DNA of 52,593 nucleotides from a virus, in the IMG/VR virus record IMGVR_UViG_3300050119_000254, positions 1 to 52,593 of that record; one strand, 5' to 3'. This document shows, piece after piece, positions 1-52,593 of this stretch. A program made the position numbers and the translations under genes. A model generated the notes under the pieces. It made no database searches and had not been told where the DNA came from. It was given only the letters and a program-made list of their open reading frames with translations. The number at the start of each line of letters is the position of its first letter. Position 1 is the first letter of the stretch.

Positions 1-15
1 AAGACGACACAGGAC

Positions 16-44
16 TTGACAAAAGTTTGCAGTTGTGTTAAATT
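16..44 (+). promoter_or_regulatory. sigma70-type promoter
   Basis: TTGACA at 16-21, a 17-nt spacer and TAAATT at 39-44 match a sigma70 promoter. Unlike the other TTGAC promoters in the window it is followed by a leader of about 90 nt before the ATG at 142. I see no ORF in the rest of 1-141, which is AT-rich. Confidence 0.55.
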
Positions 45-141
45 TGGTCATCAAACAGCAACGCAACATTCATTTAAACGACAATCAAACCAACCACAAA
101 TCTATGAAGACCAAATCCACCACTGCTGAACTGAACCATTT

Positions 142-495
142 ATGAACCCAAAAGATTTCTCAAAATTGGTTGAAATGGGTGAACCGTCGCCCCAGGAGAA
201 GCCGGACGTGCTCGTGATGGCATGTAACCCCGATGACAGGAGCTACGACCTGTCGGTGGACGTGCGCGGGCGATTGGATGGGAGCACAGTCACTTCTCTG
301 GCAGATGTGGAATTGGAATTTCGCGGCGACTCTTACTGGGCATTCAAAACTAAGGCTTTCCAGGAAACAGGGAGAGTTATTGTGCGCCAGGATGATGACG
401 ACGGTGAAGAAGATATCACGGACGCGTTGCTCGCGACTATTCAGGCGGCGCGCGGGAAGTTCCGCGCAAGAGTGCCGACGAAGTGGAGACCTTGA
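142..495 (+). CDS. hypothetical protein with N-terminal capsid-targeting-like tag
   Basis: A 117-aa protein whose first 11 residues, MNPKDFSKLVE, fit the pattern M-[NST]-P-x-x-[FY]-x-x-L-[LVI]-E shared by six ORFs in this window. By analogy with the T4 capsid-targeting sequence, LVE would be the prohead-protease cut site. The body is acidic near residues 80-90 and otherwise unrecognised. The frame ends at TGA 493-495 but stays open behind the stop through 1065, and a 17-bp direct repeat (339-355 and 498-514) spans the break. The gene may therefore be the first part of a longer, rearranged protein. Function is unknown; the cargo role is inferred from the tag only. Confidence 0.7.
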   Translation: MNPKDFSKLVEMGEPSPQEKPDVLVMACNPDDRSYDLSVDVRGRLDGSTVTSLADVELEFRGDSYWAFKTKAFQETGRVIVRQDDDDGEEDITDALLATIQAARGKFRARVPTKWRP

Positions 496-514
496 CCGGC
501 ATTCAAAACTAAGG
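339..514. repeat. 17-bp direct repeat around an in-frame stop
   Basis: The 17-mer ggcattcaaaactaagg occurs at 339-355 and 498-514 in the same reading frame, so both copies encode AFKTK. The TGA at 493-495 lies just before the second copy. This looks like a local duplication or a repeat-mediated rearrangement. Confidence 0.6.
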
Positions 515-660
515 GTGGAAAGTTCAGGGTCAGCACGCCCCACGGAACCAAGGCGAAGCACACCACGAAGGCCAAGGCGAAGAAACAGAAGAAGCTCCTC
601 AACGCGGTCGATCACAGTTGGAAGCCAAAGGCAGAGGCGCTAATTAGGGAGGTCGGGATC

Positions 661-1065
661 TTGGAAGCCGAGAACGTGGTGTTGATGGGCGACAAGATTG
701 TCACGGTGGATGAGCTTCTTCAGGCTCGCAAGGAGCAGCGCCGCAACAAATGGGCGCGTGAGCGCGGTGAAGATCCAGGACCGGACCCAATGTGGTGGAG
801 CGAGAAGCCTAGAATGATGACGACGGATGAACTAGCCGCCGAGATGCGGAATGGGGCTGACCTTGAGCCGGTGCGGTCGAACCAATCTTACGGCGGCGCT
901 GGTCACGGGTCACGGACCGCCACTATGGAGCGGCCTAAGGCGCCCTCTGGAGTTCCCAGAGGCTCCCAGCAGGCTGCAGAAGCTCAAGGGGAAGGCTTTC
1001 CGGGCCGCCGCCTATGTGGGAGCGGCGGGGGCCGCCTATGGAGTCGTTCACCACCTCACCAATAG
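661..1065 (+). CDS. hypothetical basic protein, probably frameshifted
   Basis: This frame is open from 496 to 1065, in phase with the gene before it. TTG 661 is the first listed start and an ATG lies at 688; the true start is unsettled. The stretch behind the upstream stop is Lys-rich (STPHGTKAKHTTKAKAKK), as in DNA-binding tails. After about 900 this frame turns into low-quality Gly/Arg/Ser sequence, while the +1-shifted frame gives a plausible Ala-rich segment (KGKAFRAAAYVGAAGAAYG). One indel near 900-950 would join them. Function is unknown. Confidence 0.4.
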   Translation: MEAENVVLMGDKIVTVDELLQARKEQRRNKWARERGEDPGPDPMWWSEKPRMMTTDELAAEMRNGADLEPVRSNQSYGGAGHGSRTATMERPKAPSGVPRGSQQAAEAQGEGFPGRRLCGSGGGRLWSRSPPHQ

Positions 1066-1069
1066 TAAT

Positions 1070-1126
1070 ATGACACCGATTTTGTTCAACCAGTTGCTGG
1101 AGGCTGTAGCATTCATCAGGAGATGA
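1070..1126 (+). CDS. 18-aa ORF consisting only of a capsid-targeting-like tag
   Basis: The ORF reads MTPILFNQLLEAVAFIRR and then stops. Its first 11 residues match the tag seen on five other ORFs. The stop overlaps the ATG of the SWIB gene (ATGA, 1123-1126). Either a genuine short peptide is made, or one base is missing and this is the true N-terminus of the SWIB protein. The second reading would make the SWIB protein tagged cargo. Confidence 0.45.
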   Translation: MTPILFNQLLEAVAFIRR

Positions 1127-1407
1127 CAACTATCGCCAAGCCCAACGCTCTCAACGCCATCGTGTCCGTGTCTCCAGATCTCCAAGCCATCGTTGGCACG
1201 AAGCCCATCAGCCGAGGCGAGATCACCAAGAGACTATGGGCCTACATTAAGGGCGCCAACCCAGCCAAGGTGCAGCTTCAGAACCCAGACAAAAAGACTG
1301 AGATTATCCCGGACGCGGCGCTTCTAAAAGTGTTTGGCGGGAAGAAGAAAGTCGGGATGATGGAGATTCCGAAATTCGTCAACCTTCACATCGTCAAGCC
1401 AGTGTGA
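1123..1407 (+). CDS. SWIB/MDM2-domain protein
   Basis: A 94-aa protein that is essentially one SWIB domain. Diagnostic stretches are ISRGEITKRLWAYIK, then a linker LQNPDKKTEIIPDAAL, then KVFGGKKKVGMMEIPKFV. SWIB domains in bacteria occur as small chlamydial proteins or fused to topoisomerase, and in eukaryotes in chromatin remodellers. They are thought to mediate protein contacts near DNA. A CATTC box at 1110-1114 lies 8 nt before this ATG and AGGAG abuts it, so independent initiation is possible. The preceding 18-aa ORF carries a capsid-targeting-like tag one frame away. Domain call is confident; role in the phage is not known. Confidence 0.8.
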   Translation: MTTIAKPNALNAIVSVSPDLQAIVGTKPISRGEITKRLWAYIKGANPAKVQLQNPDKKTEIIPDAALLKVFGGKKKVGMMEIPKFVNLHIVKPV

Positions 1408-1526
1408 GCTTCCGTGAATTCGACAAACGGTATCGGTACGCGCTCGCTTACTCGGCATTTTGTCCGTTCAAGCTGGCGCTCCTGCTACCGACCCGGTGCA
1501 GGCTCTCGCAGCCCTGTCGTCACTAA
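1404..1526 (+). CDS. tentative 40-aa ORF
   Basis: A GTG at 1404-1406 overlaps the SWIB stop (GTGA) and opens 40 codons ending at TAA 1524-1526, three bases before the end of the convergent gene. The overlap style is typical of this genome, but the protein (FREFDKRYRYALAYSAFCPF near its start) matches nothing I know. It also fills the only gap here. Confidence 0.3.
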   Translation: MSFREFDKRYRYALAYSAFCPFKLALLLPTRCRLSQPCRH

Positions 1527-1528
1527 CA

Positions 1529-2152
1529 TCATTGAACGTAGGACTGCGGCACTGGACTGATCGGACCCGGCGATACGGGTGGCGTCCTCCACTCTGGCGG
1601 CAGCCATATTGGTAACCCGAGGTTGGTCACCATGGTTTGCACGGCCACTTGGGTGGCCAGTATCCACCCGATCGTAGCCGCTAACGTAGCTGGCACGACA
1701 TATTCGTAACCATCCGGGGGGGCTCCCGCCACCGCGTTGACGATCGGGTCCCACTGGTAACCTTCACCACCCCTCGGCGGGTGCGACATCTGATGGAACT
1801 CTTTGGCTGTCCAGTGGGCGGTTTGAGCTTCCGTGATCCCGGCGGCGAACGATGGATTGAACGGAATTGCCACGTAACCCTTAGCGTGATTGAACGGACC
1901 TTCACCGGAGATTTCAAACGTCGACGATTTTATATAGTACTCGGTCTCCAGCAATTTGAGCGTGACCGACAGATAACACTCTCCGATAATGCACTGGGCC
2001 ACCAACCGGTCGGTGTCACCGCCGCTGATCGATTGATTGGCTAGCACCTCGTTTAGTTCGACGAAAAATCTGGCGACCGGTATGTAGTCGAACTCCTTTG
2101 TGGAATAATAATGCGGATCGAGGACTCCGTCAGGATTTGCTGCTATGCTCAA
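1529..2152 (-). CDS. hypothetical protein, late-class
   Basis: A 207-aa protein on the strand opposite to its neighbours, with TTG start at 2152 placed 4 nt after a CTAAATAT box (2157-2164, minus). Composition is aromatic and proline-rich with hydrophobic stretches near residues 155-180 (ATLAATIGWILATQVAV) and a Pro-rich tail. No family recognised. The late-type box and position among structural genes suggest a virion or lysis-stage protein; that is inference. The opposite-strand reading is weaker and was rejected. Confidence 0.6.
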   Translation of the reverse strand: MSIAANPDGVLDPHYYSTKEFDYIPVARFFVELNEVLANQSISGGDTDRLVAQCIIGECYLSVTLKLLETEYYIKSSTFEISGEGPFNHAKGYVAIPFNPSFAAGITEAQTAHWTAKEFHQMSHPPRGGEGYQWDPIVNAVAGAPPDGYEYVVPATLAATIGWILATQVAVQTMVTNLGLPIWLPPEWRTPPVSPGPISPVPQSYVQ

Positions 2153-2156
2153 GCCG

Positions 2157-2164
2157 ATATTTAG
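2157..2164 (-). promoter_or_regulatory. late-type CTAAATAT box
   Basis: CTAAATAT on the minus strand, 4 nt before the TTG at 2152. It resembles the T4 late promoter element TATAAATA and belongs to a set of about ten such boxes here. Confidence 0.5.
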
Positions 2165-2188
2165 CGCGCTTGATTTCAGCTCAATCCA

Positions 2189-2196
2189 CTAAATAT
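2189..2196 (+). promoter_or_regulatory. late-type CTAAATAT box
   Basis: CTAAATAT, 13 nt before the ATG at 2210. It forms a divergent pair with the minus-strand box 25 bp away. Confidence 0.5.
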
Positions 2197-2209
2197 GTGA
2201 CAGCACCCA

Positions 2210-2572
2210 ATGCAAATCACGCGCACTTTTAACAAGCTTATCGGAGTTTCAGCCGCCACAGTGTTCGAGCTCGTCGGCCAGAACGCCAATGGGTTTGCAA
2301 TCCGATTGGAGAACCAGGACCCGGCCAACACGATGGTCTACAAATTCCAGTCCAGCCTGGACGGGGTGACCTGGACCGATCTGCCGTTGCCGATTGGAGG
2401 AGGTGGAACCGCGATCACGTTTGCGCTGCTCCCGGCCACTAATCAGCTCATTAATATCATGCAGACGGGCCGGATTCAAATGGTGGCGAGCGGCGATCTC
2501 CAAGCCAGCTTGTCGATCAGCACGTTCTATCCTTCCGCGATCGACGCAACGCCACTCCAAATCCTCGGATAA
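2210..2572 (+). CDS. putative virion decoration protein
   Basis: A 120-aa protein rich in beta-forming residues, with segments such as FAIRLENQDPANTMVYKF and SLDGVTWTDLPLP that look like a small Ig-like or decoration fold. No family is recognised with certainty. It is preceded by a late-type box and followed by a TAATG-coupled gene (stop 2570-2572 shares the A of the next ATG). Structural role is inferred from composition and position. Confidence 0.55.
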   Translation: MQITRTFNKLIGVSAATVFELVGQNANGFAIRLENQDPANTMVYKFQSSLDGVTWTDLPLPIGGGGTAITFALLPATNQLINIMQTGRIQMVASGDLQASLSISTFYPSAIDATPLQILG

Positions 2573-3204
2573 TGCGACGCTTTCATAACAACACGATCGG
2601 TGAAAAGCTAGCCCGCGACTCGGCTGATCTGGTTCAGCAGATTGGGAAGATCGACGCCCAGCAATATGCGCCAGAGTTCCAGTCCGCTGATCCTGAGGAA
2701 GTGATTCAGCACGATAAGTTTGTGGCGGCGCTGGAATCCAAGTATGACATCACGATTCACCGATGGGAGCCGGTGCGTGAGGGATTGATCGTCTACCTGG
2801 ACGCTGAAAACACTGTCCAGCTCACCACCCAGATGGATGGGGGGCACGAGCCATCCGACCAGGAGTCGACGCCCAACGATGAGTTTGCGCAATGGTGTGA
2901 GGAGCAGGGATACCTGATCCTGCGCCGTGGGATGCCGGAGGACATCGAGTTCGGAGGGTTCCCAGTTTCGACCAGCAGGTGGGTGTTCGTTTACGCGCCC
3001 GTGGAAGTGGGTGGCGACGGATGGTGCGATCCGAACTCCAACGATAAGATCGACGGAGCCAGAGTCGCTGATATGGAGAAGCGCACCAATGAGCTGATCA
3101 AGGGAATTAAGAAGCTGCACATCGGCGACCAGACTAACGACGGCGTCCTGCAGAAAGTCGCCAAGACGCTGGGCGTGTCGGTCAAGAAATGGGACCGAGT
3201 TTAG
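2572..3204 (+). CDS. hypothetical protein
   Basis: A 210-aa, largely helical and acidic protein translationally coupled to the gene before it through TAATG. It ends in a basic segment (KTLGVSVKKWDRV). I do not recognise a family. Position before the large DLPES protein suggests late expression. Confidence 0.6.
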   Translation: MRRFHNNTIGEKLARDSADLVQQIGKIDAQQYAPEFQSADPEEVIQHDKFVAALESKYDITIHRWEPVREGLIVYLDAENTVQLTTQMDGGHEPSDQESTPNDEFAQWCEEQGYLILRRGMPEDIEFGGFPVSTSRWVFVYAPVEVGGDGWCDPNSNDKIDGARVADMEKRTNELIKGIKKLHIGDQTNDGVLQKVAKTLGVSVKKWDRV

Positions 3205-3208
3205 TCTG

Positions 3209-3216
3209 CTAAGTAT
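3209..3216 (+). promoter_or_regulatory. late-type CTAAGTAT box
   Basis: CTAAGTAT ends 5 nt before the ATG at 3222. No Shine-Dalgarno sequence lies in between. Confidence 0.5.
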
Positions 3217-3221
3217 TGGCG

Positions 3222-5552
3222 ATGAACGTCGCCCACTATTACGCGCCCAGAATTCGCCGCCGTGCACGGGACCGGAGGATCGCTGATCAAAAGGAAGCTG
3301 TTCAGGAGGTTCAAGCGGAGGAGTCGCTGATCATTCAACCGGAGTGGCAGTTCTTTGTTCACGGCAAACCGGCCACAATTCAGATCAACGAGAGCTACCA
3401 AGTAGCCGGTAGGCAGCTACCGACGATGTTGGGCGAGTGCTCGATGCCGGTCGCCGTCGTCCTGCAACGATTCGGTGACTTGTCCGGCCAGCTACCATGG
3501 TTGAATGAAGAGGTGTCTAGCTGGGTGCGCGAGTCAAGCATGCAGGTATACTTGAATCCGGACCATCCAGATCATATCTGGGCGATGGAGAGCTTGCACG
3601 ACTGCCTGATCCAACATGGGTGGACTAACACTGTGCAAGAAAGCTTCAAATGGAGAAGCTTCAAATGGAGATTGGACGAGCCTGCCGATGATTATTATTA
3701 CTGTAACTATAAGCAATATATTGTCACCGTGTGCAAGTCCAGAGTATGTGATAGGTGGATATTGTGTGTAAGTTTATGTGATCGTCGTTGTACGCGGATA
3801 AGCCCCACAATCGTGGATGACTTGGTTTTCGACACTTTAGAGGACGCGCAACAGTCAGCCGAGGCAACCATTTTAGCGGATGAGTCAGACCGGCGCGATG
3901 CACGTAAGATATCCACCGATCAAGCTGATCTTCCGGAGTCGTTGCAGGAGGCGCGCTGGGCCAGCATGGGACGCAGTTGGACAACGCAGATAGGTAATTG
4001 TGGCCTTTGGGTTAGTCCTGCGGACAGTTTATCACGCGCCGGTGAAGAAGGAGCGAAAGGCTGGCGCTGGACCTTATATCAAGGGCATGATCATCGGTGG
4101 ACTGACGACGCACGAACTGGCATTGAACCGACTGTTGATCAAGCTAAGGAAGCCGCCGTTATGGCGTATCGTCAGATGGGTCAGGACGCCACTTCACGCC
4201 TCGATCTTCTGGAAGCTGTGCAGCTATCGTGGAGGAAGGAAGATGATGAATGGAGAGGCTTCAACAGCCGGTACACCGCCTACATCAGGAAAATTGATGG
4301 AGGCTACATCGACCATCCCGGCATGCAGTGGAAATGGTCACTATTTCGCGCCAGAATCGAAACGTTGATCGAGCAGAACTTTGCTAGAACTTTTGATGAT
4401 GCTAAGGCCGCCGTGATGGCGTCGATCAACGCTGATGCATGGGTGCGCAGCCCTAATCATCCTGATATTGATGATCTTCCGGAATCCACTAGCTGGAACT
4501 GGCTCGGCTTCTCCGATGCTGGATTTTGTGGACACGATAAGAGGTTCAAGTTTATAGCTTATGTGGACCAGGTTATCGGCACAAGCCACCCGGAGTTCGG
4601 AAGATGGAAGTGGTCTGCCAGCTCCCATGACGAGTCGATGTTTGGGGAGGGATATTGTGATAACAGTAGGGAAGCTAAAAAAGCGGTGGAAGCATTTGTT
4701 CGAGATTGTTCGAAGAGTGGAGGGGATCTTGACCTTCCGGAGTCGCAGCAGCCCATCCAGGCGCTCAGCGAGGTATCTTTCCGCCGTCTCATGCAATATA
4801 CGCAGGCCAATGGGCGATATAAGGCGGGCGGAATGCGCCGCGTGGCTGGGAAGTGGATTTACGACCCCACCGTGGCGGGCCGGATCGAGAATTCCCGGTT
4901 CGTCCTGACCAATCCGCCGCGCATCAGGATCGATACTGACGGCTACGCGATCATCAATTACTCGTTCAAGTCCCGATCCGACCGATGCACCTCCGGATTA
5001 AGAGCGCGCGGTTACGTCAAGTTCATCACCGGCGACAAGCGCGCTAAATATCAATTCGGCCAGAAGGTAATGGTGGGCTGCAGCTGTGCCGATTTTAAAT
5101 ATCGTCAGGCATTCGTGCTATCGAAGATGGGGGCGTCACATACTCCTACTGGGGCTGGAGGCGAAGCTACCAACACTCCACCGGTGATCACGAACCCACA
5201 TATGCTACCGTCACTGTGCAAGCACGGCGTCGCGGTAGCTGCTTTTGTGACGAAGAATGTGAAGGATTTTGAGCAGCAAGTTCGGGATATGAAGCGCCAG
5301 TCGAAGGTTGAACCTATTGCTCCCGGTAAGTCTCCAATCGTGAAACCTGATGATAAGGTCAGCAAACCGGAAATTACTCCAAAGCCTAGCAAGCCTAAAG
5401 ACAAGAACAAGAAACCGTTGAACGTGCCGGACGTTGATAAGAAGGTCATGGATCGCAAGGCAAGAGAGGCGGCGGAGCCGCCCGGTGGCGAGGAGTCAGA
5501 GGCCACCCCACGGGATAAAGATAGAGACGGACAAAGCGATAGCGGTCGGTAA
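3222..5552 (+). CDS. multi-module DLPES protein with SWIM-type zinc finger
   Basis: A 776-aa mosaic protein. Residues about 140-510 hold four related modules of about 90 aa, each with Trp-rich strands (for example KWKWSASS, GWRWTLYQ), a helix of the type AKxAxxAxI, and an end at DLPES. Clear sites are at nt 3927-3941, 4473-4487 and 4731-4745; a decayed copy reads LDLLEA. LPE followed by S fits the (L/I)-x-E consensus of T4-type prohead protease. Residues about 550-680 form a SWIM-like finger (CSCADF, then CKHG near the end). The tail is Lys/Pro/Asp-rich and disordered. ATG 3222 is chosen over TTG 3216 because of the late-type box. Likely a virion protein cut into pieces; the biochemical role of each piece is unknown. 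Confidence 0.7.
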   Translation: MNVAHYYAPRIRRRARDRRIADQKEAVQEVQAEESLIIQPEWQFFVHGKPATIQINESYQVAGRQLPTMLGECSMPVAVVLQRFGDLSGQLPWLNEEVSSWVRESSMQVYLNPDHPDHIWAMESLHDCLIQHGWTNTVQESFKWRSFKWRLDEPADDYYYCNYKQYIVTVCKSRVCDRWILCVSLCDRRCTRISPTIVDDLVFDTLEDAQQSAEATILADESDRRDARKISTDQADLPESLQEARWASMGRSWTTQIGNCGLWVSPADSLSRAGEEGAKGWRWTLYQGHDHRWTDDARTGIEPTVDQAKEAAVMAYRQMGQDATSRLDLLEAVQLSWRKEDDEWRGFNSRYTAYIRKIDGGYIDHPGMQWKWSLFRARIETLIEQNFARTFDDAKAAVMASINADAWVRSPNHPDIDDLPESTSWNWLGFSDAGFCGHDKRFKFIAYVDQVIGTSHPEFGRWKWSASSHDESMFGEGYCDNSREAKKAVEAFVRDCSKSGGDLDLPESQQPIQALSEVSFRRLMQYTQANGRYKAGGMRRVAGKWIYDPTVAGRIENSRFVLTNPPRIRIDTDGYAIINYSFKSRSDRCTSGLRARGYVKFITGDKRAKYQFGQKVMVGCSCADFKYRQAFVLSKMGASHTPTGAGGEATNTPPVITNPHMLPSLCKHGVAVAAFVTKNVKDFEQQVRDMKRQSKVEPIAPGKSPIVKPDDKVSKPEITPKPSKPKDKNKKPLNVPDVDKKVMDRKAREAAEPPGGEESEATPRDKDRDGQSDSGR

Positions 5553-5565
5553 CATTCATTCCGTC

Positions 5566-7071
5566 ATGTTGGTGTTACCTCGAAACTGCACGGTGTGCAA
5601 ACTTTCATTTATGCCGTCAGGTCCAAGAGCTGGCGCACTGAAACGGTGCGACAGTTGCCGGACATATTCAAAGAGAAAGTGGCAGGAGAATGGCGACAAA
5701 TATAAGTGTCGCAACAATTTGGAGCGCGCGGAGCATAGCAGATTGAGAATGGTAAGGGCTAGAATACGAAATGAGCAGTTGCTTCTCGCAACATATGGGG
5801 TCGACGGCAGTTATGTGTGCCCATGCGGTTTCAGATCTCCGATCAAGCGCCAGTTTTCGTTTCATCATGTTGACCCGTCAATTAAAACGTGTGAGATCAC
5901 GCGTAAATTGCGTGCATTGAGCTTCAGCATAGACCTACTCGAATCCGAGGGCGTCATAATGAAGTGTGAGAACTGCCACCGAGTGGAACACGGTAACGGC
6001 GGGGCAAAGAGGACTATGTGGAAGCGCCTTCAAGACGCTGGGGTAGATCTAATATGCTGCATGTGCGAGGGCAGATTCGACCCGTGCGTTTACGACTTCC
6101 ACCATCTGGGCAACAAGCGTTTCAACGTCAGTCAGACTAATTGGAAGCTTGATAATATGTTACCAGAGCTGCGGAAATGCGTGATCGTGTGTGCCAGGTG
6201 CCATCGAGCCATCGATGCTGGAGTGCCTTGCCCATCAACGTTGACCGTAGGACAGCAGATCGATCAGCGACGAGTTGTATGCCATCAACGCAAGGTTCGC
6301 AACGCTGATGAACCAGCCAGCAGGTTGACGCATCCGCAGCTATTTGATAGGCCATTGGGTGACTTCATGCTGCAAAAGGAGCCTTATTCGACAGAGCTTA
6401 AGGAGTTCATCGAGCGCCGCGATTGGACCCAGCGAGTGGGCAACACCCCAAGATGGTGCTTCACAGCCCGGATTGATGGTGTGTTAGCCGGTGTCATCAT
6501 GATTGGTCAACCGCCCGGCCACACGACTTTGTTCAAGAACGACGCGGATTATCACGACGCCCAAGCCGTTATTCAGCGTGGGGCGTCCGCGTCGTTTGGT
6601 CACCGTAATCTCGGCTCCAAGCTGATCATGTGGTCGATTCGTTGGATGGTAAGGAACACCGAGAAGCGCACGTTTGTCGGATACGCGGACCCGGAAGCTG
6701 GTGAGCGTGGTCGAATCTATGCGGCTTGCAACTTCCGACACATCATTGGAGATTTCGGAGCTAAAATTTGCCTTCAACACCCAGACGTGAATGATGGTCA
6801 ACCATTCTCGCCATCATACTTGTACCACTGGCGGCGGATTAAGGAACATCTGATGCATTTGAGACTATGGAAAACCGAGTATTCGGTTGGTGGCGTCCCG
6901 AAGTCTCTGATGGAGCGCTGTCATCGACACAACAAACGGATTATGCATCAAGCCACAAGGGTTCGCACATCCTCGAAGAGGAAGTGGGTGCTGGTGGCGG
7001 CGCCCAACAAGCGTGAACTAAAGCGTCTGCAAAGCGAGCTGCTAGCATTGCGTCAAGATACCGTCCCGTAA
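5566..7071 (+). CDS. HNH endonuclease fused to Mom-like GNAT domain
   Basis: A 501-aa protein. The first about 230 residues contain zinc-finger pairs (CTVCKLSF, CDSC) and two HNH-like units (CPCGF...FHHVDP...CENCH and CCMCEG...DFHHLG...CARCHR), typical of phage homing endonucleases. Residues about 250-500 match the gene at 23913-24716: RGASASFGH, SKLIMWSIRWMV, then YADPEAGERGRIYAACNF. That last block resembles the Mom family of GNAT-fold DNA-base modifiers. ATG 5566 is preferred because a CATTC box (5553-5557) lies 8 nt upstream. The 3' end overlaps the convergent gene by 30 bp. HNH is confident, Mom-like moderately so; the fusion may reflect an HNH gene captured by or invading the modifier gene. 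Confidence 0.7.
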   Translation: MLVLPRNCTVCKLSFMPSGPRAGALKRCDSCRTYSKRKWQENGDKYKCRNNLERAEHSRLRMVRARIRNEQLLLATYGVDGSYVCPCGFRSPIKRQFSFHHVDPSIKTCEITRKLRALSFSIDLLESEGVIMKCENCHRVEHGNGGAKRTMWKRLQDAGVDLICCMCEGRFDPCVYDFHHLGNKRFNVSQTNWKLDNMLPELRKCVIVCARCHRAIDAGVPCPSTLTVGQQIDQRRVVCHQRKVRNADEPASRLTHPQLFDRPLGDFMLQKEPYSTELKEFIERRDWTQRVGNTPRWCFTARIDGVLAGVIMIGQPPGHTTLFKNDADYHDAQAVIQRGASASFGHRNLGSKLIMWSIRWMVRNTEKRTFVGYADPEAGERGRIYAACNFRHIIGDFGAKICLQHPDVNDGQPFSPSYLYHWRRIKEHLMHLRLWKTEYSVGGVPKSLMERCHRHNKRIMHQATRVRTSSKRKWVLVAAPNKRELKRLQSELLALRQDTVP

Positions 7072-7689
7072 CCAGCCGTGCCAACCGCCTCGGCTATGGA
7101 GGATTGATGGTGTGACGGTAATCCGGGGTGGCGTTCCGGTGACCTGCCATCCCTGGCCTTTTGATGAGGTCGTGTCCATGTCCCATACTCCTCCAGGCGT
7201 TCGGCAGAATAAGTGTGGGAACGGACCAAGTTGGTCTCCGATATGACGTTGCAACAGGTAGATGGAGTCTGGCCCGTGACCCCACGGTTGTTCCCAGATT
7301 GAACCGACCGGCAACCTCATGAGAGCGACTGGCTCCGAGGCCAGATCTGAAGCGTCCCGATATAGCCAGTCGGTGTGGACCTGCCACTCATCGGAGTCAC
7401 TAAACGGTGTGCCGCAGTGTTCGCAAGCTTTGGGCCATCTGGGGTCGTTATGGTCCCACTCGTAGTGGCGGATTAAGACAATGCCATCGATTGGTTCCGG
7501 CACGATGTCGTCCAAATGCTGTTGGGCGTCGCAATATAAAGTATATCCGAGCCTATCAGGAGACTTCGGACATTTACGAGTATCCGATGACACGTAGCGG
7601 CGCAGATAGCGACGGATCTGGCCGGTTGCCACGTAATATCGGCAAGTGATGGGTTCCATCACTAGATATAGGGCGATGTTGCACGCCAC
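7042..7689 (-). CDS. hypothetical protein with CxxC motif
   Basis: A 215-aa protein on the minus strand, with GTG at 7689 or ATG at 7659 as start. A CEHCG motif near residue 90 may bind zinc with other Cys/His residues. The C-terminal half has short conserved-looking pieces (DSIYLLQRHIGDQLG, GGVWDMDTT). I do not recognise the family. It overlaps the convergent gene end at 7042-7071 and the divergent gene start. Confidence 0.6.
   Translation of the reverse strand: MACNIALYLVMEPITCRYYVATGQIRRYLRRYVSSDTRKCPKSPDRLGYTLYCDAQQHLDDIVPEPIDGIVLIRHYEWDHNDPRWPKACEHCGTPFSDSDEWQVHTDWLYRDASDLASEPVALMRLPVGSIWEQPWGHGPDSIYLLQRHIGDQLGPFPHLFCRTPGGVWDMDTTSSKGQGWQVTGTPPRITVTPSILHSRGGWHGWLRDGILTQC
7662..7669 (+). 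promoter_or_regulatory. late-type CTAGATAT box
   Basis: CTAGATAT ends 6 nt before the ATG at 7676, with AGGG in between. Confidence 0.4.
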
Positions 7690-8281
7690 ACAGCCTTCAC
7701 TTCAATCGTTTCGCGACGCCTTCTGCCTCGGTGATCCATTGAGCTCCAATCTTTGGGCAGCATGCCGATGGCGCAAGGAGCCCAACGCCACGGCCTGCAA
7801 CTATACGGTTGTGATCTTCAATCTGTCCAACACTCTGAAGGCGCAATTCAAGCTGCAGAGTTCGCAAATTCCCTACGGGGACGAGGATAATATCGCCGAC
7901 ATCTCAATTCCAGTTGAATCCGTCAACGACACTTCATCTCCCAACGCTGTCACCTGGGCATGGCAGAAAGGATTGTTCAACAGTTCGTTCATCGATCTGC
8001 CCGTATACGTCAACGACAGTCTCAACACGACCGTCGACCTGTCGATCGTTCCGGGTGGACAAATCTCAATCAGCTTCACTAGCAACGCTCCGTTCATTCA
8101 GTGGGTGCCGCTGGCTAATTCAGGAGCGCGGTTGCAAGTGATCGCGGGCACGACCCAGCCGATCGCGGTCTGGAGTCATGAGGAAGTTCATCCGATGCCA
8201 CAAGATGCCAATGGTGGGTCGTTCCCGCTGGTGGGAATCTCGGTCTCGGAAGGCAATTCTGGCAACATGGACGACGCCTAA
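7676..8281 (+). CDS. putative virion structural protein
   Basis: A 201-aa beta-rich protein (segments CNYTVVIFNLSNTL, GGQISISFTS) with Asn/Ser/Thr-rich composition typical of phage tail or fibre proteins. ATG 7676 is favoured by the late-type box just upstream. No specific family recognised. Confidence 0.55.
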   Translation: MLHATQPSLQSFRDAFCLGDPLSSNLWAACRWRKEPNATACNYTVVIFNLSNTLKAQFKLQSSQIPYGDEDNIADISIPVESVNDTSSPNAVTWAWQKGLFNSSFIDLPVYVNDSLNTTVDLSIVPGGQISISFTSNAPFIQWVPLANSGARLQVIAGTTQPIAVWSHEEVHPMPQDANGGSFPLVGISVSEGNSGNMDDA

Positions 8282-8291
8282 GAGATCTAAG

Positions 8292-9974
8292 ATGCGACCA
8301 TTCCCACATTGCAGCAGAGCGGTTGAGCTTCATTTCAAGCGTCGGAAAGTGATCGAGCGCGTCCGGCCAGCTATTCCGATTCCATCTGTGCATCTGACAT
8401 TGATGGAAGCTGATCTTGACCTTCCGACGTCTCCCCCAGATCAACCGCCAGCCCGCCCTATGTCGCCAAGCGATGGAGGCGATGGAGTCGGACAAATCAT
8501 CCGCCAATATAACACGATCTGGCTGTCGGCTAAAGAATATTTTGACGGCAAGGTCGATGATCTTGTTCATCTGCCCGCCGAGTCCAAGGACAAACTTTTG
8601 GCGCAGGCCGCGTCCGGGCTGATCGCCCAATATGAGCTCGACCCGTCCAAGGAGCCGAGCCGCGACCATATTCGTGACACCGCGCTGATGCTGGCCGACA
8701 AGATCGACGACCTTTACCAGGATCGTGGACCGGACGAGCAGAAGGAATATGCCAACCGGCTCGCCCAAGGGTTGCGGGAATTTCACAACCAGGTCGATCC
8801 AGGGAGCGAGGAGCCCGATGATGAACCAACCGACGACGCTCCCGAGAAGCCTGCCAAGCCCAAGGTATCCAAGGAACCCAAGCACGACTTCGACCGCGAC
8901 ATGGCTAGGGAGCTGCCGAACCGCCATCAAGGCGTGACGAGGCGGCGTCCGCAGGAATCAATTGACGAATCATTGAAGAGTAACTGCGCCGCAAATGGTG
9001 TGGACGTTGGGTTCTTGAATCAGTTAACCAGCGCCGTGTATCCGAGGGCGGGTAGACTTAATAGTCGCGTCTTTAATAAGCTGTTTAACGCCTACGCTGA
9101 AAGGATTGCCGGATGTTTTGCGCCAGAAGATAGTGAGGATACGTTGAAGCATCAATGTTTCGATTATTTACCGTTTTACCGTAAGGAAATTCGAGATAAC
9201 GACATTGCGTTGGGCGTAGCGCTAGCGATTGGGGATGATAAGGAAGATCAGGACGAAGTGTTGAGCATGTTGCGTGGAAGAAGTCCATGCAAGACCCTCA
9301 TCAACAGACTCCGGAAAATCTTGATCGTTGGGCTTGTATCGACGCCATCCGGCACGTCACCCAAGACGTTGATGGTGGCACGGGTTGGTGACTATGAAGG
9401 TATAATTCGCCAGCTTGATGCGCATTCAGTGAAGGACGGTGAAGAAGCTGGTCAATGGCGTTGGATAGTTATTAGTGAGAACGATTTCGACTTTGAACAG
9501 CGCGGCGTTGTCGATACCATGGATCAAGCTAAGGAGGCGGCGGAGGCGACCATTCGTCAGCACAATGCAAAATCCGGCAACAGCGCAGACCTGCCGGAAT
9601 CGATGGTAGATCGGCTGCTGGAGACCGACCCCACGTTGAGCATGAACTTTGTCCATTGCCCGGAGTGCGGGCTCAAGTGCCGCCGCTCCAATGGGAAGTG
9701 CTTGTGCAACCATTGTGGTCATCGATTCAATCACGTGATCGATGATGATCTTCCCGAGTCCACCCATTCGCGCAATGCCTTGGCGCCAGTTAAGGACGCA
9801 CTGATCGCTTACATCAAGCAGCACCCATATTCGGCGTTCACTCCTGAGAGCTTGGCGCACGCTACTGACCAGGACATCATCATGGTGCTGAGCGCGCTGC
9901 GATCATTGAAGCGCGAGGGAGCATTGCGAGTCCAGAAGCGCACTCGTCGCAATCTCTACGAGCTTCCATTATGA
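8292..9974 (+). CDS. DLPES polyprotein with zinc-ribbon and winged-helix modules
   Basis: A 560-aa mosaic protein. An N-terminal region includes DLDLPTS and a charged, Pro-rich linker. A middle helical region leads into the about 90-aa Trp module (GQWRWIVIS, then DQAKEAAEATI) ending in ADLPESMVDRLLE (DLPES at 9588-9602). Next comes a compact zinc ribbon (CPECG, CRRS, CLCNHCGHRF), then a second DLPES at 9747-9761. The last about 65 residues look like a winged helix (VKDALIAYIKQHPYSAFT, then LRSLKREGALRV). Cutting after LPE would free the ribbon and the winged helix as separate small proteins, which suggests nucleic-acid-binding cargo. Cleavage is predicted, not shown. ATG 8292 is the first start after the upstream gene. 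Confidence 0.65.
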   Translation: MRPFPHCSRAVELHFKRRKVIERVRPAIPIPSVHLTLMEADLDLPTSPPDQPPARPMSPSDGGDGVGQIIRQYNTIWLSAKEYFDGKVDDLVHLPAESKDKLLAQAASGLIAQYELDPSKEPSRDHIRDTALMLADKIDDLYQDRGPDEQKEYANRLAQGLREFHNQVDPGSEEPDDEPTDDAPEKPAKPKVSKEPKHDFDRDMARELPNRHQGVTRRRPQESIDESLKSNCAANGVDVGFLNQLTSAVYPRAGRLNSRVFNKLFNAYAERIAGCFAPEDSEDTLKHQCFDYLPFYRKEIRDNDIALGVALAIGDDKEDQDEVLSMLRGRSPCKTLINRLRKILIVGLVSTPSGTSPKTLMVARVGDYEGIIRQLDAHSVKDGEEAGQWRWIVISENDFDFEQRGVVDTMDQAKEAAEATIRQHNAKSGNSADLPESMVDRLLETDPTLSMNFVHCPECGLKCRRSNGKCLCNHCGHRFNHVIDDDLPESTHSRNALAPVKDALIAYIKQHPYSAFTPESLAHATDQDIIMVLSALRSLKREGALRVQKRTRRNLYELPL

Positions 9975-10234
9975 CTGCCATGAGATATCTTGTTAACCTT
10001 TTTCTGATCTTCGTCGCGATCGTTTTGACGAGCTTGCGCATTAACTGGTGCCCGCATTTCGATCACTCGTGGCCAATTGTGTTCATGGCGGCGTCGCACG
10101 TCTTTGTCGGCGTCTGCGTCACCATGATGTTCTGGCCGAAGCTGCAACGCCATGAGCGTTTCTTCTACGCTCTGCTTTGGCTCGTGCCCGGATTGATCGA
10201 ATTTTGGGCGTTCAAGACCCTCCGACTTCCTTAA
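9971..10234 (+). CDS. small membrane protein
   Basis: An 87-aa protein with two or three hydrophobic helices (YLVNLFLIFVAIVL, VFMAASHVFVGVCV, YALLWLVPGLIEF). ATGA overlap with the DLPES gene before it. Its size would fit a holin-type or other inner-membrane protein, but no family is recognised. Confidence 0.55.
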   Translation: MTAMRYLVNLFLIFVAIVLTSLRINWCPHFDHSWPIVFMAASHVFVGVCVTMMFWPKLQRHERFFYALLWLVPGLIEFWAFKTLRLP

Positions 10235-10236
10235 CG

Positions 10237-10707
10237 ATGATTACGCAATTACACCTATTGGGCTCCCTTCATGGTCGGTTTACCGAATCGCGACTGACCG
10301 CGATGGGGTTTCAGAAGCCAGTGATCCGCCGCGCCATCACGATCGGGTTGATGGAGACCAGTGGGGGCATCGTATCTAGCATCCCTCCAAGATTGCGAGC
10401 GGCCAAGTTGAAATTCGCGGGCGTCAGTGAGGATATGGGAACGTCAGACCTTCAGCCCGGCGCCACCGTGCAACGGGTTGTTGATGGCGTCATTAAGACG
10501 TTTCAAGTCGTCCGGCAGGAAGGTGGCGACTTGGTGCTGATCGACCCTGAAAACACTGGAGCAGGAGAGCAGCGGTGCACCCGTTCTGACATCTCGCCAG
10601 TGATTTCTGATCCGAACGAACCTGGGGATCCACCGACGCCAGATAGCTCCAATCAACCTAAGACGGCATTATCCGACCCCAAGCCTGGCCGGATGCCATA
10701 CGCTTAA
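10237..10707 (+). CDS. hypothetical protein
   Basis: A 156-aa protein. The first about 60 residues look like a small helix-turn-helix fold (LGSLHGRFTESRLTAMGF, then VIRRAITIGLMETS). A beta-rich middle and a Pro-rich, disordered C-terminus follow. ATG 10237 follows the stop of the preceding gene. No family recognised. Confidence 0.5.
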   Translation: MITQLHLLGSLHGRFTESRLTAMGFQKPVIRRAITIGLMETSGGIVSSIPPRLRAAKLKFAGVSEDMGTSDLQPGATVQRVVDGVIKTFQVVRQEGGDLVLIDPENTGAGEQRCTRSDISPVISDPNEPGDPPTPDSSNQPKTALSDPKPGRMPYA

Positions 10708-10711
10708 TCCC

Positions 10712-10978
10712 ATGTTACCAGGAGATCAAATCATTCAAGCATCAGCCAGCTTCGGCGGGCGCGGGTTCTCAGCTATTTCGGACACCGACGTGCATGGGGG
10801 ATCATATTACGCAATCAAAGCGGTTGGCGGCGATGTGGTGATCGATTCCGCCGTGTTACCTGCCAACTGTGACGGCAGCATCGACGGATGGACAATCAGC
10901 AATGGCGACTGCATCCTGGCCCCAAGCATCGCTGACTTGCAACTGTCGAGCGGTAAGGCTTTAGCGTACAAGCTATGA
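10712..10978 (+). CDS. small virion-type protein
   Basis: An 88-aa Gly/Ser/Asp-rich beta protein (GGDVVIDSAVLPANCDGS) sitting directly before the fibre-like gene, to which it is coupled by ATGA. Similar small proteins often accompany tail fibres; the exact role is not visible. Confidence 0.5.
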   Translation: MLPGDQIIQASASFGGRGFSAISDTDVHGGSYYAIKAVGGDVVIDSAVLPANCDGSIDGWTISNGDCILAPSIADLQLSSGKALAYKL

Positions 10979-12666
10979 TAGGAATGGGTATAGGTGTGGG
11001 CTTTGGCGGTAAAGTGTCTTCTGCAGCGCCGCCGCCGACTAATCCAGTTTCCGGCTCAATACTTTACCAGCTTCCCGACGTTCTATCATCTGGATTGGTT
11101 TCCTCGTATCTAGATCAAAGCAGTAGCGGTAATACAGGCACGGCATCCGGCGGCCAGAGGCCAACGGCGAACCTTCTGGATCTCAATGGAAAGACGACCG
11201 TTTCTTTCAACGGCTCAAATTATCTCACCCTCACGGACGAAATAAATCTCACAGAGGGAACCGTTCATTGCTTCGTCAATACCCTCTCGTCGGAAGCCTC
11301 TGCGGTTTTTGGCTATGGAGGCGAGCCTGGACCTTACTGGTTTTTGTTGTTCATGACGGATGGGAATATTTATATCGGAAATGGTGTGACGCAGAACACA
11401 TGGCAATATACGGCTACGGGTGAATGGTTGATTGTGACTGTCGTTGCAACGACGACGCAGCAAAACATCTTCATCAACGGTGTGTATCTTGGACCGGGAA
11501 CTCAGGCATCTAACCCAATGGGCGGGATCGCAAGCATATTTGATATAGGTTACGGGAACACCAGATTCTTCACCGGGAAGATGGGAATCAACCTATTTTA
11601 CAATACCCCGCTTTCGAACGCTGATCGACAGACGAACGAAGCTTTCTATTCTGGATATTACGCGCAGACGCTAGGGAATCAATGCTTAGCTACAGGGAAC
11701 TCTCTCGTGTTTGGCGTCAATTCCACTGGCAATCAAAATTTCCCTGACATCGCCAGTATCGCGCTCGGTTCAAGCTGGGTTAAAATTGCCAACCTTGGAA
11801 TCGCTGGCGAGACGACTCCGCAGATGATCACTGCTGCCCCAACGACAATCGATCCATTTTCTAATACCACACTGAGAAACAATATTTGTCTCGCGTGGGA
11901 ACTTATTAACGACGCGGTGGCCAATGTAAGTCAACCCGATCAAGTAGCTAATGTTGTCGGGCACATGGTCACTTACGGCACAGCGCGAAAGGCTGCCGGG
12001 TTCAAGGTGATTGTCGGTACGATGCTCTCGCAGGGTTATAATACCAATGTCACGGACACGATTCGAGGTGAGATCAATGCCGGGATACTAGATCCCACTC
12101 AAATCGGAGTTGCATGGGACGATGTCGCAGATATGTCGTGGAACCCAAATGTTGGAGGCAATGGCGCGTGGGAGAATACGAACTACTTCAGTTCCGTGGA
12201 CAAGATCCACATGACGAACTACGGCTACCAGTGCGCGGCGGTAATCTGGGGTTACTACGTGTCGAAGAACGCGATTCTGCCAGCCGCGTCCGAAAAGACG
12301 CTCATCGACTTCAACGGGCTGACTGTGTCAAGCTTCACCACAGGAGCGGCGGGAGACGCGATTGTTTTGCTTTCAAACGCCAGTCAACACTACTTTTGGT
12401 TCCAGACGGGAACTGAGCATGATCCAGGACTCACGGGAACTGGCGTGGAAGTGAGTCTTGTCGGTCTGACGACCGCTGCGCAAATCGCAGGCGCGATGGC
12501 AGCCACCATTCAAGGGTCGCTTTCTGGGCAATGGGCGGCTACGAACGTCAATGGTTCGGGAACGTTGACAGCGGTGCAAACGATAGATGTTGGGACTGGA
12601 AGCCACAAGCCAGCTTTTGCTTACAATTTTGGACCCGTGGTTTCAATTCTCAAGTACGGGCATTAA
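10975..12666 (+). CDS. tail-fibre-like protein with LamG and SGNH hydrolase domains
   Basis: A 563-aa protein. Residues about 25-220 look like a LamG/concanavalin-type sandwich (DLNGKTTVSFNGSNYLTL, then INGVYLG and FTGKMGINLFY). Residues about 235-430 look like an SGNH/GDSL esterase: block I ATGNSLVFG near 240, block III WELINDA near 308, and D-x-x-H in DKIHMT near 409. The C-terminal about 120 residues are a beta-rich fibre domain. Such proteins sit at tail fibres and may deacetylate surface glycans. The Asp-to-Asn change in block I (GNS for GDS) occurs in some family members. Domain order is clear; the substrate is unknown. Confidence 0.7.
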   Translation: MIGMGIGVGFGGKVSSAAPPPTNPVSGSILYQLPDVLSSGLVSSYLDQSSSGNTGTASGGQRPTANLLDLNGKTTVSFNGSNYLTLTDEINLTEGTVHCFVNTLSSEASAVFGYGGEPGPYWFLLFMTDGNIYIGNGVTQNTWQYTATGEWLIVTVVATTTQQNIFINGVYLGPGTQASNPMGGIASIFDIGYGNTRFFTGKMGINLFYNTPLSNADRQTNEAFYSGYYAQTLGNQCLATGNSLVFGVNSTGNQNFPDIASIALGSSWVKIANLGIAGETTPQMITAAPTTIDPFSNTTLRNNICLAWELINDAVANVSQPDQVANVVGHMVTYGTARKAAGFKVIVGTMLSQGYNTNVTDTIRGEINAGILDPTQIGVAWDDVADMSWNPNVGGNGAWENTNYFSSVDKIHMTNYGYQCAAVIWGYYVSKNAILPAASEKTLIDFNGLTVSSFTTGAAGDAIVLLSNASQHYFWFQTGTEHDPGLTGTGVEVSLVGLTTAAQIAGAMAATIQGSLSGQWAATNVNGSGTLTAVQTIDVGTGSHKPAFAYNFGPVVSILKYGH

Positions 12667-12678
12667 ACGCGATGCGCT

Positions 12679-12686
12679 CTAGTTAT
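12679..12686 (+). promoter_or_regulatory. late-type CTAGTTAT box
   Basis: CTAGTTAT ends exactly 4 nt before the ATG at 12691. Confidence 0.45.
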
Positions 12687-12690
12687 CGGA

Positions 12691-13431
12691 ATGGCACTTC
12701 CGATTTCCACTTGCTACGAAGGCGACAATTATCAGTTTCTAGCTCGGACCAGGGCGTTCATCACGGCGCTACCCGACATTTTCGAGCGTCTGCATGATCT
12801 CGATTTGGATCATTCCTATCGTGGGATGCAGAAGCTGAGGTTTGTGGAGCAGCTGGAGCTCGGGGCCGGGACGACCCATTTTTATAATGCCAAGAAGGAT
12901 ATGTTGTCAGTGTTCCCGATGGCGTTTAGCGCCGGTGGGCGGATCGATCTTACCCTCTACGAAGGGCTGGGACAGCGCCATTGGCAGACCGGGATGTCGT
13001 CGGCCCACAAGGTGACGTGGGCGAGGTGTCTGGTTAAGGCCGACCAGCACGTCGTGGACCGGATTGATGAAGCGCTCGCCAGCGCTGATGACGGTCAGTT
13101 TCTCGACATCGTCGGTCTCTTCCACTCGGCGACCGAGAAGCTGCAGGCCATCCATATCGTCAACGCGATGGTGCGCAACTCGATGTCGATCACCCAGTTC
13201 GCCAACATGAGCGTGCGTGACTACCCGGCCACCAAAGATTTCTGCGCTGGCGACCGGCCCTACTCACTGATCCCACTGCTGAGCGCTTACGCAGCCCGTT
13301 GCGTCCGCCGGTATCCGGAAGCCTTCGCTCAGTATTGTGCGCGCTCAGGCCACCTTCCAGTTTCCGAGACGTCAACGGAGGCCGCGTTCGTGAGGCTGTT
13401 CAAATCGGTGACGCTGAGCGACCATGCGTAA
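12691..13431 (+). CDS. hypothetical protein
   Basis: A 246-aa mostly helical protein with no motif I can name. The late-type box at 12679-12686 supports ATG 12691. Its end overlaps the start of the DLPES gene at 13424 by 8 bp. Confidence 0.6.
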   Translation: MALPISTCYEGDNYQFLARTRAFITALPDIFERLHDLDLDHSYRGMQKLRFVEQLELGAGTTHFYNAKKDMLSVFPMAFSAGGRIDLTLYEGLGQRHWQTGMSSAHKVTWARCLVKADQHVVDRIDEALASADDGQFLDIVGLFHSATEKLQAIHIVNAMVRNSMSITQFANMSVRDYPATKDFCAGDRPYSLIPLLSAYAARCVRRYPEAFAQYCARSGHLPVSETSTEAAFVRLFKSVTLSDHA

Positions 13432-14434
13432 GCTGAGATGGCGAAAGAACAGTAACGGTGGACTATGGACTGATTGGGCAACGGACAGATATCGTCGAAC
13501 CACAGAGTCCGATTACATATTTGTCATATCGAGAGACAACGCGGGGTGGTTGTGGCGTTGTTACAACGTTGTTGACGATACCATATTTTTCGGTACGGTG
13601 ACGATGCGCATTGCAGCGATCGAACAAGGCGAGAAGATGGCCGCACAGACGATTGGAGACAGCGATCAAGACCTCCCTGAGTCGCTGTTGGAAGCCAACG
13701 AATATCACGACGCTAGTGACCCCAAGTCGTTGACGCGCGCCACGGTTGGGTACGGTAACCGTCTTTTCAAGATCGAGCTCGGAATATATGGTAATGAGTT
13801 TCTGGTGGCGGGAGACTGTGCTGGTGATGCGATGGATGCGCTAATTGACTGGCTGGATGGTCATAACTCTCCGTGGGTGATGACGCCAGAACAAGAGGCA
13901 TCGCTCGATGACTGTGAGGGTGAGCACTATCTCAGTGGTGGTAATTACGGGAAACACTTGGATTGCGGTGCTGAGGAAGTATGGATTACACAGGTCCCGG
14001 CTAAGGATGCTTTCCTGACCCGTGAGGAACAGCGCGCGATCGCAAGGGCGAAAGCTGCGGAGCTCGATCTCCCAGAGTCATCGAAATGGTCCAAAAACTG
14101 GCTGTTCGATCTTGTCTATCGCAGCCTCGATGGCGTTAATCGAGAGTTATTAGCTGCTCGAATATCCGAGCAAGCTAAGTGGATCATTATTGCCGGGAAA
14201 GTGACAGGTAAAGGTTCCTTGCAAAACACAGTGGATCGAGACATTGGTTACCAACGAGCGGCTGAATGGGCGGGCCGCGATTGGGGTCGCATCATTACTA
14301 GGCTACAAGGATTGCGTGACGGTCGCAATTATCGTCCGGTCAGAATCGACCTCACGCCCGGTGTGGACTGGATGTCGGGAGGCCCGCAAGACCTTCCGGA
14401 ATCATTAGCTGACCAACTATTGGGGGCCAAATGA
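13424..14434 (+). CDS. DLPES multi-module protein with C-terminal DLPES tail
   Basis: A 336-aa protein made of three units. It opens directly with a Trp module (KLRWRKNSNGGLWTDW, then GWLWRCYN) ending at DLPES (13670-13684). A second unit of about 130 residues ends at DLPES (14066-14080). A third ends in the C-terminal tail QDLPESLADQLLGAK (DLPES at 14390-14404). LPE is a T4-type prohead protease signature. The tail recurs in three other genes and may be a C-terminal targeting peptide. ATGA coupling links it to the next gene. Biochemical activity of the modules is not recognised. Confidence 0.65.
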   Translation: MRKLRWRKNSNGGLWTDWATDRYRRTTESDYIFVISRDNAGWLWRCYNVVDDTIFFGTVTMRIAAIEQGEKMAAQTIGDSDQDLPESLLEANEYHDASDPKSLTRATVGYGNRLFKIELGIYGNEFLVAGDCAGDAMDALIDWLDGHNSPWVMTPEQEASLDDCEGEHYLSGGNYGKHLDCGAEEVWITQVPAKDAFLTREEQRAIARAKAAELDLPESSKWSKNWLFDLVYRSLDGVNRELLAARISEQAKWIIIAGKVTGKGSLQNTVDRDIGYQRAAEWAGRDWGRIITRLQGLRDGRNYRPVRIDLTPGVDWMSGGPQDLPESLADQLLGAK

Positions 14435-14778
14435 GCAGCGCCATCATCAGATTCCTGACGCAAAGGTCATCCATCCAGACCCGCAACCACCGCGACATCC
14501 TGGACCTGACCGGCACAGTGCCGCCGTCTACTCCACCGCCTCCGGGACCGCGACAGGTGTTGCTCACTCATTCACCGGGTCAGATCGACGTTCGAATCCT
14601 CTATCCGGACGGCCAATCTGAGATGATGTACCATGGTCCGGACCTGTTCCTGAAGCTCACCCAGAGAGGCTTACCTGCTTACAAGCTGGAGCGAGTCATC
14701 GATCATCTTTGGAACTTTTATCAAGTTTATGTGGACTGTGACGAGGAGCCGAGGCCACCAAAAATTCAGCTCGAATGA
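14431..14778 (+). CDS. hypothetical protein
   Basis: A 115-aa protein between two DLPES genes, coupled to both by ATGA-type overlaps. A Pro-rich segment (PPSTPPPPGP) near residue 30 leads to a mixed alpha/beta C-terminal half. It lacks the DLPES motif. Function unknown. Confidence 0.55.
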   Translation: MSSAIIRFLTQRSSIQTRNHRDILDLTGTVPPSTPPPPGPRQVLLTHSPGQIDVRILYPDGQSEMMYHGPDLFLKLTQRGLPAYKLERVIDHLWNFYQVYVDCDEEPRPPKIQLE

Positions 14779-16043
14779 GAAACTGGCAAATCAACAGATT
14801 TGGTGAGTGGAAGTATCATTCGTCGAGCGGCATCCATCGCCAGTACCATGTTCACATATGGCGCGAAAAACAGTGGGTGTGGGAGGCGTCCCACAAAGTC
14901 GATAATTGTCACCATGTGATTGGTAGAGGACATTCAACTAACGTTGAGCTGGCTGCCCAAGAGGCTGAGAAATCGATCCGGACGCACGCTGCCACGCTTC
15001 AAGTGGATCAGGATCTTCCGGAATCTATGGGCGGTGAGGTGGTTCTTAAACCCGGTGACGTTATCTTGGTGCGAGGGATCTCCAGAACATATCGCGAGGT
15101 AGTCGATCATTGCGCCCATGATTTGGGAACCGTATACGCGCGCTGCACCGGGATAAGGGACCCTCGGTTACATGGTGGAGCATGGCCAATAAGCCAAGTG
15201 ATCGCTGTCAAGATCGACGGTCAGATGCGGCCCGTTAAATATGACGAAGATACTAGTAAGTTTTGGTGGATCGACAACGATCTTCCGGAGTCCACAACGT
15301 CATTGAATTGGAAGGAAGACCCAGATGGCGCGTGGAGCGCTCGCCTTGGCACCAAATACGAGGCAGCTATCAGGAAGAAATCTGACAAATGGGTGTGGGA
15401 TGTGACCTACAATCTTGGAATGTTTAGCTGTGAGCAATGTGGATACGGGGCGGAAGACACTATTGAACAAGCCAAGATGAAAGCTGCTGATACGATTCGC
15501 GGTGAAATTTCAAGCCGCCGCAGTGTCAGTCAAGATCTTCCAGAGTCCGCGCCGGAATGGGTGGACATGACCATCACCTCCCTGAACGTTGACGCTGACG
15601 GTAAATATCTTGGATTTTATCGAGGCGAGTTTACGTGGCCGCGTAATATTGGCAATCTGATCATTAAGGTCCCATCGATAACGTTTGACGGAGACATTTG
15701 GGTGGAGGGTGACATCGTGGCGGATGGTGACGTCAATGTGGCGGATAATGAGATCTCGGCAGGCGGCAACATCCTAGTGAAGGGCGACATCGTGGCGGGC
15801 GGCATCATAGCGAACGGCAACGTCTGGGCGAACGGCAAAATCGTAGTGGATGGTGGTAACATCAGCGTGGGAAAGGGAGGTAGCGTCCGATCACCACACA
15901 TCACGGCGTTACGCGTTTATACAAATTATGACCGACACGACGTCGTTGATGGTCAGATCGTGCGGAGATCTGGCGCTAGGACTGGACAAAAGTCTAGGGG
16001 CCAAGATCTTCCGGAATCATTGGCTGACCGGTTGCTCGGTTAA
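14775..16043 (+). CDS. DLPES polyprotein with bactofilin-like beta-helix
   Basis: A 422-aa mosaic. Units in order: a Trp module ending at DLPES 15012-15026; a beta-rich unit of about 85 residues (KPGDVILVRGISRTYREV) ending at DLPES 15279-15293; a second Trp module (LNWKEDPDGAWSARLG, CEQCG) ending at DLPES 15535-15549; and a C-terminal right-handed beta-helix with repeats like GDIVADGDV and GNVWANGKIV, followed by the tail QDLPESLADRLLG (16005 on). The beta-helix resembles bactofilin/DUF583 repeats. The protease gene starts 76 bp downstream, placing putative substrates beside their enzyme. Cleavage is predicted from motif only. Confidence 0.65.
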   Translation: MRNWQINRFGEWKYHSSSGIHRQYHVHIWREKQWVWEASHKVDNCHHVIGRGHSTNVELAAQEAEKSIRTHAATLQVDQDLPESMGGEVVLKPGDVILVRGISRTYREVVDHCAHDLGTVYARCTGIRDPRLHGGAWPISQVIAVKIDGQMRPVKYDEDTSKFWWIDNDLPESTTSLNWKEDPDGAWSARLGTKYEAAIRKKSDKWVWDVTYNLGMFSCEQCGYGAEDTIEQAKMKAADTIRGEISSRRSVSQDLPESAPEWVDMTITSLNVDADGKYLGFYRGEFTWPRNIGNLIIKVPSITFDGDIWVEGDIVADGDVNVADNEISAGGNILVKGDIVAGGIIANGNVWANGKIVVDGGNISVGKGGSVRSPHITALRVYTNYDRHDVVDGQIVRRSGARTGQKSRGQDLPESLADRLLG

Positions 16044-16105
16044 CGGTCAATCGCCGTCGCTTTAGGTTGCCATTGTATTATGGTCGCTTTGCCACAGCTT
16101 TGCCA

Positions 16106-16113
16106 CTAAATAT
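16106..16113 (+). promoter_or_regulatory. late-type CTAAATAT box
   Basis: CTAAATAT ends 6 nt before the protease ATG at 16120; GAGG lies between. I see no ORF in the 76-bp gap 16044-16119. Confidence 0.5.
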
Positions 16114-16119
16114 CGAGGC

Positions 16120-18054
16120 ATGAAACCAGCAAAGCCTGCAGGATGGCAACCGTTGATTGAAGAGAAAATTTTTCGCCCCATTGGGGAGCCCGTGTTGGTG
16201 GAGTCCGCCGAGCTAGGTCGCAAGGTCTTGCGGCAGCATGGCGTCATCCAATCGTACACCCAGCGCAACCAGAATGGTCGGCTCTATCCGAAGAAGCTTT
16301 GGGAGGCGCTATTCAAGCCGGACAGCGACTTCATGGAACGGCTCCAGAGTCGCGCCATGGTCGGGCTTCTGGAGCATCCGGAGGACGGGATCACCAGGCT
16401 CGACCGAAGTCCTAGCCATCTGATGACGGAAGTCCATTTTGCCTCGCCCAAGGAGATCACGGAATCCCGCAAGTCCGACCCCAAGCACCCGTTGGAGGAA
16501 GGCGACATCATTGGGACGCTCGAAGTGATCGAAGGGACCCGTAACGGCGATGAGCTCAAGGCGCTCATCGAAGCCAAGGTTCAAATCGGCGTCAGTTCAC
16601 GAGGCGGCGGAACGCTCAAGGAGGATGGGGAGGGCCACACCGTCAACGAGGATTATGAATGCGAGACCTGGGACGTCGTGCAGTCGCCATCCGTCAGCCG
16701 CGCCATCCCGCGCAAGACCGAGGTCACTCATGAATCGGCTCCGGTCCCTCCCGTCCCACCAGTCGTGGAAGCTGTTCCGCCAACTCCTGCCCCGGTCGTG
16801 GAGTCCAAGGTTCCGGTCGCTCCAGTGGTCAAGCTTTTCTGCGAGAACGGCGCCGTCCGTTACGAGATCGTCGAGGATGCCACCGGCTCCCATGTCTACG
16901 ACCGCAAGGATGAGAAAAATCTTCACGACTGCGCCACTCCGGAACTGGCTCACCAATGGGTCATGGAAAACCTTAAGGCATCCGCTCCCGCCCAAGCATT
17001 ACCGCTCGCGCCTGTCGTCAAGCCTTCCACGCCAGCTCCCTCGGTTCCACTTCAAGAATCAACCAACACCACTATTATGTCACATCGCGATAAGCTCCGC
17101 ACCCTCGACCTGGACGTCACCCGTCTCACTTCCACGCCCGTCAAGGGTTTGAAGCCATCGGCCAAGTCGTCCATGTTCGAATCTATCACCAGCCTCCGCG
17201 TCGAGATCGCGGGCGTCCTCAAGGAGGACTCGACCCTGCAGCCGATCGCCGACAAGCAGCTCAAAAGGCTCACCGAATACGAGGACGAGCTCGATGCCGA
17301 GCCGATTCCGGAGGGGCCTGTCTCCCACGAGGGTGACGGCGACTTCGAGGACTTTGATCACGCCGACGAAGGTGGTGGTGACGACGATGTGATGTGCCGG
17401 GCCGCCGCCAAGCTTCGGACCCTCGGTGACGAGGGGGATGAGGAAGCTGCCGGATTGGCCGATGAACTCGATGCCGTGTGCGGTGATGGTGATGAACCGC
17501 CCATGGATGACGTCCCACCGCCCGCCCCTGAGGGCGACGCTCCTCCGATGGAGTCGAAGCTCCGCAGCTTCATCAAGAGGATGAAGGGCAAGTACGTCAA
17601 GCTTGAGAGCGCTCATCGCCGCCTGACCGCCGCGACCGCCACGCTGTTGGAGCGCTACCGGACCGTCAAGAAGCACCTCACTGAGAACGGTGGGGGGCGT
17701 CCCGCCGACCAGCAGTCGATCGAGGAATATGAGAATGCTGCCCGCGACATTGCGGACCGCTATAACCGCCATATGATCGAGATGGGCAAACTGCTCATGC
17801 AGGCCAAGCAGCCTGGACTCTATGAGGCCAATGAGGACCGCTTCAAGCGCGTCCGCACCTGGAAGCAGTTCGGCGAGGTCTCCCAGCAGGTCGTGGCCAA
17901 GCGTCCGCTTCGCGAGGGCGTCCAGCCTCCGGTCAAGAAGCCAGCATCGAGCTCCTCCACCAATCCGCCGCCCGATCCGCCTCTCACGGAAACCGTCCAC
18001 CCGTCCGTCATGATGGCAACGCGCGCCCGCCACCGGTCCACCATTACGGGATAA
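16120..18054 (+). CDS. prohead core protease fused to scaffold
   Basis: A 644-aa protein. Residues 1-200 match T4 gp21: NQNGRLYPKKLWEAL near 51-65, catalytic His in GLLEHPEDG near 86, and catalytic Ser in QIGVSSRGGG near 159. T4 gp21 is about 212 aa, so this one has an extra about 430 residues: a Pro/Val-rich linker, then a charged helical region (YVKLESAHRRLTAATATLLE) like a gp22-type scaffold. A candidate self-cleavage site LQES lies near residue 311 and an internal Met follows at nt 17077. The enzyme would mature the head and is the natural candidate to cut the DLPES and tag motifs seen elsewhere. Fusion of protease and scaffold in one ORF is unusual for T4 relatives. Confidence 0.88.
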   Translation: MKPAKPAGWQPLIEEKIFRPIGEPVLVESAELGRKVLRQHGVIQSYTQRNQNGRLYPKKLWEALFKPDSDFMERLQSRAMVGLLEHPEDGITRLDRSPSHLMTEVHFASPKEITESRKSDPKHPLEEGDIIGTLEVIEGTRNGDELKALIEAKVQIGVSSRGGGTLKEDGEGHTVNEDYECETWDVVQSPSVSRAIPRKTEVTHESAPVPPVPPVVEAVPPTPAPVVESKVPVAPVVKLFCENGAVRYEIVEDATGSHVYDRKDEKNLHDCATPELAHQWVMENLKASAPAQALPLAPVVKPSTPAPSVPLQESTNTTIMSHRDKLRTLDLDVTRLTSTPVKGLKPSAKSSMFESITSLRVEIAGVLKEDSTLQPIADKQLKRLTEYEDELDAEPIPEGPVSHEGDGDFEDFDHADEGGGDDDVMCRAAAKLRTLGDEGDEEAAGLADELDAVCGDGDEPPMDDVPPPAPEGDAPPMESKLRSFIKRMKGKYVKLESAHRRLTAATATLLERYRTVKKHLTENGGGRPADQQSIEEYENAARDIADRYNRHMIEMGKLLMQAKQPGLYEANEDRFKRVRTWKQFGEVSQQVVAKRPLREGVQPPVKKPASSSSTNPPPDPPLTETVHPSVMMATRARHRSTITG

Positions 18055-18102
18055 ACCATCGGACCACCTACTCACCACCAACCACCTCTCACCATCAAGC
18101 AT

Positions 18103-19563
18103 ATGAACGGAATCTCCTCAAATCAACTCGCCGAAACCTTCGTCCGGGGCACTCGGCTGGCCGAAACCAGCATGGGCATCGGCGTCAAGGATAGTCTCAT
18201 CGAGGCCAAGGGCTGGAAGGAGATGGTGGCCGGGATCAAGGACGACAAGAAGCGGGCTCTCTGCGCCATCATGTTGGAGAACTACCGCAAGTACCGCAAA
18301 GGGCTTGATGAGGCGACCAGCACCCTGCAGGTCGGCAACTTCGATAAATGGGCGTTCCCGATCATCTCGATCGTCAGTGAGAACCTGATCGCTCAGGACC
18401 TGGTCAGCGTTCAACCGCTGGAGGGTCCCTCAGGATTGGTGTTCTTCATGAACTTCACGGCGGGCCAGTCCAAGGGCAACGTCCAACGCGGCGCCAAGAT
18501 CTGGGATGCCCGCACCGGCCATGCGGAGCGCTTCCTCGACAGCAGCGACCGGGTTCCCAATGAGCCAATTGTGTGCACGACTGGAGACCTGAGCAGTGGA
18601 GCGGCGATCAGCCTCGCCTATGCGCCAGTGGTTCCCGGCACGGTCTCGGTCGCCATCGGCACGTCAGTCCTGCGCGATGATGGAAACGGCAACCTGGTCG
18701 TGGTCTCAGGGCCAGCAGGCGGCGCCGGAATTGACGTGGGCGACATCGACTACCCGACCGGGTTGATCAGCTTCACGACCGCTGAGAACACGGCCACGGT
18801 CGCCGAGTTCAGCTACAATTACAATCCCGAGCTCAACCCCGAGGCCCAGCAGGTCGACTTTGAGATTCAGTCCAGCCCCATCTACGCTCAGGAACGGAAA
18901 CTGCGCGGGCGCTGGTCCACTGAGGCCGCTCAGGCCCTGGAAGCGCTTCACCAGATCAACGCCGAGGACGTAGTCTCAACCGCGATCACCAACCATCTGC
19001 AATGGGAAATCGACCGCGAGATCATCGAGGACCTCCGCAGGCAGGCCGGAGCCGGTCTGGTCCGTTGGTCCGCCCAGATCCCGGCGACCAGTTACATTTC
19101 GTACACCGAGCACAAACTGTCGTTCATCGACGCATTGGTGACCGGAAGTAACTTCATCTACCGGGCGACCAACCGGGCAAAGGCTAACTGGGTCCTGGCG
19201 GGCATGCAAGCGACCAACATCCTGGAGACCCTTCCCCAGTTCGAGCCCCATGGTGGCGCCGATACCGAAGTGGAGGGCGTGAGCATGCTCGGCACGATCG
19301 GTCGCACCAAGGTCTACAGCGATCCTCACTACAATGTCGACGAGGCCCTGATGGGATACAAGGGCAACGACTTCGTTCGCACCGGCTACATCTTCGCGCC
19401 TTGGATCTTGCTCTACTCCACGATGCTCATCACACTGGATGACTTCATCGCCCGCAAGGGGTTTGCTAGTCAGTACGGGAAGAAGCTCGTCAATTCGAAG
19501 TTCTATTGCAAATTGCAACTCAGCGGTTTCTCGGCGGAGTTTGGCAGCCTCGCCGGTACGTAA
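18103..19563 (+). CDS. major capsid protein, gp23-like
   Basis: A 486-aa protein directly downstream of the protease-scaffold gene. Typical gp23-family landmarks are FPIISIVSENLIAQDLVSVQ and the following GPSGLVFFMNF, and RRQAGAGLVRW in the middle. The N-terminus holds several (L/I)-x-E sites (QLAE, RLAE, SLIE) within the first 35 residues, where T4 gp23 is trimmed by the prohead protease. Length is close to T4 gp23 (521 aa). A strong hairpin follows the gene. Confidence 0.9.
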   Translation: MNGISSNQLAETFVRGTRLAETSMGIGVKDSLIEAKGWKEMVAGIKDDKKRALCAIMLENYRKYRKGLDEATSTLQVGNFDKWAFPIISIVSENLIAQDLVSVQPLEGPSGLVFFMNFTAGQSKGNVQRGAKIWDARTGHAERFLDSSDRVPNEPIVCTTGDLSSGAAISLAYAPVVPGTVSVAIGTSVLRDDGNGNLVVVSGPAGGAGIDVGDIDYPTGLISFTTAENTATVAEFSYNYNPELNPEAQQVDFEIQSSPIYAQERKLRGRWSTEAAQALEALHQINAEDVVSTAITNHLQWEIDREIIEDLRRQAGAGLVRWSAQIPATSYISYTEHKLSFIDALVTGSNFIYRATNRAKANWVLAGMQATNILETLPQFEPHGGADTEVEGVSMLGTIGRTKVYSDPHYNVDEALMGYKGNDFVRTGYIFAPWILLYSTMLITLDDFIARKGFASQYGKKLVNSKFYCKLQLSGFSAEFGSLAGT

Positions 19564-19589
19564 GCAATCGTCTCCGGTATTTCCATCAC

Positions 19590-19621
19590 GGTCGGGCCGA
19601 CTCGCAAGGGTCGGCCCGACC
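19590..19621 (+). terminator. 12-bp perfect hairpin after the capsid gene
   Basis: Arms ggtcgggccgac (19590-19601) and gtcggcccgacc (19610-19621) pair perfectly around an 8-nt loop, 27 bp after the capsid stop. There is no T-run behind it, so it may be a processed 3' end or a terminator needing a factor. Confidence 0.6.
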
Positions 19622-19625
19622 TGTA

Positions 19626-20507
19626 TCAGCTAATCCGTAGTGGATATGGCAGTGGCTTGGTTAGATCCAATTGATGGATGCAAACTCCGTGCACATGCTT
19701 ACTATGATTACAGTTGGCACATAGACATTGGAACAGTCCGGCGTCGTTGCCATCTCGCGCAATCGTTCGATACAACTTACCGCCCCGTAATCCGTTCTCG
19801 CTACGCCCTTCGCCGAATATATGATCGACGTTCAATCGTGTGAATCCGTCTTCCCCACAACACACGCATTTATTTCCAAGTGCAGCGAGTGCAGCCACTC
19901 TGGATATGCGATAGTCTTTGTGCACTCCCTTACCAACCCACTCTAGCGTAATGAGTTTGTGTTGCTGACAATTGCGACACATCGTTTGGAGATTATCGGG
20001 GAAACCGGACTTCACTAACATGTGATAATTGTTGCCGCTAAATCGGCGACCGTTGGTACGTGCTTTTCGCTCTATTGCGCCATCGCTGTCGATATGATCG
20101 AGCGTTAAGAATTCCACCGGTAAAACCTTATCGCAACCAACACAGGTGCGACCATAATGATCAAACACTGTGGATATATGCAGTTCGCGCCGCGCCCGTA
20201 CGCACTTTCGTTGTGCGGCTAATTGTCTTTGGTGCCGTTCTTCCTTTGTTAGTTTGGGAGGCAGTGGATGTAACAACCGATAAGTAGCATGTCGAGCCTT
20301 CTCGGCAGCCAAACGTTGCTCTCGGTGCTCCTGATAGTATTTCCCTTGCGTCGCTTGCTTCTTGGCCTTTACCTCTGGCTTAGCGCCTTGCTTGCGAGCG
20401 GACTCACGGCGAGCTACAGGGTTGGCAGCATAACGGGCACGGGCCTGAGCCTTGATCGTCTCATGGTGCTCGGCGCGATACTGACGCATATATTCGGCTG
20501 TTGCCAT
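19626..20507 (-). CDS. HNH endonuclease with two HNH units
   Basis: A 293-aa protein. A basic N-terminal half leads into two zinc/HNH units: CVGCDKVL...LTLDHIDSDG...CRNCQQHK and CVCCGED...LNVDHIFGEG...CANCNHSK. It lies next to the capsid gene and divergent from a related HNH gene, a usual homing-endonuclease position. A CGTTC box (20517-20521) lies 9 nt before the ATG. Confidence 0.8.
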   Translation of the reverse strand: MATAEYMRQYRAEHHETIKAQARARYAANPVARRESARKQGAKPEVKAKKQATQGKYYQEHREQRLAAEKARHATYRLLHPLPPKLTKEERHQRQLAAQRKCVRARRELHISTVFDHYGRTCVGCDKVLPVEFLTLDHIDSDGAIERKARTNGRRFSGNNYHMLVKSGFPDNLQTMCRNCQQHKLITLEWVGKGVHKDYRISRVAALAALGNKCVCCGEDGFTRLNVDHIFGEGRSENGLRGGKLYRTIARDGNDAGLFQCLCANCNHSKHVHGVCIHQLDLTKPLPYPLRIS

Positions 20508-20556
20508 ACTAAAAAAGAACGTAAGAACATTTCATAGTCGCCGCATTCTTTTATAT

Positions 20557-21396
20557 ATGATATTAACACCAGAACAACGAGAACACCGTCGCGCCACCAG
20601 ACAGGAGCGTCGCCGACTTAACAGAGAGGCCAACAACGAAGCGCATCAAAAATTGCTTCAAAGAGGTGGTCGATATATGGAGTTACACGGCAGCAAGTAT
20701 ATCGGTAGATATGTGAAGGGTAGTAAACATTGGCGCGATGAGAACGTTGAGTGGGTGAATTTCCGCAACTCTGTGCTGGAATTGCGAAAAAAGTATTTGT
20801 GTTTGGCCCAATACGGCGGTAAATGCGTCGGGTGCGGAGAAACCCACCCGTATCGGCTGACGTTCGACCATGTTAACGACGATGGGGCCGACGAACGACG
20901 GAAGGGTGTCAAGATATACCCATGGTTGATCAGGAACAATTTCCCCAAGGATATTATCCAATGCTTATGCTGGAATTGTCAGCAGTTCAAGAGACCGCGC
21001 CAGGAGGGTACATATTTTGATATGTTACATCGGGGAATGGTAACAGCGCTTGGTGGCAAGTGCGTTACTTGCGGAATTGATAACTTAAGGCTCCTAACCG
21101 TGGATCATCTTGATGGTGGCGGAAAGCAACACATGCGGACGATCGGCGCAAGACGCCTCTATAACGAAGTGATCAAACATATTGCGGATGGAAAATCTGG
21201 CGTCTATGCGGCCAAGTGCATATCTTGCAACAGCGCGTCCGGCATCATCAGGGTGCGCTACCCAACTATGAAGGAGCGGTTTGAGAAATATCGGGAACAC
21301 TTGAACCCGGAAGATATTCTACTGATGGAACGGGATATATTGGCCGCTGAGCTACTCACCGCCTACCATCATGACGTTACTCAAGAGAGGCGATAA
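20557..21396 (+). CDS. HNH endonuclease with two HNH units
   Basis: A 279-aa relative of the divergent gene next to it. Units are CVGCGETHPYRLTFDHVNDDG...CWNCQQFK and CVTCGIDNLRLLTVDHLDGGG...CISCNSAS. A CATTC box (20544-20548) lies 8 nt before the ATG. Its 3' end overlaps the next small gene by 26 bp. Confidence 0.8.
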   Translation: MILTPEQREHRRATRQERRRLNREANNEAHQKLLQRGGRYMELHGSKYIGRYVKGSKHWRDENVEWVNFRNSVLELRKKYLCLAQYGGKCVGCGETHPYRLTFDHVNDDGADERRKGVKIYPWLIRNNFPKDIIQCLCWNCQQFKRPRQEGTYFDMLHRGMVTALGGKCVTCGIDNLRLLTVDHLDGGGKQHMRTIGARRLYNEVIKHIADGKSGVYAAKCISCNSASGIIRVRYPTMKERFEKYREHLNPEDILLMERDILAAELLTAYHHDVTQERR

Positions 21397-21664
21397 ACCA
21401 CGCCACCACTATCGCGCTTCGTGGGAGATGTCGTCGGGAGAATTCGATGACTTAGCGTTTGGGATAATAAAGCATGACTTTACATTGTATGTTAATCTGG
21501 TTCGCGATACGTTTATCTGGTGCGTGTTTGATCAGGGATCATTTCCGTTATTCGAAGGGTCTAGTCGCACTATGCGAGGCGCTAAAAAGGCTGCCGAGTA
21601 CGCAGTTTCACGAGTGTTGTGCGCACGGAGGCGTAACATCGGCGGTTTCGACCTGCCCGTATGA
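21371..21664 (+). CDS. single Trp-module protein ending in DLPV
   Basis: A 97-aa protein that looks like one free copy of the about 90-aa module found inside the DLPES proteins: LYVNLVRDTFIWCVFDQG, then AKKAAEYAVSRV, ending in GGFDLPV and stop. The stop falls where DLPES would sit, and the next gene starts in the ATGA overlap. ATG 21371 overlaps the HNH gene; Met at 21428 is an alternative. Confidence 0.5.
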   Translation: MTLLKRGDKPRHHYRASWEMSSGEFDDLAFGIIKHDFTLYVNLVRDTFIWCVFDQGSFPLFEGSSRTMRGAKKAAEYAVSRVLCARRRNIGGFDLPV

Positions 21665-21876
21665 GTGATCCGATCCAGCGCGGGTATCAGGGTGTAATCT
21701 GGTTGAACGATCACGGTGTCAATGTTGTGGTCACGAACGTTAGAAAGGTTGTGTCGCTCAATATGACGCTGCACCGGTACACGGTCGTGGATGGTCAGAA
21801 CAGTCATGTGACCAGCATCGTATTCGCGAGGCGTCAACGATCACGGAAGGGATTGGAAGATCTTGACCTGCCATGA
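21661..21876 (+). CDS. small paralogous protein ending in DLDLP (copy 1)
   Basis: A 71-aa protein, first of three tandem paralogues sharing RGYxGxxR, VNVVVTxV and YTVVDGQxSxVTSIV. It ends in DLDLP right at the stop. ATGA overlaps on both sides. Family not recognised; the fold is likely a small beta barrel. Confidence 0.55.
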   Translation: MSDPIQRGYQGVIWLNDHGVNVVVTNVRKVVSLNMTLHRYTVVDGQNSHVTSIVFARRQRSRKGLEDLDLP

Positions 21877-22127
21877 GCATGGAGCATCATCTTGGAATCA
21901 GTCGTGGATACCGGGGCCGTGCCAGACGTGACGATTCCATGGGTGCGGTCGTTAACGTGACGGTGCTGCGAGTTTGCCGGACATCGACGTTTATGTATCG
22001 GCCATACTTGGTCGGGGACGGTCAAACCAGTCACTGGGTCAGCATCGTGTTTGAACGCTGTCGGAGTCGGCACAGGTTCGATCGGGCAGCCATGGGATCG
22101 TTTAATGATCTCGACCTACCTGTATGA
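21873..22127 (+). CDS. small paralogous protein ending in DLDLPV (copy 2)
   Basis: An 84-aa second copy: SRGYRGRARRDDS, VVNVTVLRV, VGDGQTSHWVSIV, with a longer C-terminal linker and an end at NDLDLPV. Coupled by ATGA to both neighbours. Confidence 0.55.
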   Translation: MSMEHHLGISRGYRGRARRDDSMGAVVNVTVLRVCRTSTFMYRPYLVGDGQTSHWVSIVFERCRSRHRFDRAAMGSFNDLDLPV

Positions 22128-22345
22128 TCGATCCCGCTGAAATTAAGCGCGGGTATCGGGGCCGGGTAAGGCTCGCTTCCGGCAAGATCCTGAATGTTGT
22201 GGTGACGAAGGTGGGGCGCAGTCCTCCCAATGCTATGTTGGCCAGATACGTTCAATACACGGTCGTGGACGGGCAGAGCAGCTACGTCACCAGCATCGTT
22301 GATCCCCGTCGATGTGATTCGGTGGATGAGGACTTGCCTGATTGA
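22124..22345 (+). CDS. small paralogous protein ending in DLPD (copy 3)
   Basis: A 73-aa third copy: KRGYRGRVRLASG, LNVVVTKVGR, YTVVDGQSSYVTSIV, ending in DEDLPD. The three copies differ enough at DNA level to be old duplications under selection. Confidence 0.55.
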   Translation: MIDPAEIKRGYRGRVRLASGKILNVVVTKVGRSPPNAMLARYVQYTVVDGQSSYVTSIVDPRRCDSVDEDLPD

Positions 22346-22359
22346 CGCTACTTATTGTG

Positions 22360-22675
22360 ATGAAAGCTTTGCGATATCATGTGAAACCTGGCGACAAGGG
22401 TCCGTTCTATGCTTATTCGGAAGACTTTATCGGCGCGCTGGTGGGACCTTTTACCACTTTGGAAGAAGCTTCATCGGCACGTGAGAAGGATGCAAGCCTA
22501 TACCGATTACGGGGACGACTTCCTTGGTGTGGTGACGCCGAGCCATCCAGAGTTCGAAGAGCTTAAAGATAATGGGTTGGGGATCATCTCGCCTGAACGG
22601 GATAGAAACATGAATAAGTCCAAGCTTGATGCGTCGGACTTGCCGGAATCACTGGCCGATCGATTGCTCGGATAA
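22360..22675 (+). pseudogene. frameshifted small protein with C-terminal DLPES tail
   Basis: ATG 22360 opens a frame (MKALRYHVKPGDKGPFYAY, then TTLEEASSAREKDASLY) that continues, after a shift near 22497-22505, in the next frame (TDYGDDFLGVVTPSHPEF) to SDLPESLADRLLG and stop. The two halves join naturally as one about 105-aa protein. The tail is almost identical to that of the gene ending at 16043. Either one base is wrong in the assembly or the gene is broken. Confidence 0.5.
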
Positions 22676-22725
22676 CGATCCACGTTGGGCTTGGGATAGA
22701 CGGTGGAGGCGTTTGACCTTCCTGA

Positions 22726-22754
22726 TTGACAGCCACCAAGCTGTCCGGTATCAT
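22726..22754 (+). promoter_or_regulatory. sigma70-type promoter
   Basis: TTGACA (22726-22731), 17 nt, TATCAT (22749-22754), then 10 nt to the ATG at 22765, giving a leader of only a few bases. Just before it a relic reads VEAFDLPD and stop (22702-22728), another trace of the DLP series. Confidence 0.55.
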
Positions 22755-22764
22755 TCATTGTCCT

Positions 22765-23787
22765 ATGAGCACTTTTAAAGTCACGGTCGAACAGATTACC
22801 ACGTCAGTCCATCACCCGAACGCGGACCGCTTGAGCTTGTGCGGGCTCGCCGGGCTGTCGTTCCAGTTCGTGACGATGCGGGATCAATTCAAGCCGGGCG
22901 ACCTTGTCGTCTATTACCCGGTCGACTCGATCCTCCCCACGTTCCTGATCGAGCGAATGGGGTTGGTGGGCAAGCTGGCGGGCGCGGAGCGCAATCGCGT
23001 CAAGACCGTGCGGCTGCGCGACGCCATTTCGCAAGGATTGGTCGAGCCAGCGTCGATGATCGGGCCGGACCTACAGATCGGCGCTGACGTGACTGAGCTG
23101 CTTGGCGTCACCAAATGGGAGCCGGATCTGGTCTCGGTCAAGAACGCCACATTGGTCCCGATCGGCACGATTGGCTTATCGCCATACGATATCGAGGGCG
23201 CGGAGCGCTATCAGGATGTGGTCGAGCAATTGCTGGACGTGCGCGTGCAAGTGACCGAGAAGCTGGAGGGTAGCAACCTGTCGGTGACGGCGCGTCTGGG
23301 CGAGCCCACGTTGGTCGGGATGCGCAACAAACTATTGATCGAGGATGCCGGTAAGCAGCATCCGATGTGCGAGGCCGCTCGGCGGCAGGGGTTGATTATA
23401 GCTGCCGAAAGTCTTCGCAACTGCTACACGGAGCAGACGACCGTTTACGGTGAATATTTGGGGCCGGGCGTGCAGTCCAACATCTACCGGATGACCGAGC
23501 GCGAGATTCGCTGCTTTGACGTCCGAGTAGGTGACCGGTTTCTGGACTGTGAGCGCGACTGGCCGCCGAATTTCCGGTGGGTGCCGGTGCTGGCCGAGAA
23601 CGTGACGTTGAGGGAATTCCTGGACGGGCGCACCGTTCAGCAGGCTAGCAACGGTGCGTCGCTGCTCGGCGGCGTGCGACGGGAGGGCATTGTGATCAAG
23701 CCAATGATTGAGATGCGGCACCCCACGTTGGGGCGATTGATCATTAAGCAGCGCAGTCCTGAGTATCTGGCCAACTCTGATCTCTAA
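22765..23787 (+). CDS. RNA ligase, Rnl5 (DRB0094) type
   Basis: A 340-aa protein. The N-terminal about 120 residues resemble the OB/tRNA-binding-like domain of Deinococcus-type RNA ligases (HPNADRLSLCGLAG, FKPGDLVVYYPVDS). The nucleotidyltransferase core has motif I EKLEGSN (Lys near residue 166), motif III-type IRCFDVRVG, motif IV EGIVIKP and motif V IIKQRS. This family seals nicked RNA, with a preference for a 3'-OH RNA end. The start is set by the promoter at 22726-22754 and a CATTC box (22752-22756) 8 nt upstream, not by the longer frame from 22726. A 41-aa gene follows with TAATG coupling. Confidence 0.8.
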   Translation: MSTFKVTVEQITTSVHHPNADRLSLCGLAGLSFQFVTMRDQFKPGDLVVYYPVDSILPTFLIERMGLVGKLAGAERNRVKTVRLRDAISQGLVEPASMIGPDLQIGADVTELLGVTKWEPDLVSVKNATLVPIGTIGLSPYDIEGAERYQDVVEQLLDVRVQVTEKLEGSNLSVTARLGEPTLVGMRNKLLIEDAGKQHPMCEAARRQGLIIAAESLRNCYTEQTTVYGEYLGPGVQSNIYRMTEREIRCFDVRVGDRFLDCERDWPPNFRWVPVLAENVTLREFLDGRTVQQASNGASLLGGVRREGIVIKPMIEMRHPTLGRLIIKQRSPEYLANSDL

Positions 23788-23912
23788 TGACAATCTTCTT
23801 CCCTGACAATTGTTCGGACCAGTATATGATAGATTGGCTAATCGCGCGCGGCTTCATCCGAGCTCGAATTAAGATCGACTGGAACTACCGGGTAGTTGAG
23901 ATATACCTGTAA
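23787..23912 (+). CDS. 41-aa coupled small protein
   Basis: ATG shares its A with the ligase stop (TAATG) and the frame ends at TAA directly before the next ATG (23913). The peptide begins MTIFFPDNCSDQYMIDWL and ends RVVEIYL. Tight coupling on both sides supports a real gene. Function unknown. Confidence 0.55.
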   Translation: MTIFFPDNCSDQYMIDWLIARGFIRARIKIDWNYRVVEIYL

Positions 23913-24716
23913 ATGGATCATCCCCATTGTCATCAGCGTCGCATCCGGGACTCTCTGGAAGCTCAGGACCGGATAGAGCACCCCGAGCTCTTTGATCGCC
24001 CGATCCAAGACTACCTGCTTGCGCATGAGCGGCATTCCGCTGACATCGGACACCATATCTCCAAGTACGAATGGATCGGCACGGTCGGGACGTTTCCGAG
24101 ATGGTGCTTCACCGCAAGATTGGACGGAGTCATTGGCGGGGCCGTGTTGCTCAATCTCCCCAATGCGTTCTCGAAGCTGCTTGGTGACGGCACCAAGCCG
24201 ATGGAGTGCCTGATCCAGCGCGGCGCCTCGGCCTCGTTCGGCCACCCGCATCTGGCCAGTAAGCTGATCATGTGGTCGATCCGATGGATGGTGGCGAACA
24301 CCGATAAGCGAATCTTTTACGGGTACTCAGACGAGCGGGCGGGGGAGCGTGGCATCATCTACTCGGCCTGCAACTTTCAATGCTTGGGAGGAGGGTTCGG
24401 GGCAGCCGCCATGTATCGTCACCACACCTGGTCGGCTGGTAAGGAGTTCTGCGCCCATTCACTGCGCAGGACTGGAGTGCTCAAAAAATGGATGAAGGAG
24501 CGCGGGATGCCGTGGCTCCCCGAGTACGCGCTGCCTAACGGGTTCAAGAACTTGGCAACCTTACCTGTCTCGATTAAGGAGGCGTGGTACCGGTGGGGCG
24601 ATGCGATCGTCAAGGAGTCCGAGAAGATTAAGATCCCCACCAAGGTCAAATGGGTGATGGTGCTGGGCCGGGACCGCCGTGAGACTAAGCAGTTACGGGC
24701 ACGGATGAAGCTATGA
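23913..24716 (+). CDS. Mom-like GNAT-fold DNA modification protein
   Basis: A 267-aa protein homologous to the C-terminal half of the 5566-7071 product: FPRWCFTARLDGVIGGAVLL, RGASASFGHPHLASKL, MWSIRWMV, then GYSDERAGERGIIYSACNF. The last block resembles the Y-(A/S)-D...G-x-IYxA(C/S)NF signature of phage Mom proteins, which modify adenine and block restriction. It stands alone without HNH. Basic C-terminus. No companion activator gene is evident. The Mom call comes from remembered motif similarity and needs a profile search. Confidence 0.6.
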   Translation: MDHPHCHQRRIRDSLEAQDRIEHPELFDRPIQDYLLAHERHSADIGHHISKYEWIGTVGTFPRWCFTARLDGVIGGAVLLNLPNAFSKLLGDGTKPMECLIQRGASASFGHPHLASKLIMWSIRWMVANTDKRIFYGYSDERAGERGIIYSACNFQCLGGGFGAAAMYRHHTWSAGKEFCAHSLRRTGVLKKWMKERGMPWLPEYALPNGFKNLATLPVSIKEAWYRWGDAIVKESEKIKIPTKVKWVMVLGRDRRETKQLRARMKL

Positions 24717-24748
24717 ACGTTGCCGTTCGACAACCTTGGCTTTCGCCA

Positions 24749-25080
24749 TCAGCTTGTAGATATATTGGTAATTTCCCTGCGATGCTTCAACAATCGGTCG
24801 ATATAATCGCCTTGATCATCGTGCAGCGGGAAGTTGAGCACCGCCTCCAAACGGCGGATGAGCACAGGGTGTCTGAGCTGACGCAATGCCTTGCCTTCAA
24901 TTTGACGAACGCGTTCGGCCCCAATCCCACGCTTCTCTCCAGCGTCAGTTTGTCTCCGTAGAACCCGCAACGGTCGAAGATTACGGAACGTTCGCGCTCA
25001 TCCAGGGACATCACCACATCCTCCACTTCATGGATAGTTTCTTGCTCGGAGATGATTTCGAAAGGCGATGGGTAAGTCAT
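24749..25080 (-). pseudogene. sigma-70 region 4 protein, frameshifted
   Basis: ATG 25080 opens with VEDVVMSLDERERSVIFDR and GFYGDKLTLE, a clear start of sigma region 4. The helix-turn-helix continues in another frame as KRGIGAERVRQIEGKALRQL and RHP. Compared with the family, the EEVG segment between LTLE and the recognition helix is missing a few bases, which explains the shift. Together they make a about 110-residue stand-alone sigma-4 protein, possibly a phage promoter-specificity factor. A leaderless-type promoter lies 6 nt upstream. Whether the shift is real or an assembly error cannot be seen here. Confidence 0.65.
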
Positions 25081-25086
25081 GTCGCG

Positions 25087-25116
25087 ACTTTAGCAACATA
25101 ATCGATCGTTTGTCAA
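25087..25116 (-). promoter_or_regulatory. leaderless-type sigma70 promoter
   Basis: TTGACA (25116-25111), 18 nt, TAAAGT (25092-25087), then exactly 6 nt to the ATG at 25080, so transcription should begin at or next to the start codon. Confidence 0.65.
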
Positions 25117-25119
25117 GTT

Positions 25120-25818
25120 TCATTGCCCCCAATAATCGTCGCACCCATAATGCATTGACCCGAGAAACATGTTCTTCATCTCTGGGAAGCTCCCCGGAAC
25201 GCCATCCGGAAAAAGGTTGCCGAAGTTGTGCGCGCCGATCGCGTCAATCCATGCCTTATATCTCAACCACCTTTCCAGGATATTGCCGTCCTCGGGCCGC
25301 AGACTGTCTTCGTTGATGATGCAAGCATATCGCATGAAAACGAAGCCAAGACGGTGGCGGTAAATGGATGGATGACGGAAGTGCGGCATTTTATCGAAAC
25401 AGCTTACATAGTTTGCCTTGGCGACGGTCAGGACGCTGGTGACGCGCGCCTCTCGGAGCGGCACTATCCTGATCAGGTAACATCGGATCATATGGAGCAC
25501 AAACTCTCGAACTTCCTGCGCGGAGACTGGCATGGTAGTGTCGATAATCCGCACTGGCACCGTTCCTAGGCCCCACGGCACTCCGTGAGGATGGTAGATG
25601 AACCGATGTACATGTTTCCGCCCTGTCGATCTCCCTCGCTCTGTGATGGTCCCATAGAGATATCCACCCGCCCAAAAGTCGTGGGCTTCATATCTGACGT
25701 CAAAAATATCTTCAGCTTGATGCGGCTTCTTAAACGGCTCAGAAAATGTTGCCTTACCAACACGTTTAGGAAGCGCGAACGCTTCTACGGTATGATCGGT
25801 CAGTTGTCTCTCAGTCAT
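25120..25818 (-). CDS. hypothetical protein
   Basis: A 232-aa protein rich in Arg, His and aromatics (HVHRFIYHPHGVPWGLG, CYLIRIVPLREARVTSVL). No family recognised. It is transcribed from its own leaderless-type promoter, in the early-type cluster with the sigma-4 gene downstream. Confidence 0.6.
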   Translation of the reverse strand: MTERQLTDHTVEAFALPKRVGKATFSEPFKKPHQAEDIFDVRYEAHDFWAGGYLYGTITERGRSTGRKHVHRFIYHPHGVPWGLGTVPVRIIDTTMPVSAQEVREFVLHMIRCYLIRIVPLREARVTSVLTVAKANYVSCFDKMPHFRHPSIYRHRLGFVFMRYACIINEDSLRPEDGNILERWLRYKAWIDAIGAHNFGNLFPDGVPGSFPEMKNMFLGSMHYGCDDYWGQ

Positions 25819-25824
25819 AGGTTG

Positions 25825-25853
25825 ATGTTAGCATCGCGTTCGGCGTTCGTCAA
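25825..25853 (-). promoter_or_regulatory. leaderless-type sigma70 promoter
   Basis: TTGACG (25853-25848), 17 nt, TAACAT (25830-25825), then 6 nt to the ATG at 25818. Confidence 0.65.
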
Positions 25854-25871
25854 GCTCTACATTCGTTGGCC

Positions 25872-26592
25872 GTGAACATCGCCGTGTTATTCGATGGGGC
25901 CGGGTTATCGAGACTTGGACTCGAACTCTCGGGTCATATTTGCACCGGGATTGAACTCGATCCGGTTGCTCACTATCTGTCGGGATTCGTCGGCTCTGGG
26001 AACTGTCAGCTGGGTGACGCCACCAAGTTCGACGTTTCCGGGTTCGATGCCGTCTGGGCCAGCCCGCCCTGTCAGAAGCGCAGCGGAGCCATTAAGGATC
26101 GGTTTCACAAGACCGGCGTCCGCCGCCCAGAGTTTGCCGAGGATCACCTAGCATGGTCGTTGAAGATCGAGGCTCCCGTGCTCTGGGTCGAGAACCATTC
26201 AAGGGAGTCGCGGCAACGAGTGGGGGACTGCCTACAACGCTGCGCAGTTTCTGGAGGTTCCAATCCAGTGTCGCAACCGGATCGTGGGCGGACATTACCG
26301 GGCGCCTGCAGTTTTCCGCCCATATCGGCGCTCCTATGGACCGATCTGCCCCACTATTTCAGCGACTGAGTATAAGGGATGCGCGTCCGATCGGCTGCGA
26401 GCGTCCCGGTTCTATGGCCGCAAGCTGACTGTGGACGAATGCGCCTACCACCAAGGGTTCACGATCCCAGATGGGTGGCGGAAGCCGATGTTCGGGTTGT
26501 CGCCCGCGCAATGGCTATACCGTCTCTACAACGCGATCGGCAACGGCGTTGAGGTCAACATGGCTAAGGCGTTCGGCTGGGCGTATCGCTAA
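25872..26592 (+). pseudogene. C5-cytosine DNA methyltransferase with frameshifts
   Basis: The N-terminal frame carries motif I (VLFDGAGLSRLG), an acidic ELD motif and motif IV ASPPCQKRSG with the catalytic Cys, then motif VI WVEN. Near 26195-26220 homology passes through a second frame (EPFKGVA) into a third (NEWGTAYNAAQFLEVPIQCR, then SRFYGRKLTVDECAYHQGF), ending in the typical motif X AIGNGVEVNMAKAFGW. About 240 residues in all, a normal size for small phage methyltransferases. Two closely spaced indels separate the frames. GTG 25872 has a CATTC box 7 nt upstream. Enzyme class is confident; target site is not deducible. Confidence 0.75.
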
Positions 26593-26629
26593 TCTCCATA
26601 GCATGGTCACAATGGATGGGCATTAAGCG

Positions 26630-26637
26630 CTAAGTAT
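26630..26637 (+). promoter_or_regulatory. late-type CTAAGTAT box
   Basis: CTAAGTAT ends exactly 4 nt before the ATG at 26642. Confidence 0.5.
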
Positions 26638-26641
26638 CTGG

Positions 26642-27088
26642 ATGCCAGATGCGTTAGTTGAAGTCACCTTAGACATTTTGCTGATCGATGATCAGGAGCC
26701 TATTCACCAGGCGCTTAAGGCCGTCTTTACGTTCCCGCCGCCGCTGACTTACCGGCTCCATAGCGCCTTCTCAATCGAGGAAGGGATTAAGATGGCGACA
26801 TTCATGCAGCCGCACGTCATCTTGCTGGATCTCCACTTTCCGATTGAATCTCCCGATATGGAGGGCGCCCTAGCAGCCATTCCGGGACTGTCTCAGCATG
26901 GGGCCGTGATTCCGTTCACCGGCTACGAGACTCAGAAGCTCTGGGGGCGCGCCATCTCACTAGGCGCCGTTGACTTTTTGTCCAAGGAAATATTGCGTGA
27001 TCCCAACGATCGCAAGCTGCTCATCCATGCGATCACCAACGCAACGTTTCTGCACGACGCTCGACAACAGTCATGTCAACGCCCCTAA
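26642..27088 (+). CDS. stand-alone response-regulator receiver protein
   Basis: A 148-aa CheY-like domain: acidic pair in ILLIDDQEP near residues 14-18, phospho-acceptor Asp in VILLDLHFP near 62, Thr in PFTGYE near 95 and the invariant Lys in LSKE near 115. No output domain. It is expressed from a late-type box, so it may act at the end of infection or be a virion component; both are guesses. It overlaps the next gene by 16 bp. Confidence 0.75.
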   Translation: MPDALVEVTLDILLIDDQEPIHQALKAVFTFPPPLTYRLHSAFSIEEGIKMATFMQPHVILLDLHFPIESPDMEGALAAIPGLSQHGAVIPFTGYETQKLWGRAISLGAVDFLSKEILRDPNDRKLLIHAITNATFLHDARQQSCQRP

Positions 27089-27582
27089 GTGAACAACAGA
27101 AAGAATTTCTTGGACTCGCCGCGCAATATGTTTTCTCTGGTCATGGAATGCTGTTGCTGCCGCCGCCTTCTCCACCACCTAGGCCGTCGTCCTCTCGTAT
27201 AGCGATCTTCACCGCCGTGGTGCTCTGCATCACCGCGATTGTAGCTCCCACTTGTTCGTTCATCTGGTACCTGGCCTACAAGGAGCGAGACTTCGCGGAC
27301 GCTCGCCGGGACATCAACGACATTCGGGCCAACGACGTCGCTGGGCTCCGGGCCTCCGTCACGCTGCTGAAGTCCAACGCGGTCATGCATGAGAAGCAAA
27401 TTCAGTGGTTGCGCGCCACTGCCGGGAACCCGGATAACAAGTGGACGTTGAGCATGGAGACGTTTACGCTGGATTACCTGTGTCAGCAGAACGGATTGAA
27501 GCCTTTTGACCTCAAGCGCATCCACGAGAACTTGATGCAGGACTTTCCGCACACGGAGTTTCCGGAAGCGTTGGATCAATAG
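27073..27582 (+). CDS. single-pass membrane protein with coiled coil
   Basis: A 169-aa protein: Pro-rich stretch (LLPPPSPPPRPSSS) at about 26-39, one membrane helix (IAIFTAVVLCITAIVAPTC) at about 42-62, then a periplasmic-type helical region (DINDIRANDVAGLRASVTLL). The layout would fit a spanin-like or anchoring protein. Its 3' end overlaps the convergent gene by 71 bp. Confidence 0.55.
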   Translation: MSTPLSEQQKEFLGLAAQYVFSGHGMLLLPPPSPPPRPSSSRIAIFTAVVLCITAIVAPTCSFIWYLAYKERDFADARRDINDIRANDVAGLRASVTLLKSNAVMHEKQIQWLRATAGNPDNKWTLSMETFTLDYLCQQNGLKPFDLKRIHENLMQDFPHTEFPEALDQ

Positions 27583-28828
27583 CGTATCCGCTAGTTTTGG
27601 CCGACAGATCGAAGTTCCGTTCGATGAAATCAATCACCTCCTGATGGTCGATGGAGCGCGGGAACACGATGTTGGGACCATGCTGATCTAAGTAAATGGC
27701 CTTAAGGTTGCCGAATTGTTTGAGTCCCGATGAAGTGCTGGCGCCGCACTCGTGAGACCCGCACTCAAACTCTCGTTGCGACTTGATTGGAACGTCGTCC
27801 GGGTGATCGGATATCAGCGGACAATGGAAGTGGACCACGCAGTCAAATCCGGGATGATCGTGGAAGACCATGCGCTGCGACTGGCCGCCCACTGATGGTT
27901 TGGCTCCATAAGCGATGACGGTATCCGGTCCGTCTGTGCGCACCAATACCATCCCGACTTCGTTGAGGCGGTTGAAGTTCGATTTACGGATCGAGGTCAG
28001 GAATGAACTTTCATCAAGCTGCACTGCGAAATGTCCGACCGTCGCGCCCTTGAACGGCTTGTAAGCGTTTCTGGCGATGCAATGATCAACAACTGTACGA
28101 AGCGACTCTGGAACGAGATCGGACTTCCATGGAATTGGCTCTCCGCTCACTACCGTGGAGCGGGTAAACGTCAGGTGCGATCGAAGCAGCGCCATTTGCA
28201 CGAGCCCGCGCAGCGCCTCATCTCTGTTCGCGGTGTCGTGATAGACGGCTTCCTCGGGTGTCACCACCATGTTTTGGCGGCTGAGCGCATCATTGACCAT
28301 CACCAGATTGGAACTAGACTCCTTGAGCAACCGCAAACCGGCGTTGAACATCTGCGCGCCCGTGGCTCCGCAGGTCGTCTTGAACGACGCCAGTGTGATG
28401 TCCTTGCGATTTTTCCGGATTAAGGAGACGATCTTGGGGGCCGGTTCCAAATAGACCGAATATTGACCACCGCCTCGGGTGTTGAGCCGTGGCGCATATT
28501 TGCCAGTCTCCATCGACATTTGAATGTCACCCTCAGTAAGGTTGGGGGTGAAGTCGGTGACCGCTGCCGTGAAGAACACGATCTTGGCTCTCTGGTCTTC
28601 GACCATGGCCTCCACTGCTACAGTCAAATCTTGGTTGGTGACAACGTGGGAGTGCACTGGGTCAGCCATTTTGGTCAGGATCAATCTCACATCGAGCGCC
28701 GAGGTTTGCTTCCCGCACTCTTCCGCGATCCGGCGGGCCGTCGTTCCGAAGGCTGGGGCGGTCAGCGCCAGATGGTTGACGATCGGCATTATAGTGCCGC
28801 CACCGAAAATATAGATAAGCTTGTTCAT
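27512..28828 (-). CDS. fusion of CoaB-like and class II aldolase-like domains
   Basis: A 438-aa protein. Residues about 1-215 resemble the phosphopantothenoylcysteine synthetase (CoaB) fold: GGGTIMPIVNHLALT, TAAVTDFTP, LASFKTTCG and LVMVNDALSR. Residues about 240-400 resemble class II aldolase/adducin proteins: GHFAVQLDESSFLTSIRKSN, GAKPSVGGQSQRMVFHDHPG, and metal-type His in VVHFHCPL. I know of no characterised enzyme with this pairing. The second Met (28828) is taken as the start because the leaderless-type promoter places its -10 exactly 6 nt before it. Activities are inferred from fold-level similarity. Confidence 0.6.
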   Translation of the reverse strand: MNKLIYIFGGGTIMPIVNHLALTAPAFGTTARRIAEECGKQTSALDVRLILTKMADPVHSHVVTNQDLTVAVEAMVEDQRAKIVFFTAAVTDFTPNLTEGDIQMSMETGKYAPRLNTRGGGQYSVYLEPAPKIVSLIRKNRKDITLASFKTTCGATGAQMFNAGLRLLKESSSNLVMVNDALSRQNMVVTPEEAVYHDTANRDEALRGLVQMALLRSHLTFTRSTVVSGEPIPWKSDLVPESLRTVVDHCIARNAYKPFKGATVGHFAVQLDESSFLTSIRKSNFNRLNEVGMVLVRTDGPDTVIAYGAKPSVGGQSQRMVFHDHPGFDCVVHFHCPLISDHPDDVPIKSQREFECGSHECGASTSSGLKQFGNLKAIYLDQHGPNIVFPRSIDHQEVIDFIERNFDLSAKTSGYAIDPTLPETPCAESPASSSRGCA

Positions 28829-28834
28829 GCTCAT

Positions 28835-28863
28835 AGGTTAGCGTCACTACTGGCGTCTGTCAA
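28835..28863 (-). promoter_or_regulatory. leaderless-type sigma70 promoter
   Basis: TTGACA (28863-28858), 17 nt, TAACCT (28840-28835), then 6 nt to the second ATG at 28828. The first ATG (28834) would abut the -10 box, so the second start is more likely. Confidence 0.65.
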
Positions 28864-28882
28864 TTCTGGCATTCGGAGACGG

Positions 28883-29581
28883 ATGAAGCTATGGTACATT
28901 CACCCGGAGTCAAACTGCGTCGTCGCCAGTGAGCCGACGGATGGTGATGGATGCTTGGTCGAGCTGGGACCGTGCGTCACAGGCAGGAGAGCGGAGATCT
29001 TGTCACTGCTGCGAAACAATAAGATAGATCCGAGGCAGTTTACCGGAATCCCGTCGCAAGCTTATGCTGGGATTGGATCGCGGCAAACGCCTGACTGGGT
29101 GCTGGAGCGGATGGAAACGGTGGCAGAATTCTTAGCCGCATCTGGATGGACGCTCAGGAGTGGTGGCGCTGAGGGAGCTGACACAGCGTTTGAACGTGGC
29201 TGCATCAAGGGAGCCGGGAAGCGCGAAATCTTTCTGCCGTGGGCCGGGTTCAATGACAGCCGATCTTTTCTCCATACGATCCCGGCGGAGGCGTTCAAAC
29301 TGGCCGAACGATATCACCCATCATGGTTATCGCTCAAGCAGGGAGCGCAGAAATTGATGGCCAGAAATTGTCAACAGGTGCTGGGCTCCCACCTTAACGA
29401 CCCGGTTGAGTTCATCATCTGTTACACGGCGGGTGGGCGAGGTTCTGGCGGAACCGGCCAGGCGCTCAGGATCGCCGACGATCGTAACATTCCGGTGCTC
29501 GACATGGGCCAGTTTTGCTCGCTCAACGTGCTCGATAACGCGATCTGCAACTTCTTGCAACACTATGCGGTCGCATCCTAA
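28883..29581 (+). CDS. SLOG/DprA-type nucleotide-binding protein
   Basis: A 232-aa protein. An N-terminal about 60 residues precede a Rossmann-type SLOG core: YAGIGSRQTPDWVLERMETV, LRSGGAEGADTAFERG, LPWAGFND and a later GGRGSGGTGQALRIA. Phages commonly carry such proteins; roles range from nucleotide binding to signalling, and none is proven for this branch. ATG 28883 has a CATTC box (28870-28874) 8 nt upstream, which rules against the longer frame. Confidence 0.7.
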   Translation: MKLWYIHPESNCVVASEPTDGDGCLVELGPCVTGRRAEILSLLRNNKIDPRQFTGIPSQAYAGIGSRQTPDWVLERMETVAEFLAASGWTLRSGGAEGADTAFERGCIKGAGKREIFLPWAGFNDSRSFLHTIPAEAFKLAERYHPSWLSLKQGAQKLMARNCQQVLGSHLNDPVEFIICYTAGGRGSGGTGQALRIADDRNIPVLDMGQFCSLNVLDNAICNFLQHYAVAS

Positions 29582-29585
29582 GTAT
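29578..29585 (+). promoter_or_regulatory. late-type CTAAGTAT box
   Basis: CTAAGTAT contains the TAA stop of the gene before and ends exactly 4 nt before the GTG at 29590. Confidence 0.5.
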
Positions 29586-29589
29586 CCGG

Positions 29590-30135
29590 GTGAACCCATT
29601 CGATTTCGCTCAATTACTGGAATCCGGTGACAAGTCATATAGTTGCACAATGTTAATGATGCCGGAAGAGGTTTGCCGGATCATCCAGCAAGTTCAGGAC
29701 GATATTGACGAAGATGATCTTGCTGGCGACGGGTTGGAGACGGAATATCACACGACAATCATGTACGGAACGCATACCGACGACCTTGACGAGATCAAGG
29801 AGGCACTGCGGTCAACCGGCATTAAGGAAGTAAGGTTCAAGATCGGCGACCTGACCAGCTTTCCGCCGTCCGTTTACTCGGATGGCGCTTCGGTCCTCAA
29901 ATATGACGTGGAGAGCGACGACCTGAACGAGCTCCACGAAGCTCTGGCCAAGCTTAAGTGCACGGAATCGTTTAAAAATTATCACGCGCATTGTACAGTC
30001 GCGTATGTCGATAGTGGTGTGGTCGACCGTTACACCGGCAAACCTTTCCCGAAGCGCAGGGAGTTGACATCCGATCAAGTTATGTTTTCAACGTCCGACC
30101 GCAAAAAGACGACGTTCAAGCTGTCCGACCCATGA
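29590..30135 (+). CDS. 2H phosphoesterase with capsid-targeting-like tag
   Basis: A 181-aa protein. It opens with the tag MNPFDFAQLLES. The body has the two H-x-T motifs of the 2H phosphoesterase superfamily: YHTTIMYG near residue 53 and HAHCTVAYV near 134, spaced as in that family. Members include RNA 2',3'-cyclic phosphodiesterases and Acb1, the T4 enzyme that degrades CBASS cyclic nucleotides. The tag suggests packaging and injection, which would suit an immediate anti-defence role; this is inference. GTG start 4 nt after a late-type box; ATGA overlap with the next tagged gene. Confidence 0.75.
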   Translation: MNPFDFAQLLESGDKSYSCTMLMMPEEVCRIIQQVQDDIDEDDLAGDGLETEYHTTIMYGTHTDDLDEIKEALRSTGIKEVRFKIGDLTSFPPSVYSDGASVLKYDVESDDLNELHEALAKLKCTESFKNYHAHCTVAYVDSGVVDRYTGKPFPKRRELTSDQVMFSTSDRKKTTFKLSDP

Positions 30136-30656
30136 CGCCTGCGACCTATGCGGAATTGTTGGAGGACAAGATCCGGATCATCCATTACTCAGATGAGATG
30201 TTCGATGACGACGAAGAAATGGACGACGACTGGAAATATGAGGCCAGGCAATCGATCGGTGAGCAAGTTACATGCTGCTTTCATTCGAACGATCTACGGT
30301 GGGTGAACAATATGGATATCGGGATGCTGGCCTTGGGTCGGGACCCAGACGAATATTGGGACCCGTTCGTGGCCGGGTGCACAGTCTATCGGGAATACCA
30401 GGACCCAGATAGTAACGAGCATGTCTACAGTTTTGACATCGCGGTTCGCAAGAGCCATCAGAGAGGCACGATCGGGTGGAGCCTAGTTAAGGCATCGATC
30501 CAGGAGGCGAGATCGCTGGAATGTGACGTCATCAAGCTTTATGTCATCAACCCGTTGATGTACAAGATGCTGACGAAAATGTTCGGGTTCCGGGACGAGG
30601 AAGAGCCTCCGGATGCCCGCAACGGGTTCCGAGCCCATGTAGTGCTCTATCTATAA
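30132..30656 (+). CDS. GNAT acetyltransferase with capsid-targeting-like tag
   Basis: A 174-aa protein. Tag MTPATYAELLED, then an acidic stretch (DEMFDDDEEMDDD), then a GNAT core with the acetyl-CoA loop AVRKSHQRGTIGWSLV near residues 104-119 and a C-terminal NPLMYKMLTKMFGF. A packaged acetyltransferase would parallel T4's injected ADP-ribosyltransferase Alt in acting on host proteins early; target unknown. Coupled to its neighbours (ATGA upstream). Confidence 0.7.
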   Translation: MTPATYAELLEDKIRIIHYSDEMFDDDEEMDDDWKYEARQSIGEQVTCCFHSNDLRWVNNMDIGMLALGRDPDEYWDPFVAGCTVYREYQDPDSNEHVYSFDIAVRKSHQRGTIGWSLVKASIQEARSLECDVIKLYVINPLMYKMLTKMFGFRDEEEPPDARNGFRAHVVLYL

Positions 30657-30658
30657 GG

Positions 30659-30904
30659 ATGAGCCCGACCGACTTTGATCAACTGCTGGAGGATCGACCA
30701 GGAACAACCACGCTCGACAATTTGTCACCGGCGGGGCAACGGCAGGTGCTCAAGATGGTGCAGGACTATCTGGCCACCCATCCGATCCCGGAGTCCGGCA
30801 ACCCAGACTTTACCGAGCTGGCCCGTCAGACTGGATTAACTGACCAGTCGCTGATCGAGGTGCTCAATCAGGTGGCCAGCCGTCGTCAACCTGTTCACGC
30901 GTAA
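30659..30904 (+). CDS. hypothetical protein with capsid-targeting-like tag
   Basis: An 81-aa helical protein opening with MSPTDFDQLLED. A second possible protease site, IPES, lies near residue 42. The start is two bases after the previous stop. No domain recognised. Third in a row of tagged genes. Confidence 0.6.
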   Translation: MSPTDFDQLLEDRPGTTTLDNLSPAGQRQVLKMVQDYLATHPIPESGNPDFTELARQTGLTDQSLIEVLNQVASRRQPVHA

Positions 30905-30925
30905 TCACATGCTTTTACTGATCAT

Positions 30926-32181
30926 CATCAAACTAGAAACAAATCATTGATGTGCCGAGGTCGTCAAATCATATACATTCTTTAGGCCAGTGATCGCAGC
31001 ATTCAAATATCGGCTCTACCTCAATGTTGATCAGCGCATCGCGCTGGCCCAGCACTTTGGCTGTGTCCGGTGGGTGTACAACTGGGCGCTCGCTAAGAAG
31101 TCCACCGCATGGAAAGACGAAAAGAAAACGATTTCACGGTTCGATCTCAGTGCCGAGCTACCAAAATTGAAGCGTGCCGAAGGCACGGAGTGGCTGGGCG
31201 AGGTCACCGCCCAATGCCTCCAGCAGTCGTTACGGTGCCTTGATCAGGCATACCAACACTTCTTCAAGGACGGTCGTGGGTTTCCGAAGTTCAAGCGCAA
31301 AGATGGTTGCCAATCGTGCCAGTTCCCCCAAGGCGTGAAGACTGATTTTGAAGATGATCGATTGACGTTCCCACACATCGGTTCGGTGAGAGCAGTGTTC
31401 GACCGCCGGTTTCATGGCAAGATCAAGACCACAACGGTCTCAAAGACATCCACTGGTAAGTACTTCGCATCGATCACCGTTGACACCGGTGTGGACGTTC
31501 CCGAAACGGAGCCGTACTCGATGCATTCATCCGTGGGCGTCGATCTTGGTCTCACACACTTTGCCACGCTCTCCACCGGAGAGAAAATCGACAATCCACG
31601 TCTAGCGCGCAAGGCCAAGCAGGCGTTGGCACGCGCCCAACGTCGTTTATCTCGTTGTAAGGCCGGTTCCAAGAACCGCGCGAAGCGGAAGCTGAGGGTG
31701 GCGCGCATTAGTGAGCGCGTCGTTAATCAGCGACAAGACTTTCTTCATCAGTTATCCACGAGGTTGATTCGCGAGAATCAAGCGATCTGCCTTGAGACGC
31801 TCAGCGTCGAGAACATGAAGAAGAACCGTTGCCTCGCGTTTAGCGTGAGCGACGTGGGCTGGTCCACTTTTGTGGACCTATTGAAGTACAAAGCCATCAA
31901 ATACGGTAAAACCATATTGAGAATTGGACGGTTCGAGCCGTCGTCCAAACAGTGCTCATGCGGTGTCGTGAACCACGAACTGACGCTCCGCGATAGAACA
32001 TGGACGTGCAGGTCATGTGATGTCACGCACGATCGTGACGTGCTGGCGGCCCAGAACATACGCCGAATGGCGTTCGACAACTTAGTAGGGCAGGATATGC
32101 CCGAACTTAACGCCTGCCGAGATTCCGCCATAGCGGGGTCGATGAAACAGGAAGTATCAAACCAGACCAGATACAAATCAT
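30926..32181 (+). mobile_element. IS200/IS605-type element carrying only tnpB
   Basis: The right end (about 32091-32181) matches the 199-bp element inside queC at over 80 percent by eye, including hairpins GGGCA/TGCCC and CCGC/GCGG, and stops at acaaatcat (32173-32181). The left boundary is set by restoring the interrupted reading frame. No tnpA is present, so mobility would need help in trans. Repeated ATCAT makes each boundary uncertain by a few bases. Confidence 0.7.
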
Positions 32182-32273
32182 CATCGTTTGTTGCGGCGGC
32201 CACGGGCTGTGGCGCGGATGGGGTTATGGTAATGGTGGGTTGCTGGGTTTGCTGCTCATTGTGCTGCTTCTGA
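30990..32273 (+). CDS. tnpB: TnpB RNA-guided nuclease
   Basis: A 427-aa OrfB/TnpB protein. N-terminal helical part (YRLYLNVDQRIALAQHFGC), RuvC Asp in SVGVDLGLTHFATL near residue 184, RuvC Glu in ICLETLSVENM near 268, zinc ribbon CSCG...CRSC near 327-348, and the third RuvC Asp in HDRDVLAAQNI. All catalytic residues are present, so it may be active. The last about 35 codons run past the element's right end into host sequence. GTG start with a CATTC box 9 nt upstream. The 3' part should also encode the guide RNA. Confidence 0.9.
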   Translation: MIAAFKYRLYLNVDQRIALAQHFGCVRWVYNWALAKKSTAWKDEKKTISRFDLSAELPKLKRAEGTEWLGEVTAQCLQQSLRCLDQAYQHFFKDGRGFPKFKRKDGCQSCQFPQGVKTDFEDDRLTFPHIGSVRAVFDRRFHGKIKTTTVSKTSTGKYFASITVDTGVDVPETEPYSMHSSVGVDLGLTHFATLSTGEKIDNPRLARKAKQALARAQRRLSRCKAGSKNRAKRKLRVARISERVVNQRQDFLHQLSTRLIRENQAICLETLSVENMKKNRCLAFSVSDVGWSTFVDLLKYKAIKYGKTILRIGRFEPSSKQCSCGVVNHELTLRDRTWTCRSCDVTHDRDVLAAQNIRRMAFDNLVGQDMPELNACRDSAIAGSMKQEVSNQTRYKSSSFVAAATGCGADGVMVMVGCWVCCSLCCF

Positions 32274-32295
32274 TGATGCTTTTGCGCCACTAATC

Positions 32296-32890
32296 ATGCC
32301 AGATATCAACGATAATCATCAAGATCCTACCGAATTGACGACAAGGTTGATTCGGCGCGAGATGGCGTCTCATCAACAGATTATCGAGACTCGCCTCAAC
32401 GGGATGGACAAGGCGACTGAGCTTCTCAACGCCAACGTCACGCGCGTCCCCACTGAGACCGATAAAGCCATTTCTCATCTTAAGGAGCTCCATGATGAAA
32501 AATTTTGGAAGCGTGCAGAAGCAATTTGCGGAGCGAGATGTGAGGACTGATCAGGCGGCTATTGCGACCAAGATCGCGGTGGATGCTGCCCTTCAGGCCC
32601 AGAAGGAGGCCGCTGGCGCTCAGAATGAGAGCAACTCGGCAGCGATCACGAAAAGTGAGGCGGCATCGGCCAAGCAGATGGACGGCATCCAGGCATTATT
32701 GCAGAGTGAATCCAAGGCCACGGGAGAAAAGTTTGATGACATTAAGACGACTATCGCCAGCCTGGACACCCGGCTCACGGCGCTGGCCTCACATGGTAAA
32801 GGGGCGACCGATAACATGGCCTGGATTTTGGTCATCATCATGGCGGCCATTGCCCTGTCCAGTTTGGCTGTTAACTTCTTTCGTCACTAG
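32296..32890 (+). CDS. membrane-anchored coiled-coil protein, frameshifted
   Basis: The first frame (ELTTRLIRREMASHQQIIET, then SHLKELHDEKF) and the second (GSVQKQFAERDVRTDQ onward) join at aaaaatttt near 32500, a homopolymer tract, into one about 195-residue protein. It is helical, with coiled-coil heptads, a QAQKEAAGAQNESNSAAI segment, and a C-terminal membrane helix (MAWILVIIMAAIALSSLAV). This arrangement resembles phage proteins placed near lysis genes. The frame break at a homopolymer suggests a sequencing indel. Confidence 0.6.
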
Positions 32891-32911
32891 GCGTCGAGCA
32901 TTCGTGGATGG

Positions 32912-33325
32912 GTGCAAGATTCGTCAGAACAATACTTCCGCAGGCTTGAGCGACTTAGGGTGGCTATGAAGGCCGCCATGGGGTCTCTGGTGGGTCCCAA
33001 CAACCCGATCGCCGAGCTGATCGACCTATTCGGGTACGAGTTGACGCTCAAGTTCCTGTTCTCGTTCGGTGGTCAGGTCATCCATGTCCCGAAGCTATCC
33101 CAGATCACCGAGATGCTGCCGACCGCCCAGGCGGCCTTGGACGTTGACGAGAAAGTGATGCCGATGCAGGCCGCCGTCCAGCACTACTCGGTCAGGGTCC
33201 GGGACGTTCAAGCGGCCCTGGAGATGTTGCGGCGCGACCGGGAGATCCGGACCAAGCTGTCAGTTCAGCAGGCATCATTGCTCAAGGAGTCTGGACTGAT
33301 GGATCTGGTGGGGCCGCCAACTTAA
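32912..33325 (+). CDS. putative Mor-like regulator
   Basis: A 137-aa protein. The middle part (AELIDLFGYELTLKFLFSFG, then GQVIHVPKLSQ) resembles the GG-x-x-x-Y-(I/V)-P-K strand of Mor/C-type phage activators, followed by helices. GTG start with a CATTC box (32899-32903) 8 nt upstream. Its stop shares TTAA with the stop of the convergent gene. Regulator call is weak. Confidence 0.4.
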   Translation: MQDSSEQYFRRLERLRVAMKAAMGSLVGPNNPIAELIDLFGYELTLKFLFSFGGQVIHVPKLSQITEMLPTAQAALDVDEKVMPMQAAVQHYSVRVRDVQAALEMLRRDREIRTKLSVQQASLLKESGLMDLVGPPT

Positions 33326-33489
33326 CGCTTGAGCTTCCTAGCTTTCCCGGAGTCGCGCCGGATCGCCATTAGGTCCAGCGTCCTGCTCCGATTGTTGGCT
33401 GACATGTTGTAGCCGTCCATCCTGAGCTTGATGGCGTCCAACTCCTCCACCGTGGCAGCCGCCTTGATCGCTTTCTGGGTTCTGGTCAC
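33322..33489 (-). CDS. 55-aa protein, paralogue of the next gene
   Basis: GTG 33489 starts 4 nt after a CTAAGTAT box. The protein begins MTRTQKAIKAATVEELDAI and has NNRSRTLDLMAIRR, parallel to MTRTEQSIKDATSGEELDGI and KNRERALNLIAVRR in the gene upstream. A tandem duplication. Function unknown; short, basic and helical. Confidence 0.6.
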   Translation of the reverse strand: MTRTQKAIKAAATVEELDAIKLRMDGYNMSANNRSRTLDLMAIRRDSGKARKLKR

Positions 33490-33493
33490 CCAG

Positions 33494-33501
33494 ATACTTA
33501 G
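33494..33501 (-). promoter_or_regulatory. late-type CTAAGTAT box
   Basis: CTAAGTAT on the minus strand ends exactly 4 nt before the GTG at 33489. It overlaps the 3' end of the upstream paralogue. Confidence 0.5.
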
Positions 33502-33716
33502 CCGATGACCGGTTTGCGGAGCCCGGACTTAGAGATCTTAACCTTCTTGTCGGCAGGTCTGCTGCGATTAACCTGAGTGCGTCGGACTGCGATCAGGTTG
33601 AGAGCCCGCTCCCGATTCTTGGGCGTCATCCCGGCGCGGCCCTCGATCTCCTGTTTGATGCCATCCAATTCTTCGCCGCTGGTGGCGTCCTTGATTGATT
33701 GTTCGGTTCTGGTCAT
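33498..33716 (-). CDS. 72-aa protein, paralogue of the next gene
   Basis: ATG 33716 gives a helical, basic 72-aa protein related to the 55-aa product downstream but with a longer C-terminus (ADKKVKISKSGLRKPVIG). The frame is open upstream into the remains of an HNH gene, so a fused reading cannot be excluded. The paralogue alignment begins at this Met. Confidence 0.6.
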   Translation of the reverse strand: MTRTEQSIKDATSGEELDGIKQEIEGRAGMTPKNRERALNLIAVRRTQVNRSRPADKKVKISKSGLRKPVIG

Positions 33717-34339
33717 ATGATTGCTTTCCTGGTTGTAAATCGTCTCGGCTGCTCGATACTGATCCCACCAGTCCGCAGGCCGGTAGTCAATCGTTCGCGC
33801 ACATTTAGTGCTATTACACGACACGACACACACAGCGGTTGGATGTTCTCGACCATGTTCTCACCCAGTAACTCCAGTGGGACTACGTGGTCGATCGTGA
33901 TCTTGGGTGGGATCATGCAGCACCGGAGACATTGGCCACCTGATATCAATAAAATAAATGTTCCACTGGTCCTTGGTCAGAGAATTGGGAAGCCGACGCT
34001 TTGCAGCGCGACGTTTAGCATGTGTGACTGCCTTGCTACGACGCCTTCGCTCCCTATATTCAGCGTCTTCTGCTAACCTTTGCTTAAGTCTAGTCGCACT
34101 GGTAACATAGTCTTGTTTCTTCTGCTCCGGAGTCCGTTTAGCGCGTCGTGCAATGCATTGTTCGGAGTGCCAACCAGGTTGACGAGATTTGAGTAATGAT
34201 TGGGCGAACTGGAAACATTGGTCGCATTGCAACCACATATTGTGCCCATGTTTGACTTATGTTTAATTGTTCGCAGTGCATCTGGATGTGCATCAGCCCA
34301 CCGTTTGTTACACTCTTTATCTTTTTCGTACCGGGTCAC
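33717..34339 (-). pseudogene. HNH endonuclease broken by several frameshifts
   Basis: Pieces in successive frames make one HNH protein: MTRYEKDKECNKRWADAHPD (from GTG 34339); a basic middle part (RAKRTPEQKKQDYVTSATRL); CLRCCMIPPKITIDHVVPLE and VENIQPLCVSC; then a frame with RTIDYRPADWWDQYRAAETI. At least three shifts are needed. It is probably a decayed homing endonuclease or a stretch with assembly indels. It runs in frame into the small paralogue gene. Confidence 0.6.
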
Positions 34340-34344
34340 TGACT

Positions 34345-35361
34345 TTACTTTTTCTTCAGGGCGGCTAGCTTAGCCTTCATCTTTTCGATGTCGGCATCAT
34401 ATTTGGCGAACAGTTCGGCGTCGTGCGCCAGCTTTTCGTTGGCCTTCTGCAGCTCTACTTCCGGGTCGGGAGCTCCGTTTTGCCGTTCCCGATATTTGAT
34501 CGCCATCTTCTTGAGATCGACCCGGTAATTCTCTTCCTGTTTGCCAGACTCGTCCCACGCATCTTGATCGATGAATGATTCGACCTTCTCCCGTACTATC
34601 TGGACAAGCGCTCGTGGTTCGACGCCGTCCAGCTCGTAGGAATCATCTCCATATTGTTCCTGAAACTTTTTGAACCTGGCGTCGGTTTGCTTGGCCGGGT
34701 TCGAAGGGATGTTCATAGACTGGACCTGATCCATGTTGAGCGCCACCGTGTGCACGTTGACGTCACCACGGACAAACATGGTAGTGCGTTCAGCCACGTC
34801 ACGTCTCATGTCAAAGCCCGATGGATCAGCGTCGCCTAGGTACACGATGTGTAGTTCCTTGCCATTTTCCGCGTGGTGGCGCATCCTCATGCCGGTCTCG
34901 TAAAACGTGGAACTGCTGCAATACCCCTTGTTGGCTGCAAATGGGACGTCGAGTTCCCGGCACAGTGGCACCAGAATGCCCTCAAGAGCCTGCTTCTCAA
35001 CTTGAACGCAGACAAAGCAGCTCTGGTTCTCCCACCGGTCGACTCGAAAGCTGGCTGCCGCTGACTCCACAATATCGGCAGGGGAATCCCAGTGAGGGTT
35101 GATCCGAGTGGACCGTCCACGGTCTTTAATCGCGTCCCAATCGATCAGCCCAGCGAGACGGGCGTCGCTGATCAGGCTTCCAAGATTATTGTAAGATTTT
35201 TGGCTGTTGGGGAACAGGTTAGCAACGACGCATTGGTAGTACAGCTGTCGCAGCGTCAGGTCGAAGCCATCCGCCTGGTAGGCGACGATGATGGCTTCGC
35301 AGCGGGCGATGAGCTCCAGCGACTTGGTCGTGAACTTGCGGGCAATGAAGAATTCTTTCAT
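34345..35361 (-). CDS. Toprim-domain protein, TopoVI-A/Spo11-like
   Basis: A 338-aa protein. The N-terminal part (FDLTLRQLYYQCVVANLFPN) resembles the winged helix of topoisomerase VI A-type proteins. The Toprim core has a Glu in VQVEKQALEGIL and D-x-D in IVYLGDADPSGFDM near residue 180. The C-terminus is a Lys-rich coiled coil (ELQKANEKLAHDAELF). No B subunit gene is in view and the catalytic Tyr is not certain, so cleavage activity is open. ATGA overlap with the 41-aa gene upstream. Confidence 0.65.
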   Translation of the reverse strand: MKEFFIARKFTTKSLELIARCEAIIVAYQADGFDLTLRQLYYQCVVANLFPNSQKSYNNLGSLISDARLAGLIDWDAIKDRGRSTRINPHWDSPADIVESAAASFRVDRWENQSCFVCVQVEKQALEGILVPLCRELDVPFAANKGYCSSSTFYETGMRMRHHAENGKELHIVYLGDADPSGFDMRRDVAERTTMFVRGDVNVHTVALNMDQVQSMNIPSNPAKQTDARFKKFQEQYGDDSYELDGVEPRALVQIVREKVESFIDQDAWDESGKQEENYRVDLKKMAIKYRERQNGAPDPEVELQKANEKLAHDAELFAKYDADIEKMKAKLAALKKK

Positions 35362-35483
35362 AGAGTGGTGAGTGGGATCAAACCGTAGTAGATGAGCATT
35401 GGAATGCGTTCGATGAAATCGTTGACGTGCATTTCCTGGAGAGCGTTGCGCACCTCCTCGTCTGGTTTATGGCTCAAGTTCAT
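35358..35483 (-). CDS. 41-aa coupled small protein
   Basis: ATG 35483 opens MNLSHKPDEEVRNALQEM and the frame ends at TGA within the ATGA overlap with the Toprim gene. It starts one base after the previous stop. Position inside a tight operon supports it. Function unknown. Confidence 0.55.
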   Translation of the reverse strand: MNLSHKPDEEVRNALQEMHVNDFIERIPMLIYYGLIPLTTL

Positions 35484-35484
35484 A

Positions 35485-35706
35485 TTAAGCGAACTCCACT
35501 TTGGGAGCGTAGAATCGAATAAGGTCATGCCACTTATCGTCCTCGTCCTTCGGGATGTCGTTTTCACGCATGAAATGCTTGACTGCCTCCATTTCGGCGT
35601 CGTGGGACCGGGTCGCCCGGTGCTCACCAGTCACCGAGGTGAAGCCAAACATTTCAACGGAATAGTGATAAACGTGGGAGTGGGCGGAGTATTTGGAGTT
35701 GATCAT
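35485..35706 (-). CDS. hypothetical protein
   Basis: A 73-aa protein with many His residues at the N-terminus (YSAHSHVYHYSVEMFGF) and a helical C-terminus. First gene of the operon reading into the Toprim gene, with a leaderless-type promoter 6 nt upstream. Confidence 0.6.
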   Translation of the reverse strand: MINSKYSAHSHVYHYSVEMFGFTSVTGEHRATRSHDAEMEAVKHFMRENDIPKDEDDKWHDLIRFYAPKVEFA

Positions 35707-35712
35707 GCCACA

Positions 35713-35741
35713 TTATTAGCAGGTAGGCTTGCGTTTGTCAA
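35713..35741 (-). promoter_or_regulatory. leaderless-type sigma70 promoter
   Basis: TTGACA (35741-35736), 17 nt, TAATAA (35718-35713), then 6 nt to the ATG at 35706. It lies inside the C-terminal codons of the gene upstream. Confidence 0.7.
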
Positions 35742-35928
35742 GTTTTATGCGCCCACAGGTGGGCGTTGGCTCATCCCGATAGTCGATCGGAGCCATTTGC
35801 TCGCGGGCTCCATCCGCGTCGAACCACCACCAGCGACCGATAATGTCAAACTGCCCCTTGGGAAAGCACGCGTGGGTCGACGCGACCAACGTCAATCCGA
35901 CAACAGCCGACGTCCAGATGGTGCTCAA
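35716..35928 (-). CDS. possible secreted or lipoprotein-like small protein
   Basis: A 70-aa protein with TTG start overlapping the GroES-like stop (TTGA). Residues 1-21 look like a signal segment (VVGLTLVASTHAC) with a Cys at a lipobox-like place, though no basic residue precedes it. The rest has FDIIGRWWWFDADG. Function unknown. Confidence 0.45.
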   Translation of the reverse strand: MSTIWTSAVVGLTLVASTHACFPKGQFDIIGRWWWFDADGAREQMAPIDYRDEPTPTCGRIKLDKRKPTC

Positions 35929-36416
35929 TACGATTTGGTGAATCCGCGACGATGTCGGGAAGGTTCCACTTCGTCCTCGCCGTTGGATTCTTGAACGGCG
36001 TCGGCTGCTCTCTTCTCATTGGCGGCCTCCTCGAACGCCTTCTCGACCATGGCCAACTCGTCACCCTCTTGCTTGGGGAGGCGGCAGAGCACCCCCATCG
36101 GGGTTTCATCCAGCTTGTACATGATCGCCTCAGCGGCGCCGTTGGGAATCCTGGACGCAGCATGGACCATATAGATGACGATGTCACCGAGCTTGATGTC
36201 GACGCATTCGCTGCCGACTGAGATGACTTCTCCAATCCGGTACTTTTTGTCCACCATGTCGGTGCTGTCGCTTTCCGGGAGCAGCAACCCTTCCTTGGTC
36301 TTCGGGCTGCAATAATGGTTGGTGTCCTTGACGATGAACGATTGGCGGATCGCCACAGGCACGCCGAGCGGGATGAGGATGAGCTTATTGGTTGGTGGGA
36401 CGAGGTCTGGCTTCAT
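35925..36416 (-). CDS. GroES-like co-chaperonin
   Basis: A 163-aa protein. Cpn10 landmarks: KLILIPLGVPV at the start, KTKEGLLLPES where the mobile-loop region lies, IGEVISVG, LGDIVIYMVHAASRI and a late ETPMGVLCRL. A disordered acidic/basic tail of about 50 residues extends past the usual 97 aa. T4 uses its own co-chaperonin gp31 to fold gp23, and a gp23-type capsid is encoded here, so a similar role is likely. The LLPES here belongs to the fold and is not counted as a protease site. A CGTTC box lies 8 nt before the ATG. Confidence 0.75.
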   Translation of the reverse strand: MKPDLVPPTNKLILIPLGVPVAIRQSFIVKDTNHYCSPKTKEGLLLPESDSTDMVDKKYRIGEVISVGSECVDIKLGDIVIYMVHAASRIPNGAAEAIMYKLDETPMGVLCRLPKQEGDELAMVEKAFEEAANEKRAADAVQESNGEDEVEPSRHRRGFTKSY

Positions 36417-36837
36417 GCAAAAAAGAACGCAACCGCCATCGGATAACGGCGCAGGATAGCGCCAACATTATCATGGATCGGGTTACCCACTTCTTGTTCA
36501 GTTTCTGGGCGTTTCCCAGAATTGCATCAGCAAGCTCACCGGAATGGGAGTCACACCACTCCGGCCCCATCGCGTCCATCTTAGCGGCTAACGCCTTGCA
36601 AGCGCATGCTGTGGTGGGTTCGCTCATCCACGATAACAGCTTGGTCAGCTCAGTCCCAACGCCGCCGACTTGGGGAACTTGCTGGGCCGCGCTGGATGCC
36701 GTCACCTGGTGGGAGCACTCAAAATCTGCATCCGGTATTAGACCTTGTTGGACGAACGTCTCCCGGAACGCTCGGTCGGTCCGGCAGGCCACGCAGTGCG
36801 CCCGGCTCAGGCAATGGATTCCAAGGTTCCCGGTCAT
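36385..36837 (-). CDS. Cys-rich phage protein with C-terminal membrane helix
   Basis: A 150-aa protein with CLSRAHCVACRTDRAFRETF at the N-terminus, ADFECSHQVT, then GVGTELTKLLSWM followed by a CACK motif. I recall this layout from proteins near phage tail genes but cannot name a function. A hydrophobic segment (SMIMLALSCAVI) lies near the end. It overlaps the gene before by ATGA and the GroES-like gene by 32 bp. Confidence 0.5.
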   Translation of the reverse strand: MTGNLGIHCLSRAHCVACRTDRAFRETFVQQGLIPDADFECSHQVTASSAAQQVPQVGGVGTELTKLLSWMSEPTTACACKALAAKMDAMGPEWCDSHSGELADAILGNAQKLNKKWVTRSMIMLALSCAVIRWRLRSFLHEARPRPTNQ

Positions 36838-38303
36838 GGGATTGAAACGGTGGCGTTACCGCCGCCATACAGGCTGGTCAGCGGATTGGTCGGTGGACAC
36901 GCCACAACGTTAGTCATGGACGTTCCTAGTGGCGCTCCGGAATTAACGGCAAACACGACAGCGTTGCCAAACGGGTCCGCAAAGTCTAGCGACACTATCG
37001 GTGACCATATTGCCATCCCGTCGACGATCGCACATGAAGCTCCAACCCCAAACACTCCTGATTGAATAATGGTAGGTGTTCCACTGCATCCGGGGTCTTG
37101 ATAGGATGTGATCGTGTATGAACCAACGTTTGAAGGCGCTGAGAAGTCGCTCCCGTTCCAGGTCAGCGATATGGCACCGTTTAGCCCGGAAAACGAGAAG
37201 GTGTACTGGCCTTGGCACCCGCACGATACTATTCCGGATAGCACGACCGTTACGGCGCCGCTGGTCGGACACATGTTCGTGGTCGTGGTCAGGCAGTGTG
37301 CTAATGGTTGGCTGGCCGGTGGGGGCGTCGGCGTCCCGTTGCCCTGCGCCATGGCCACGTAGAGTGGGGCGTTAGGGTCGCTGGGGAGCGTTACTGGCGC
37401 GGTCGCTGACCCATTAGTCAGCGACACAGTTTGCTGCTCGGCGACCGTCTGAGTGTTGCCCACTAAGATTGATAGCGTGGCGGACGTTGATCCGGGCATC
37501 GCTAAATCGGCGGTGACGACTTGTCCTGGCGCGTATAGGAGGGGCCGCACTGCAATCTCCTGTGTTATTGCGGGGGCAGACGGACCCGGTAGACAAGTGA
37601 ACGCTTGGCCGACAGCGCCGGTCACGGTTGCTGACACGGTTTCCGGGTCCGATGACGTGCAGGTTGTGGCATCCAACAGACTGGTTAATGCCAAGATAGG
37701 CTGTTGGTCCCCTAGAAACGGGGTTAAGCTCAGGGGGTTGCCGGTCAACGTTGAGGCGTTACCGAGTGCGTATCCATATACTGCTTTACCTGAGATCGAC
37801 CGTGGAATTAACCAGCTCGCGTAAGTGAGCCCGGATAATGCAGCGCAACCGTCGTAATTGAATGATTCTCCGGAGATGGTTAAGAGCGCCTCTGCCAGAT
37901 ATTGGAGCGCCCTCAGCGCCGCACAGGCTACCGGAAAGCTCTCCCAAGTGGCTCCGATGGCCAAGACGCCCATGACGGTGATCGCGGTAAGATCAATCAC
38001 CGTTACTGCTGGAGTCACGTAGTAGCCAGCGAGCGCCCGAATGGCGGTATGGACTTGTTGTGCCAATCCGTTACGGTCGGCAGGCGACGCCTCAATCGCC
38101 AGCGCGGTCAGTAGGTCGTTATAGTGATCCCTATCCGCTGCCGGATAGGCGGCAATCGATAGTATGGGAGGAGTTAGTCCGACTGCTAGATATCGCTGCC
38201 TCAGCGCGCACAATAACTCACCCAGTACGTTGCCATATGGGTTGGATGGCCACTCCAGCGTTCGCTTCTGCTGGCGCTGTAGTGGGAACGCGGCTCCTGG
38301 CAT
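36834..38303 (-). CDS. large beta-rich structural protein, fibre-like
   Basis: A 489-aa Gly/Ser/Thr/Ala-rich protein. A helical N-terminal about 180 residues is followed by repeats of beta strands (GSTSATLSILVGNTQTV, GQYTFSFSGLNGAISLTW). Typical of tail fibre, spike or appendage proteins; no catalytic motif seen. ATGA coupling with the Cys-rich gene downstream. Confidence 0.55.
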   Translation of the reverse strand: MPGAAFPLQRQQKRTLEWPSNPYGNVLGELLCALRQRYLAVGLTPPILSIAAYPAADRDHYNDLLTALAIEASPADRNGLAQQVHTAIRALAGYYVTPAVTVIDLTAITVMGVLAIGATWESFPVACAALRALQYLAEALLTISGESFNYDGCAALSGLTYASWLIPRSISGKAVYGYALGNASTLTGNPLSLTPFLGDQQPILALTSLLDATTCTSSDPETVSATVTGAVGQAFTCLPGPSAPAITQEIAVRPLLYAPGQVVTADLAMPGSTSATLSILVGNTQTVAEQQTVSLTNGSATAPVTLPSDPNAPLYVAMAQGNGTPTPPPASQPLAHCLTTTTNMCPTSGAVTVVLSGIVSCGCQGQYTFSFSGLNGAISLTWNGSDFSAPSNVGSYTITSYQDPGCSGTPTIIQSGVFGVGASCAIVDGMAIWSPIVSLDFADPFGNAVVFAVNSGAPLGTSMTNVVACPPTNPLTSLYGGGNATVSIP

Positions 38304-38304
38304 T

Positions 38305-38601
38305 TTAATTTAGTAAACGGTTGACCAGCGATTCCGGGAGATCCTGATCAGTTGATGTCGGTTGCACTGGTTTACCATCAACGATTTCACAACGGCGACC
38401 ACGGATGTAACAACGCTTGGTGGTGATGCTTCCTCCCACCCTGATGGTGAATTGCGCCCTGACCTCACCCTCTGCCCTGATGGCGCCCTTGAACCTTATC
38501 CGGGCGACCTCAATGGTCAGGTTATTGAGGTCCGCTGGTAATGTACCGGTATAGTAACATTGGGCGTTGACGTCTTTGGCGGTGATGGTGAGATCGGACA
38601 T
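38305..38601 (-). CDS. small bactofilin-like protein with DLPES tail
   Basis: A 98-aa protein: beta-helix-like repeats (ARIRFKGAIRAEGEVRAQF, TIRVGGSITT), a short stretch CEIVDGKPVQP, then the tail DQDLPESLVNRLLN. It is a miniature of the C-terminal part of the 14775-16043 product, including similar VDGxxV residues before the tail. It lies about 19 kb from the main DLPES cluster and on the other strand, so the tail travels with the module or is under selection. Confidence 0.65.
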   Translation of the reverse strand: MSDLTITAKDVNAQCYYTGTLPADLNNLTIEVARIRFKGAIRAEGEVRAQFTIRVGGSITTKRCYIRGRRCEIVDGKPVQPTSTDQDLPESLVNRLLN

Positions 38602-38603
38602 AT

Positions 38604-38753
38604 TTACCGTGACCGCCTTGCGGCGCCGGGCGGAGGCGTCTGGGGTCTGTTAGTGGGCCTCATCGCAGGCTTAGCATCATAAGTCAGTTGGCCGATGAGC
38701 GGACGCGATGAGTCCAGCTTGGTGTGGACGCCCATGATTCTGTGCTTTTTCAT
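38604..38753 (-). CDS. 49-aa basic small protein
   Basis: ATG 38753 follows the lipoprotein stop in TAATAATG. The frame begins MKKHRIMGVHTKLDSS and ends in a Pro/Arg-rich tail (RPQTPPPGAARRSR). Small and basic; function unknown. It may partner the lipoprotein encoded just upstream. Confidence 0.45.
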   Translation of the reverse strand: MKKHRIMGVHTKLDSSRPLIGQLTYDAKPAMRPTNRPQTPPPGAARRSR

Positions 38754-38755
38754 TA

Positions 38756-38911
38756 TTACCAGTATTCCTGGAAGTACCAAGTCGGAAAAGGACGCATCTC
38801 GAAGTGATCATGTGCAACGCGCTCATGAAGCACTTTACCATTCGATAGCTTGACAGTTGCCGTAGAGCAACCACACAAGATGCTGCAAGCTACGATGATA
38901 ACCGATTTCAT
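38756..38911 (-). CDS. small lipoprotein
   Basis: A 51-aa protein with a signal peptide and lipobox: MKSVIIVACSILCGC, with lipidated Cys at residue 15, then STATVKLSNGK and an aromatic end (WYFQEYW). The size fits an outer-membrane spanin-like (Rz1-type) or entry-exclusion lipoprotein, which would point to a diderm host; that is inference. Its stop overlaps the start of the next gene. Confidence 0.6.
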   Translation of the reverse strand: MKSVIIVACSILCGCSTATVKLSNGKVLHERVAHDHFEMRPFPTWYFQEYW

Positions 38912-38923
38912 ATAAAGAAATAG

Positions 38924-39029
38924 TGTGGCGGGCGGGGATCGAACCCGCGCGAGTGAAGTGGCTTATGTTCCACCCATTAATCGGCAGCAGCCGCGCCGCC
39001 CATTGCGTTTACCATTACGCCACCGCCAC
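38924..39029 (-). tRNA. tRNA-like gene, anticodon unresolved
   Basis: On the minus strand a 7-bp acceptor stem (GTGGCGG with CCGCCAC), a 4-bp D stem (GCGT/ACGC) with loop AATGGTAA, and a standard T arm (GCGGG TTCGATC CCCGC) are all present. The middle is too long (106 nt overall) and gives no canonical anticodon loop with U33. A GTGG/CCAC hairpin may be a long variable arm. CCA is not encoded. It may be a tRNA with an insertion or a degenerate copy. Confidence 0.5.
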
Positions 39030-39033
39030 CTAA

Positions 39034-39546
39034 TTACTTGATGCTCGTTCCTTCAACGCCGCGCGCCAATCTTTCTTTGGTGCGGCGATGTAAGCATTCC
39101 AGCGCTTTCTCCAGATGATCGAGGGCTTCGGCGTTGTCGGCGCACGCATATTGACCGGCTTGGAACCCGCGCAGCCGGTCGATGTTGACGGCCAGAAGCG
39201 CCTCGCCACTGATTCCGTTCACACCGTGTTCGTTGATTGGACCGTTTTGGAAATAGATCTCGCAAAGCGCGCAGGATCGTTGCCATGATCCTACGGCGTT
39301 CAGAAGTTTATCTGCCACTTGGCTGGCCTCTTCTGAGGAAAACTCTCCTGTCGGTCTGGGACTCCAGCACATGCTGGCCTCTCCGATCGACGTAAAGATG
39401 AGGGTTTTGAGATCGTCAACCGGCGTCTGGTGGGTTGGGACGATTTGGTAGCTGTGGCAGGCGCCACCATGTCCGGGTTCATCCAGCACCAAGATGTCGA
39501 GGGCGTCGTTGAGTCCGTTTAGTTTATGGTCGTGTAATGTTCTCAT
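39034..39546 (-). CDS. hypothetical phage protein with two small domains
   Basis: A 170-aa protein. Residues 1-35 (HKLNGLNDALDILVLDEPG, then GACHSYQI) and residues about 110-165 (GEALLAVNIDRLRGFQAGQY, LEKALECLHRRTKERLARG) look like two phage domains I have seen as separate small proteins. The second, a helical hairpin ending in RGVEGT, may belong near the Acb2/Tad1-type hairpin proteins that bind signalling nucleotides, but I am not sure. Follows the tRNA-like gene. Confidence 0.5.
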   Translation of the reverse strand: MRTLHDHKLNGLNDALDILVLDEPGHGGACHSYQIVPTHQTPVDDLKTLIFTSIGEASMCWSPRPTGEFSSEEASQVADKLLNAVGSWQRSCALCEIYFQNGPINEHGVNGISGEALLAVNIDRLRGFQAGQYACADNAEALDHLEKALECLHRRTKERLARGVEGTSIK

Positions 39547-39833
39547 GGGTCAGATTTCTTGTATTCGTGCGTTGAGTCGGCGCCATAAAGGGCGGCATAT
39601 TCTTGTTCGGTGATTTTGGTCCACACGTCGTTAGCCCGTGACCGCTTGAAGTAACACCTTGGCAGCGGCCCCGATTTGGGGATGGTAATGCCACGCATCG
39701 TCATCGAATCGCGCGCCTTGATGAAAGCGACAAGATCGAAAAGCGCCACCCAAATGAACTGCAAAAGGGCGCAGCAATACAAAACCATCACCGATATCGA
39801 GACACCGATTCCGATGATAAGGTTAGTGTTCAT
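39543..39833 (-). CDS. small membrane protein
   Basis: A 96-aa protein with a long hydrophobic N-terminal region (LIIGIGVSISVMVLYCCALL, then FIWVALFDLVAF) and a soluble C-terminal half (KITEQEYAALYGADSTHEYK). ATGA-type overlaps with neighbours. Function unknown. Confidence 0.5.
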   Translation of the reverse strand: MNTNLIIGIGVSISVMVLYCCALLQFIWVALFDLVAFIKARDSMTMRGITIPKSGPLPRCYFKRSRANDVWTKITEQEYAALYGADSTHEYKKSDP

Positions 39834-41119
39834 GCGGCCTTGGCGGGTGGCAACAGTGATTTTCTGGGGCTGTCGCTAGCCATTACAATCTTAGGGCCAG
39901 CGAAGTCGGTGTCCTCCACGTCCTCGATGTCTTCGGCGCCCTCCTCCATCATCACAGCCTTGGTCCACCTGTCCATATGCGATTTAACGACGTCCGGATT
40001 CTCAGCCAGGAACATCGGCCATTCGTGGCGAGCAAACGACACCTTGTCGGGAGGACCGGACGGCGTTACTGGGTTTGGCACCTCCATGAAGTAACGACCG
40101 CCCGCGACCTTGAACGCCTTGACGACCTTGTTGAGATGTTCGAACGTTCCCCAGATGTCGGACAGTCCGGACCGGCTACCCATCTTGGGGGCGAACAGCA
40201 CCGGCAGGACGATGCGGCGAAGCGGCGGGGCCAGCTTATTCTTGATAGTCTTGAACGCGACCTTAAGCCCATCAGGTGGCAGCGGATTGTCGTCGTCGGC
40301 GGCATTGGGTTTGAAGTAGAACGAGCCAGCCGGTGACGTCTTGATCCGGTAATCGGCCCAGAACTTGAGCGCTTCGCCGCCCGGAGACTCATCGTCGACG
40401 AACGATGGCTGATTCATCTGATGGCGGATCTGGTTCAGGATCATCAGGAACGTGTTAGTGCATTGCAGCACTGGCTTGAGCTTTCTGAACGTCCTGGAGA
40501 GCAGCCGGGCAATCGCGGCCCTGGACGCCACCTCGTCGAGCCCCTTGTCCATCTCCTCCTTGGTCTCCAACCCGGCCAGCGAGTCAACGACGATGAAGAT
40601 CGGGGTGTTGGGCGCCGTCGCCGCAACATCCTCGACCATCGATATGACCTTGCCAAACAGCCGCTCAGCGTATGGTGACCATTCCCACGACATCCGTCCG
40701 CTCTTGAACACCGGCACCCGGCATCGCTTCTTTTCGTCCACGGCCTGCTCCTGGTCGAAGTAGAACCCAATCCCGGTCGGGAAGGTGTTCAGGAACGTCT
40801 CCAAGCAGGTCTGGGCGAATTCGCTTTTGGCCGTCTTGTTGGGGCCGTAGACTTCGCAGACGCGACCGCTTCCGAACCCCCCGTTACCCAAGATGGCGTC
40901 CATGAGCCGGAGCCCGGTCGGGAACCACATCTTGGGTTCGGTGAAGTTCTTGTTGTCGGGATCACCGTAGATGAAGCTCATGTCGCCTTCCTTGACGTCG
41001 ACGTGGCGGTCCCGGATGGTGCGCAGCAGGGCTTCCGCCGAGAGTTTTGCGGCTCCCGGCTTGGGTTTGACGGGAGCAATCTTGACCGGCTTCGGCCCGG
41101 GCTTTGATGTCGTTGTCAT
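39830..41119 (-). CDS. uvsX: UvsX/RecA-type recombinase
   Basis: A 429-aa RecA-fold protein. Walker A region CEVYGPNKTAKSEF near residue 95 has Ala where the usual GKT/S Gly stands, a noteworthy change. Walker B is FIVVDSLAG near 175. Loop L2 region is FLMILNQIRHQMNQP followed by DDESPGGEALKFWADYRI. The C-terminal acidic segment (EEGAEDIEDVEDTDF) is like UvsX. It would pair with the gp32-type SSB directly upstream for strand exchange and recombination-dependent replication. Confidence 0.85.
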   Translation of the reverse strand: MTTTSKPGPKPVKIAPVKPKPGAAKLSAEALLRTIRDRHVDVKEGDMSFIYGDPDNKNFTEPKMWFPTGLRLMDAILGNGGFGSGRVCEVYGPNKTAKSEFAQTCLETFLNTFPTGIGFYFDQEQAVDEKKRCRVPVFKSGRMSWEWSPYAERLFGKVISMVEDVAATAPNTPIFIVVDSLAGLETKEEMDKGLDEVASRAAIARLLSRTFRKLKPVLQCTNTFLMILNQIRHQMNQPSFVDDESPGGEALKFWADYRIKTSPAGSFYFKPNAADDDNPLPPDGLKVAFKTIKNKLAPPLRRIVLPVLFAPKMGSRSGLSDIWGTFEHLNKVVKAFKVAGGRYFMEVPNPVTPSGPPDKVSFARHEWPMFLAENPDVVKSHMDRWTKAVMMEEGAEDIEDVEDTDFAGPKIVMASDSPRKSLLPPAKAA

Positions 41120-41123
41120 CTGG

Positions 41124-42458
41124 TTAGACGTCGACCGATTGGATTTTCTTCAGGCGCTCCATCAGCGGATTGCTAGGGACCGACTGCGGGTCATCACATC
41201 CGGTAGCTTCATCCAGCACGATCGCCTCAGCTTCCTCGCCGGTCTCGGCTAGATTTTCGTCGACGCCCGGATCGATAGCTTCTTCCTTGGCGGGAGCAGG
41301 CTTTGAGCTCGGGCGTGCAACCATTTTCTTGACCGCGTTGTCGGGCGTCGGCGTCCGACCAATCAAGCTGACACGGGCCTTGGGCTGAGCATCAGCGGTC
41401 TCTGACTGACCGACTTTAACCACTTCAGCTCCTTTGATCTGGTCGTCTGGATGAGTTGAGCCTGACGGTACACGGGTGGCTGCGCCGGTCGGCCTTTGAA
41501 CAGTTGGCCGCGTGGACGTGGATTCTGCAACGGGCGCAGTTTGCTGGCGGCGAGCTGGCGGTGTGATGATGCGTTTAGCTGGTGGGTTAGCGGGCGCCCC
41601 TTGGCGATCACCCCCACCTCCGCGACGGTGCGTTTGATCGAAATCATCGTCATTGTCGCCGAGATTACGTTGGGCGCCGTCCTCAGGCTCTCCGCGCAGC
41701 ACCGTCTCGACCATGGCGTCGTAAGCGATCTTAAGCTTATCGTAATCCTCGAAGTCGACGCCCGCTTCCAGATCGTTGATGGATGCGATGGCGTCCTCAA
41801 TTTGCTGATCGGTGTCGCCAATCGACGATTGCCGCAGGTCGATGCGAGTATCATAGGACGAGAACCCGCGCACTTTCTTGCGCGTGATCAGGAAGTCCCA
41901 CCCTTCATATCCATCCAGCACAGCGTCACCATGGTTGGCGTAGTAGCTTTCGATGACGCTGAACACCGTCTTGGGAGCGCTGAACTTCCGAACGATCCGG
42001 CTTTCCTCCTCGCGACTAATCACGTTCAGCGCGTAACTGACCCGGAACAAACAGTTCTTAATGACGGCTTCCGCCGTTTCGATCTCGGCCCGGCACGCTT
42101 TGCTGGGGGACGCCTTCATCTCGGCCTTGAGCTTGGATTCGATCCCGCGCCACTCCTCCAACCCCTCGCAGAACGGACATGGCTGCTTGAGCCCTTTCGC
42201 TGGGCAGTCATACGGCATCCTGCCGCGCGGTCCCTGAACCCAGTGTTGCGCCTGCGGGACATACCACTTCTTGCCGGACCGTCCGAACGTTCCGGGCAGC
42301 ACCCGGACAGCGTGCGGCATTCCATCCTCTGGGACCTTGAACGTCGGGGTCCCGCTTCCCTCACTGAAGTTTGCTTTGTCCTCAGCCATTTCGGCGGCCA
42401 ATTCTGGGTCGATTTCCGCCCGCTCTTGCTTGATGATGATTTTGCGATGTTGTTCCAT
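41124..42458 (-). CDS. gp32-type single-stranded DNA-binding protein
   Basis: A 444-aa protein. The OB-fold core has MPHAVRVLPGTFGRSGKKWY, a zinc-type site YDCPAKGLKQPCPFCEGL, and VFSVIESYYANHG. After residue about 270 a long Gly/Pro/Ala-rich disordered linker leads to an acidic C-terminal region (EETGEEAEAIVLDEATG). T4 gp32 is 301 aa; the extra length is in the linker. Direct neighbour of the recombinase gene, as expected for replication-recombination partners. Confidence 0.75.
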   Translation of the reverse strand: MEQHRKIIIKQERAEIDPELAAEMAEDKANFSEGSGTPTFKVPEDGMPHAVRVLPGTFGRSGKKWYVPQAQHWVQGPRGRMPYDCPAKGLKQPCPFCEGLEEWRGIESKLKAEMKASPSKACRAEIETAEAVIKNCLFRVSYALNVISREEESRIVRKFSAPKTVFSVIESYYANHGDAVLDGYEGWDFLITRKKVRGFSSYDTRIDLRQSSIGDTDQQIEDAIASINDLEAGVDFEDYDKLKIAYDAMVETVLRGEPEDGAQRNLGDNDDDFDQTHRRGGGGDRQGAPANPPAKRIITPPARRQQTAPVAESTSTRPTVQRPTGAATRVPSGSTHPDDQIKGAEVVKVGQSETADAQPKARVSLIGRTPTPDNAVKKMVARPSSKPAPAKEEAIDPGVDENLAETGEEAEAIVLDEATGCDDPQSVPSNPLMERLKKIQSVDV

Positions 42459-42465
42459 ATCTGGT

Positions 42466-42573
42466 TTAGTTTAAATGTTCGGCAGATCCGCGATGGTGGC
42501 TGCTCAACGGCAGACGGATATTAGCTGCGTAACAATCAGAAAGAACGCTGATGCGTCCCGAAGATGTTGCCAT
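42466..42573 (-). CDS. tentative 35-aa ORF
   Basis: The 118-bp gap between the SSB gene and the next one is nearly filled by an ORF from ATG 42573 (MATSSGRISVLSDCYAANI). No supporting motif or strong start signal. It could equally be leader sequence. Confidence 0.25.
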   Translation of the reverse strand: MATSSGRISVLSDCYAANIRLPLSSHHRGSAEHLN

Positions 42574-42576
42574 CCT

Positions 42577-43056
42577 TTAATCGAGGCGTTGCAGCATCCT
42601 TGGCATTTCAGCCCGAGCGTTGGCCCCAATGCCGACGATCATGTCCTGCTTGCTGGTAAACGCTTTTAACGCCGACTTGATGATGGCGGCTTTGAGCGCC
42701 GCCGCCGCCGCCATGTCCTCAAGATGTTGATAATCCTCATCCAGCTCAATCGCGCTTTTAATCGCGTCCACGGTGGGCTTGGGCTTGGCGTCGGCGTTCA
42801 GCCGGGTGTAATGGAAGTATAATTGAGCATGCTTGCGCGACACCGCCTTATCGAGCGCCGAGGAATCGGCCTCCGCGACCGCGCACGCATATCCGATCGT
42901 GGCTAGCCAGGCCGCATAGGTCTCATACTCACCAGCGATGTTGTCAGAATCCATCGGAAGCAGTAGCGAGAACGGGATCGGATGGCCGTCCGGCGTGGTC
43001 AGCTGCGGTAAATCGTCCGGGCTGGGCAGGAAATGTCGGTTGATGGCGTCGCTCAT
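42577..43056 (-). CDS. hypothetical helical protein
   Basis: A 159-aa protein: Pro-rich start (FLPSPDDLPQLTTPDGHPIP), then helices with KHAQLYFHYTR and an Ala-rich segment (DMAAAAALKAAII). Located between helicase-type and SSB genes, so a replication accessory role is possible. Family not recognised. Confidence 0.55.
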   Translation of the reverse strand: MSDAINRHFLPSPDDLPQLTTPDGHPIPFSLLLPMDSDNIAGEYETYAAWLATIGYACAVAEADSSALDKAVSRKHAQLYFHYTRLNADAKPKPTVDAIKSAIELDEDYQHLEDMAAAAALKAAIIKSALKAFTSKQDMIVGIGANARAEMPRMLQRLD

Positions 43057-43067
43057 GGGTCGAAATT

Positions 43068-43337
43068 CTAAGGTAGCTCAAGATCCTTGACTGAGGACAC
43101 GAACTCTTGCTCGATATCCTGCGCCAGCGCCGCTTGCGGCCTGTTCTTCATCCGCTCCTTGAACATCGATAGGACTTTGGCGATAGAGGATTTCACATCC
43201 TCTGGGTGCGTTTGTCCGAGATCGGCGGCCACAACCTGCCACAGCGACATTGAATACAGCTTTATATGGAGCCCTAAAGCTTCGCGCTCCATGTCTTCGA
43301 GAGTGTCTTGACACGATTTGAAGATGTCGTTGCCCAT
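43068..43337 (-). CDS. hypothetical helical protein
   Basis: An 89-aa acidic helical protein in the replication operon, ending in SVKDLELP. No family recognised. The end resembles the DLP series only loosely and I do not count it. Confidence 0.5.
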   Translation of the reverse strand: MGNDIFKSCQDTLEDMEREALGLHIKLYSMSLWQVVAADLGQTHPEDVKSSIAKVLSMFKERMKNRPQAALAQDIEQEFVSSVKDLELP

Positions 43338-43340
43338 GGT

Positions 43341-43742
43341 TTACTTTCGTTTACAATGATCCATATGAGCGTCGGCGGCATGGAAGTGCTTGGTCGGATG
43401 CGGGTCTAGCTCGAATGCCAGCAGACAGTAGTTGGCAGCGTCGACCAAGTATTCAGTGTTACCGGTGTCCTGGTAACACTGGATCTTGGCTCCAAGCGCC
43501 TTCACTAGGTCCCATTGCTGGCCCTTGGTGACTTCTTTACGCTGCTCCTCAATCGTGCCATAGCGGAGCGCTCCCATGAGCAGCCGGTTCCTCATTAACT
43601 GTTCAAACGCCTTGGACCATTGGATGCGCTCCAGTTTTGGAAGGTCGGCAGCCGTGAACTTCGACTTCTGGGCCATCGCTAACCCGGCGCGCTGATGTAA
43701 CCTATCGCGAAGGATGTCGTGGATGTTGGGAGGGTGTTTCAT
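43341..43742 (-). CDS. conserved phage hypothetical protein
   Basis: A 133-aa helical protein with FEQLMRNRLLMGALRYGTIE and NTEYLVDAANYCLLAFEL, a layout I recall from many phages in nucleotide-metabolism or replication regions. It may have an all-helical NTPase-like fold similar to MazG, but metal ligands are not evident. Sits directly after the helicase gene in the operon. Confidence 0.55.
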   Translation of the reverse strand: MKHPPNIHDILRDRLHQRAGLAMAQKSKFTAADLPKLERIQWSKAFEQLMRNRLLMGALRYGTIEEQRKEVTKGQQWDLVKALGAKIQCYQDTGNTEYLVDAANYCLLAFELDPHPTKHFHAADAHMDHCKRK

Positions 43743-43744
43743 CG

Positions 43745-45343
43745 TTACCAGATTATCGAGTCATTGAACCATTTGGGAGCCAGATCACCGCTCCTTGACC
43801 ATAGGTTCGACAAACCGGCGTCAAGAATAAAGGTGTCGCAATAGTCTTGATCATGACGGACCGACCGCCCGCACCCTTGGATAATGGTCTTGACAGCCTG
43901 CCACCCATACCACTCCTGATCATCTTCCATTCGGGCCTTCGTCCAAGGGTCCCCTAGGTATGCGTAAGGAATCTTGGGCCAAATGGTGAACCTGGAAAGA
44001 TCATCGTAGAGATCAAGCCCCTCGGTCATCGACGGGCTCAACAGCACGGTCGGACGATCTGAGTGAAGATGTTCATCGATCAACGCCTGGCGATCCGATT
44101 CTGGGCGTTGCACGAGCAGCCGGTCGCTATATCGCATCAGACGATCGGCCAACTGCTTAGTGAGAGCGAAACTATGTGAATGAATCACTCCGCGTTGATC
44201 CTTGTAGGAGTCTAAGATTTTGGCGATTCGGTTGACCATCGGCTCTAACGACGTTGCTAGGTTGTTACGATCCATTTTGGCGACCGGGCAATATCGGACC
44301 CTCCGGTTCTCAATCGGGAATGGGCTGCCCATCGCGATCCGGTGACAGTCGTCATCACCGATTCCCATCCATTTCGACATCTGGCGGACTGGCGGCATGG
44401 TGGCGCTGGTCATCCAGATTCGCTTGCCGAGCGGCTTCACGAACTGTTCGAATAAGTCGTTGGCGTAGAGTGGCCTGCACCGGAACCCAGCTTTGTTGCG
44501 GGCTTGATCAACCTCATTCAGCGAGAAGATCCAGACCTCGGACCGGTGATAGGATTGCAGGAAGTAGTCAACGTTGCGGACCACGTTGTGGAGCGTGATA
44601 AACTGCCGGGCGGCCTGCTGATCAGTTCCGTCGCTCATTTCATCAGCCAGCTGACTGAGCTTTACCTCGGCGGGTGGCAACATGTCCTCCAGAAACGTTG
44701 CCGCTTCCTCGATCGACTCCGGCCAGCTTTCATGATAGTCGACCAGCTTGGTGATCTCGCCAGTGATATGGGCTTCCGCCGCGTCGATCAGCGCCCCCTC
44801 TGTGTAATGCCCTTCGTCGAAGGCCAGCACATTGTGGAGCGGGTTGAATCCGTCACTCCGTAAGGCGGCGAAAAAGTAAGCATAGTTGGTAATGCCGATC
44901 CGACTCTCTAAAAATTTACGCTTGGCCCACTTATATTCGCAATTTTGATTTCGGCATTTTACGGCGGAGCCAGACTGGCAATCGGCCCCACGAAATGCTG
45001 TGCACGGATAGTTGGCTGAGCCTTTAAGCACTGGAAAGTCTGGCCAGTCGCGCGCAAGTTGATCTTGGAGAAGCTTTTGAGGCGTTAGTAAGATGCCGGA
45101 ATGCTTGGAGGCTACTGCGACATTTATCGCTGATTTCCCCGTTCCACACGGTAAGTCACATAAAACAATCTGAGGAGGTTCCGGAAGCGCGTCGACGCGG
45201 TCCATTTCCCGTAGCACTGTTAGCTGTTGCGGCCTCGGCGAAGAGCGAAAGTTCCAGTGGGACTCATAGGTCCCCGGCTTGGTGCGGAACTCCGGTGGCA
45301 GATCCAGTCCGTGCTCCTGGACGTCTTCGTCGTAATCGGTCAT
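43745..45343 (-). CDS. DinG/XPD-type superfamily 2 helicase
   Basis: A 532-aa protein. Walker A VLCDLPCGTGKSAINV near residue 65; four Cys in CTAFRGADC and CRNQNC near 110-135 in the place of the XPD/DinG iron-sulphur cluster; DEGH box in NVLAFDEGHYTEGAL near 170; motif VI-like IIQGCGRSVRHDQD near 500. This family unwinds DNA 5' to 3'. T4 uses Dda and UvsW instead, so this is a substitution. A CGTTC box (45352-45356) lies 8 nt before the ATG. Confidence 0.8.
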   Translation of the reverse strand: MTDYDEDVQEHGLDLPPEFRTKPGTYESHWNFRSSPRPQQLTVLREMDRVDALPEPPQIVLCDLPCGTGKSAINVAVASKHSGILLTPQKLLQDQLARDWPDFPVLKGSANYPCTAFRGADCQSGSAVKCRNQNCEYKWAKRKFLESRIGITNYAYFFAALRSDGFNPLHNVLAFDEGHYTEGALIDAAEAHITGEITKLVDYHESWPESIEEAATFLEDMLPPAEVKLSQLADEMSDGTDQQAARQFITLHNVVRNVDYFLQSYHRSEVWIFSLNEVDQARNKAGFRCRPLYANDLFEQFVKPLGKRIWMTSATMPPVRQMSKWMGIGDDDCHRIAMGSPFPIENRRVRYCPVAKMDRNNLATSLEPMVNRIAKILDSYKDQRGVIHSHSFALTKQLADRLMRYSDRLLVQRPESDRQALIDEHLHSDRPTVLLSPSMTEGLDLYDDLSRFTIWPKIPYAYLGDPWTKARMEDDQEWYGWQAVKTIIQGCGRSVRHDQDYCDTFILDAGLSNLWSRSGDLAPKWFNDSIIW

Positions 45344-45377
45344 GGATTGACGAACGCTGGCGGGCTCTGGGGCGTTG

Positions 45378-45707
45378 CTATCGGGCCTCGTGCTTGCGAC
45401 CTGGGGCCAGCATGCTGGTCAGAATGATGCGGGTCTGGTCCATCATGTCGGCGAGCGCTAGGAAGCTCAGCAGATAGGAGATGAACCGGTAGGTCATCAA
45501 GATCAGGTGCAGCAGGATCGAGCAAATGGCCACGAACATGCTGACTAACATTGACTCAGTGACCGGTAGCTTAAGGCCAAAAACTGAATATAGGAACATC
45601 AGCATCGCTAACAGGCATCCTCCCGTCGATATCACAAGTTCGACGCCGACAAACAGTCGGGCATTCAAAGTGGTGGGAACTGGCGCAGGCATTGTCGGAG
45701 TGTCCAT
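45378..45707 (-). CDS. multi-pass membrane protein, holin-like
   Basis: A 109-aa protein with at least three hydrophobic helices (VELVISTGGCLLAMLMFLYS, MLVSMFVAICSILLHLIL, FISYLLSFLALADM) and a basic C-terminus. Size and topology would fit a holin; no lysin is adjacent. A CATTC box (45716-45720) lies 8 nt before the ATG. Confidence 0.5.
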   Translation of the reverse strand: MDTPTMPAPVPTTLNARLFVGVELVISTGGCLLAMLMFLYSVFGLKLPVTESMLVSMFVAICSILLHLILMTYRFISYLLSFLALADMMDQTRIILTSMLAPGRKHEAR

Positions 45708-45746
45708 ATCTGAACGAATGCTGTTCGCACAAGACGGTGTCGCTTA

Positions 45747-45775
45747 TTGACGGACGATTTGTCACATGATAAAAC
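45747..45775 (+). promoter_or_regulatory. leaderless-type sigma70 promoter
   Basis: TTGACG (45747-45752), 17 nt, TAAAAC (45770-45775), then 6 nt to an ATG at 45782. It has the same geometry as four minus-strand promoters in the window. Confidence 0.5.
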
Positions 45776-45781
45776 TTGATT

Positions 45782-45868
45782 ATGAGGGTATACAACAAGG
45801 TCATCATATTAACGCGCACACGATTGAAATGTCCGCGCTGCGGCGCCAAAAATCTGTATCCAGTGTGA
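45782..45868 (+). CDS. tentative 28-aa ORF with CPRCG
   Basis: A short frame MRVYNKVIILTRTRLKCPRC and on to GAKNLYPV, ending at TGA. Its only support is the leaderless-type promoter exactly 6 nt before the ATG and the zinc-knuckle-like CPRCG. It may be the start of a gene broken by a frameshift. The rest of the 45708-45920 gap shows nothing else. Confidence 0.3.
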   Translation: MRVYNKVIILTRTRLKCPRCGAKNLYPV

Positions 45869-45920
45869 AACGGAAGATGGTGAAAAGCTGTGCAACATCG
45901 ATAGGTGCGTTCACGAATGT

Positions 45921-46436
45921 TTGATGCCCCCGTCCCCACCCTTATCCGCGCTGCCGCGCCGTAACCCACCTCCGCTCAACCCGGCATTAGAGTCGATGCG
46001 GTATCAAGGCAACGGGATGAGCGCCAATCTCGCTGATCGAAATGAATACGGATCGGTTTTTGTGCCAAGGCTGAAGCGATGGATGAAAGTGCCATATCAT
46101 GGTCGCCACTCATTGAACAGGGCTGAATATTTGGCCAGAGCCAATGCCCTCCCGTACACGGTTGAGTATCTTCGTAAATTGAAGCAAGTTCACACCAGTA
46201 AAATCAACCCATTGTGCGCCTGGCGACTGCCGTTGAACCTATCTGAGAAGCACCGGGTCGGTTTCCTTAACGCTCTCGACGCCGCAGCGGTTCCGGCCAC
46301 GTTTGAATATATAGTCGAGGCTATGAGACTCGACGCAGACGGGTGCGGACTGCAAAGGCTTGGTCGCCCCAAAGCAGTTAATAAGACTGTCATCGCAGCA
46401 ATCCGTGAGCTGCTCGATGAACTTGGCATCGAGTAG
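45921..46436 (+). CDS. hypothetical protein
   Basis: A 171-aa protein: Pro-rich start, a middle part with RLKRWMKVPYHGRHSLNRAE and a C-terminal half with AIRELLDELGIE. TTG 45921 is favoured over ATG 45924 because a CGTTC box (45908-45912) ends 8 nt before it, but the difference is one residue. Its stop lies inside the first unit of a 44-bp tandem repeat. No family recognised. Confidence 0.5.
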   Translation: MMPPSPPLSALPRRNPPPLNPALESMRYQGNGMSANLADRNEYGSVFVPRLKRWMKVPYHGRHSLNRAEYLARANALPYTVEYLRKLKQVHTSKINPLCAWRLPLNLSEKHRVGFLNALDAAAVPATFEYIVEAMRLDADGCGLQRLGRPKAVNKTVIAAIRELLDELGIE

Positions 46437-46520
46437 GTTGCAATCTATCTATGTTGACAGTGCGCGCAATCCGATAGTAGGTTGCAATCTATCTATGTTG
46501 ACAGTGCGCGCAATCCGATA
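46433..46520 (+). repeat. perfect 2 x 44-bp tandem duplication
   Basis: Units 46433-46476 and 46477-46520 are identical. Each holds TTGACA followed by gtgcgcgcaatccgata. The second copy ends one base before the ATG of the tagged gene at 46522; the first covers the stop of the gene before. The duplication may add a promoter-like sequence. Confidence 0.8.
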
Positions 46521-46521
46521 T

Positions 46522-46842
46522 ATGAGCCCCGAGAAATTCAACACCCTGATCGAGACAAAACCTGAGCATATTAAGGCGCTCGTTGGTTGTGTTGACAAGT
46601 ATTTACACGACGCTGGTCAAAGCGTTGGTGAAGTGCTTGGTGATCCGGGCTGTCCGTTGCGGGATGCATATGATGCGGTTAAGATCGGAAGAGGCACAGA
46701 GGCGATTGGCAAAGAGCTTGCGTCATATCTTGATAGCGTGGCCTATGATTCTGGGCAATCTTATGAAGAGTGCTATAGCCGGGCAGTTATTCGAGCTTTG
46801 GCCGCGTTCGGATACAAAGATGATCAAGACGATCAGGACTAG
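46522..46842 (+). CDS. hypothetical protein with capsid-targeting-like tag
   Basis: A 106-aa protein starting MSPEKFNTLIET, matching the tag of five other ORFs (cut site LIE). The body is helical (IKALVGCVDKYLHDAGQSVG, then SYEECYSRAVIRALAAFGY) with an acidic end. ATG 46522 is chosen because the tag starts there, not at the longer upstream frame. Its stop shares CTAG with the stop of the convergent PAAR gene. Confidence 0.65.
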   Translation: MSPEKFNTLIETKPEHIKALVGCVDKYLHDAGQSVGEVLGDPGCPLRDAYDAVKIGRGTEAIGKELASYLDSVAYDSGQSYEECYSRAVIRALAAFGYKDDQDDQD

Positions 46843-47105
46843 CCGATGAACGTCGTGGTGGAGCATGGCGTTGCCGCTCCACCCATGCTCGCTTGATCTC
46901 CGGCCCGGCAGGCAGGCTTACCTGCGAAGTTGACAGAGGGGCTGGCTGTCACCATTTTATCGGTGCATGATGGAACGGTAGTGGCAGCCACCCAGTCCCC
47001 AAGCCGCATTGCCAGCGCGCCGTCAATGAACACGCTGAAGTTGGTAGTCTGGAACGCGGCTCCGCCCGCCGAGTCATCCAACAGTCTCATGGCCCCGCCA
47101 GCCAT
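46839..47105 (-). CDS. PAAR-repeat tail-tip protein
   Basis: An 88-aa protein with PAAR-type repeats: FIDGALAMRLGDWVAATT, ASPSVNFAGKPACRAGDQ and a Cys/His-type tip region. PAAR proteins cap the central spike of contractile tails and bind a metal ion at the point. TAATG coupling with the gene before. Fits the baseplate cluster. Confidence 0.75.
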   Translation of the reverse strand: MAGGAMRLLDDSAGGAAFQTTNFSVFIDGALAMRLGDWVAATTVPSCTDKMVTASPSVNFAGKPACRAGDQASMGGAATPCSTTTFIG

Positions 47106-47236
47106 TACCGGGTCCCCTTCTGCGCCTTGAGCTGCTCGGCCAGCCGTTGATGGTAGTCGAACATATTAGGCAGCGAAGTGCGCTCCAAATGTTCGAGCGA
47201 GTAACCGTGGCTAAGCGTGCACAGCTGGCTGACCAT
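47105..47236 (-). CDS. 43-aa baseplate-cluster protein
   Basis: ATG 47236 opens MVSQLCTLSHGYSLEHLERT and the frame ends at TAA within the TAATG overlap with the PAAR gene. The pattern of a short helix with YSLEHLE resembles small baseplate assembly proteins of T4 relatives. It overlaps the end of the upstream gene by 26 bp. The longer frame from 47416 lies in the other gene's coding region and was rejected. Confidence 0.5.
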   Translation of the reverse strand: MVSQLCTLSHGYSLEHLERTSLPNMFDYHQRLAEQLKAQKGTR

Positions 47237-48065
47237 CTGGCGGTGGGTTGAGTGGCGCGACCTTAGGGCTGGTAGCGGGGTCCGGTCGTCTAGACCGGTT
47301 TCCACGAAAAAAGTCGCCGACGATCGGGATGGATCGGTCGTAGGCGAACCCGCACTTGTCGCAGCTAATCCACCAGGTGTAATCGATCCCGCACGATTGG
47401 TCCTCGACCGCCTCACTGAACGCCACCATATTGGGACCCACCAACATTCTCATATACTGCTCGGCCTCGTCAATGTTAACGATGTCGGTGAAGTTGACCG
47501 ACGCCAGATGGTGAGCCATTCTGCGCACATAGGCGACCGACGCCTCCGACACCGCTCCGCCAGCGCTGCGCAGATCGCGGATGAACTTGTTGACCGCCCC
47601 GTCCTCGTTCACCGTGATGAGCTTAAGTCCAACCTTGTCGCCGCCGTTGGGAAGCGTGACCTCCATGGCGGGGGGATTCAACCGGCTCCAGACCTTCACA
47701 GGCAGCTGCTCAGGGACCTTGATGTTAATGGTCTCCGTGACGTCGCAGTTGGGACACTGGCAACGGAACGTGTAGGTTTCCCCATAGGTCAGAGCTCGGG
47801 CCACCGCCAAGATCAGAAACTGGTCAGCCACGACTAGCTCTCCAACGTTGAAGCCGGGCGGCAGCTTGGCCACCCTGCCGGTGATGAACTTACGCTTGTC
47901 GTGGGACGTGGAGTTACCCATCAGATAGCCCTCAGTCTCCAAGCTGAACGGCTCCACCGTCACGGTCTCGGGGAAGTCCGGATGAAGCTTCAGATAAGGT
48001 AATCCGACGCTGGGGAGCCACACCTCCATCGGCAGGGCAGGGACTGTGCTGATGTTTGATTTCAT
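47211..48065 (-). CDS. baseplate hub-type protein, gp26-like
   Basis: A 284-aa protein resembling the T4 baseplate protein family of gp26: PYLKLHPDFPETVTVEPFSL near the start, a zinc-type pair FRCQCPNC near 120 and a second CDKCGFAYDRSI near 245. These Cys pairs probably form one zinc site. It is followed by the 43-aa and PAAR genes, consistent with a baseplate cluster. The family call rests on layout and context. Confidence 0.55.
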   Translation of the reverse strand: MKSNISTVPALPMEVWLPSVGLPYLKLHPDFPETVTVEPFSLETEGYLMGNSTSHDKRKFITGRVAKLPPGFNVGELVVADQFLILAVARALTYGETYTFRCQCPNCDVTETINIKVPEQLPVKVWSRLNPPAMEVTLPNGGDKVGLKLITVNEDGAVNKFIRDLRSAGGAVSEASVAYVRRMAHHLASVNFTDIVNIDEAEQYMRMLVGPNMVAFSEAVEDQSCGIDYTWWISCDKCGFAYDRSIPIVGDFFRGNRSRRPDPATSPKVAPLNPPPDGQPAVHA

Positions 48066-48075
48066 CCGTTGGTAG

Positions 48076-48687
48076 TTAGTGTCCAGCCTGCTGCGTCATG
48101 TATTTGAACAACGCTTTTTTGTTGACGAACGTGTTGCCGTCGTAGCGGATGCGGTTGTTGCCGAGCACGACCGCTGCCTTAGCGGATGTGGCGCGCTTGA
48201 ACCACATTTCCATATTTTCACCAGGTTGTAGCGCGGCGTTGAACCCAGTATCGGGCTTTTGGGCATCAGCTTGCTTGGTCTGAGCCTCGGCCAAGAGCAC
48301 GGTATCGACCGGAGGGTGGGTGGCCGAGACCGTCACGTCTGGAGCGTGTTGGAGCGGTGGCTTCTTGACGCCCGTGGACGTGATTGGAGTGTCGAACTCG
48401 CCGCCGGTGCGTGGAGGCTCCAATGGGGTCCGCGCGCGCTGGTCAACCTTCTTGTTCCAGTCTTTGAAGTGCGCATGCTTCGGATTATCTTCGAAGATAA
48501 ATCCAATTGTTTGCATCCGCACTTCCTCATCGAGCTCCTCCTGCCCAGCCGGGACGAGGTGGCCAGCGGCGTCGACGATCGGCTGTCCCGGATCAAGCGT
48601 GATGGGCGCCGAGCGCCCACTTCTGAGCGGAAACTGCACTGGATATGGGTTAAAATTGGCGTACCCTAAACGACGACCTTGCTTCAT
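48076..48687 (-). CDS. hypothetical virion-type protein
   Basis: A 203-aa protein: N-terminal beta-rich segment (YPVQFPLRSGRSAPITLDPG), a Pro-rich middle, and a C-terminal domain (MWFKRATSAKAAVVLGNNRI, then KALFKYMTQQAGH). No family recognised. Reads into the baseplate cluster. Confidence 0.55.
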   Translation of the reverse strand: MKQGRRLGYANFNPYPVQFPLRSGRSAPITLDPGQPIVDAAGHLVPAGQEELDEEVRMQTIGFIFEDNPKHAHFKDWNKKVDQRARTPLEPPRTGGEFDTPITSTGVKKPPLQHAPDVTVSATHPPVDTVLLAEAQTKQADAQKPDTGFNAALQPGENMEMWFKRATSAKAAVVLGNNRIRYDGNTFVNKKALFKYMTQQAGH

Positions 48688-48725
48688 GGTATAATAGTTG
48701 GTTGTTGGTCGAAAGAATGCAACGC

Positions 48726-49518
48726 CTAAATTTCGTAATCAGGATCGGGCCACACAACGTCCGGAATCTTTAGTGGGGACCGGCGACACGACCCGCAGGC
48801 GCCGCATGGCTTGCCAACTTCCAGAGGCCGTTCACAGCTGAACGTCAGAATGGCCAGTTCGCCCAAATCGTCGGCGATCTCCTGTTTGGACGTCTTGAGG
48901 AGTGGGAATGCCAGCTTGGGCAGCGTTGCACCGCAGATCCCTTGCAACGCCTCCCACACCTTGCGGATGTCGTCGATATAGGATACGGCATCGTCGTTTA
49001 TCACATGATTTGTCTCTGGTTTGAGACTTCCTGCTTCATCGACCCCGCTATGGCGGAATCTCGGCAGGCGTTAAGTTCGGGCGAATCCCGCCCTACTAAA
49101 AAATATCTAGCATTATCAGCGATAATGTTACCCTCAATTACAACGCGCGCCTAGATGTTGCAACGAGATTGTATCGTATACAACCTTAAGAGAAGCCGGT
49201 CACATATCCGATGGCCAACTGGTCATAACCATCGGGTAAGAACACTCCGGCCAGCATCCACACCGGAACCTGAGCAAGGTCCACCAATAATCTGGCGTTG
49301 CCAAAGGCCCCGAACGAGATCAACTCTTGGCGATAGGTAAAATGATATGGTTTGAAGTGCGCCAGCAATTTGTTGATGGCGGCTCGCTCGCTTTCCAATC
49401 TGTGTGGGGGAGCCGAATATTCGACATAGTAAGCCGACACCTCATCTCCACCTCTTAACAGCTTCTGGATCAGATAGGTTGAATCAAGTCCTCCACTCCA
49501 CAGCACGGCGGTCTTCAT
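48726..49518 (-). pseudogene. queC: queC-like 7-cyano-7-deazaguanine synthase split by a 199-bp element
   Basis: The N-terminal part (49518-49204) has the PP-loop VLWSGGLDSTYLIQKLL and ends at AIGY; the C-terminal part (49004-48726) continues VINDDAVSYIDDIRKVW and holds four zinc Cys in CERPLEVGKPCGACGSC. Removing 49005-49203 rejoins them in frame as about 200 residues, slightly shorter than cellular QueC (about 230). QueC makes preQ0 from CDG; phages use it to build 7-deazaguanine DNA modifications. No other genes of that pathway are in view. ATG 49518 has a CATTC box 9 nt upstream. Confidence 0.8.
49005..49203 (-). mobile_element. 199-bp IS605-derived element without a protein gene
   Basis: Read on the minus strand from 49203: hairpins TTGTAT-ACG-ATACAA and CATTATC-GCT-GATAATG near the left end, then about 90 nt nearly identical to the right end of the TnpB element (from tagtaggg to acaaatcat). 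The GGGCG/CGCCC stem replaces GGGCA/TGCCC of the other copy, a compensating change. A short RNA with the downstream flank as guide is likely. No ORF of note. Confidence 0.75.
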
Positions 49519-49533
49519 GCTGGGCAAGAATGC

Positions 49534-49947
49534 TCAAGCTTGCAAATACTGGTGGATCGGGAACCCACAATATTCAGCTTGTTGTAGGAATAGCATCCGG
49601 CGCCTGCACTGATAGGAAGCATCTTGATCGTCGTCCTTGAGCGTTCCGACGAACCCCTCAACGTCCGCAGGCCAGCTTTCCGGTCGTTCGACCATCCGGG
49701 CTGGAATTGGTCGACATCCAGCCAAGGCGACCTGGACCGACATCAGGAGGGTCGATCCCCAAATGTGACGTGATAATGTTCGGCAATGTTGGACCATTGA
49801 CCGGATCGTCGCGTCAACCTCCTCGTAGGCTAGATCGGCCTCCCGCCAGTCCTCGGCCAGCAAGTGGCACAGCCTCCATGCCGCTCCAGCATTGTAGGGC
49901 TGCCCATACATGGATTGGGCATGATGCCAGGCAGCTAAACTATCCAA
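49534..49947 (-). CDS. hypothetical protein upstream of queC
   Basis: A 137-aa helical protein (AAWRLCHLLAEDWREADLAY, ATIRSMVQHCRTLSRHIWG) with a TTG start. It ends before the queC start and the CATTC box lies in between. No family recognised; a link to deazaguanine chemistry is only positional. Confidence 0.5.
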   Translation of the reverse strand: MDSLAAWHHAQSMYGQPYNAGAAWRLCHLLAEDWREADLAYEEVDATIRSMVQHCRTLSRHIWGSTLLMSVQVALAGCRPIPARMVERPESWPADVEGFVGTLKDDDQDASYQCRRRMLFLQQAEYCGFPIHQYLQA

Positions 49948-49950
49948 GCT

Positions 49951-50124
49951 TTACTCTTCGAGCCGCTGCACCGACTCCAGCAAAGGCGTCGGTTTGGCAG
50001 TGCTCTCCGTGATGACCTGTTGGATGGCAGCGTCAGCGGCAGCCTTGGTCGGGTAAGATTGAGATCCATGACGATGCTTGGATTGCTTGTCGCGGATTAT
50101 CCATTCGTTAGTGTTGTTGCTCAT
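49951..50124 (-). CDS. small DUF2188-like protein
   Basis: ATG 50124 opens MSNNTNEWIIRDKQSKHRHG, then YPTKAAADAAIQQVI, a W-x-V...T-x-x-x-A pattern like DUF2188 proteins; 57 aa. The longer frame from 50208 runs antisense through the other gene and was rejected. A CGTTC box lies 9 nt upstream. The start codon overlaps the start codon of the opposite gene in the palindrome CATG. Confidence 0.55.
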   Translation of the reverse strand: MSNNTNEWIIRDKQSKHRHGSQSYPTKAAADAAIQQVITESTAKPTPLLESVQRLEE

Positions 50125-50848
50125 GTTGAAAAAGAACGCAAAAGTAAAGAAGCCTGCTAAGAAGAAGCAGAAGCCTAAGATTCCCGTTAATCTGCCCAAG
50201 CCTCCCAAGTCGCCGAACTGGCAGAAAATGGGCGCGGGATCATCAGCGGCCCATCTGCATAAGGCGGCGGAAAAAGAAGTTCAGAAGGTAGCAGCTACTC
50301 CGCTCCCGCCCGTTACCATATCAATGGTGCAGCAGTCGATCAGACCGGGCACATGGCCAGCGCTGTCGAGTCCGTCGCTGAGCATGTTAGATGAGGCGGT
50401 TAGCTTCGTCGCCGAAGGAAAGCCCGTTTCGAAGGAGTTCTTAGGATCACTGCGGCGCATGCTGTCGTCGATGGAAGAGAGGATGGAGCTCATCAACGTG
50501 ACGTTCCAGCACCATCAGGCGCACCGGCTGCGCAAGATCCATGGGGCGTTGGAGCAACTGGAGGCGATCGTGTTCAACCCCGAGCAGATCGAACGACTGG
50601 AGCCTGACCAGCAGATTAAGCTGATTCAGCTCCTTTACAGTGAGTCCGGGGCCATCACCAAGAGCATGGCAGCTTCCTCCGACATCCCGAATTCCGAAGC
50701 GATTGACGCCTCGGTTGATCCGGCCCAGATCCAGGCCCATGAAGTGGCCAAGAAGGCGGCTGGTAATATGCCAGCCAAGACCCGGAGGGCGCTACGCGAC
50801 ACCTTAGCTAAACTGGTGCAAACATCACGTAAGAGCATCAAAGTTTAA
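50123..50848 (+). CDS. hypothetical phage protein, helical
   Basis: A 241-aa protein. A Lys/Pro-rich N-terminus (KKNAKVKKPAKKKQKPKIPV) precedes helices with a long central segment (LGSLRRMLSSMEERMELINV, TFQHHQAHRLRKIHGALEQL) and a Lys-rich end. DNA-packaging or head-assembly roles are possible from context only. ATG 50123 shares CATG with the opposite gene; Met near 50228 is an alternative. Confidence 0.5.
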   Translation: MLKKNAKVKKPAKKKQKPKIPVNLPKPPKSPNWQKMGAGSSAAHLHKAAEKEVQKVAATPLPPVTISMVQQSIRPGTWPALSSPSLSMLDEAVSFVAEGKPVSKEFLGSLRRMLSSMEERMELINVTFQHHQAHRLRKIHGALEQLEAIVFNPEQIERLEPDQQIKLIQLLYSESGAITKSMAASSDIPNSEAIDASVDPAQIQAHEVAKKAAGNMPAKTRRALRDTLAKLVQTSRKSIKV

Positions 50849-50849
50849 G

Positions 50850-51149
50850 ATGTTTGAGGAATTCAACACTTTCGCATCGCAGTGGACGACGCCAGACGGC
50901 CAGAAGCCAGAAGTCAACGCCGATTGCGCACATTTTATGCAAGAACAAATCAAAGTAATGTCACAAACTTGGAACATCAGTCTCACTCAACCGCAGGACG
51001 AATCCAAAGGTCGCAAGTGGGCTCTCAACCGTGAGATTACGGTTTGCGCCGAAGACGTTCACGGCGCCATCAAGATCGCGGAGCGTGAGTATCCGGATGG
51101 CATCATCCATAAGGTGCAGCGCGCCCAATCAATTCACTTCTTCTCCTAG
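50850..51149 (+). CDS. hypothetical protein
   Basis: A 99-aa protein starting 1 base after the stop of the gene before. Its C-terminal half (EDVHGAIKIAEREYPDGIIH) looks like a small alpha/beta fold. Its stop codon lies within the late-type box of the next gene. Confidence 0.5.
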   Translation: MFEEFNTFASQWTTPDGQKPEVNADCAHFMQEQIKVMSQTWNISLTQPQDESKGRKWALNREITVCAEDVHGAIKIAEREYPDGIIHKVQRAQSIHFFS

Positions 51150-51153
51150 GTAT
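51146..51153 (+). promoter_or_regulatory. late-type CTAGGTAT box
   Basis: CTAGGTAT ends exactly 4 nt before the ATG at 51158 and contains the TAG stop of the gene before. Confidence 0.45.
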
Positions 51154-51157
51154 CACC

Positions 51158-51901
51158 ATGTCACTTCTTGATGAGAACTACACCTTAGACGCCCTTCGTA
51201 GCTTCATTCTCAAGCGCCTAGGTGGCGCGATCTGGCGGATTGAGGGCAGCGACCAGGGTAACACCGATAACATCGACCAATCGATCTCGATCGCCTTGCA
51301 CGCCTATTCGCGCCGGGTGCCGTTACAAGTGTTCACCTCGTTCCCGACCACTTCGGCCAAGACCAGCTACGACATCAAGAGGATGTGCCGACGACTGCAC
51401 GACAAGACCATCTATACGGTGGGCCGGGTCGATTTCGTGACGGCCAGCTTAGTGGTGTCGCCGTTCACGGCCAGTCTCGTTGGCGTGGCTCCATTATTGA
51501 ACATGGAAGGGCAGGACTTCGACATGTTCTTGACATGGCGCAAGACATTTCAGCGCGTGACTGGCATTGAGCCTAAATGGCTCTGGGAGGAGGATGAGCA
51601 GATGCTCCGAATCTATAACCCAGTGCACAATTCAGTGGCAGGTGTGTTGGTCATGTGCAGTCGTGATTTCGATCATGTTCGGTTGCTACACAAGGATTGG
51701 TTGCGAAGAGCAGCGTTGGCTAACGCCAAGGAACAGCTCGGCATCCATCGCGGCAAATTCGGCGGCGCTCTTCCTGGTCCGGGCGGCACTAGCCTAACTT
51801 TGGACGCTACCAAAATGATTGACGATGCGCGCGCCGAACTGGAGAAACTTAACGAAGAATTGTTTAAGTTTCAAACGAAGGCAGTTCCACTCTGGGATTG
51901 A
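51158..51901 (+). CDS. virion structural protein, neck/connector-type
   Basis: A 247-aa protein. The C-terminal third (WLRRAALANAKEQLGIHRGK, then PGPGGTSLTLDA and an end with ELEKLNEELFKF) resembles a domain I recall from neck or tail-completion proteins of large myoviruses, where LGxxRGKF...PGG...LD recurs. N-terminal part is mixed. Preceded by a late-type box. Its stop codon lies in the first copy of the 28-bp repeat. Confidence 0.55.
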   Translation: MSLLDENYTLDALRSFILKRLGGAIWRIEGSDQGNTDNIDQSISIALHAYSRRVPLQVFTSFPTTSAKTSYDIKRMCRRLHDKTIYTVGRVDFVTASLVVSPFTASLVGVAPLLNMEGQDFDMFLTWRKTFQRVTGIEPKWLWEEDEQMLRIYNPVHNSVAGVLVMCSRDFDHVRLLHKDWLRRAALANAKEQLGIHRGKFGGALPGPGGTSLTLDATKMIDDARAELEKLNEELFKFQTKAVPLWD

Positions 51902-52473
51902 AACATTCGTTCTGATGTGAAGATATGTAAACATTGTGGCTCGAGCTTTAAGCCCCACTCAGGTGGAGTTTGGAAGTTCTGCACAAGATTGTGTCGCATA
52001 CGTGCTGCTGAGATTGTTCGAAGGCAGCGGCAAACAATTACTAGACGTTGTAGATATTGCAACGGGAGTGTCACAGGTGATACTCAGATGTGTGAGCCAT
52101 GTCTAATTAGGTGGCGTGAATATGGCAGGACGAAGCGTATCAAGTTGAAGCTTGATGTGATTGAGGCATATGGTGGAGTATGTGCGTGTTGTGGCGATGC
52201 GCACCATGAGTTTTTAACTATTGATCATATTGACGGTCGGGGAGCAGCACATCGACTTGAACTTAGCAAAGGCAAAAAGAGCAACTATGGTACGGTGTCG
52301 TTTTACATATGGTTGCGCAAGAATGGGTTCCCTAAGGACAACTTTCGACTTTTGTGTTTCAACTGTAATTGTGCACGTAGCACTTGTGGGTATTGTCCAC
52401 ACGAAGTGGAACAAGTGAGTCGGGTAGGGCTCACCATATGCGCCGGGGATTGAAACATTCGTTCTGGTGTGAA
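51894..52473 (+). repeat. 28-bp direct repeats flanking an HNH gene
   Basis: Copies at 51894-51921 and 52446-52473 differ at one base (27/28). Each runs from the TGG-GAT-TGA end of the structural gene through a CATTC box to a GTG start. The first GTG (51917) starts the HNH gene and the second (52469) the next gene, at the same offset in the repeat. Confidence 0.8.
51917..52453 (+). CDS. HNH endonuclease with zinc fingers
   Basis: A 178-aa protein. Zinc pairs CKHCGSSF...CTRLC and CRYCNGSV...CEPC precede an HNH unit: CACCGDAHHEFLTIDHIDG near residue 92, then LCFNCNCARS. GTG start with a CATTC box 8 nt upstream, inside the 28-bp repeat. Its own stop lies in the second repeat copy. Insertion between two genes with duplicated flank is a homing-type arrangement. 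Confidence 0.8.
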   Translation: MKICKHCGSSFKPHSGGVWKFCTRLCRIRAAEIVRRQRQTITRRCRYCNGSVTGDTQMCEPCLIRWREYGRTKRIKLKLDVIEAYGGVCACCGDAHHEFLTIDHIDGRGAAHRLELSKGKKSNYGTVSFYIWLRKNGFPKDNFRLLCFNCNCARSTCGYCPHEVEQVSRVGLTICAGD

Positions 52474-52593
52474 CCCGAACGCTAAACCGGTAAGCCTTGT
52501 AGATTTGCCGAAGTTCGGCAGCTTGACCGTCATTGACGATCGGGAGACGATGCTGTCGACGGATAGTGTGATGGTGCGGTGCGATTGCGGAGT
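52469..52593 (+). CDS. partial gene, zinc-finger HNH/AP2-type N-terminus
   Basis: The window ends after 41 codons: NPNAKPVSLVDLPKFGSLTV, then MVRCDCG. The KFGxLTVID...CDCG pattern is the usual N-terminus of phage HNH/AP2-type DNA-binding proteins. GTG start with a CATTC box (52456-52460) 8 nt upstream. The rest lies outside. Confidence 0.5.
   Translation, partial: MNPNAKPVSLVDLPKFGSLTVIDDRETMLSTDSVMVRCDCG

Follow-up and report, generated by a model that had tools for sequence, protein, structure and literature searches.

In phage T4, the prohead protease gp21 cleaves after L/I-x-E, and the Alt protein is cleaved at its C-terminus (PMC9026906). In SPN3US, cuts are made at A-x-E, gp245 prefers Ser at P1' (PMC10052503), and the C-terminal propeptide of the protease is proposed to direct the protease to the core (PMC10052503, PMC7411985). 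Herein, the IMG/VR virus record IMGVR_UViG_3300050119_000254 (positions 1 to 52,593; this whole stretch is called the window) is compared with these systems. Its genes repeatedly carry the pentapeptide DLPES (Table 1). The reading favored here, with somewhat better than even confidence, is that the DLPES proteins are modular precursors that would enter the head by means of a targeting tail at the C-terminus and be cleaved at DLPE↓S (the arrow marks the presumed cut) during head maturation by the adjacent gp21-type protease.

Table 1 Positions of the DLPES genes, the targeting-like peptides and the neighboring head genes in the window.
Feature	Position	Strand	Details
Modular precursor	3222..5552	+	DLPES at 3927-3941, 4473-4487, 4731-4745; four W domains, then C-terminal region with SWIM-like CxC...CxH motif
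W/W border with DLLEA in place of DLPES	4203-4217	+	In gene 3222..5552
Modular precursor	8292..9974 (open frame from 8178)	+	DLPES at 9588-9602, 9747-9761; W domain / zinc-ribbon-like 53-aa unit / helical C-terminal unit
Conserved head-block gene	12691..13431	+	Orthologues upstream of protease in G001-G005
Modular precursor	13424..14434	+	DLPES at 13670-13684, 14066-14080, 14390-14404; W domain / two unknown units / tail SLADQLLGAK
Conserved head-block gene	14431..14778	+	DLPES genes on either side
Modular precursor	14775..16043	+	DLPES at 15012-15026, 15279-15293, 15534-15548, 16005-16019; W / SH3/KOW-like / W / beta-solenoid / tail SLADRLLG
gp21-type head maturation protease with long C-terminal region	16120..18054	+	Contains PLQE↓S
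Major capsid protein, gp23 family	18103..19563	+	Pfam and phrog matches
Four overlapping small genes	21371-21664, 21661-21876, 21873-22127, 22124-22345	+	
Single unit with tail DLPE↓SLADRLLG	22409..22675	+	Tail 22637-22672
Targeting-like N-terminal peptide VNPFDFAQLLE↓S	29590..29622	+	On 2'-5' RNA ligase/Acb1-like protein
Targeting-like N-terminal peptide MTPATYAELLE↓D	30132..30164	+	On GNAT acetyltransferase
Targeting-like N-terminal peptide MSPTDFDQLLE↓D	30659..30691	+	On 81-aa protein
Beta-solenoid-like single unit with tail DLPE↓SLVNRLLN	38305..38601	-	DLPES 38329-38343

DLPES was found 14 times, spread over six genes of the window, when 0.019 occurrences were expected from the amino-acid composition of the gene set. 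It is the most frequent pentamer among those common to at least three window genes, and a comparable pentamer was absent from all five relatives (54-73% identity in the major capsid protein). The sequence-only reading had counted the copies per gene, described C-terminal tails in the genes ending at 22675 and 38305, and matched LPE to the gp21 consensus L/I-x-E (PMC9026906); all 14 sites and both tails were recovered at these places, and the consensus match holds. The 14 copies are encoded by 14 distinct DNA words, so DLPES cannot be a recent repeat at the DNA level. In proteins of the same domain type, 12 more copies occur on a second, independent phage contig, G007. Together, the 26 copies use 25 distinct words, by which a recent DNA duplication or an assembly artefact was ruled out. 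The third codon positions are unlike in about half or more of the pairs while the peptide is constant, the flanking regions do not align, and the Ser codon is TCN in every copy (P 5e-5 by codon usage). These data indicate that the copies came from one element and that the peptide is under selection. Sortase LPxTG was dropped as an identity, since Thr-Gly, a membrane segment and a basic tail are all missing.

DNA pattern scans of IMG/VR returned G007 as the sole real second DLPES phage; the remaining hits were single isolated copies or frames matched by chance. In a scan of genome contigs, unrelated bacteria gave three isolated matches, which were judged to be chance. Whole DLPES proteins as queries gave no matches in IMG/VR or annotated phages except in the SWIM-like region, which weakly matches jumbo phages. 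No Pfam match above cut-off was obtained for any DLPES protein of the two phages. The 14775 protein gave weak FapA/Bactofilin matches. The 3222 gene matches phrog_18980 (3e-7).

The recurrent W domain is predicted to be beta4-alpha (AF2 pLDDT 89). A profile HMM found 14 strong W domains, confined to the two DLPES phages, with none in G001-G006. No PDB fold matched at E <= 0.001, and the HMM found no match among PDB sequences; PUR-alpha and dsRBD folds bear a weak resemblance that is not claimed. The W-domain sequences are highly diverged, and their alignment is unsuited to a further scan. The W domains are followed by DLPE[S/A] in 13 of 14 cases and by DLLE↓A in the remaining one, so that every W border obeys the T4 gp21 rule of L-x-E followed by a small residue. 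The HMM-defined borders are a fair test of the residue after DLP; a Fisher test is biased because its borders were picked by the motif. At borders departing from DLPES (DLLE↓A, DLPE↓A, ALPE↓A, DLPE↓V), L and E are retained and D, P or S is sometimes lost. It had been claimed that DLPES always marks module borders; this is true of every W-type module by profile HMM, the exception being a W/W border of the 3222 gene that reads DLLEA.

The DLPES sites lie within polar linkers. For the full 14775 protein, the AF2 model is of low quality (pLDDT 65); the internal DLPES sites fall outside its folded elements, which weakly supports cutting, but its tail helix begins at the presumed cut bond, which counts against cutting. 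A plain cleavage reading is further opposed by the D, P and S of DLPES, which are much more constrained than LxE demands. LxE alone leaves unexplained the D, the P, the near-invariant S, and the -DLPx-COOH ends from which nothing can be removed.

These ends belong to nine standalone proteins of the two phages that terminate in -DLP or -DLPx, where x is V, D, I or E. Glu is terminal in one of the eight having an x. The variable x indicates that Glu is fixed solely where residues follow. Four adjacent small genes with such ends (21371-22345) were overlooked in the sequence-only reading; at their stop codons they end, in order, in -DLPV, -DLP, -DLPV and -DLPD, and the first product resembles a standalone W domain (E 0.004). 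We tentatively suggest, as a rather doubtful possibility, a C-terminal address code, in which every mature internal protein of the phage group would end in -DLPx-COOH, whether translated directly from small coupled genes or released from polyproteins by DLPE↓S cuts, and one motif would be both the protease site and, once exposed, a sorting or ejection signal. If true, virion cargo of a tailed DNA phage would be produced by a genuine polyprotein strategy.

The main rival, which we consider unlikely, holds that DLPES is an uncut short linear motif for docking or capsid-core binding (helix N-cap plus LxxxLL), with repeats for avidity in intact polyvalent proteins that are injected. It would account for the constraint on D, P and S beyond the needs of a gp21 site and for DLP at the extreme C-terminus of standalone proteins, where nothing is cuttable. 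LPES can also be read as a helix N-cap, LPESLADRLL is like the terminal peptide TPDSFNELL, and polyvalent multidomain phage proteins are already known (PMC5512222). However, internal DLPES copies frequently lack the LxxxLL helix. They are often without LADRLL while the pentamer itself is retained, as expected if the cut site acts independently. The docking motif is also opposed by the fixation of Glu only before further residues and by the variants DLLEA, ALPEA and DLPEV, which keep L and E and can drop D, P or S.

The C-terminal tail SLADRLLG resembles the N-terminal targeting-like peptides (MSPTDFDQLLE) of the window phage and its relatives; in the tail, the presumed cut is on the other side. 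This pattern is enriched at N-termini (window, three versus about 0.3 expected; G005, seven) on proteins whose bodies are largely unrelated, and its C-terminal instances include ...MTPDSFNELL* in G001. DLPE↓S stands before each tail, providing an L/I-x-E site between cargo and the putative targeting peptide. The DLPES proteins of the window lack a short N-terminal peptide ending in L/I-x-E, which three other window genes have. In the 8292 protein, MVDRLLE↓T follows the first DLPES and makes a full targeting-peptide-like stretch. The relative of the 38305 protein in G007 (37330-37845) likewise has the end DLPESLSDRLLNYVDC. The tail is better read as a probable capsid-targeting peptide plus cut site than as another module border. 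Unlike polyproteins, the products of genes 22409 and 38305 each consist of one unit plus a tail. The position of the tail at the C-terminus rather than the N-terminus means that the DLPES proteins are not classed as T4-type internal proteins. In T4 and SPN3US, head proteins that are retained far more often lose an N-terminal propeptide (PMC9026906, PMC10052503), and this counts against the favored reading. Precedents on its side are the C-terminal cut of T4 Alt and the core-targeting role proposed for the C-terminal propeptide of the SPN3US protease.

The protease gene matches Peptidase_S77 in Pfam (8e-10, 39 bits, cut-off 27), Peptidase_S80 (27.5 bits, cut-off 23.4) and phrog_207 head maturation protease (2.4e-26). 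Its His (EHPEDG) and Ser (SSRG) are invariant, and the EHP and S-S/T-RG motifs align across seven phages. The gp21-type assignment proposed earlier is thereby confirmed, and the gene adjoins the densest DLPES cluster. In the major capsid protein, L-D-E↓A (LDE at 18304-18312) is the presumed maturation site and is aligned in relatives. Head-block genes with orthologues upstream of the protease in relatives alternate with DLPES genes 13424 and 14775. Several points weigh against the favored reading: phages with closely related capsid proteins carry this protease without DLPES, gene 38305 sits in a replication-gene region, outside the head block, and DLPES is known from two phages. Cutting by another protease or at another time, such as by a host protease or after ejection, would accommodate gene 38305 and the 45-kb fragment of G007, which has neither a protease nor a capsid gene. 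This explanation appears quite improbable, as L-x-E followed by a small residue is the known rule of the gp21-type class and the protease gene adjoins the densest cluster. The idea that DLPES is the scar of a once useful C-terminal tag, left by fusion and duplication of small genes and functionless inside the proteins, fits the common descent of the copies (Ser always TCN) and the G007 modules that open with a tail-like remnant and then Met (DLPESLADQ-MITLKVGDRV), but is very improbable given diversified synonymous sites, five constant residues in 26 copies and non-aligning flanks.

From these computed features, we infer packaging, cleavage by the adjacent protease and ejection as follows. The DLPES proteins would serve as modular precursors from which small internal head proteins derive. 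A capsid-targeting role would fall to the terminal tail (SLADRLLG and similar), which would bind the prohead core as the C-terminal counterpart of the N-terminal targeting-like peptides found in the same phage (MSPTDFDQLLE↓). At head maturation, the gp21-type protease would cleave after the Glu of each DLPE↓S, taking off the tail and releasing each domain as a small protein with a -DLPE-COOH end. Such ends would resemble those given to standalone proteins by translation (-DLPV, -DLPD, -DLPI, -DLPE). The released proteins may remain in the head and reach the host along with the DNA. The earlier proposal of polyproteins cut in head maturation is partly supported: it keeps its footing in the gp21 rule, the L and E kept at variant borders, the polar linkers and the two genes in the head block, and falls short where LxE alone is asked to explain the D/P/S constraint and the -DLPx-COOH ends.

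If true, a tailed DNA phage would use a polyprotein strategy like that of RNA viruses to load its head with varied small proteins from few genes and a single targeting tail. Having an identical site throughout would make packaged cargo predictable from sequence and provide a test case for prohead protease specificity. It would also suggest a C-terminal tag for the simultaneous loading of several proteins into a phage head. Domains punctuated by the motif or tagged by an N-terminal peptide (here Acb1-like and GNAT) would be candidates in a search for unknown anti-defence proteins.

Among known systems, P1 DarB is similar in that a short terminal signal sends cargo into the head (PMC9024508), but that signal is N-terminal, unrelated in sequence and without a repeated cut site. 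Polyvalent proteins (P1 DdrB and DarA; N4 virion RNA polymerase) are likewise multidomain and thought to be injected, have GNAT and other effector domains, and are processed in some cases (PMC5512222). At least two distinct domains per DLPES protein were found (W, SH3/KOW-like, beta-solenoid, zinc-ribbon-like, SWIM-like; types other than W assigned by eye), as in that class; its other marks, a conflict-related catalytic domain or fused peptidase, were not found by Pfam in the DLPES proteins of either phage. Processing of polyvalent proteins is ascribed to fused metallopeptidase-type domains, whereas the DLPES proteins have repeated identical linkers. In phiKZ and SPN3US, a gp21-type protease cuts after Glu, head proteolysis is extensive and there are many internal proteins (PMC10052503, PMC7411985); there, N-terminal propeptides are cut from single proteins, and the sections of the reports used here describe no invariant pentamer between packaged domains. 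T4 IPI-III and Alt share with this locus small diverse proteins, a short targeting peptide, the L/I-x-E rule, a gp21-type protease and a gp23-type capsid protein (PMC9026906). The T4 internal proteins come from separate genes with an N-terminal targeting peptide, whereas here many domains are joined per gene by an invariant DLPES, with a targeting-like peptide at the C-terminus.

The window, a linear virus record of 52.6 kb, contains 14 copies of DLPES spread over six genes, as the sequence-only reading had listed and a motif scan reproduced; composition predicts 0.019. In the five relatives G001-G005, whose capsid proteins are 54-73% identical to that of the window, pentamer comparison found no gene-to-gene shared pentamer comparable to DLPES. 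The gp21-type protease named in that reading is borne out by the profile matches in the table. When 2.9 million virus contigs were scanned for the pattern of the C-terminal tail (DLPES plus a SLADRLLG-like peptide), one record came back, G007 (IMGVR_UViG_3300050119_000188, 45 kb), with 12 DLPES spread over several proteins, tails such as DLPESLSDRLLNYVDC and the variants DLPEA, DLPEV and ALPEA.

Features of the window and of the second DLPES contig
Feature	Contig	Position	Remarks
gp23-type capsid protein	window	18103-19563	Pfam Gp23 2.5e-48
gp21-type head protease	window	16120-18054	Peptidase_S77 8e-10; phrog_207 2e-26
Small genes ending at motif	window	21371-22345	C-termini -DLPV, -DLP, -DLPV, -DLPD
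Small genes ending at motif	G007		C-termini -DLPD, -DLPE, -DLPI, -DLPI, -DLPD
Tandem paralogous small proteins	window	21661-22345	share VVDGQxSxxxSIV-like stretch; start/stop codons overlap
Three consecutive targeting-like-peptide genes	window	29590-30904	unrelated bodies
Transposase-family gene	window	30990-32273	phrog_506, 7.5e-117; directly after targeting-peptide genes
Mom DNA-modification family match	window	5434-7071	E 1.6e-6, above Pfam cut-off
Mom DNA-modification family match	window	23913-24716	E 3.4e-5, below Pfam cut-off
Counterpart of window gene 38305	G007	37330-37845
20-codon open frame MINIDQDLPESLADRLLDIQ	G007 (L026)	1004-1066, minus	begins right after portal stop codon
Class II ribonucleotide reductase	G007 (L026)	12521-16687, minus	split by intein with LAGLIDADG domain

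The recurrent W domain (about 80 aa, beta4-alpha, AF2 pLDDT 89) gave no significant PDB match in a structure search with its AF2 model. Its profile detects 14 strong domains over the window and G007 and none in G001-G006. The motif had been placed at module borders, and for W domains this holds: all 14 are followed by L-x-E and then S or A (DLPES 12, DLPEA 1, DLLEA 1). The ten residues preceding the motif have a polar fraction of 0.72, against 0.58 in an average protein. A model of the 14775 protein, of low confidence, places none of the internal DLPES sites within predicted secondary structure and starts a helix at the tail site.

Small genes terminating exactly at the motif are present in both phages, and one of their products is similar to a single W domain (E 0.004). 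A VVDGx stretch similar to that of the tandem paralogues precedes DLPES in the beta-solenoid proteins. The fourth residue of the motif is Glu at the borders, where the chain continues, whereas it is mostly another residue where the chain ends. If the chain were cut after Glu, the modules of a polyprotein would become products of the type that these small genes encode; this is, as we infer, the strongest argument for cleavage. The standalone ends also show, however, that DLP carries a meaning of its own.

T4 gp21 cleaves after L/I-x-E (PMC9026906), and DLPE↓S (arrow, presumed cut bond) agrees with this rule as originally proposed. SPN3US gp245 cleaves at A-x-E, with Ser preferred next (PMC10052503). 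The window capsid protein has a candidate site L-D-E↓A, aligned with LDE↓A or LDE↓T in four of five relatives, and the protease itself contains the candidate site PLQE↓S. We lean towards the DLPES linkers being cut by the head protease. LxE alone does not account for the invariant D, P and S; they would fit a dual-use motif, both cut site and recognised exposed -DLPE end, and they would also fit a docking motif that stays uncut, which we consider rather unlikely. A literature search limited to open-licence papers turned up no description of a phage in which an identical head-protease site recurs between packaged domains.

A DNA repeat is ruled out by the 14 different DNA sequences of the 14 window copies. 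Together with G007, 26 copies comprise 25 distinct DNA words; in pairwise comparison, 47-74% of pairs have different third codon positions, the residues are constant, and flanking DNA diverges about as much as unrelated DNA. Because the serine codon is TCN in every copy although AGY makes up 32% of serines (P about 5e-5), the copies share a common ancestor and have been constrained at the peptide level.

One G007 DLPES gene sits between the baseplate wedge and portal genes, which are directly adjacent in L043, a locus of a relative with a portal 59% identical to that of G007. Window DLPES genes 13424 and 14775 alternate with two genes, 12691 and 14431, that have orthologues upstream of the protease in relatives. 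From these arrangements, the DLPES genes look like cargo genes inserted inside conserved structural blocks. For the 20-codon frame of G007 there are three candidate readings: a mini-gene, an extension of the portal protein by frameshift, and a remnant.

Three window genes begin with VNPFDFAQLLE↓S, MTPATYAELLE↓D and MSPTDFDQLLE↓D. In the consecutive run, the first gene matches 2'-5' RNA ligase/anti-CBASS Acb1 families and the second a GNAT acetyltransferase; injected host-control proteins are a plausible reading of these two, and the products of the run are candidate injected anti-defence proteins. Seven genes of the relative G005 (L020-L022) have a like N-terminus, M-x-P-x-x-F-x-x-L-I/V-(E), on bodies unrelated but for one marginal pair (E 0.007). 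The DLPES tail, LPESLADRLL, is similar to these peptides, as is the G001 C-terminus ...MTPDSFNELL; the tail may itself be a C-terminal targeting peptide. Since the peptide is at that end, the cut must precede it, and DLPE↓S is so placed. The N-terminal peptides of the window and G005 match the logic of the T4 capsid-targeting sequence, a ten-residue peptide whose first part does the targeting and whose end carries the L/I-x-E cut (PMC9026906). Head-protease processing at a C-terminus is known for T4 Alt (PMC9026906), and for the SPN3US protease the C-terminal propeptide has been proposed to serve as its core-targeting signal (PMC10052503, PMC7411985).

Follow-up and report, generated by a model that had tools for sequence, protein, structure and literature searches.

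Does a phage protein in which the motif DLPES precedes a zinc ribbon, and again precedes a basic winged-helix-like end, represent several small proteins that are cut apart? The question is raised by an open reading frame in IMG/VR record IMGVR_UViG_3300050119_000254, a complete virus record all 52,593 bases of which constitute the window analysed here. The source virus appears to be T4-related and to infect bacteria. The window was compared with six relatives retrieved via the capsid protein (L002–L007) and with a second, independent DLPES-rich viral contig, IMGVR_UViG_3300050119_000188 (G001). Coordinates refer to the plus strand unless marked otherwise, and a slash within a motif marks a putative cut.

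Organization of the open reading frame

The frame is open from 8178 to 9974 and probably starts with the ATG at 8403, giving a protein of 523 aa (8403–9974). The true start is ambiguous; the alternative, a GTG at 8388, would open the protein with a CTS-like MHLTLME/A. Both DLPES sites (9588–9602 and 9747–9761) are exact and, at the positions given in a sequence-only reading, lie in this one 523-codon frame, with the C-terminal order NSA-DLPES-MVDRLLETDPTLSMNFVHCPECGLKCRRSNGKCLCNHCGHRFNHVIDD-DLPES-THSRNALAPVKDALIAYIKQHPYSAFTPESLAHATDQDIIMVLSALRSLKREGALRVQKRTRRNLYELPL-stop. The protein is composite. Its first ~140 aa match a stand-alone gene in L003, L005, and L006 (E values of 2e-9 to 2e-18), and no counterpart of the W-module (described below), the ribbon, or the winged-helix-like end was found in those three. 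Searches of phages, viral_contigs, and genome_contigs recovered no relatives of the whole protein or of its ribbon–winged-helix end, and neither Pfam nor NCBIfam returned a peptidase domain within the 523 aa, a divergent one being possible.

The compact ribbon expected between the two sites is present and is of the C2-C2 type (9657–9719). Direct reading reveals two canonical CPxCG...CxxCG knuckles, CPECG and CNHCG, and the ribbon would be a zinc-binding protein. Profile matches are weak (phrog_9188, E 3.7e-4; Pfam Zn_ribbon_8, E 0.003, below the cut-off), and a PDB sequence search gave ribbon matches at chance level only (L37Ae, E 0.18). The fragment after the second site (9759–9974) has 71 aa (8.0 kDa, pI 10.1) and ends in YELPL. 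Searched alone it weakly matches the MarR-type phrog_1687 (E 0.001) and the Ren-like phrog_142 (E 0.006), and a Pfam search gave no match. The end described in the sequence-only reading is there, with its winged-helix class weakly supported by profiles.

An AF2 single-sequence model of the 124-aa ribbon–winged-helix stretch, built with no alignment, has a mean pLDDT of 57.5, with about 80 in the ribbon core; at this low confidence it contains helices at residues 62–74, 82–86, and 90–117 and no wing. Because of the pLDDT of 57.5, the zinc ribbons of RNA polymerase and of ribosomes that Foldseek matched to the model (best E 0.33) were dropped as functional evidence. Going by the weak profile matches, both fragments may bind nucleic acid, and the winged-helix-like one is possibly a small basic DNA-binding protein.

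DLPES copies and the modules between them

The motif occurs 14 times in apparent genes in the six frames of the window and is the most frequent 5-mer across all window ORFs; 100 base shuffles of the window gave a mean of 0.05 copies and a maximum of one. Twelve of the 14 copies, against 0.003 expected from residue shuffles, sit in four polyprotein ORFs. These are the frame at 8403–9974 and those at 3216–5552 (four W-modules and a SWIM-like CxC...CxH module; sites at 3927, 4473, and 4731, and DLLE/A near 4206), 13424–14434 (sites at 13670 and 14066, and a C-terminal tag DLPESLADQLLGAK at 14390), and 14775–16043 (two W-modules, a stretch that is SH3-like by eye, and a bactofilin-like module; sites at 15012, 15279, and 15534, and a tag DLPESLADRLLG at 16005). 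G001 contains 12 copies in the same layout and was the only further DLPES phage recovered with a degenerate QDLPESLA pattern scan; in the other six contigs the DNA examined contains just one exact copy each, which is taken as chance. The 26 copies in the two contigs use two codons for D, five for L, four for P, two for E, and four for S, and with codons so varied the motif is maintained at the protein level and not as a copied DNA repeat. By eye, DLPES-bearing proteins of G001 (L009 17977–19053; G001 15543–17072, minus strand) include ADP-ribosyltransferase-like and GNAT-like stretches, the former without a match in Pfam.

A W-module (9276–9587), recognized by alignments and by an HMM lacking the DLPE end, lies directly upstream of the first DLPES and belongs to a beta4-alpha family. 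The window has eight copies of ~80 residues, each ending at DLPE or DLLE, that have diverged to 19–35% identity. An AF2 model of the copy at 15297–15530, built with all eight sequences (pLDDT 95.0, pTM 0.82), is a beta4-alpha domain that halts just short of DLPES; in the model, this neighbouring module type is an independently folding domain. In structural comparison the domain comes closest to 6d7k_H, the inhibitory subunit of methane monooxygenase (Z 9.5, rmsd 1.9, 67 aligned), ahead of unrelated and dsRBD-like folds (Z 5–6), and no function was assigned from these matches. A search of phages with the W-module gave no match, and homology of W-modules between the window and G001 is not claimed (E 0.02–0.04 with the HMM lacking the DLPE end).

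Modules are also exchanged at the motif. The final module of ORF 14775, downstream of the DLPES at 15534, corresponds to an entire stand-alone G001 gene (E 5e-17), and the homology starts near the first residues of that gene; module starts and stops coincide with DLPE/S in two phages. The module map and these swaps reveal several distinct domains per polypeptide, encoded near the head genes, as in polyvalent proteins.

A prohead protease as the presumed cutter

Just downstream of the DLPES polyproteins are a prohead protease-scaffold fusion, the presumed cutter (16120–18054; Peptidase_S77, 8.1e-10; S80, 2.2e-6; phrog_207, 2.4e-26), and a gp23-type major capsid protein (18103–19563; PF07068, 2.5e-48) whose first 35 residues contain LAE/T, LAE/T, and LIE/A. 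The phage thus encodes an S77/S80-type prohead protease alongside a gp23-type capsid protein, and the DLPE at 9588 and 9747 places L-x-E at P3–P1. T4 gp21 is described as cleaving after L/I-x-E (PMC9026906), and for SPN3US gp245 the described cut follows A-x-E, Ser being favoured at P1′ (PMC10052503).

The broader pattern hydrophobic-x-E-[AST] is enriched in the protease-scaffold protein of this phage and in those of four relatives (10–17 occurrences, 3–4 expected), as well as in most polyproteins (e.g. 8 versus 2.0 and 5 versus 1.0). It is not enriched in UvsX (0), the helicase, or the RNA ligase. Two results qualify this contrast: the SSB has a P of 0.023, and for the ORF at 8403–9974 alone the count (4 versus 1.5, P 0.066) is not significant.

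The SWIM-like module of ORF 3216, recognized by eye, has 33–48% identity to sequences in L003, L004, and L006, and in L003 and L006 the homology begins directly after the DLPE/S at 4731. The junction reads LDLPE/SQQPIQALSEVSF in the window, QLLVE/SPQLLMEMSF in L003 and L006, and GDLEE/SVHTLTEMTF in L004, where it is the sole hydrophobic-x-E-[AST] in a protein of 570 residues. Since hydrophobic-x-E-S is kept and the full DLP is lost, the junction is more in keeping with proteolysis than with docking. At its N-terminal end the ORF 3216 protein can be aligned to the start of the L003 protein (score 52, versus 43 for the best of 300 shuffles), so the four W-modules look like an insertion into a pre-existing cleavage point. 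Close to their head genes, L003 (3598–5400) and L006 (4018–5973) encode a polyprotein in which PV[TR]E[AS] is the repeated motif and a SLADRIL tag is internal; this suggests that the stereotyped site differs from phage to phage.

The adjacent T4-type protease, the L-x-E rule, the conserved hydrophobic-x-E/S junction, and the module boundaries at the site in two phages all argue for proteolysis, and DLPE/S is probably a head-maturation cleavage site cut by the phage's own prohead protease. Cleavage at both sites would free two small proteins, the ribbon (53 or 45 aa) and the 71-aa winged-helix-like fragment. The proposal that two small nucleic-acid binders are released thus holds unevenly: the cleavage site is well supported by indirect evidence, separate release is plausible, and binding depends on weak profiles.

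C-terminal tags and DLP gene ends

Four window genes close with DLPES and a few further residues rich in leucine (LADQLLGAK, LVNRLLN, and two instances of LADRLLG). The tags DLPESLADRLLG and DLPESLVNRLLN close a short ORF (22637–22675) and a stand-alone bactofilin-like gene (38305–38601, minus strand), respectively, and G001 has DLPESLADRLLDIQ, DLPESLSDRLLNYVDC, and others. A like peptide is internal in L003 and L006, between two hydrophobic-x-E sites (FAE/SASKSLADRILSE/AE), and L006 has a similar tag near the N-terminus of another protein (ITLADRLLTE/AD). Possible mini-genes of 20–21 residues, mostly tag, are seen at L008 3600–3774 (minus strand; MINIDQDLPESLADRLLDIQ) and at 22609–22675 of the window (MNKSKLDASDLPESLADRLLG), although the latter may instead be the tail of a longer ORF.

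The sequence-only reading did not remark that the first site in the ORF at 8403–9974 is followed by a peptide of the same form as the gene-ending SLADRLLG, namely SMVDRLLE (9600–9623), so that DLPES-MVDRLL-E matches the gene-closing DLPES-LADRLLG. Because DLPE/SMVDRLLE/TDPT shares the tag form, the 53-residue ribbon fragment (6.1 kDa) may be trimmed at a second possible cut, LLE/T, to 45 residues (5.1 kDa).

Genes also end in DLP itself. At 21326–22345, four small ORFs lie in tandem and terminate in DLPV, DLP, DLPV, and DLPD, and in three of the four the ATG of the next ORF overlaps or touches the stop. The short-ORF array at 21326–22675, three members of which are paralogues by eye (RGYxG...VDGQ..S...SIV), thus has a stop/start in the place of a protease site. 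G001 has gene ends of the same kind (DLPE, DLPD, and DLPI). Among ORFs of at least 60 codons in both contigs, 10 end in DLP or DLPx versus 0.36 expected, and DLP is the commonest terminal tripeptide in each; the YELPL end of the ORF at 8403–9974 resembles these ends, a likeness that is suggestive only. Internal DLP in the polyproteins is followed by E[SAV], whereas the residues after a gene-end DLP are free. Our reading is of two constraints, with DLP forming part of the module tail and E/S needed only where a cut is made. DLP itself may be a cargo, docking, or packaging signal, given that both contigs have short stand-alone genes with DLPx at their ends. A pertinent precedent from T4 is that Asp at the cut site of IPIII stops processing and leaves targeting unaffected (PMC9026906).

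The DLPx gene ends are not explicable by cleavage alone, and they favour a different explanation, in which DLP(E) is the packaging signal, a short docking motif or C-terminal tail by which cargo binds the core of the prohead or the capsid, it is not or need not be cleaved, and the frame encodes a multi-domain protein with several docking motifs. The small ORFs allow no following cut, the codons at gene-end DLPx vary synonymously, and DLPES is longer than the L-x-E that a T4-type protease requires. We nevertheless consider this explanation unlikely, as the relatives retain hydrophobic-x-E/S and not DLP at the homologous SWIM junction, the polyproteins have E-[SAV] after DLP as a protease site requires, and L003 and L006 repeat another motif with the same E/[AS] core.

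Tags and gene ends can be brought together in a more general scheme, which we put forward tentatively and as the less probable version. Small folded modules would end in DLP(E) and be either strung together, with the prohead protease cutting in trans at DLPE/S, or encoded as separate, overlapping genes with DLPx ends; a C-terminal head-packaging signal would be provided by the DLP end or by DLPES-LADRLLG; and modules like the zinc ribbon and the winged helix would be swapped as injected effectors.

Fate of the fragments

Returning to cleavage, the joint reading that we consider probable on balance is of a cargo polyprotein that enters the prohead core, is cut by the phage's own protease, and yields fragments that are retained in the head and ejected with the DNA. 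The phage would have a T4-type head, and the ORF at 8403–9974 would encode its cargo polyprotein, brought into the prohead core, where the S77/S80-type protease would cut after Glu at DLPE/S, with a further cut probable at LLE/T just past the first site. Products would be the upstream modules, a zinc ribbon of 45–53 aa, and a basic winged-helix-like protein of 71 aa, and the freed cargo would stay in the head until it leaves with the DNA on ejection. We infer the cleavage, packaging, and ejection, as well as the nucleic-acid binding of both fragments. That the ribbon and winged helix are injected and act as early regulators is speculative, the early timing being drawn from analogy with T4 internal proteins and nothing further.

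The sites might also be cut while the ribbon, perhaps with the linker region, is a spacer or propeptide that is lost or degraded, leaving the larger modules and perhaps the winged-helix-like fragment to act in the host. The ribbon fragment is just 5–6 kDa and opens with the tag-like SMVDRLLE, and T4 core and propeptide fragments are described as mostly exiting the head (PMC9026906); its CPxCG/CxxCG knuckles are, however, intact and would be superfluous in a mere spacer, and we regard this fate as quite improbable. Far less credible still is that DLPES is an evolutionary relic or a flexible, inert linker that was copied along with duplicated modules and serves neither proteolysis nor docking: the eight W-modules of the window are indeed paralogues bearing the linker, but DLPES also links unrelated modules (ribbon, winged-helix-like, SWIM-like, and bactofilin-like), ends unrelated genes, is common to G001, and keeps its five residues constant with varied codons while the W-modules have fallen to 19–35% identity, and a pure relic was rejected on these codon and context grounds.

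Other genes in the window

The gene at 29590–30135 encodes a 2H phosphoesterase-like protein (2_5_RNA_ligase2, 7.5e-7; Acb1 anti-CBASS family, 2.7e-5, just under the cut-off) with a T4-like N-terminal CTS, MNPFDFAQLLE/S, and is a candidate head-packaged counter-defence protein. It is followed by a GNAT acetyltransferase gene (30132–30656; 3.2e-7) with the CTS-like start MTPATYAELLE/D. Similarity to the Mom family (DNA modification) is found at 5434–7071 and 23913–24716 (E 1.6e-6 and 3.4e-5). By eye there are three HNH-type endonuclease look-alikes (19626–20507, minus strand; 20557–21396; 51917–52453), two of which come directly after the capsid gene; homing endonucleases often directly follow capsid genes. 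An IS605-type OrfB/TnpB look-alike, also by eye, is within the phage contig at 30990–32273.

Relation to known systems

The arrangement resembles T4 IPI, IPII, IPIII, and Alt in the adjacent T4-type protease and gp23-type capsid genes, the cut after hydrophobic-x-E, and the small, varied cargo. T4 internal proteins carry a CTS (PMC3012670, PMC9026906) and Alt is trimmed at both ends (PMC9026906). Other window proteins likewise have N-terminal CTS-like starts (MNPFDFAQLLES at 29590 and MTPATYAELLED at 30132). However, the T4 internal proteins are single proteins with an N-terminal CTS, whereas here several modules share a chain with an extended, stereotyped DLPE/S between them, and most tags stand at the C-terminus (DLPESLADRLLG).

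Polyvalent proteins of phages and plasmids, as presented by Iyer et al. 2017 (PMC5512222), have many small domains per polypeptide, with inferred co-delivery with DNA and proteolytic release; the processing enzyme proposed there is an in-cis peptidase domain, MPTase. Here, in contrast, the presumed cutter is a separate prohead protease, the searches of the chain itself having turned up no peptidase domain. Head processing in giant phages by SPN3US gp245 and phiKZ gp175 (PMC5694885, PMC10052503) is similar in having Glu at P1, Ser preferred at P1′ (SPN3US), and several cuts per protein (PMC10052503). It differs in that, as far as the consulted parts of these sources go, all cuts except the protease's own remove N-terminal propeptides, and they describe no modular cargo release or repeated extended motif.

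A limited literature search did not find DLPES together with phage, nor, in the parts of sources consulted, a description of cargo strings cut in trans that combine one stereotyped site with a C-terminal tag. Overall, our verdict from sequence comparison is of a probable variant of two known kinds, the processed internal proteins of T4-type phages and the polyvalent effectors, in which stereotyped sites would be cut in trans. If this is correct, a repeated protease site with a C-terminal tag would reveal head cargo and its boundaries from sequence, and would provide a C-terminal packaging tag to set against the N-terminal T4 CTS. A tailed phage would be using the polyprotein strategy, best known in RNA viruses, to deliver several small proteins along with its DNA, and its modules, the ribbon and the winged-helix-like fragment among them, would be candidate early host-takeover or counter-defence proteins.
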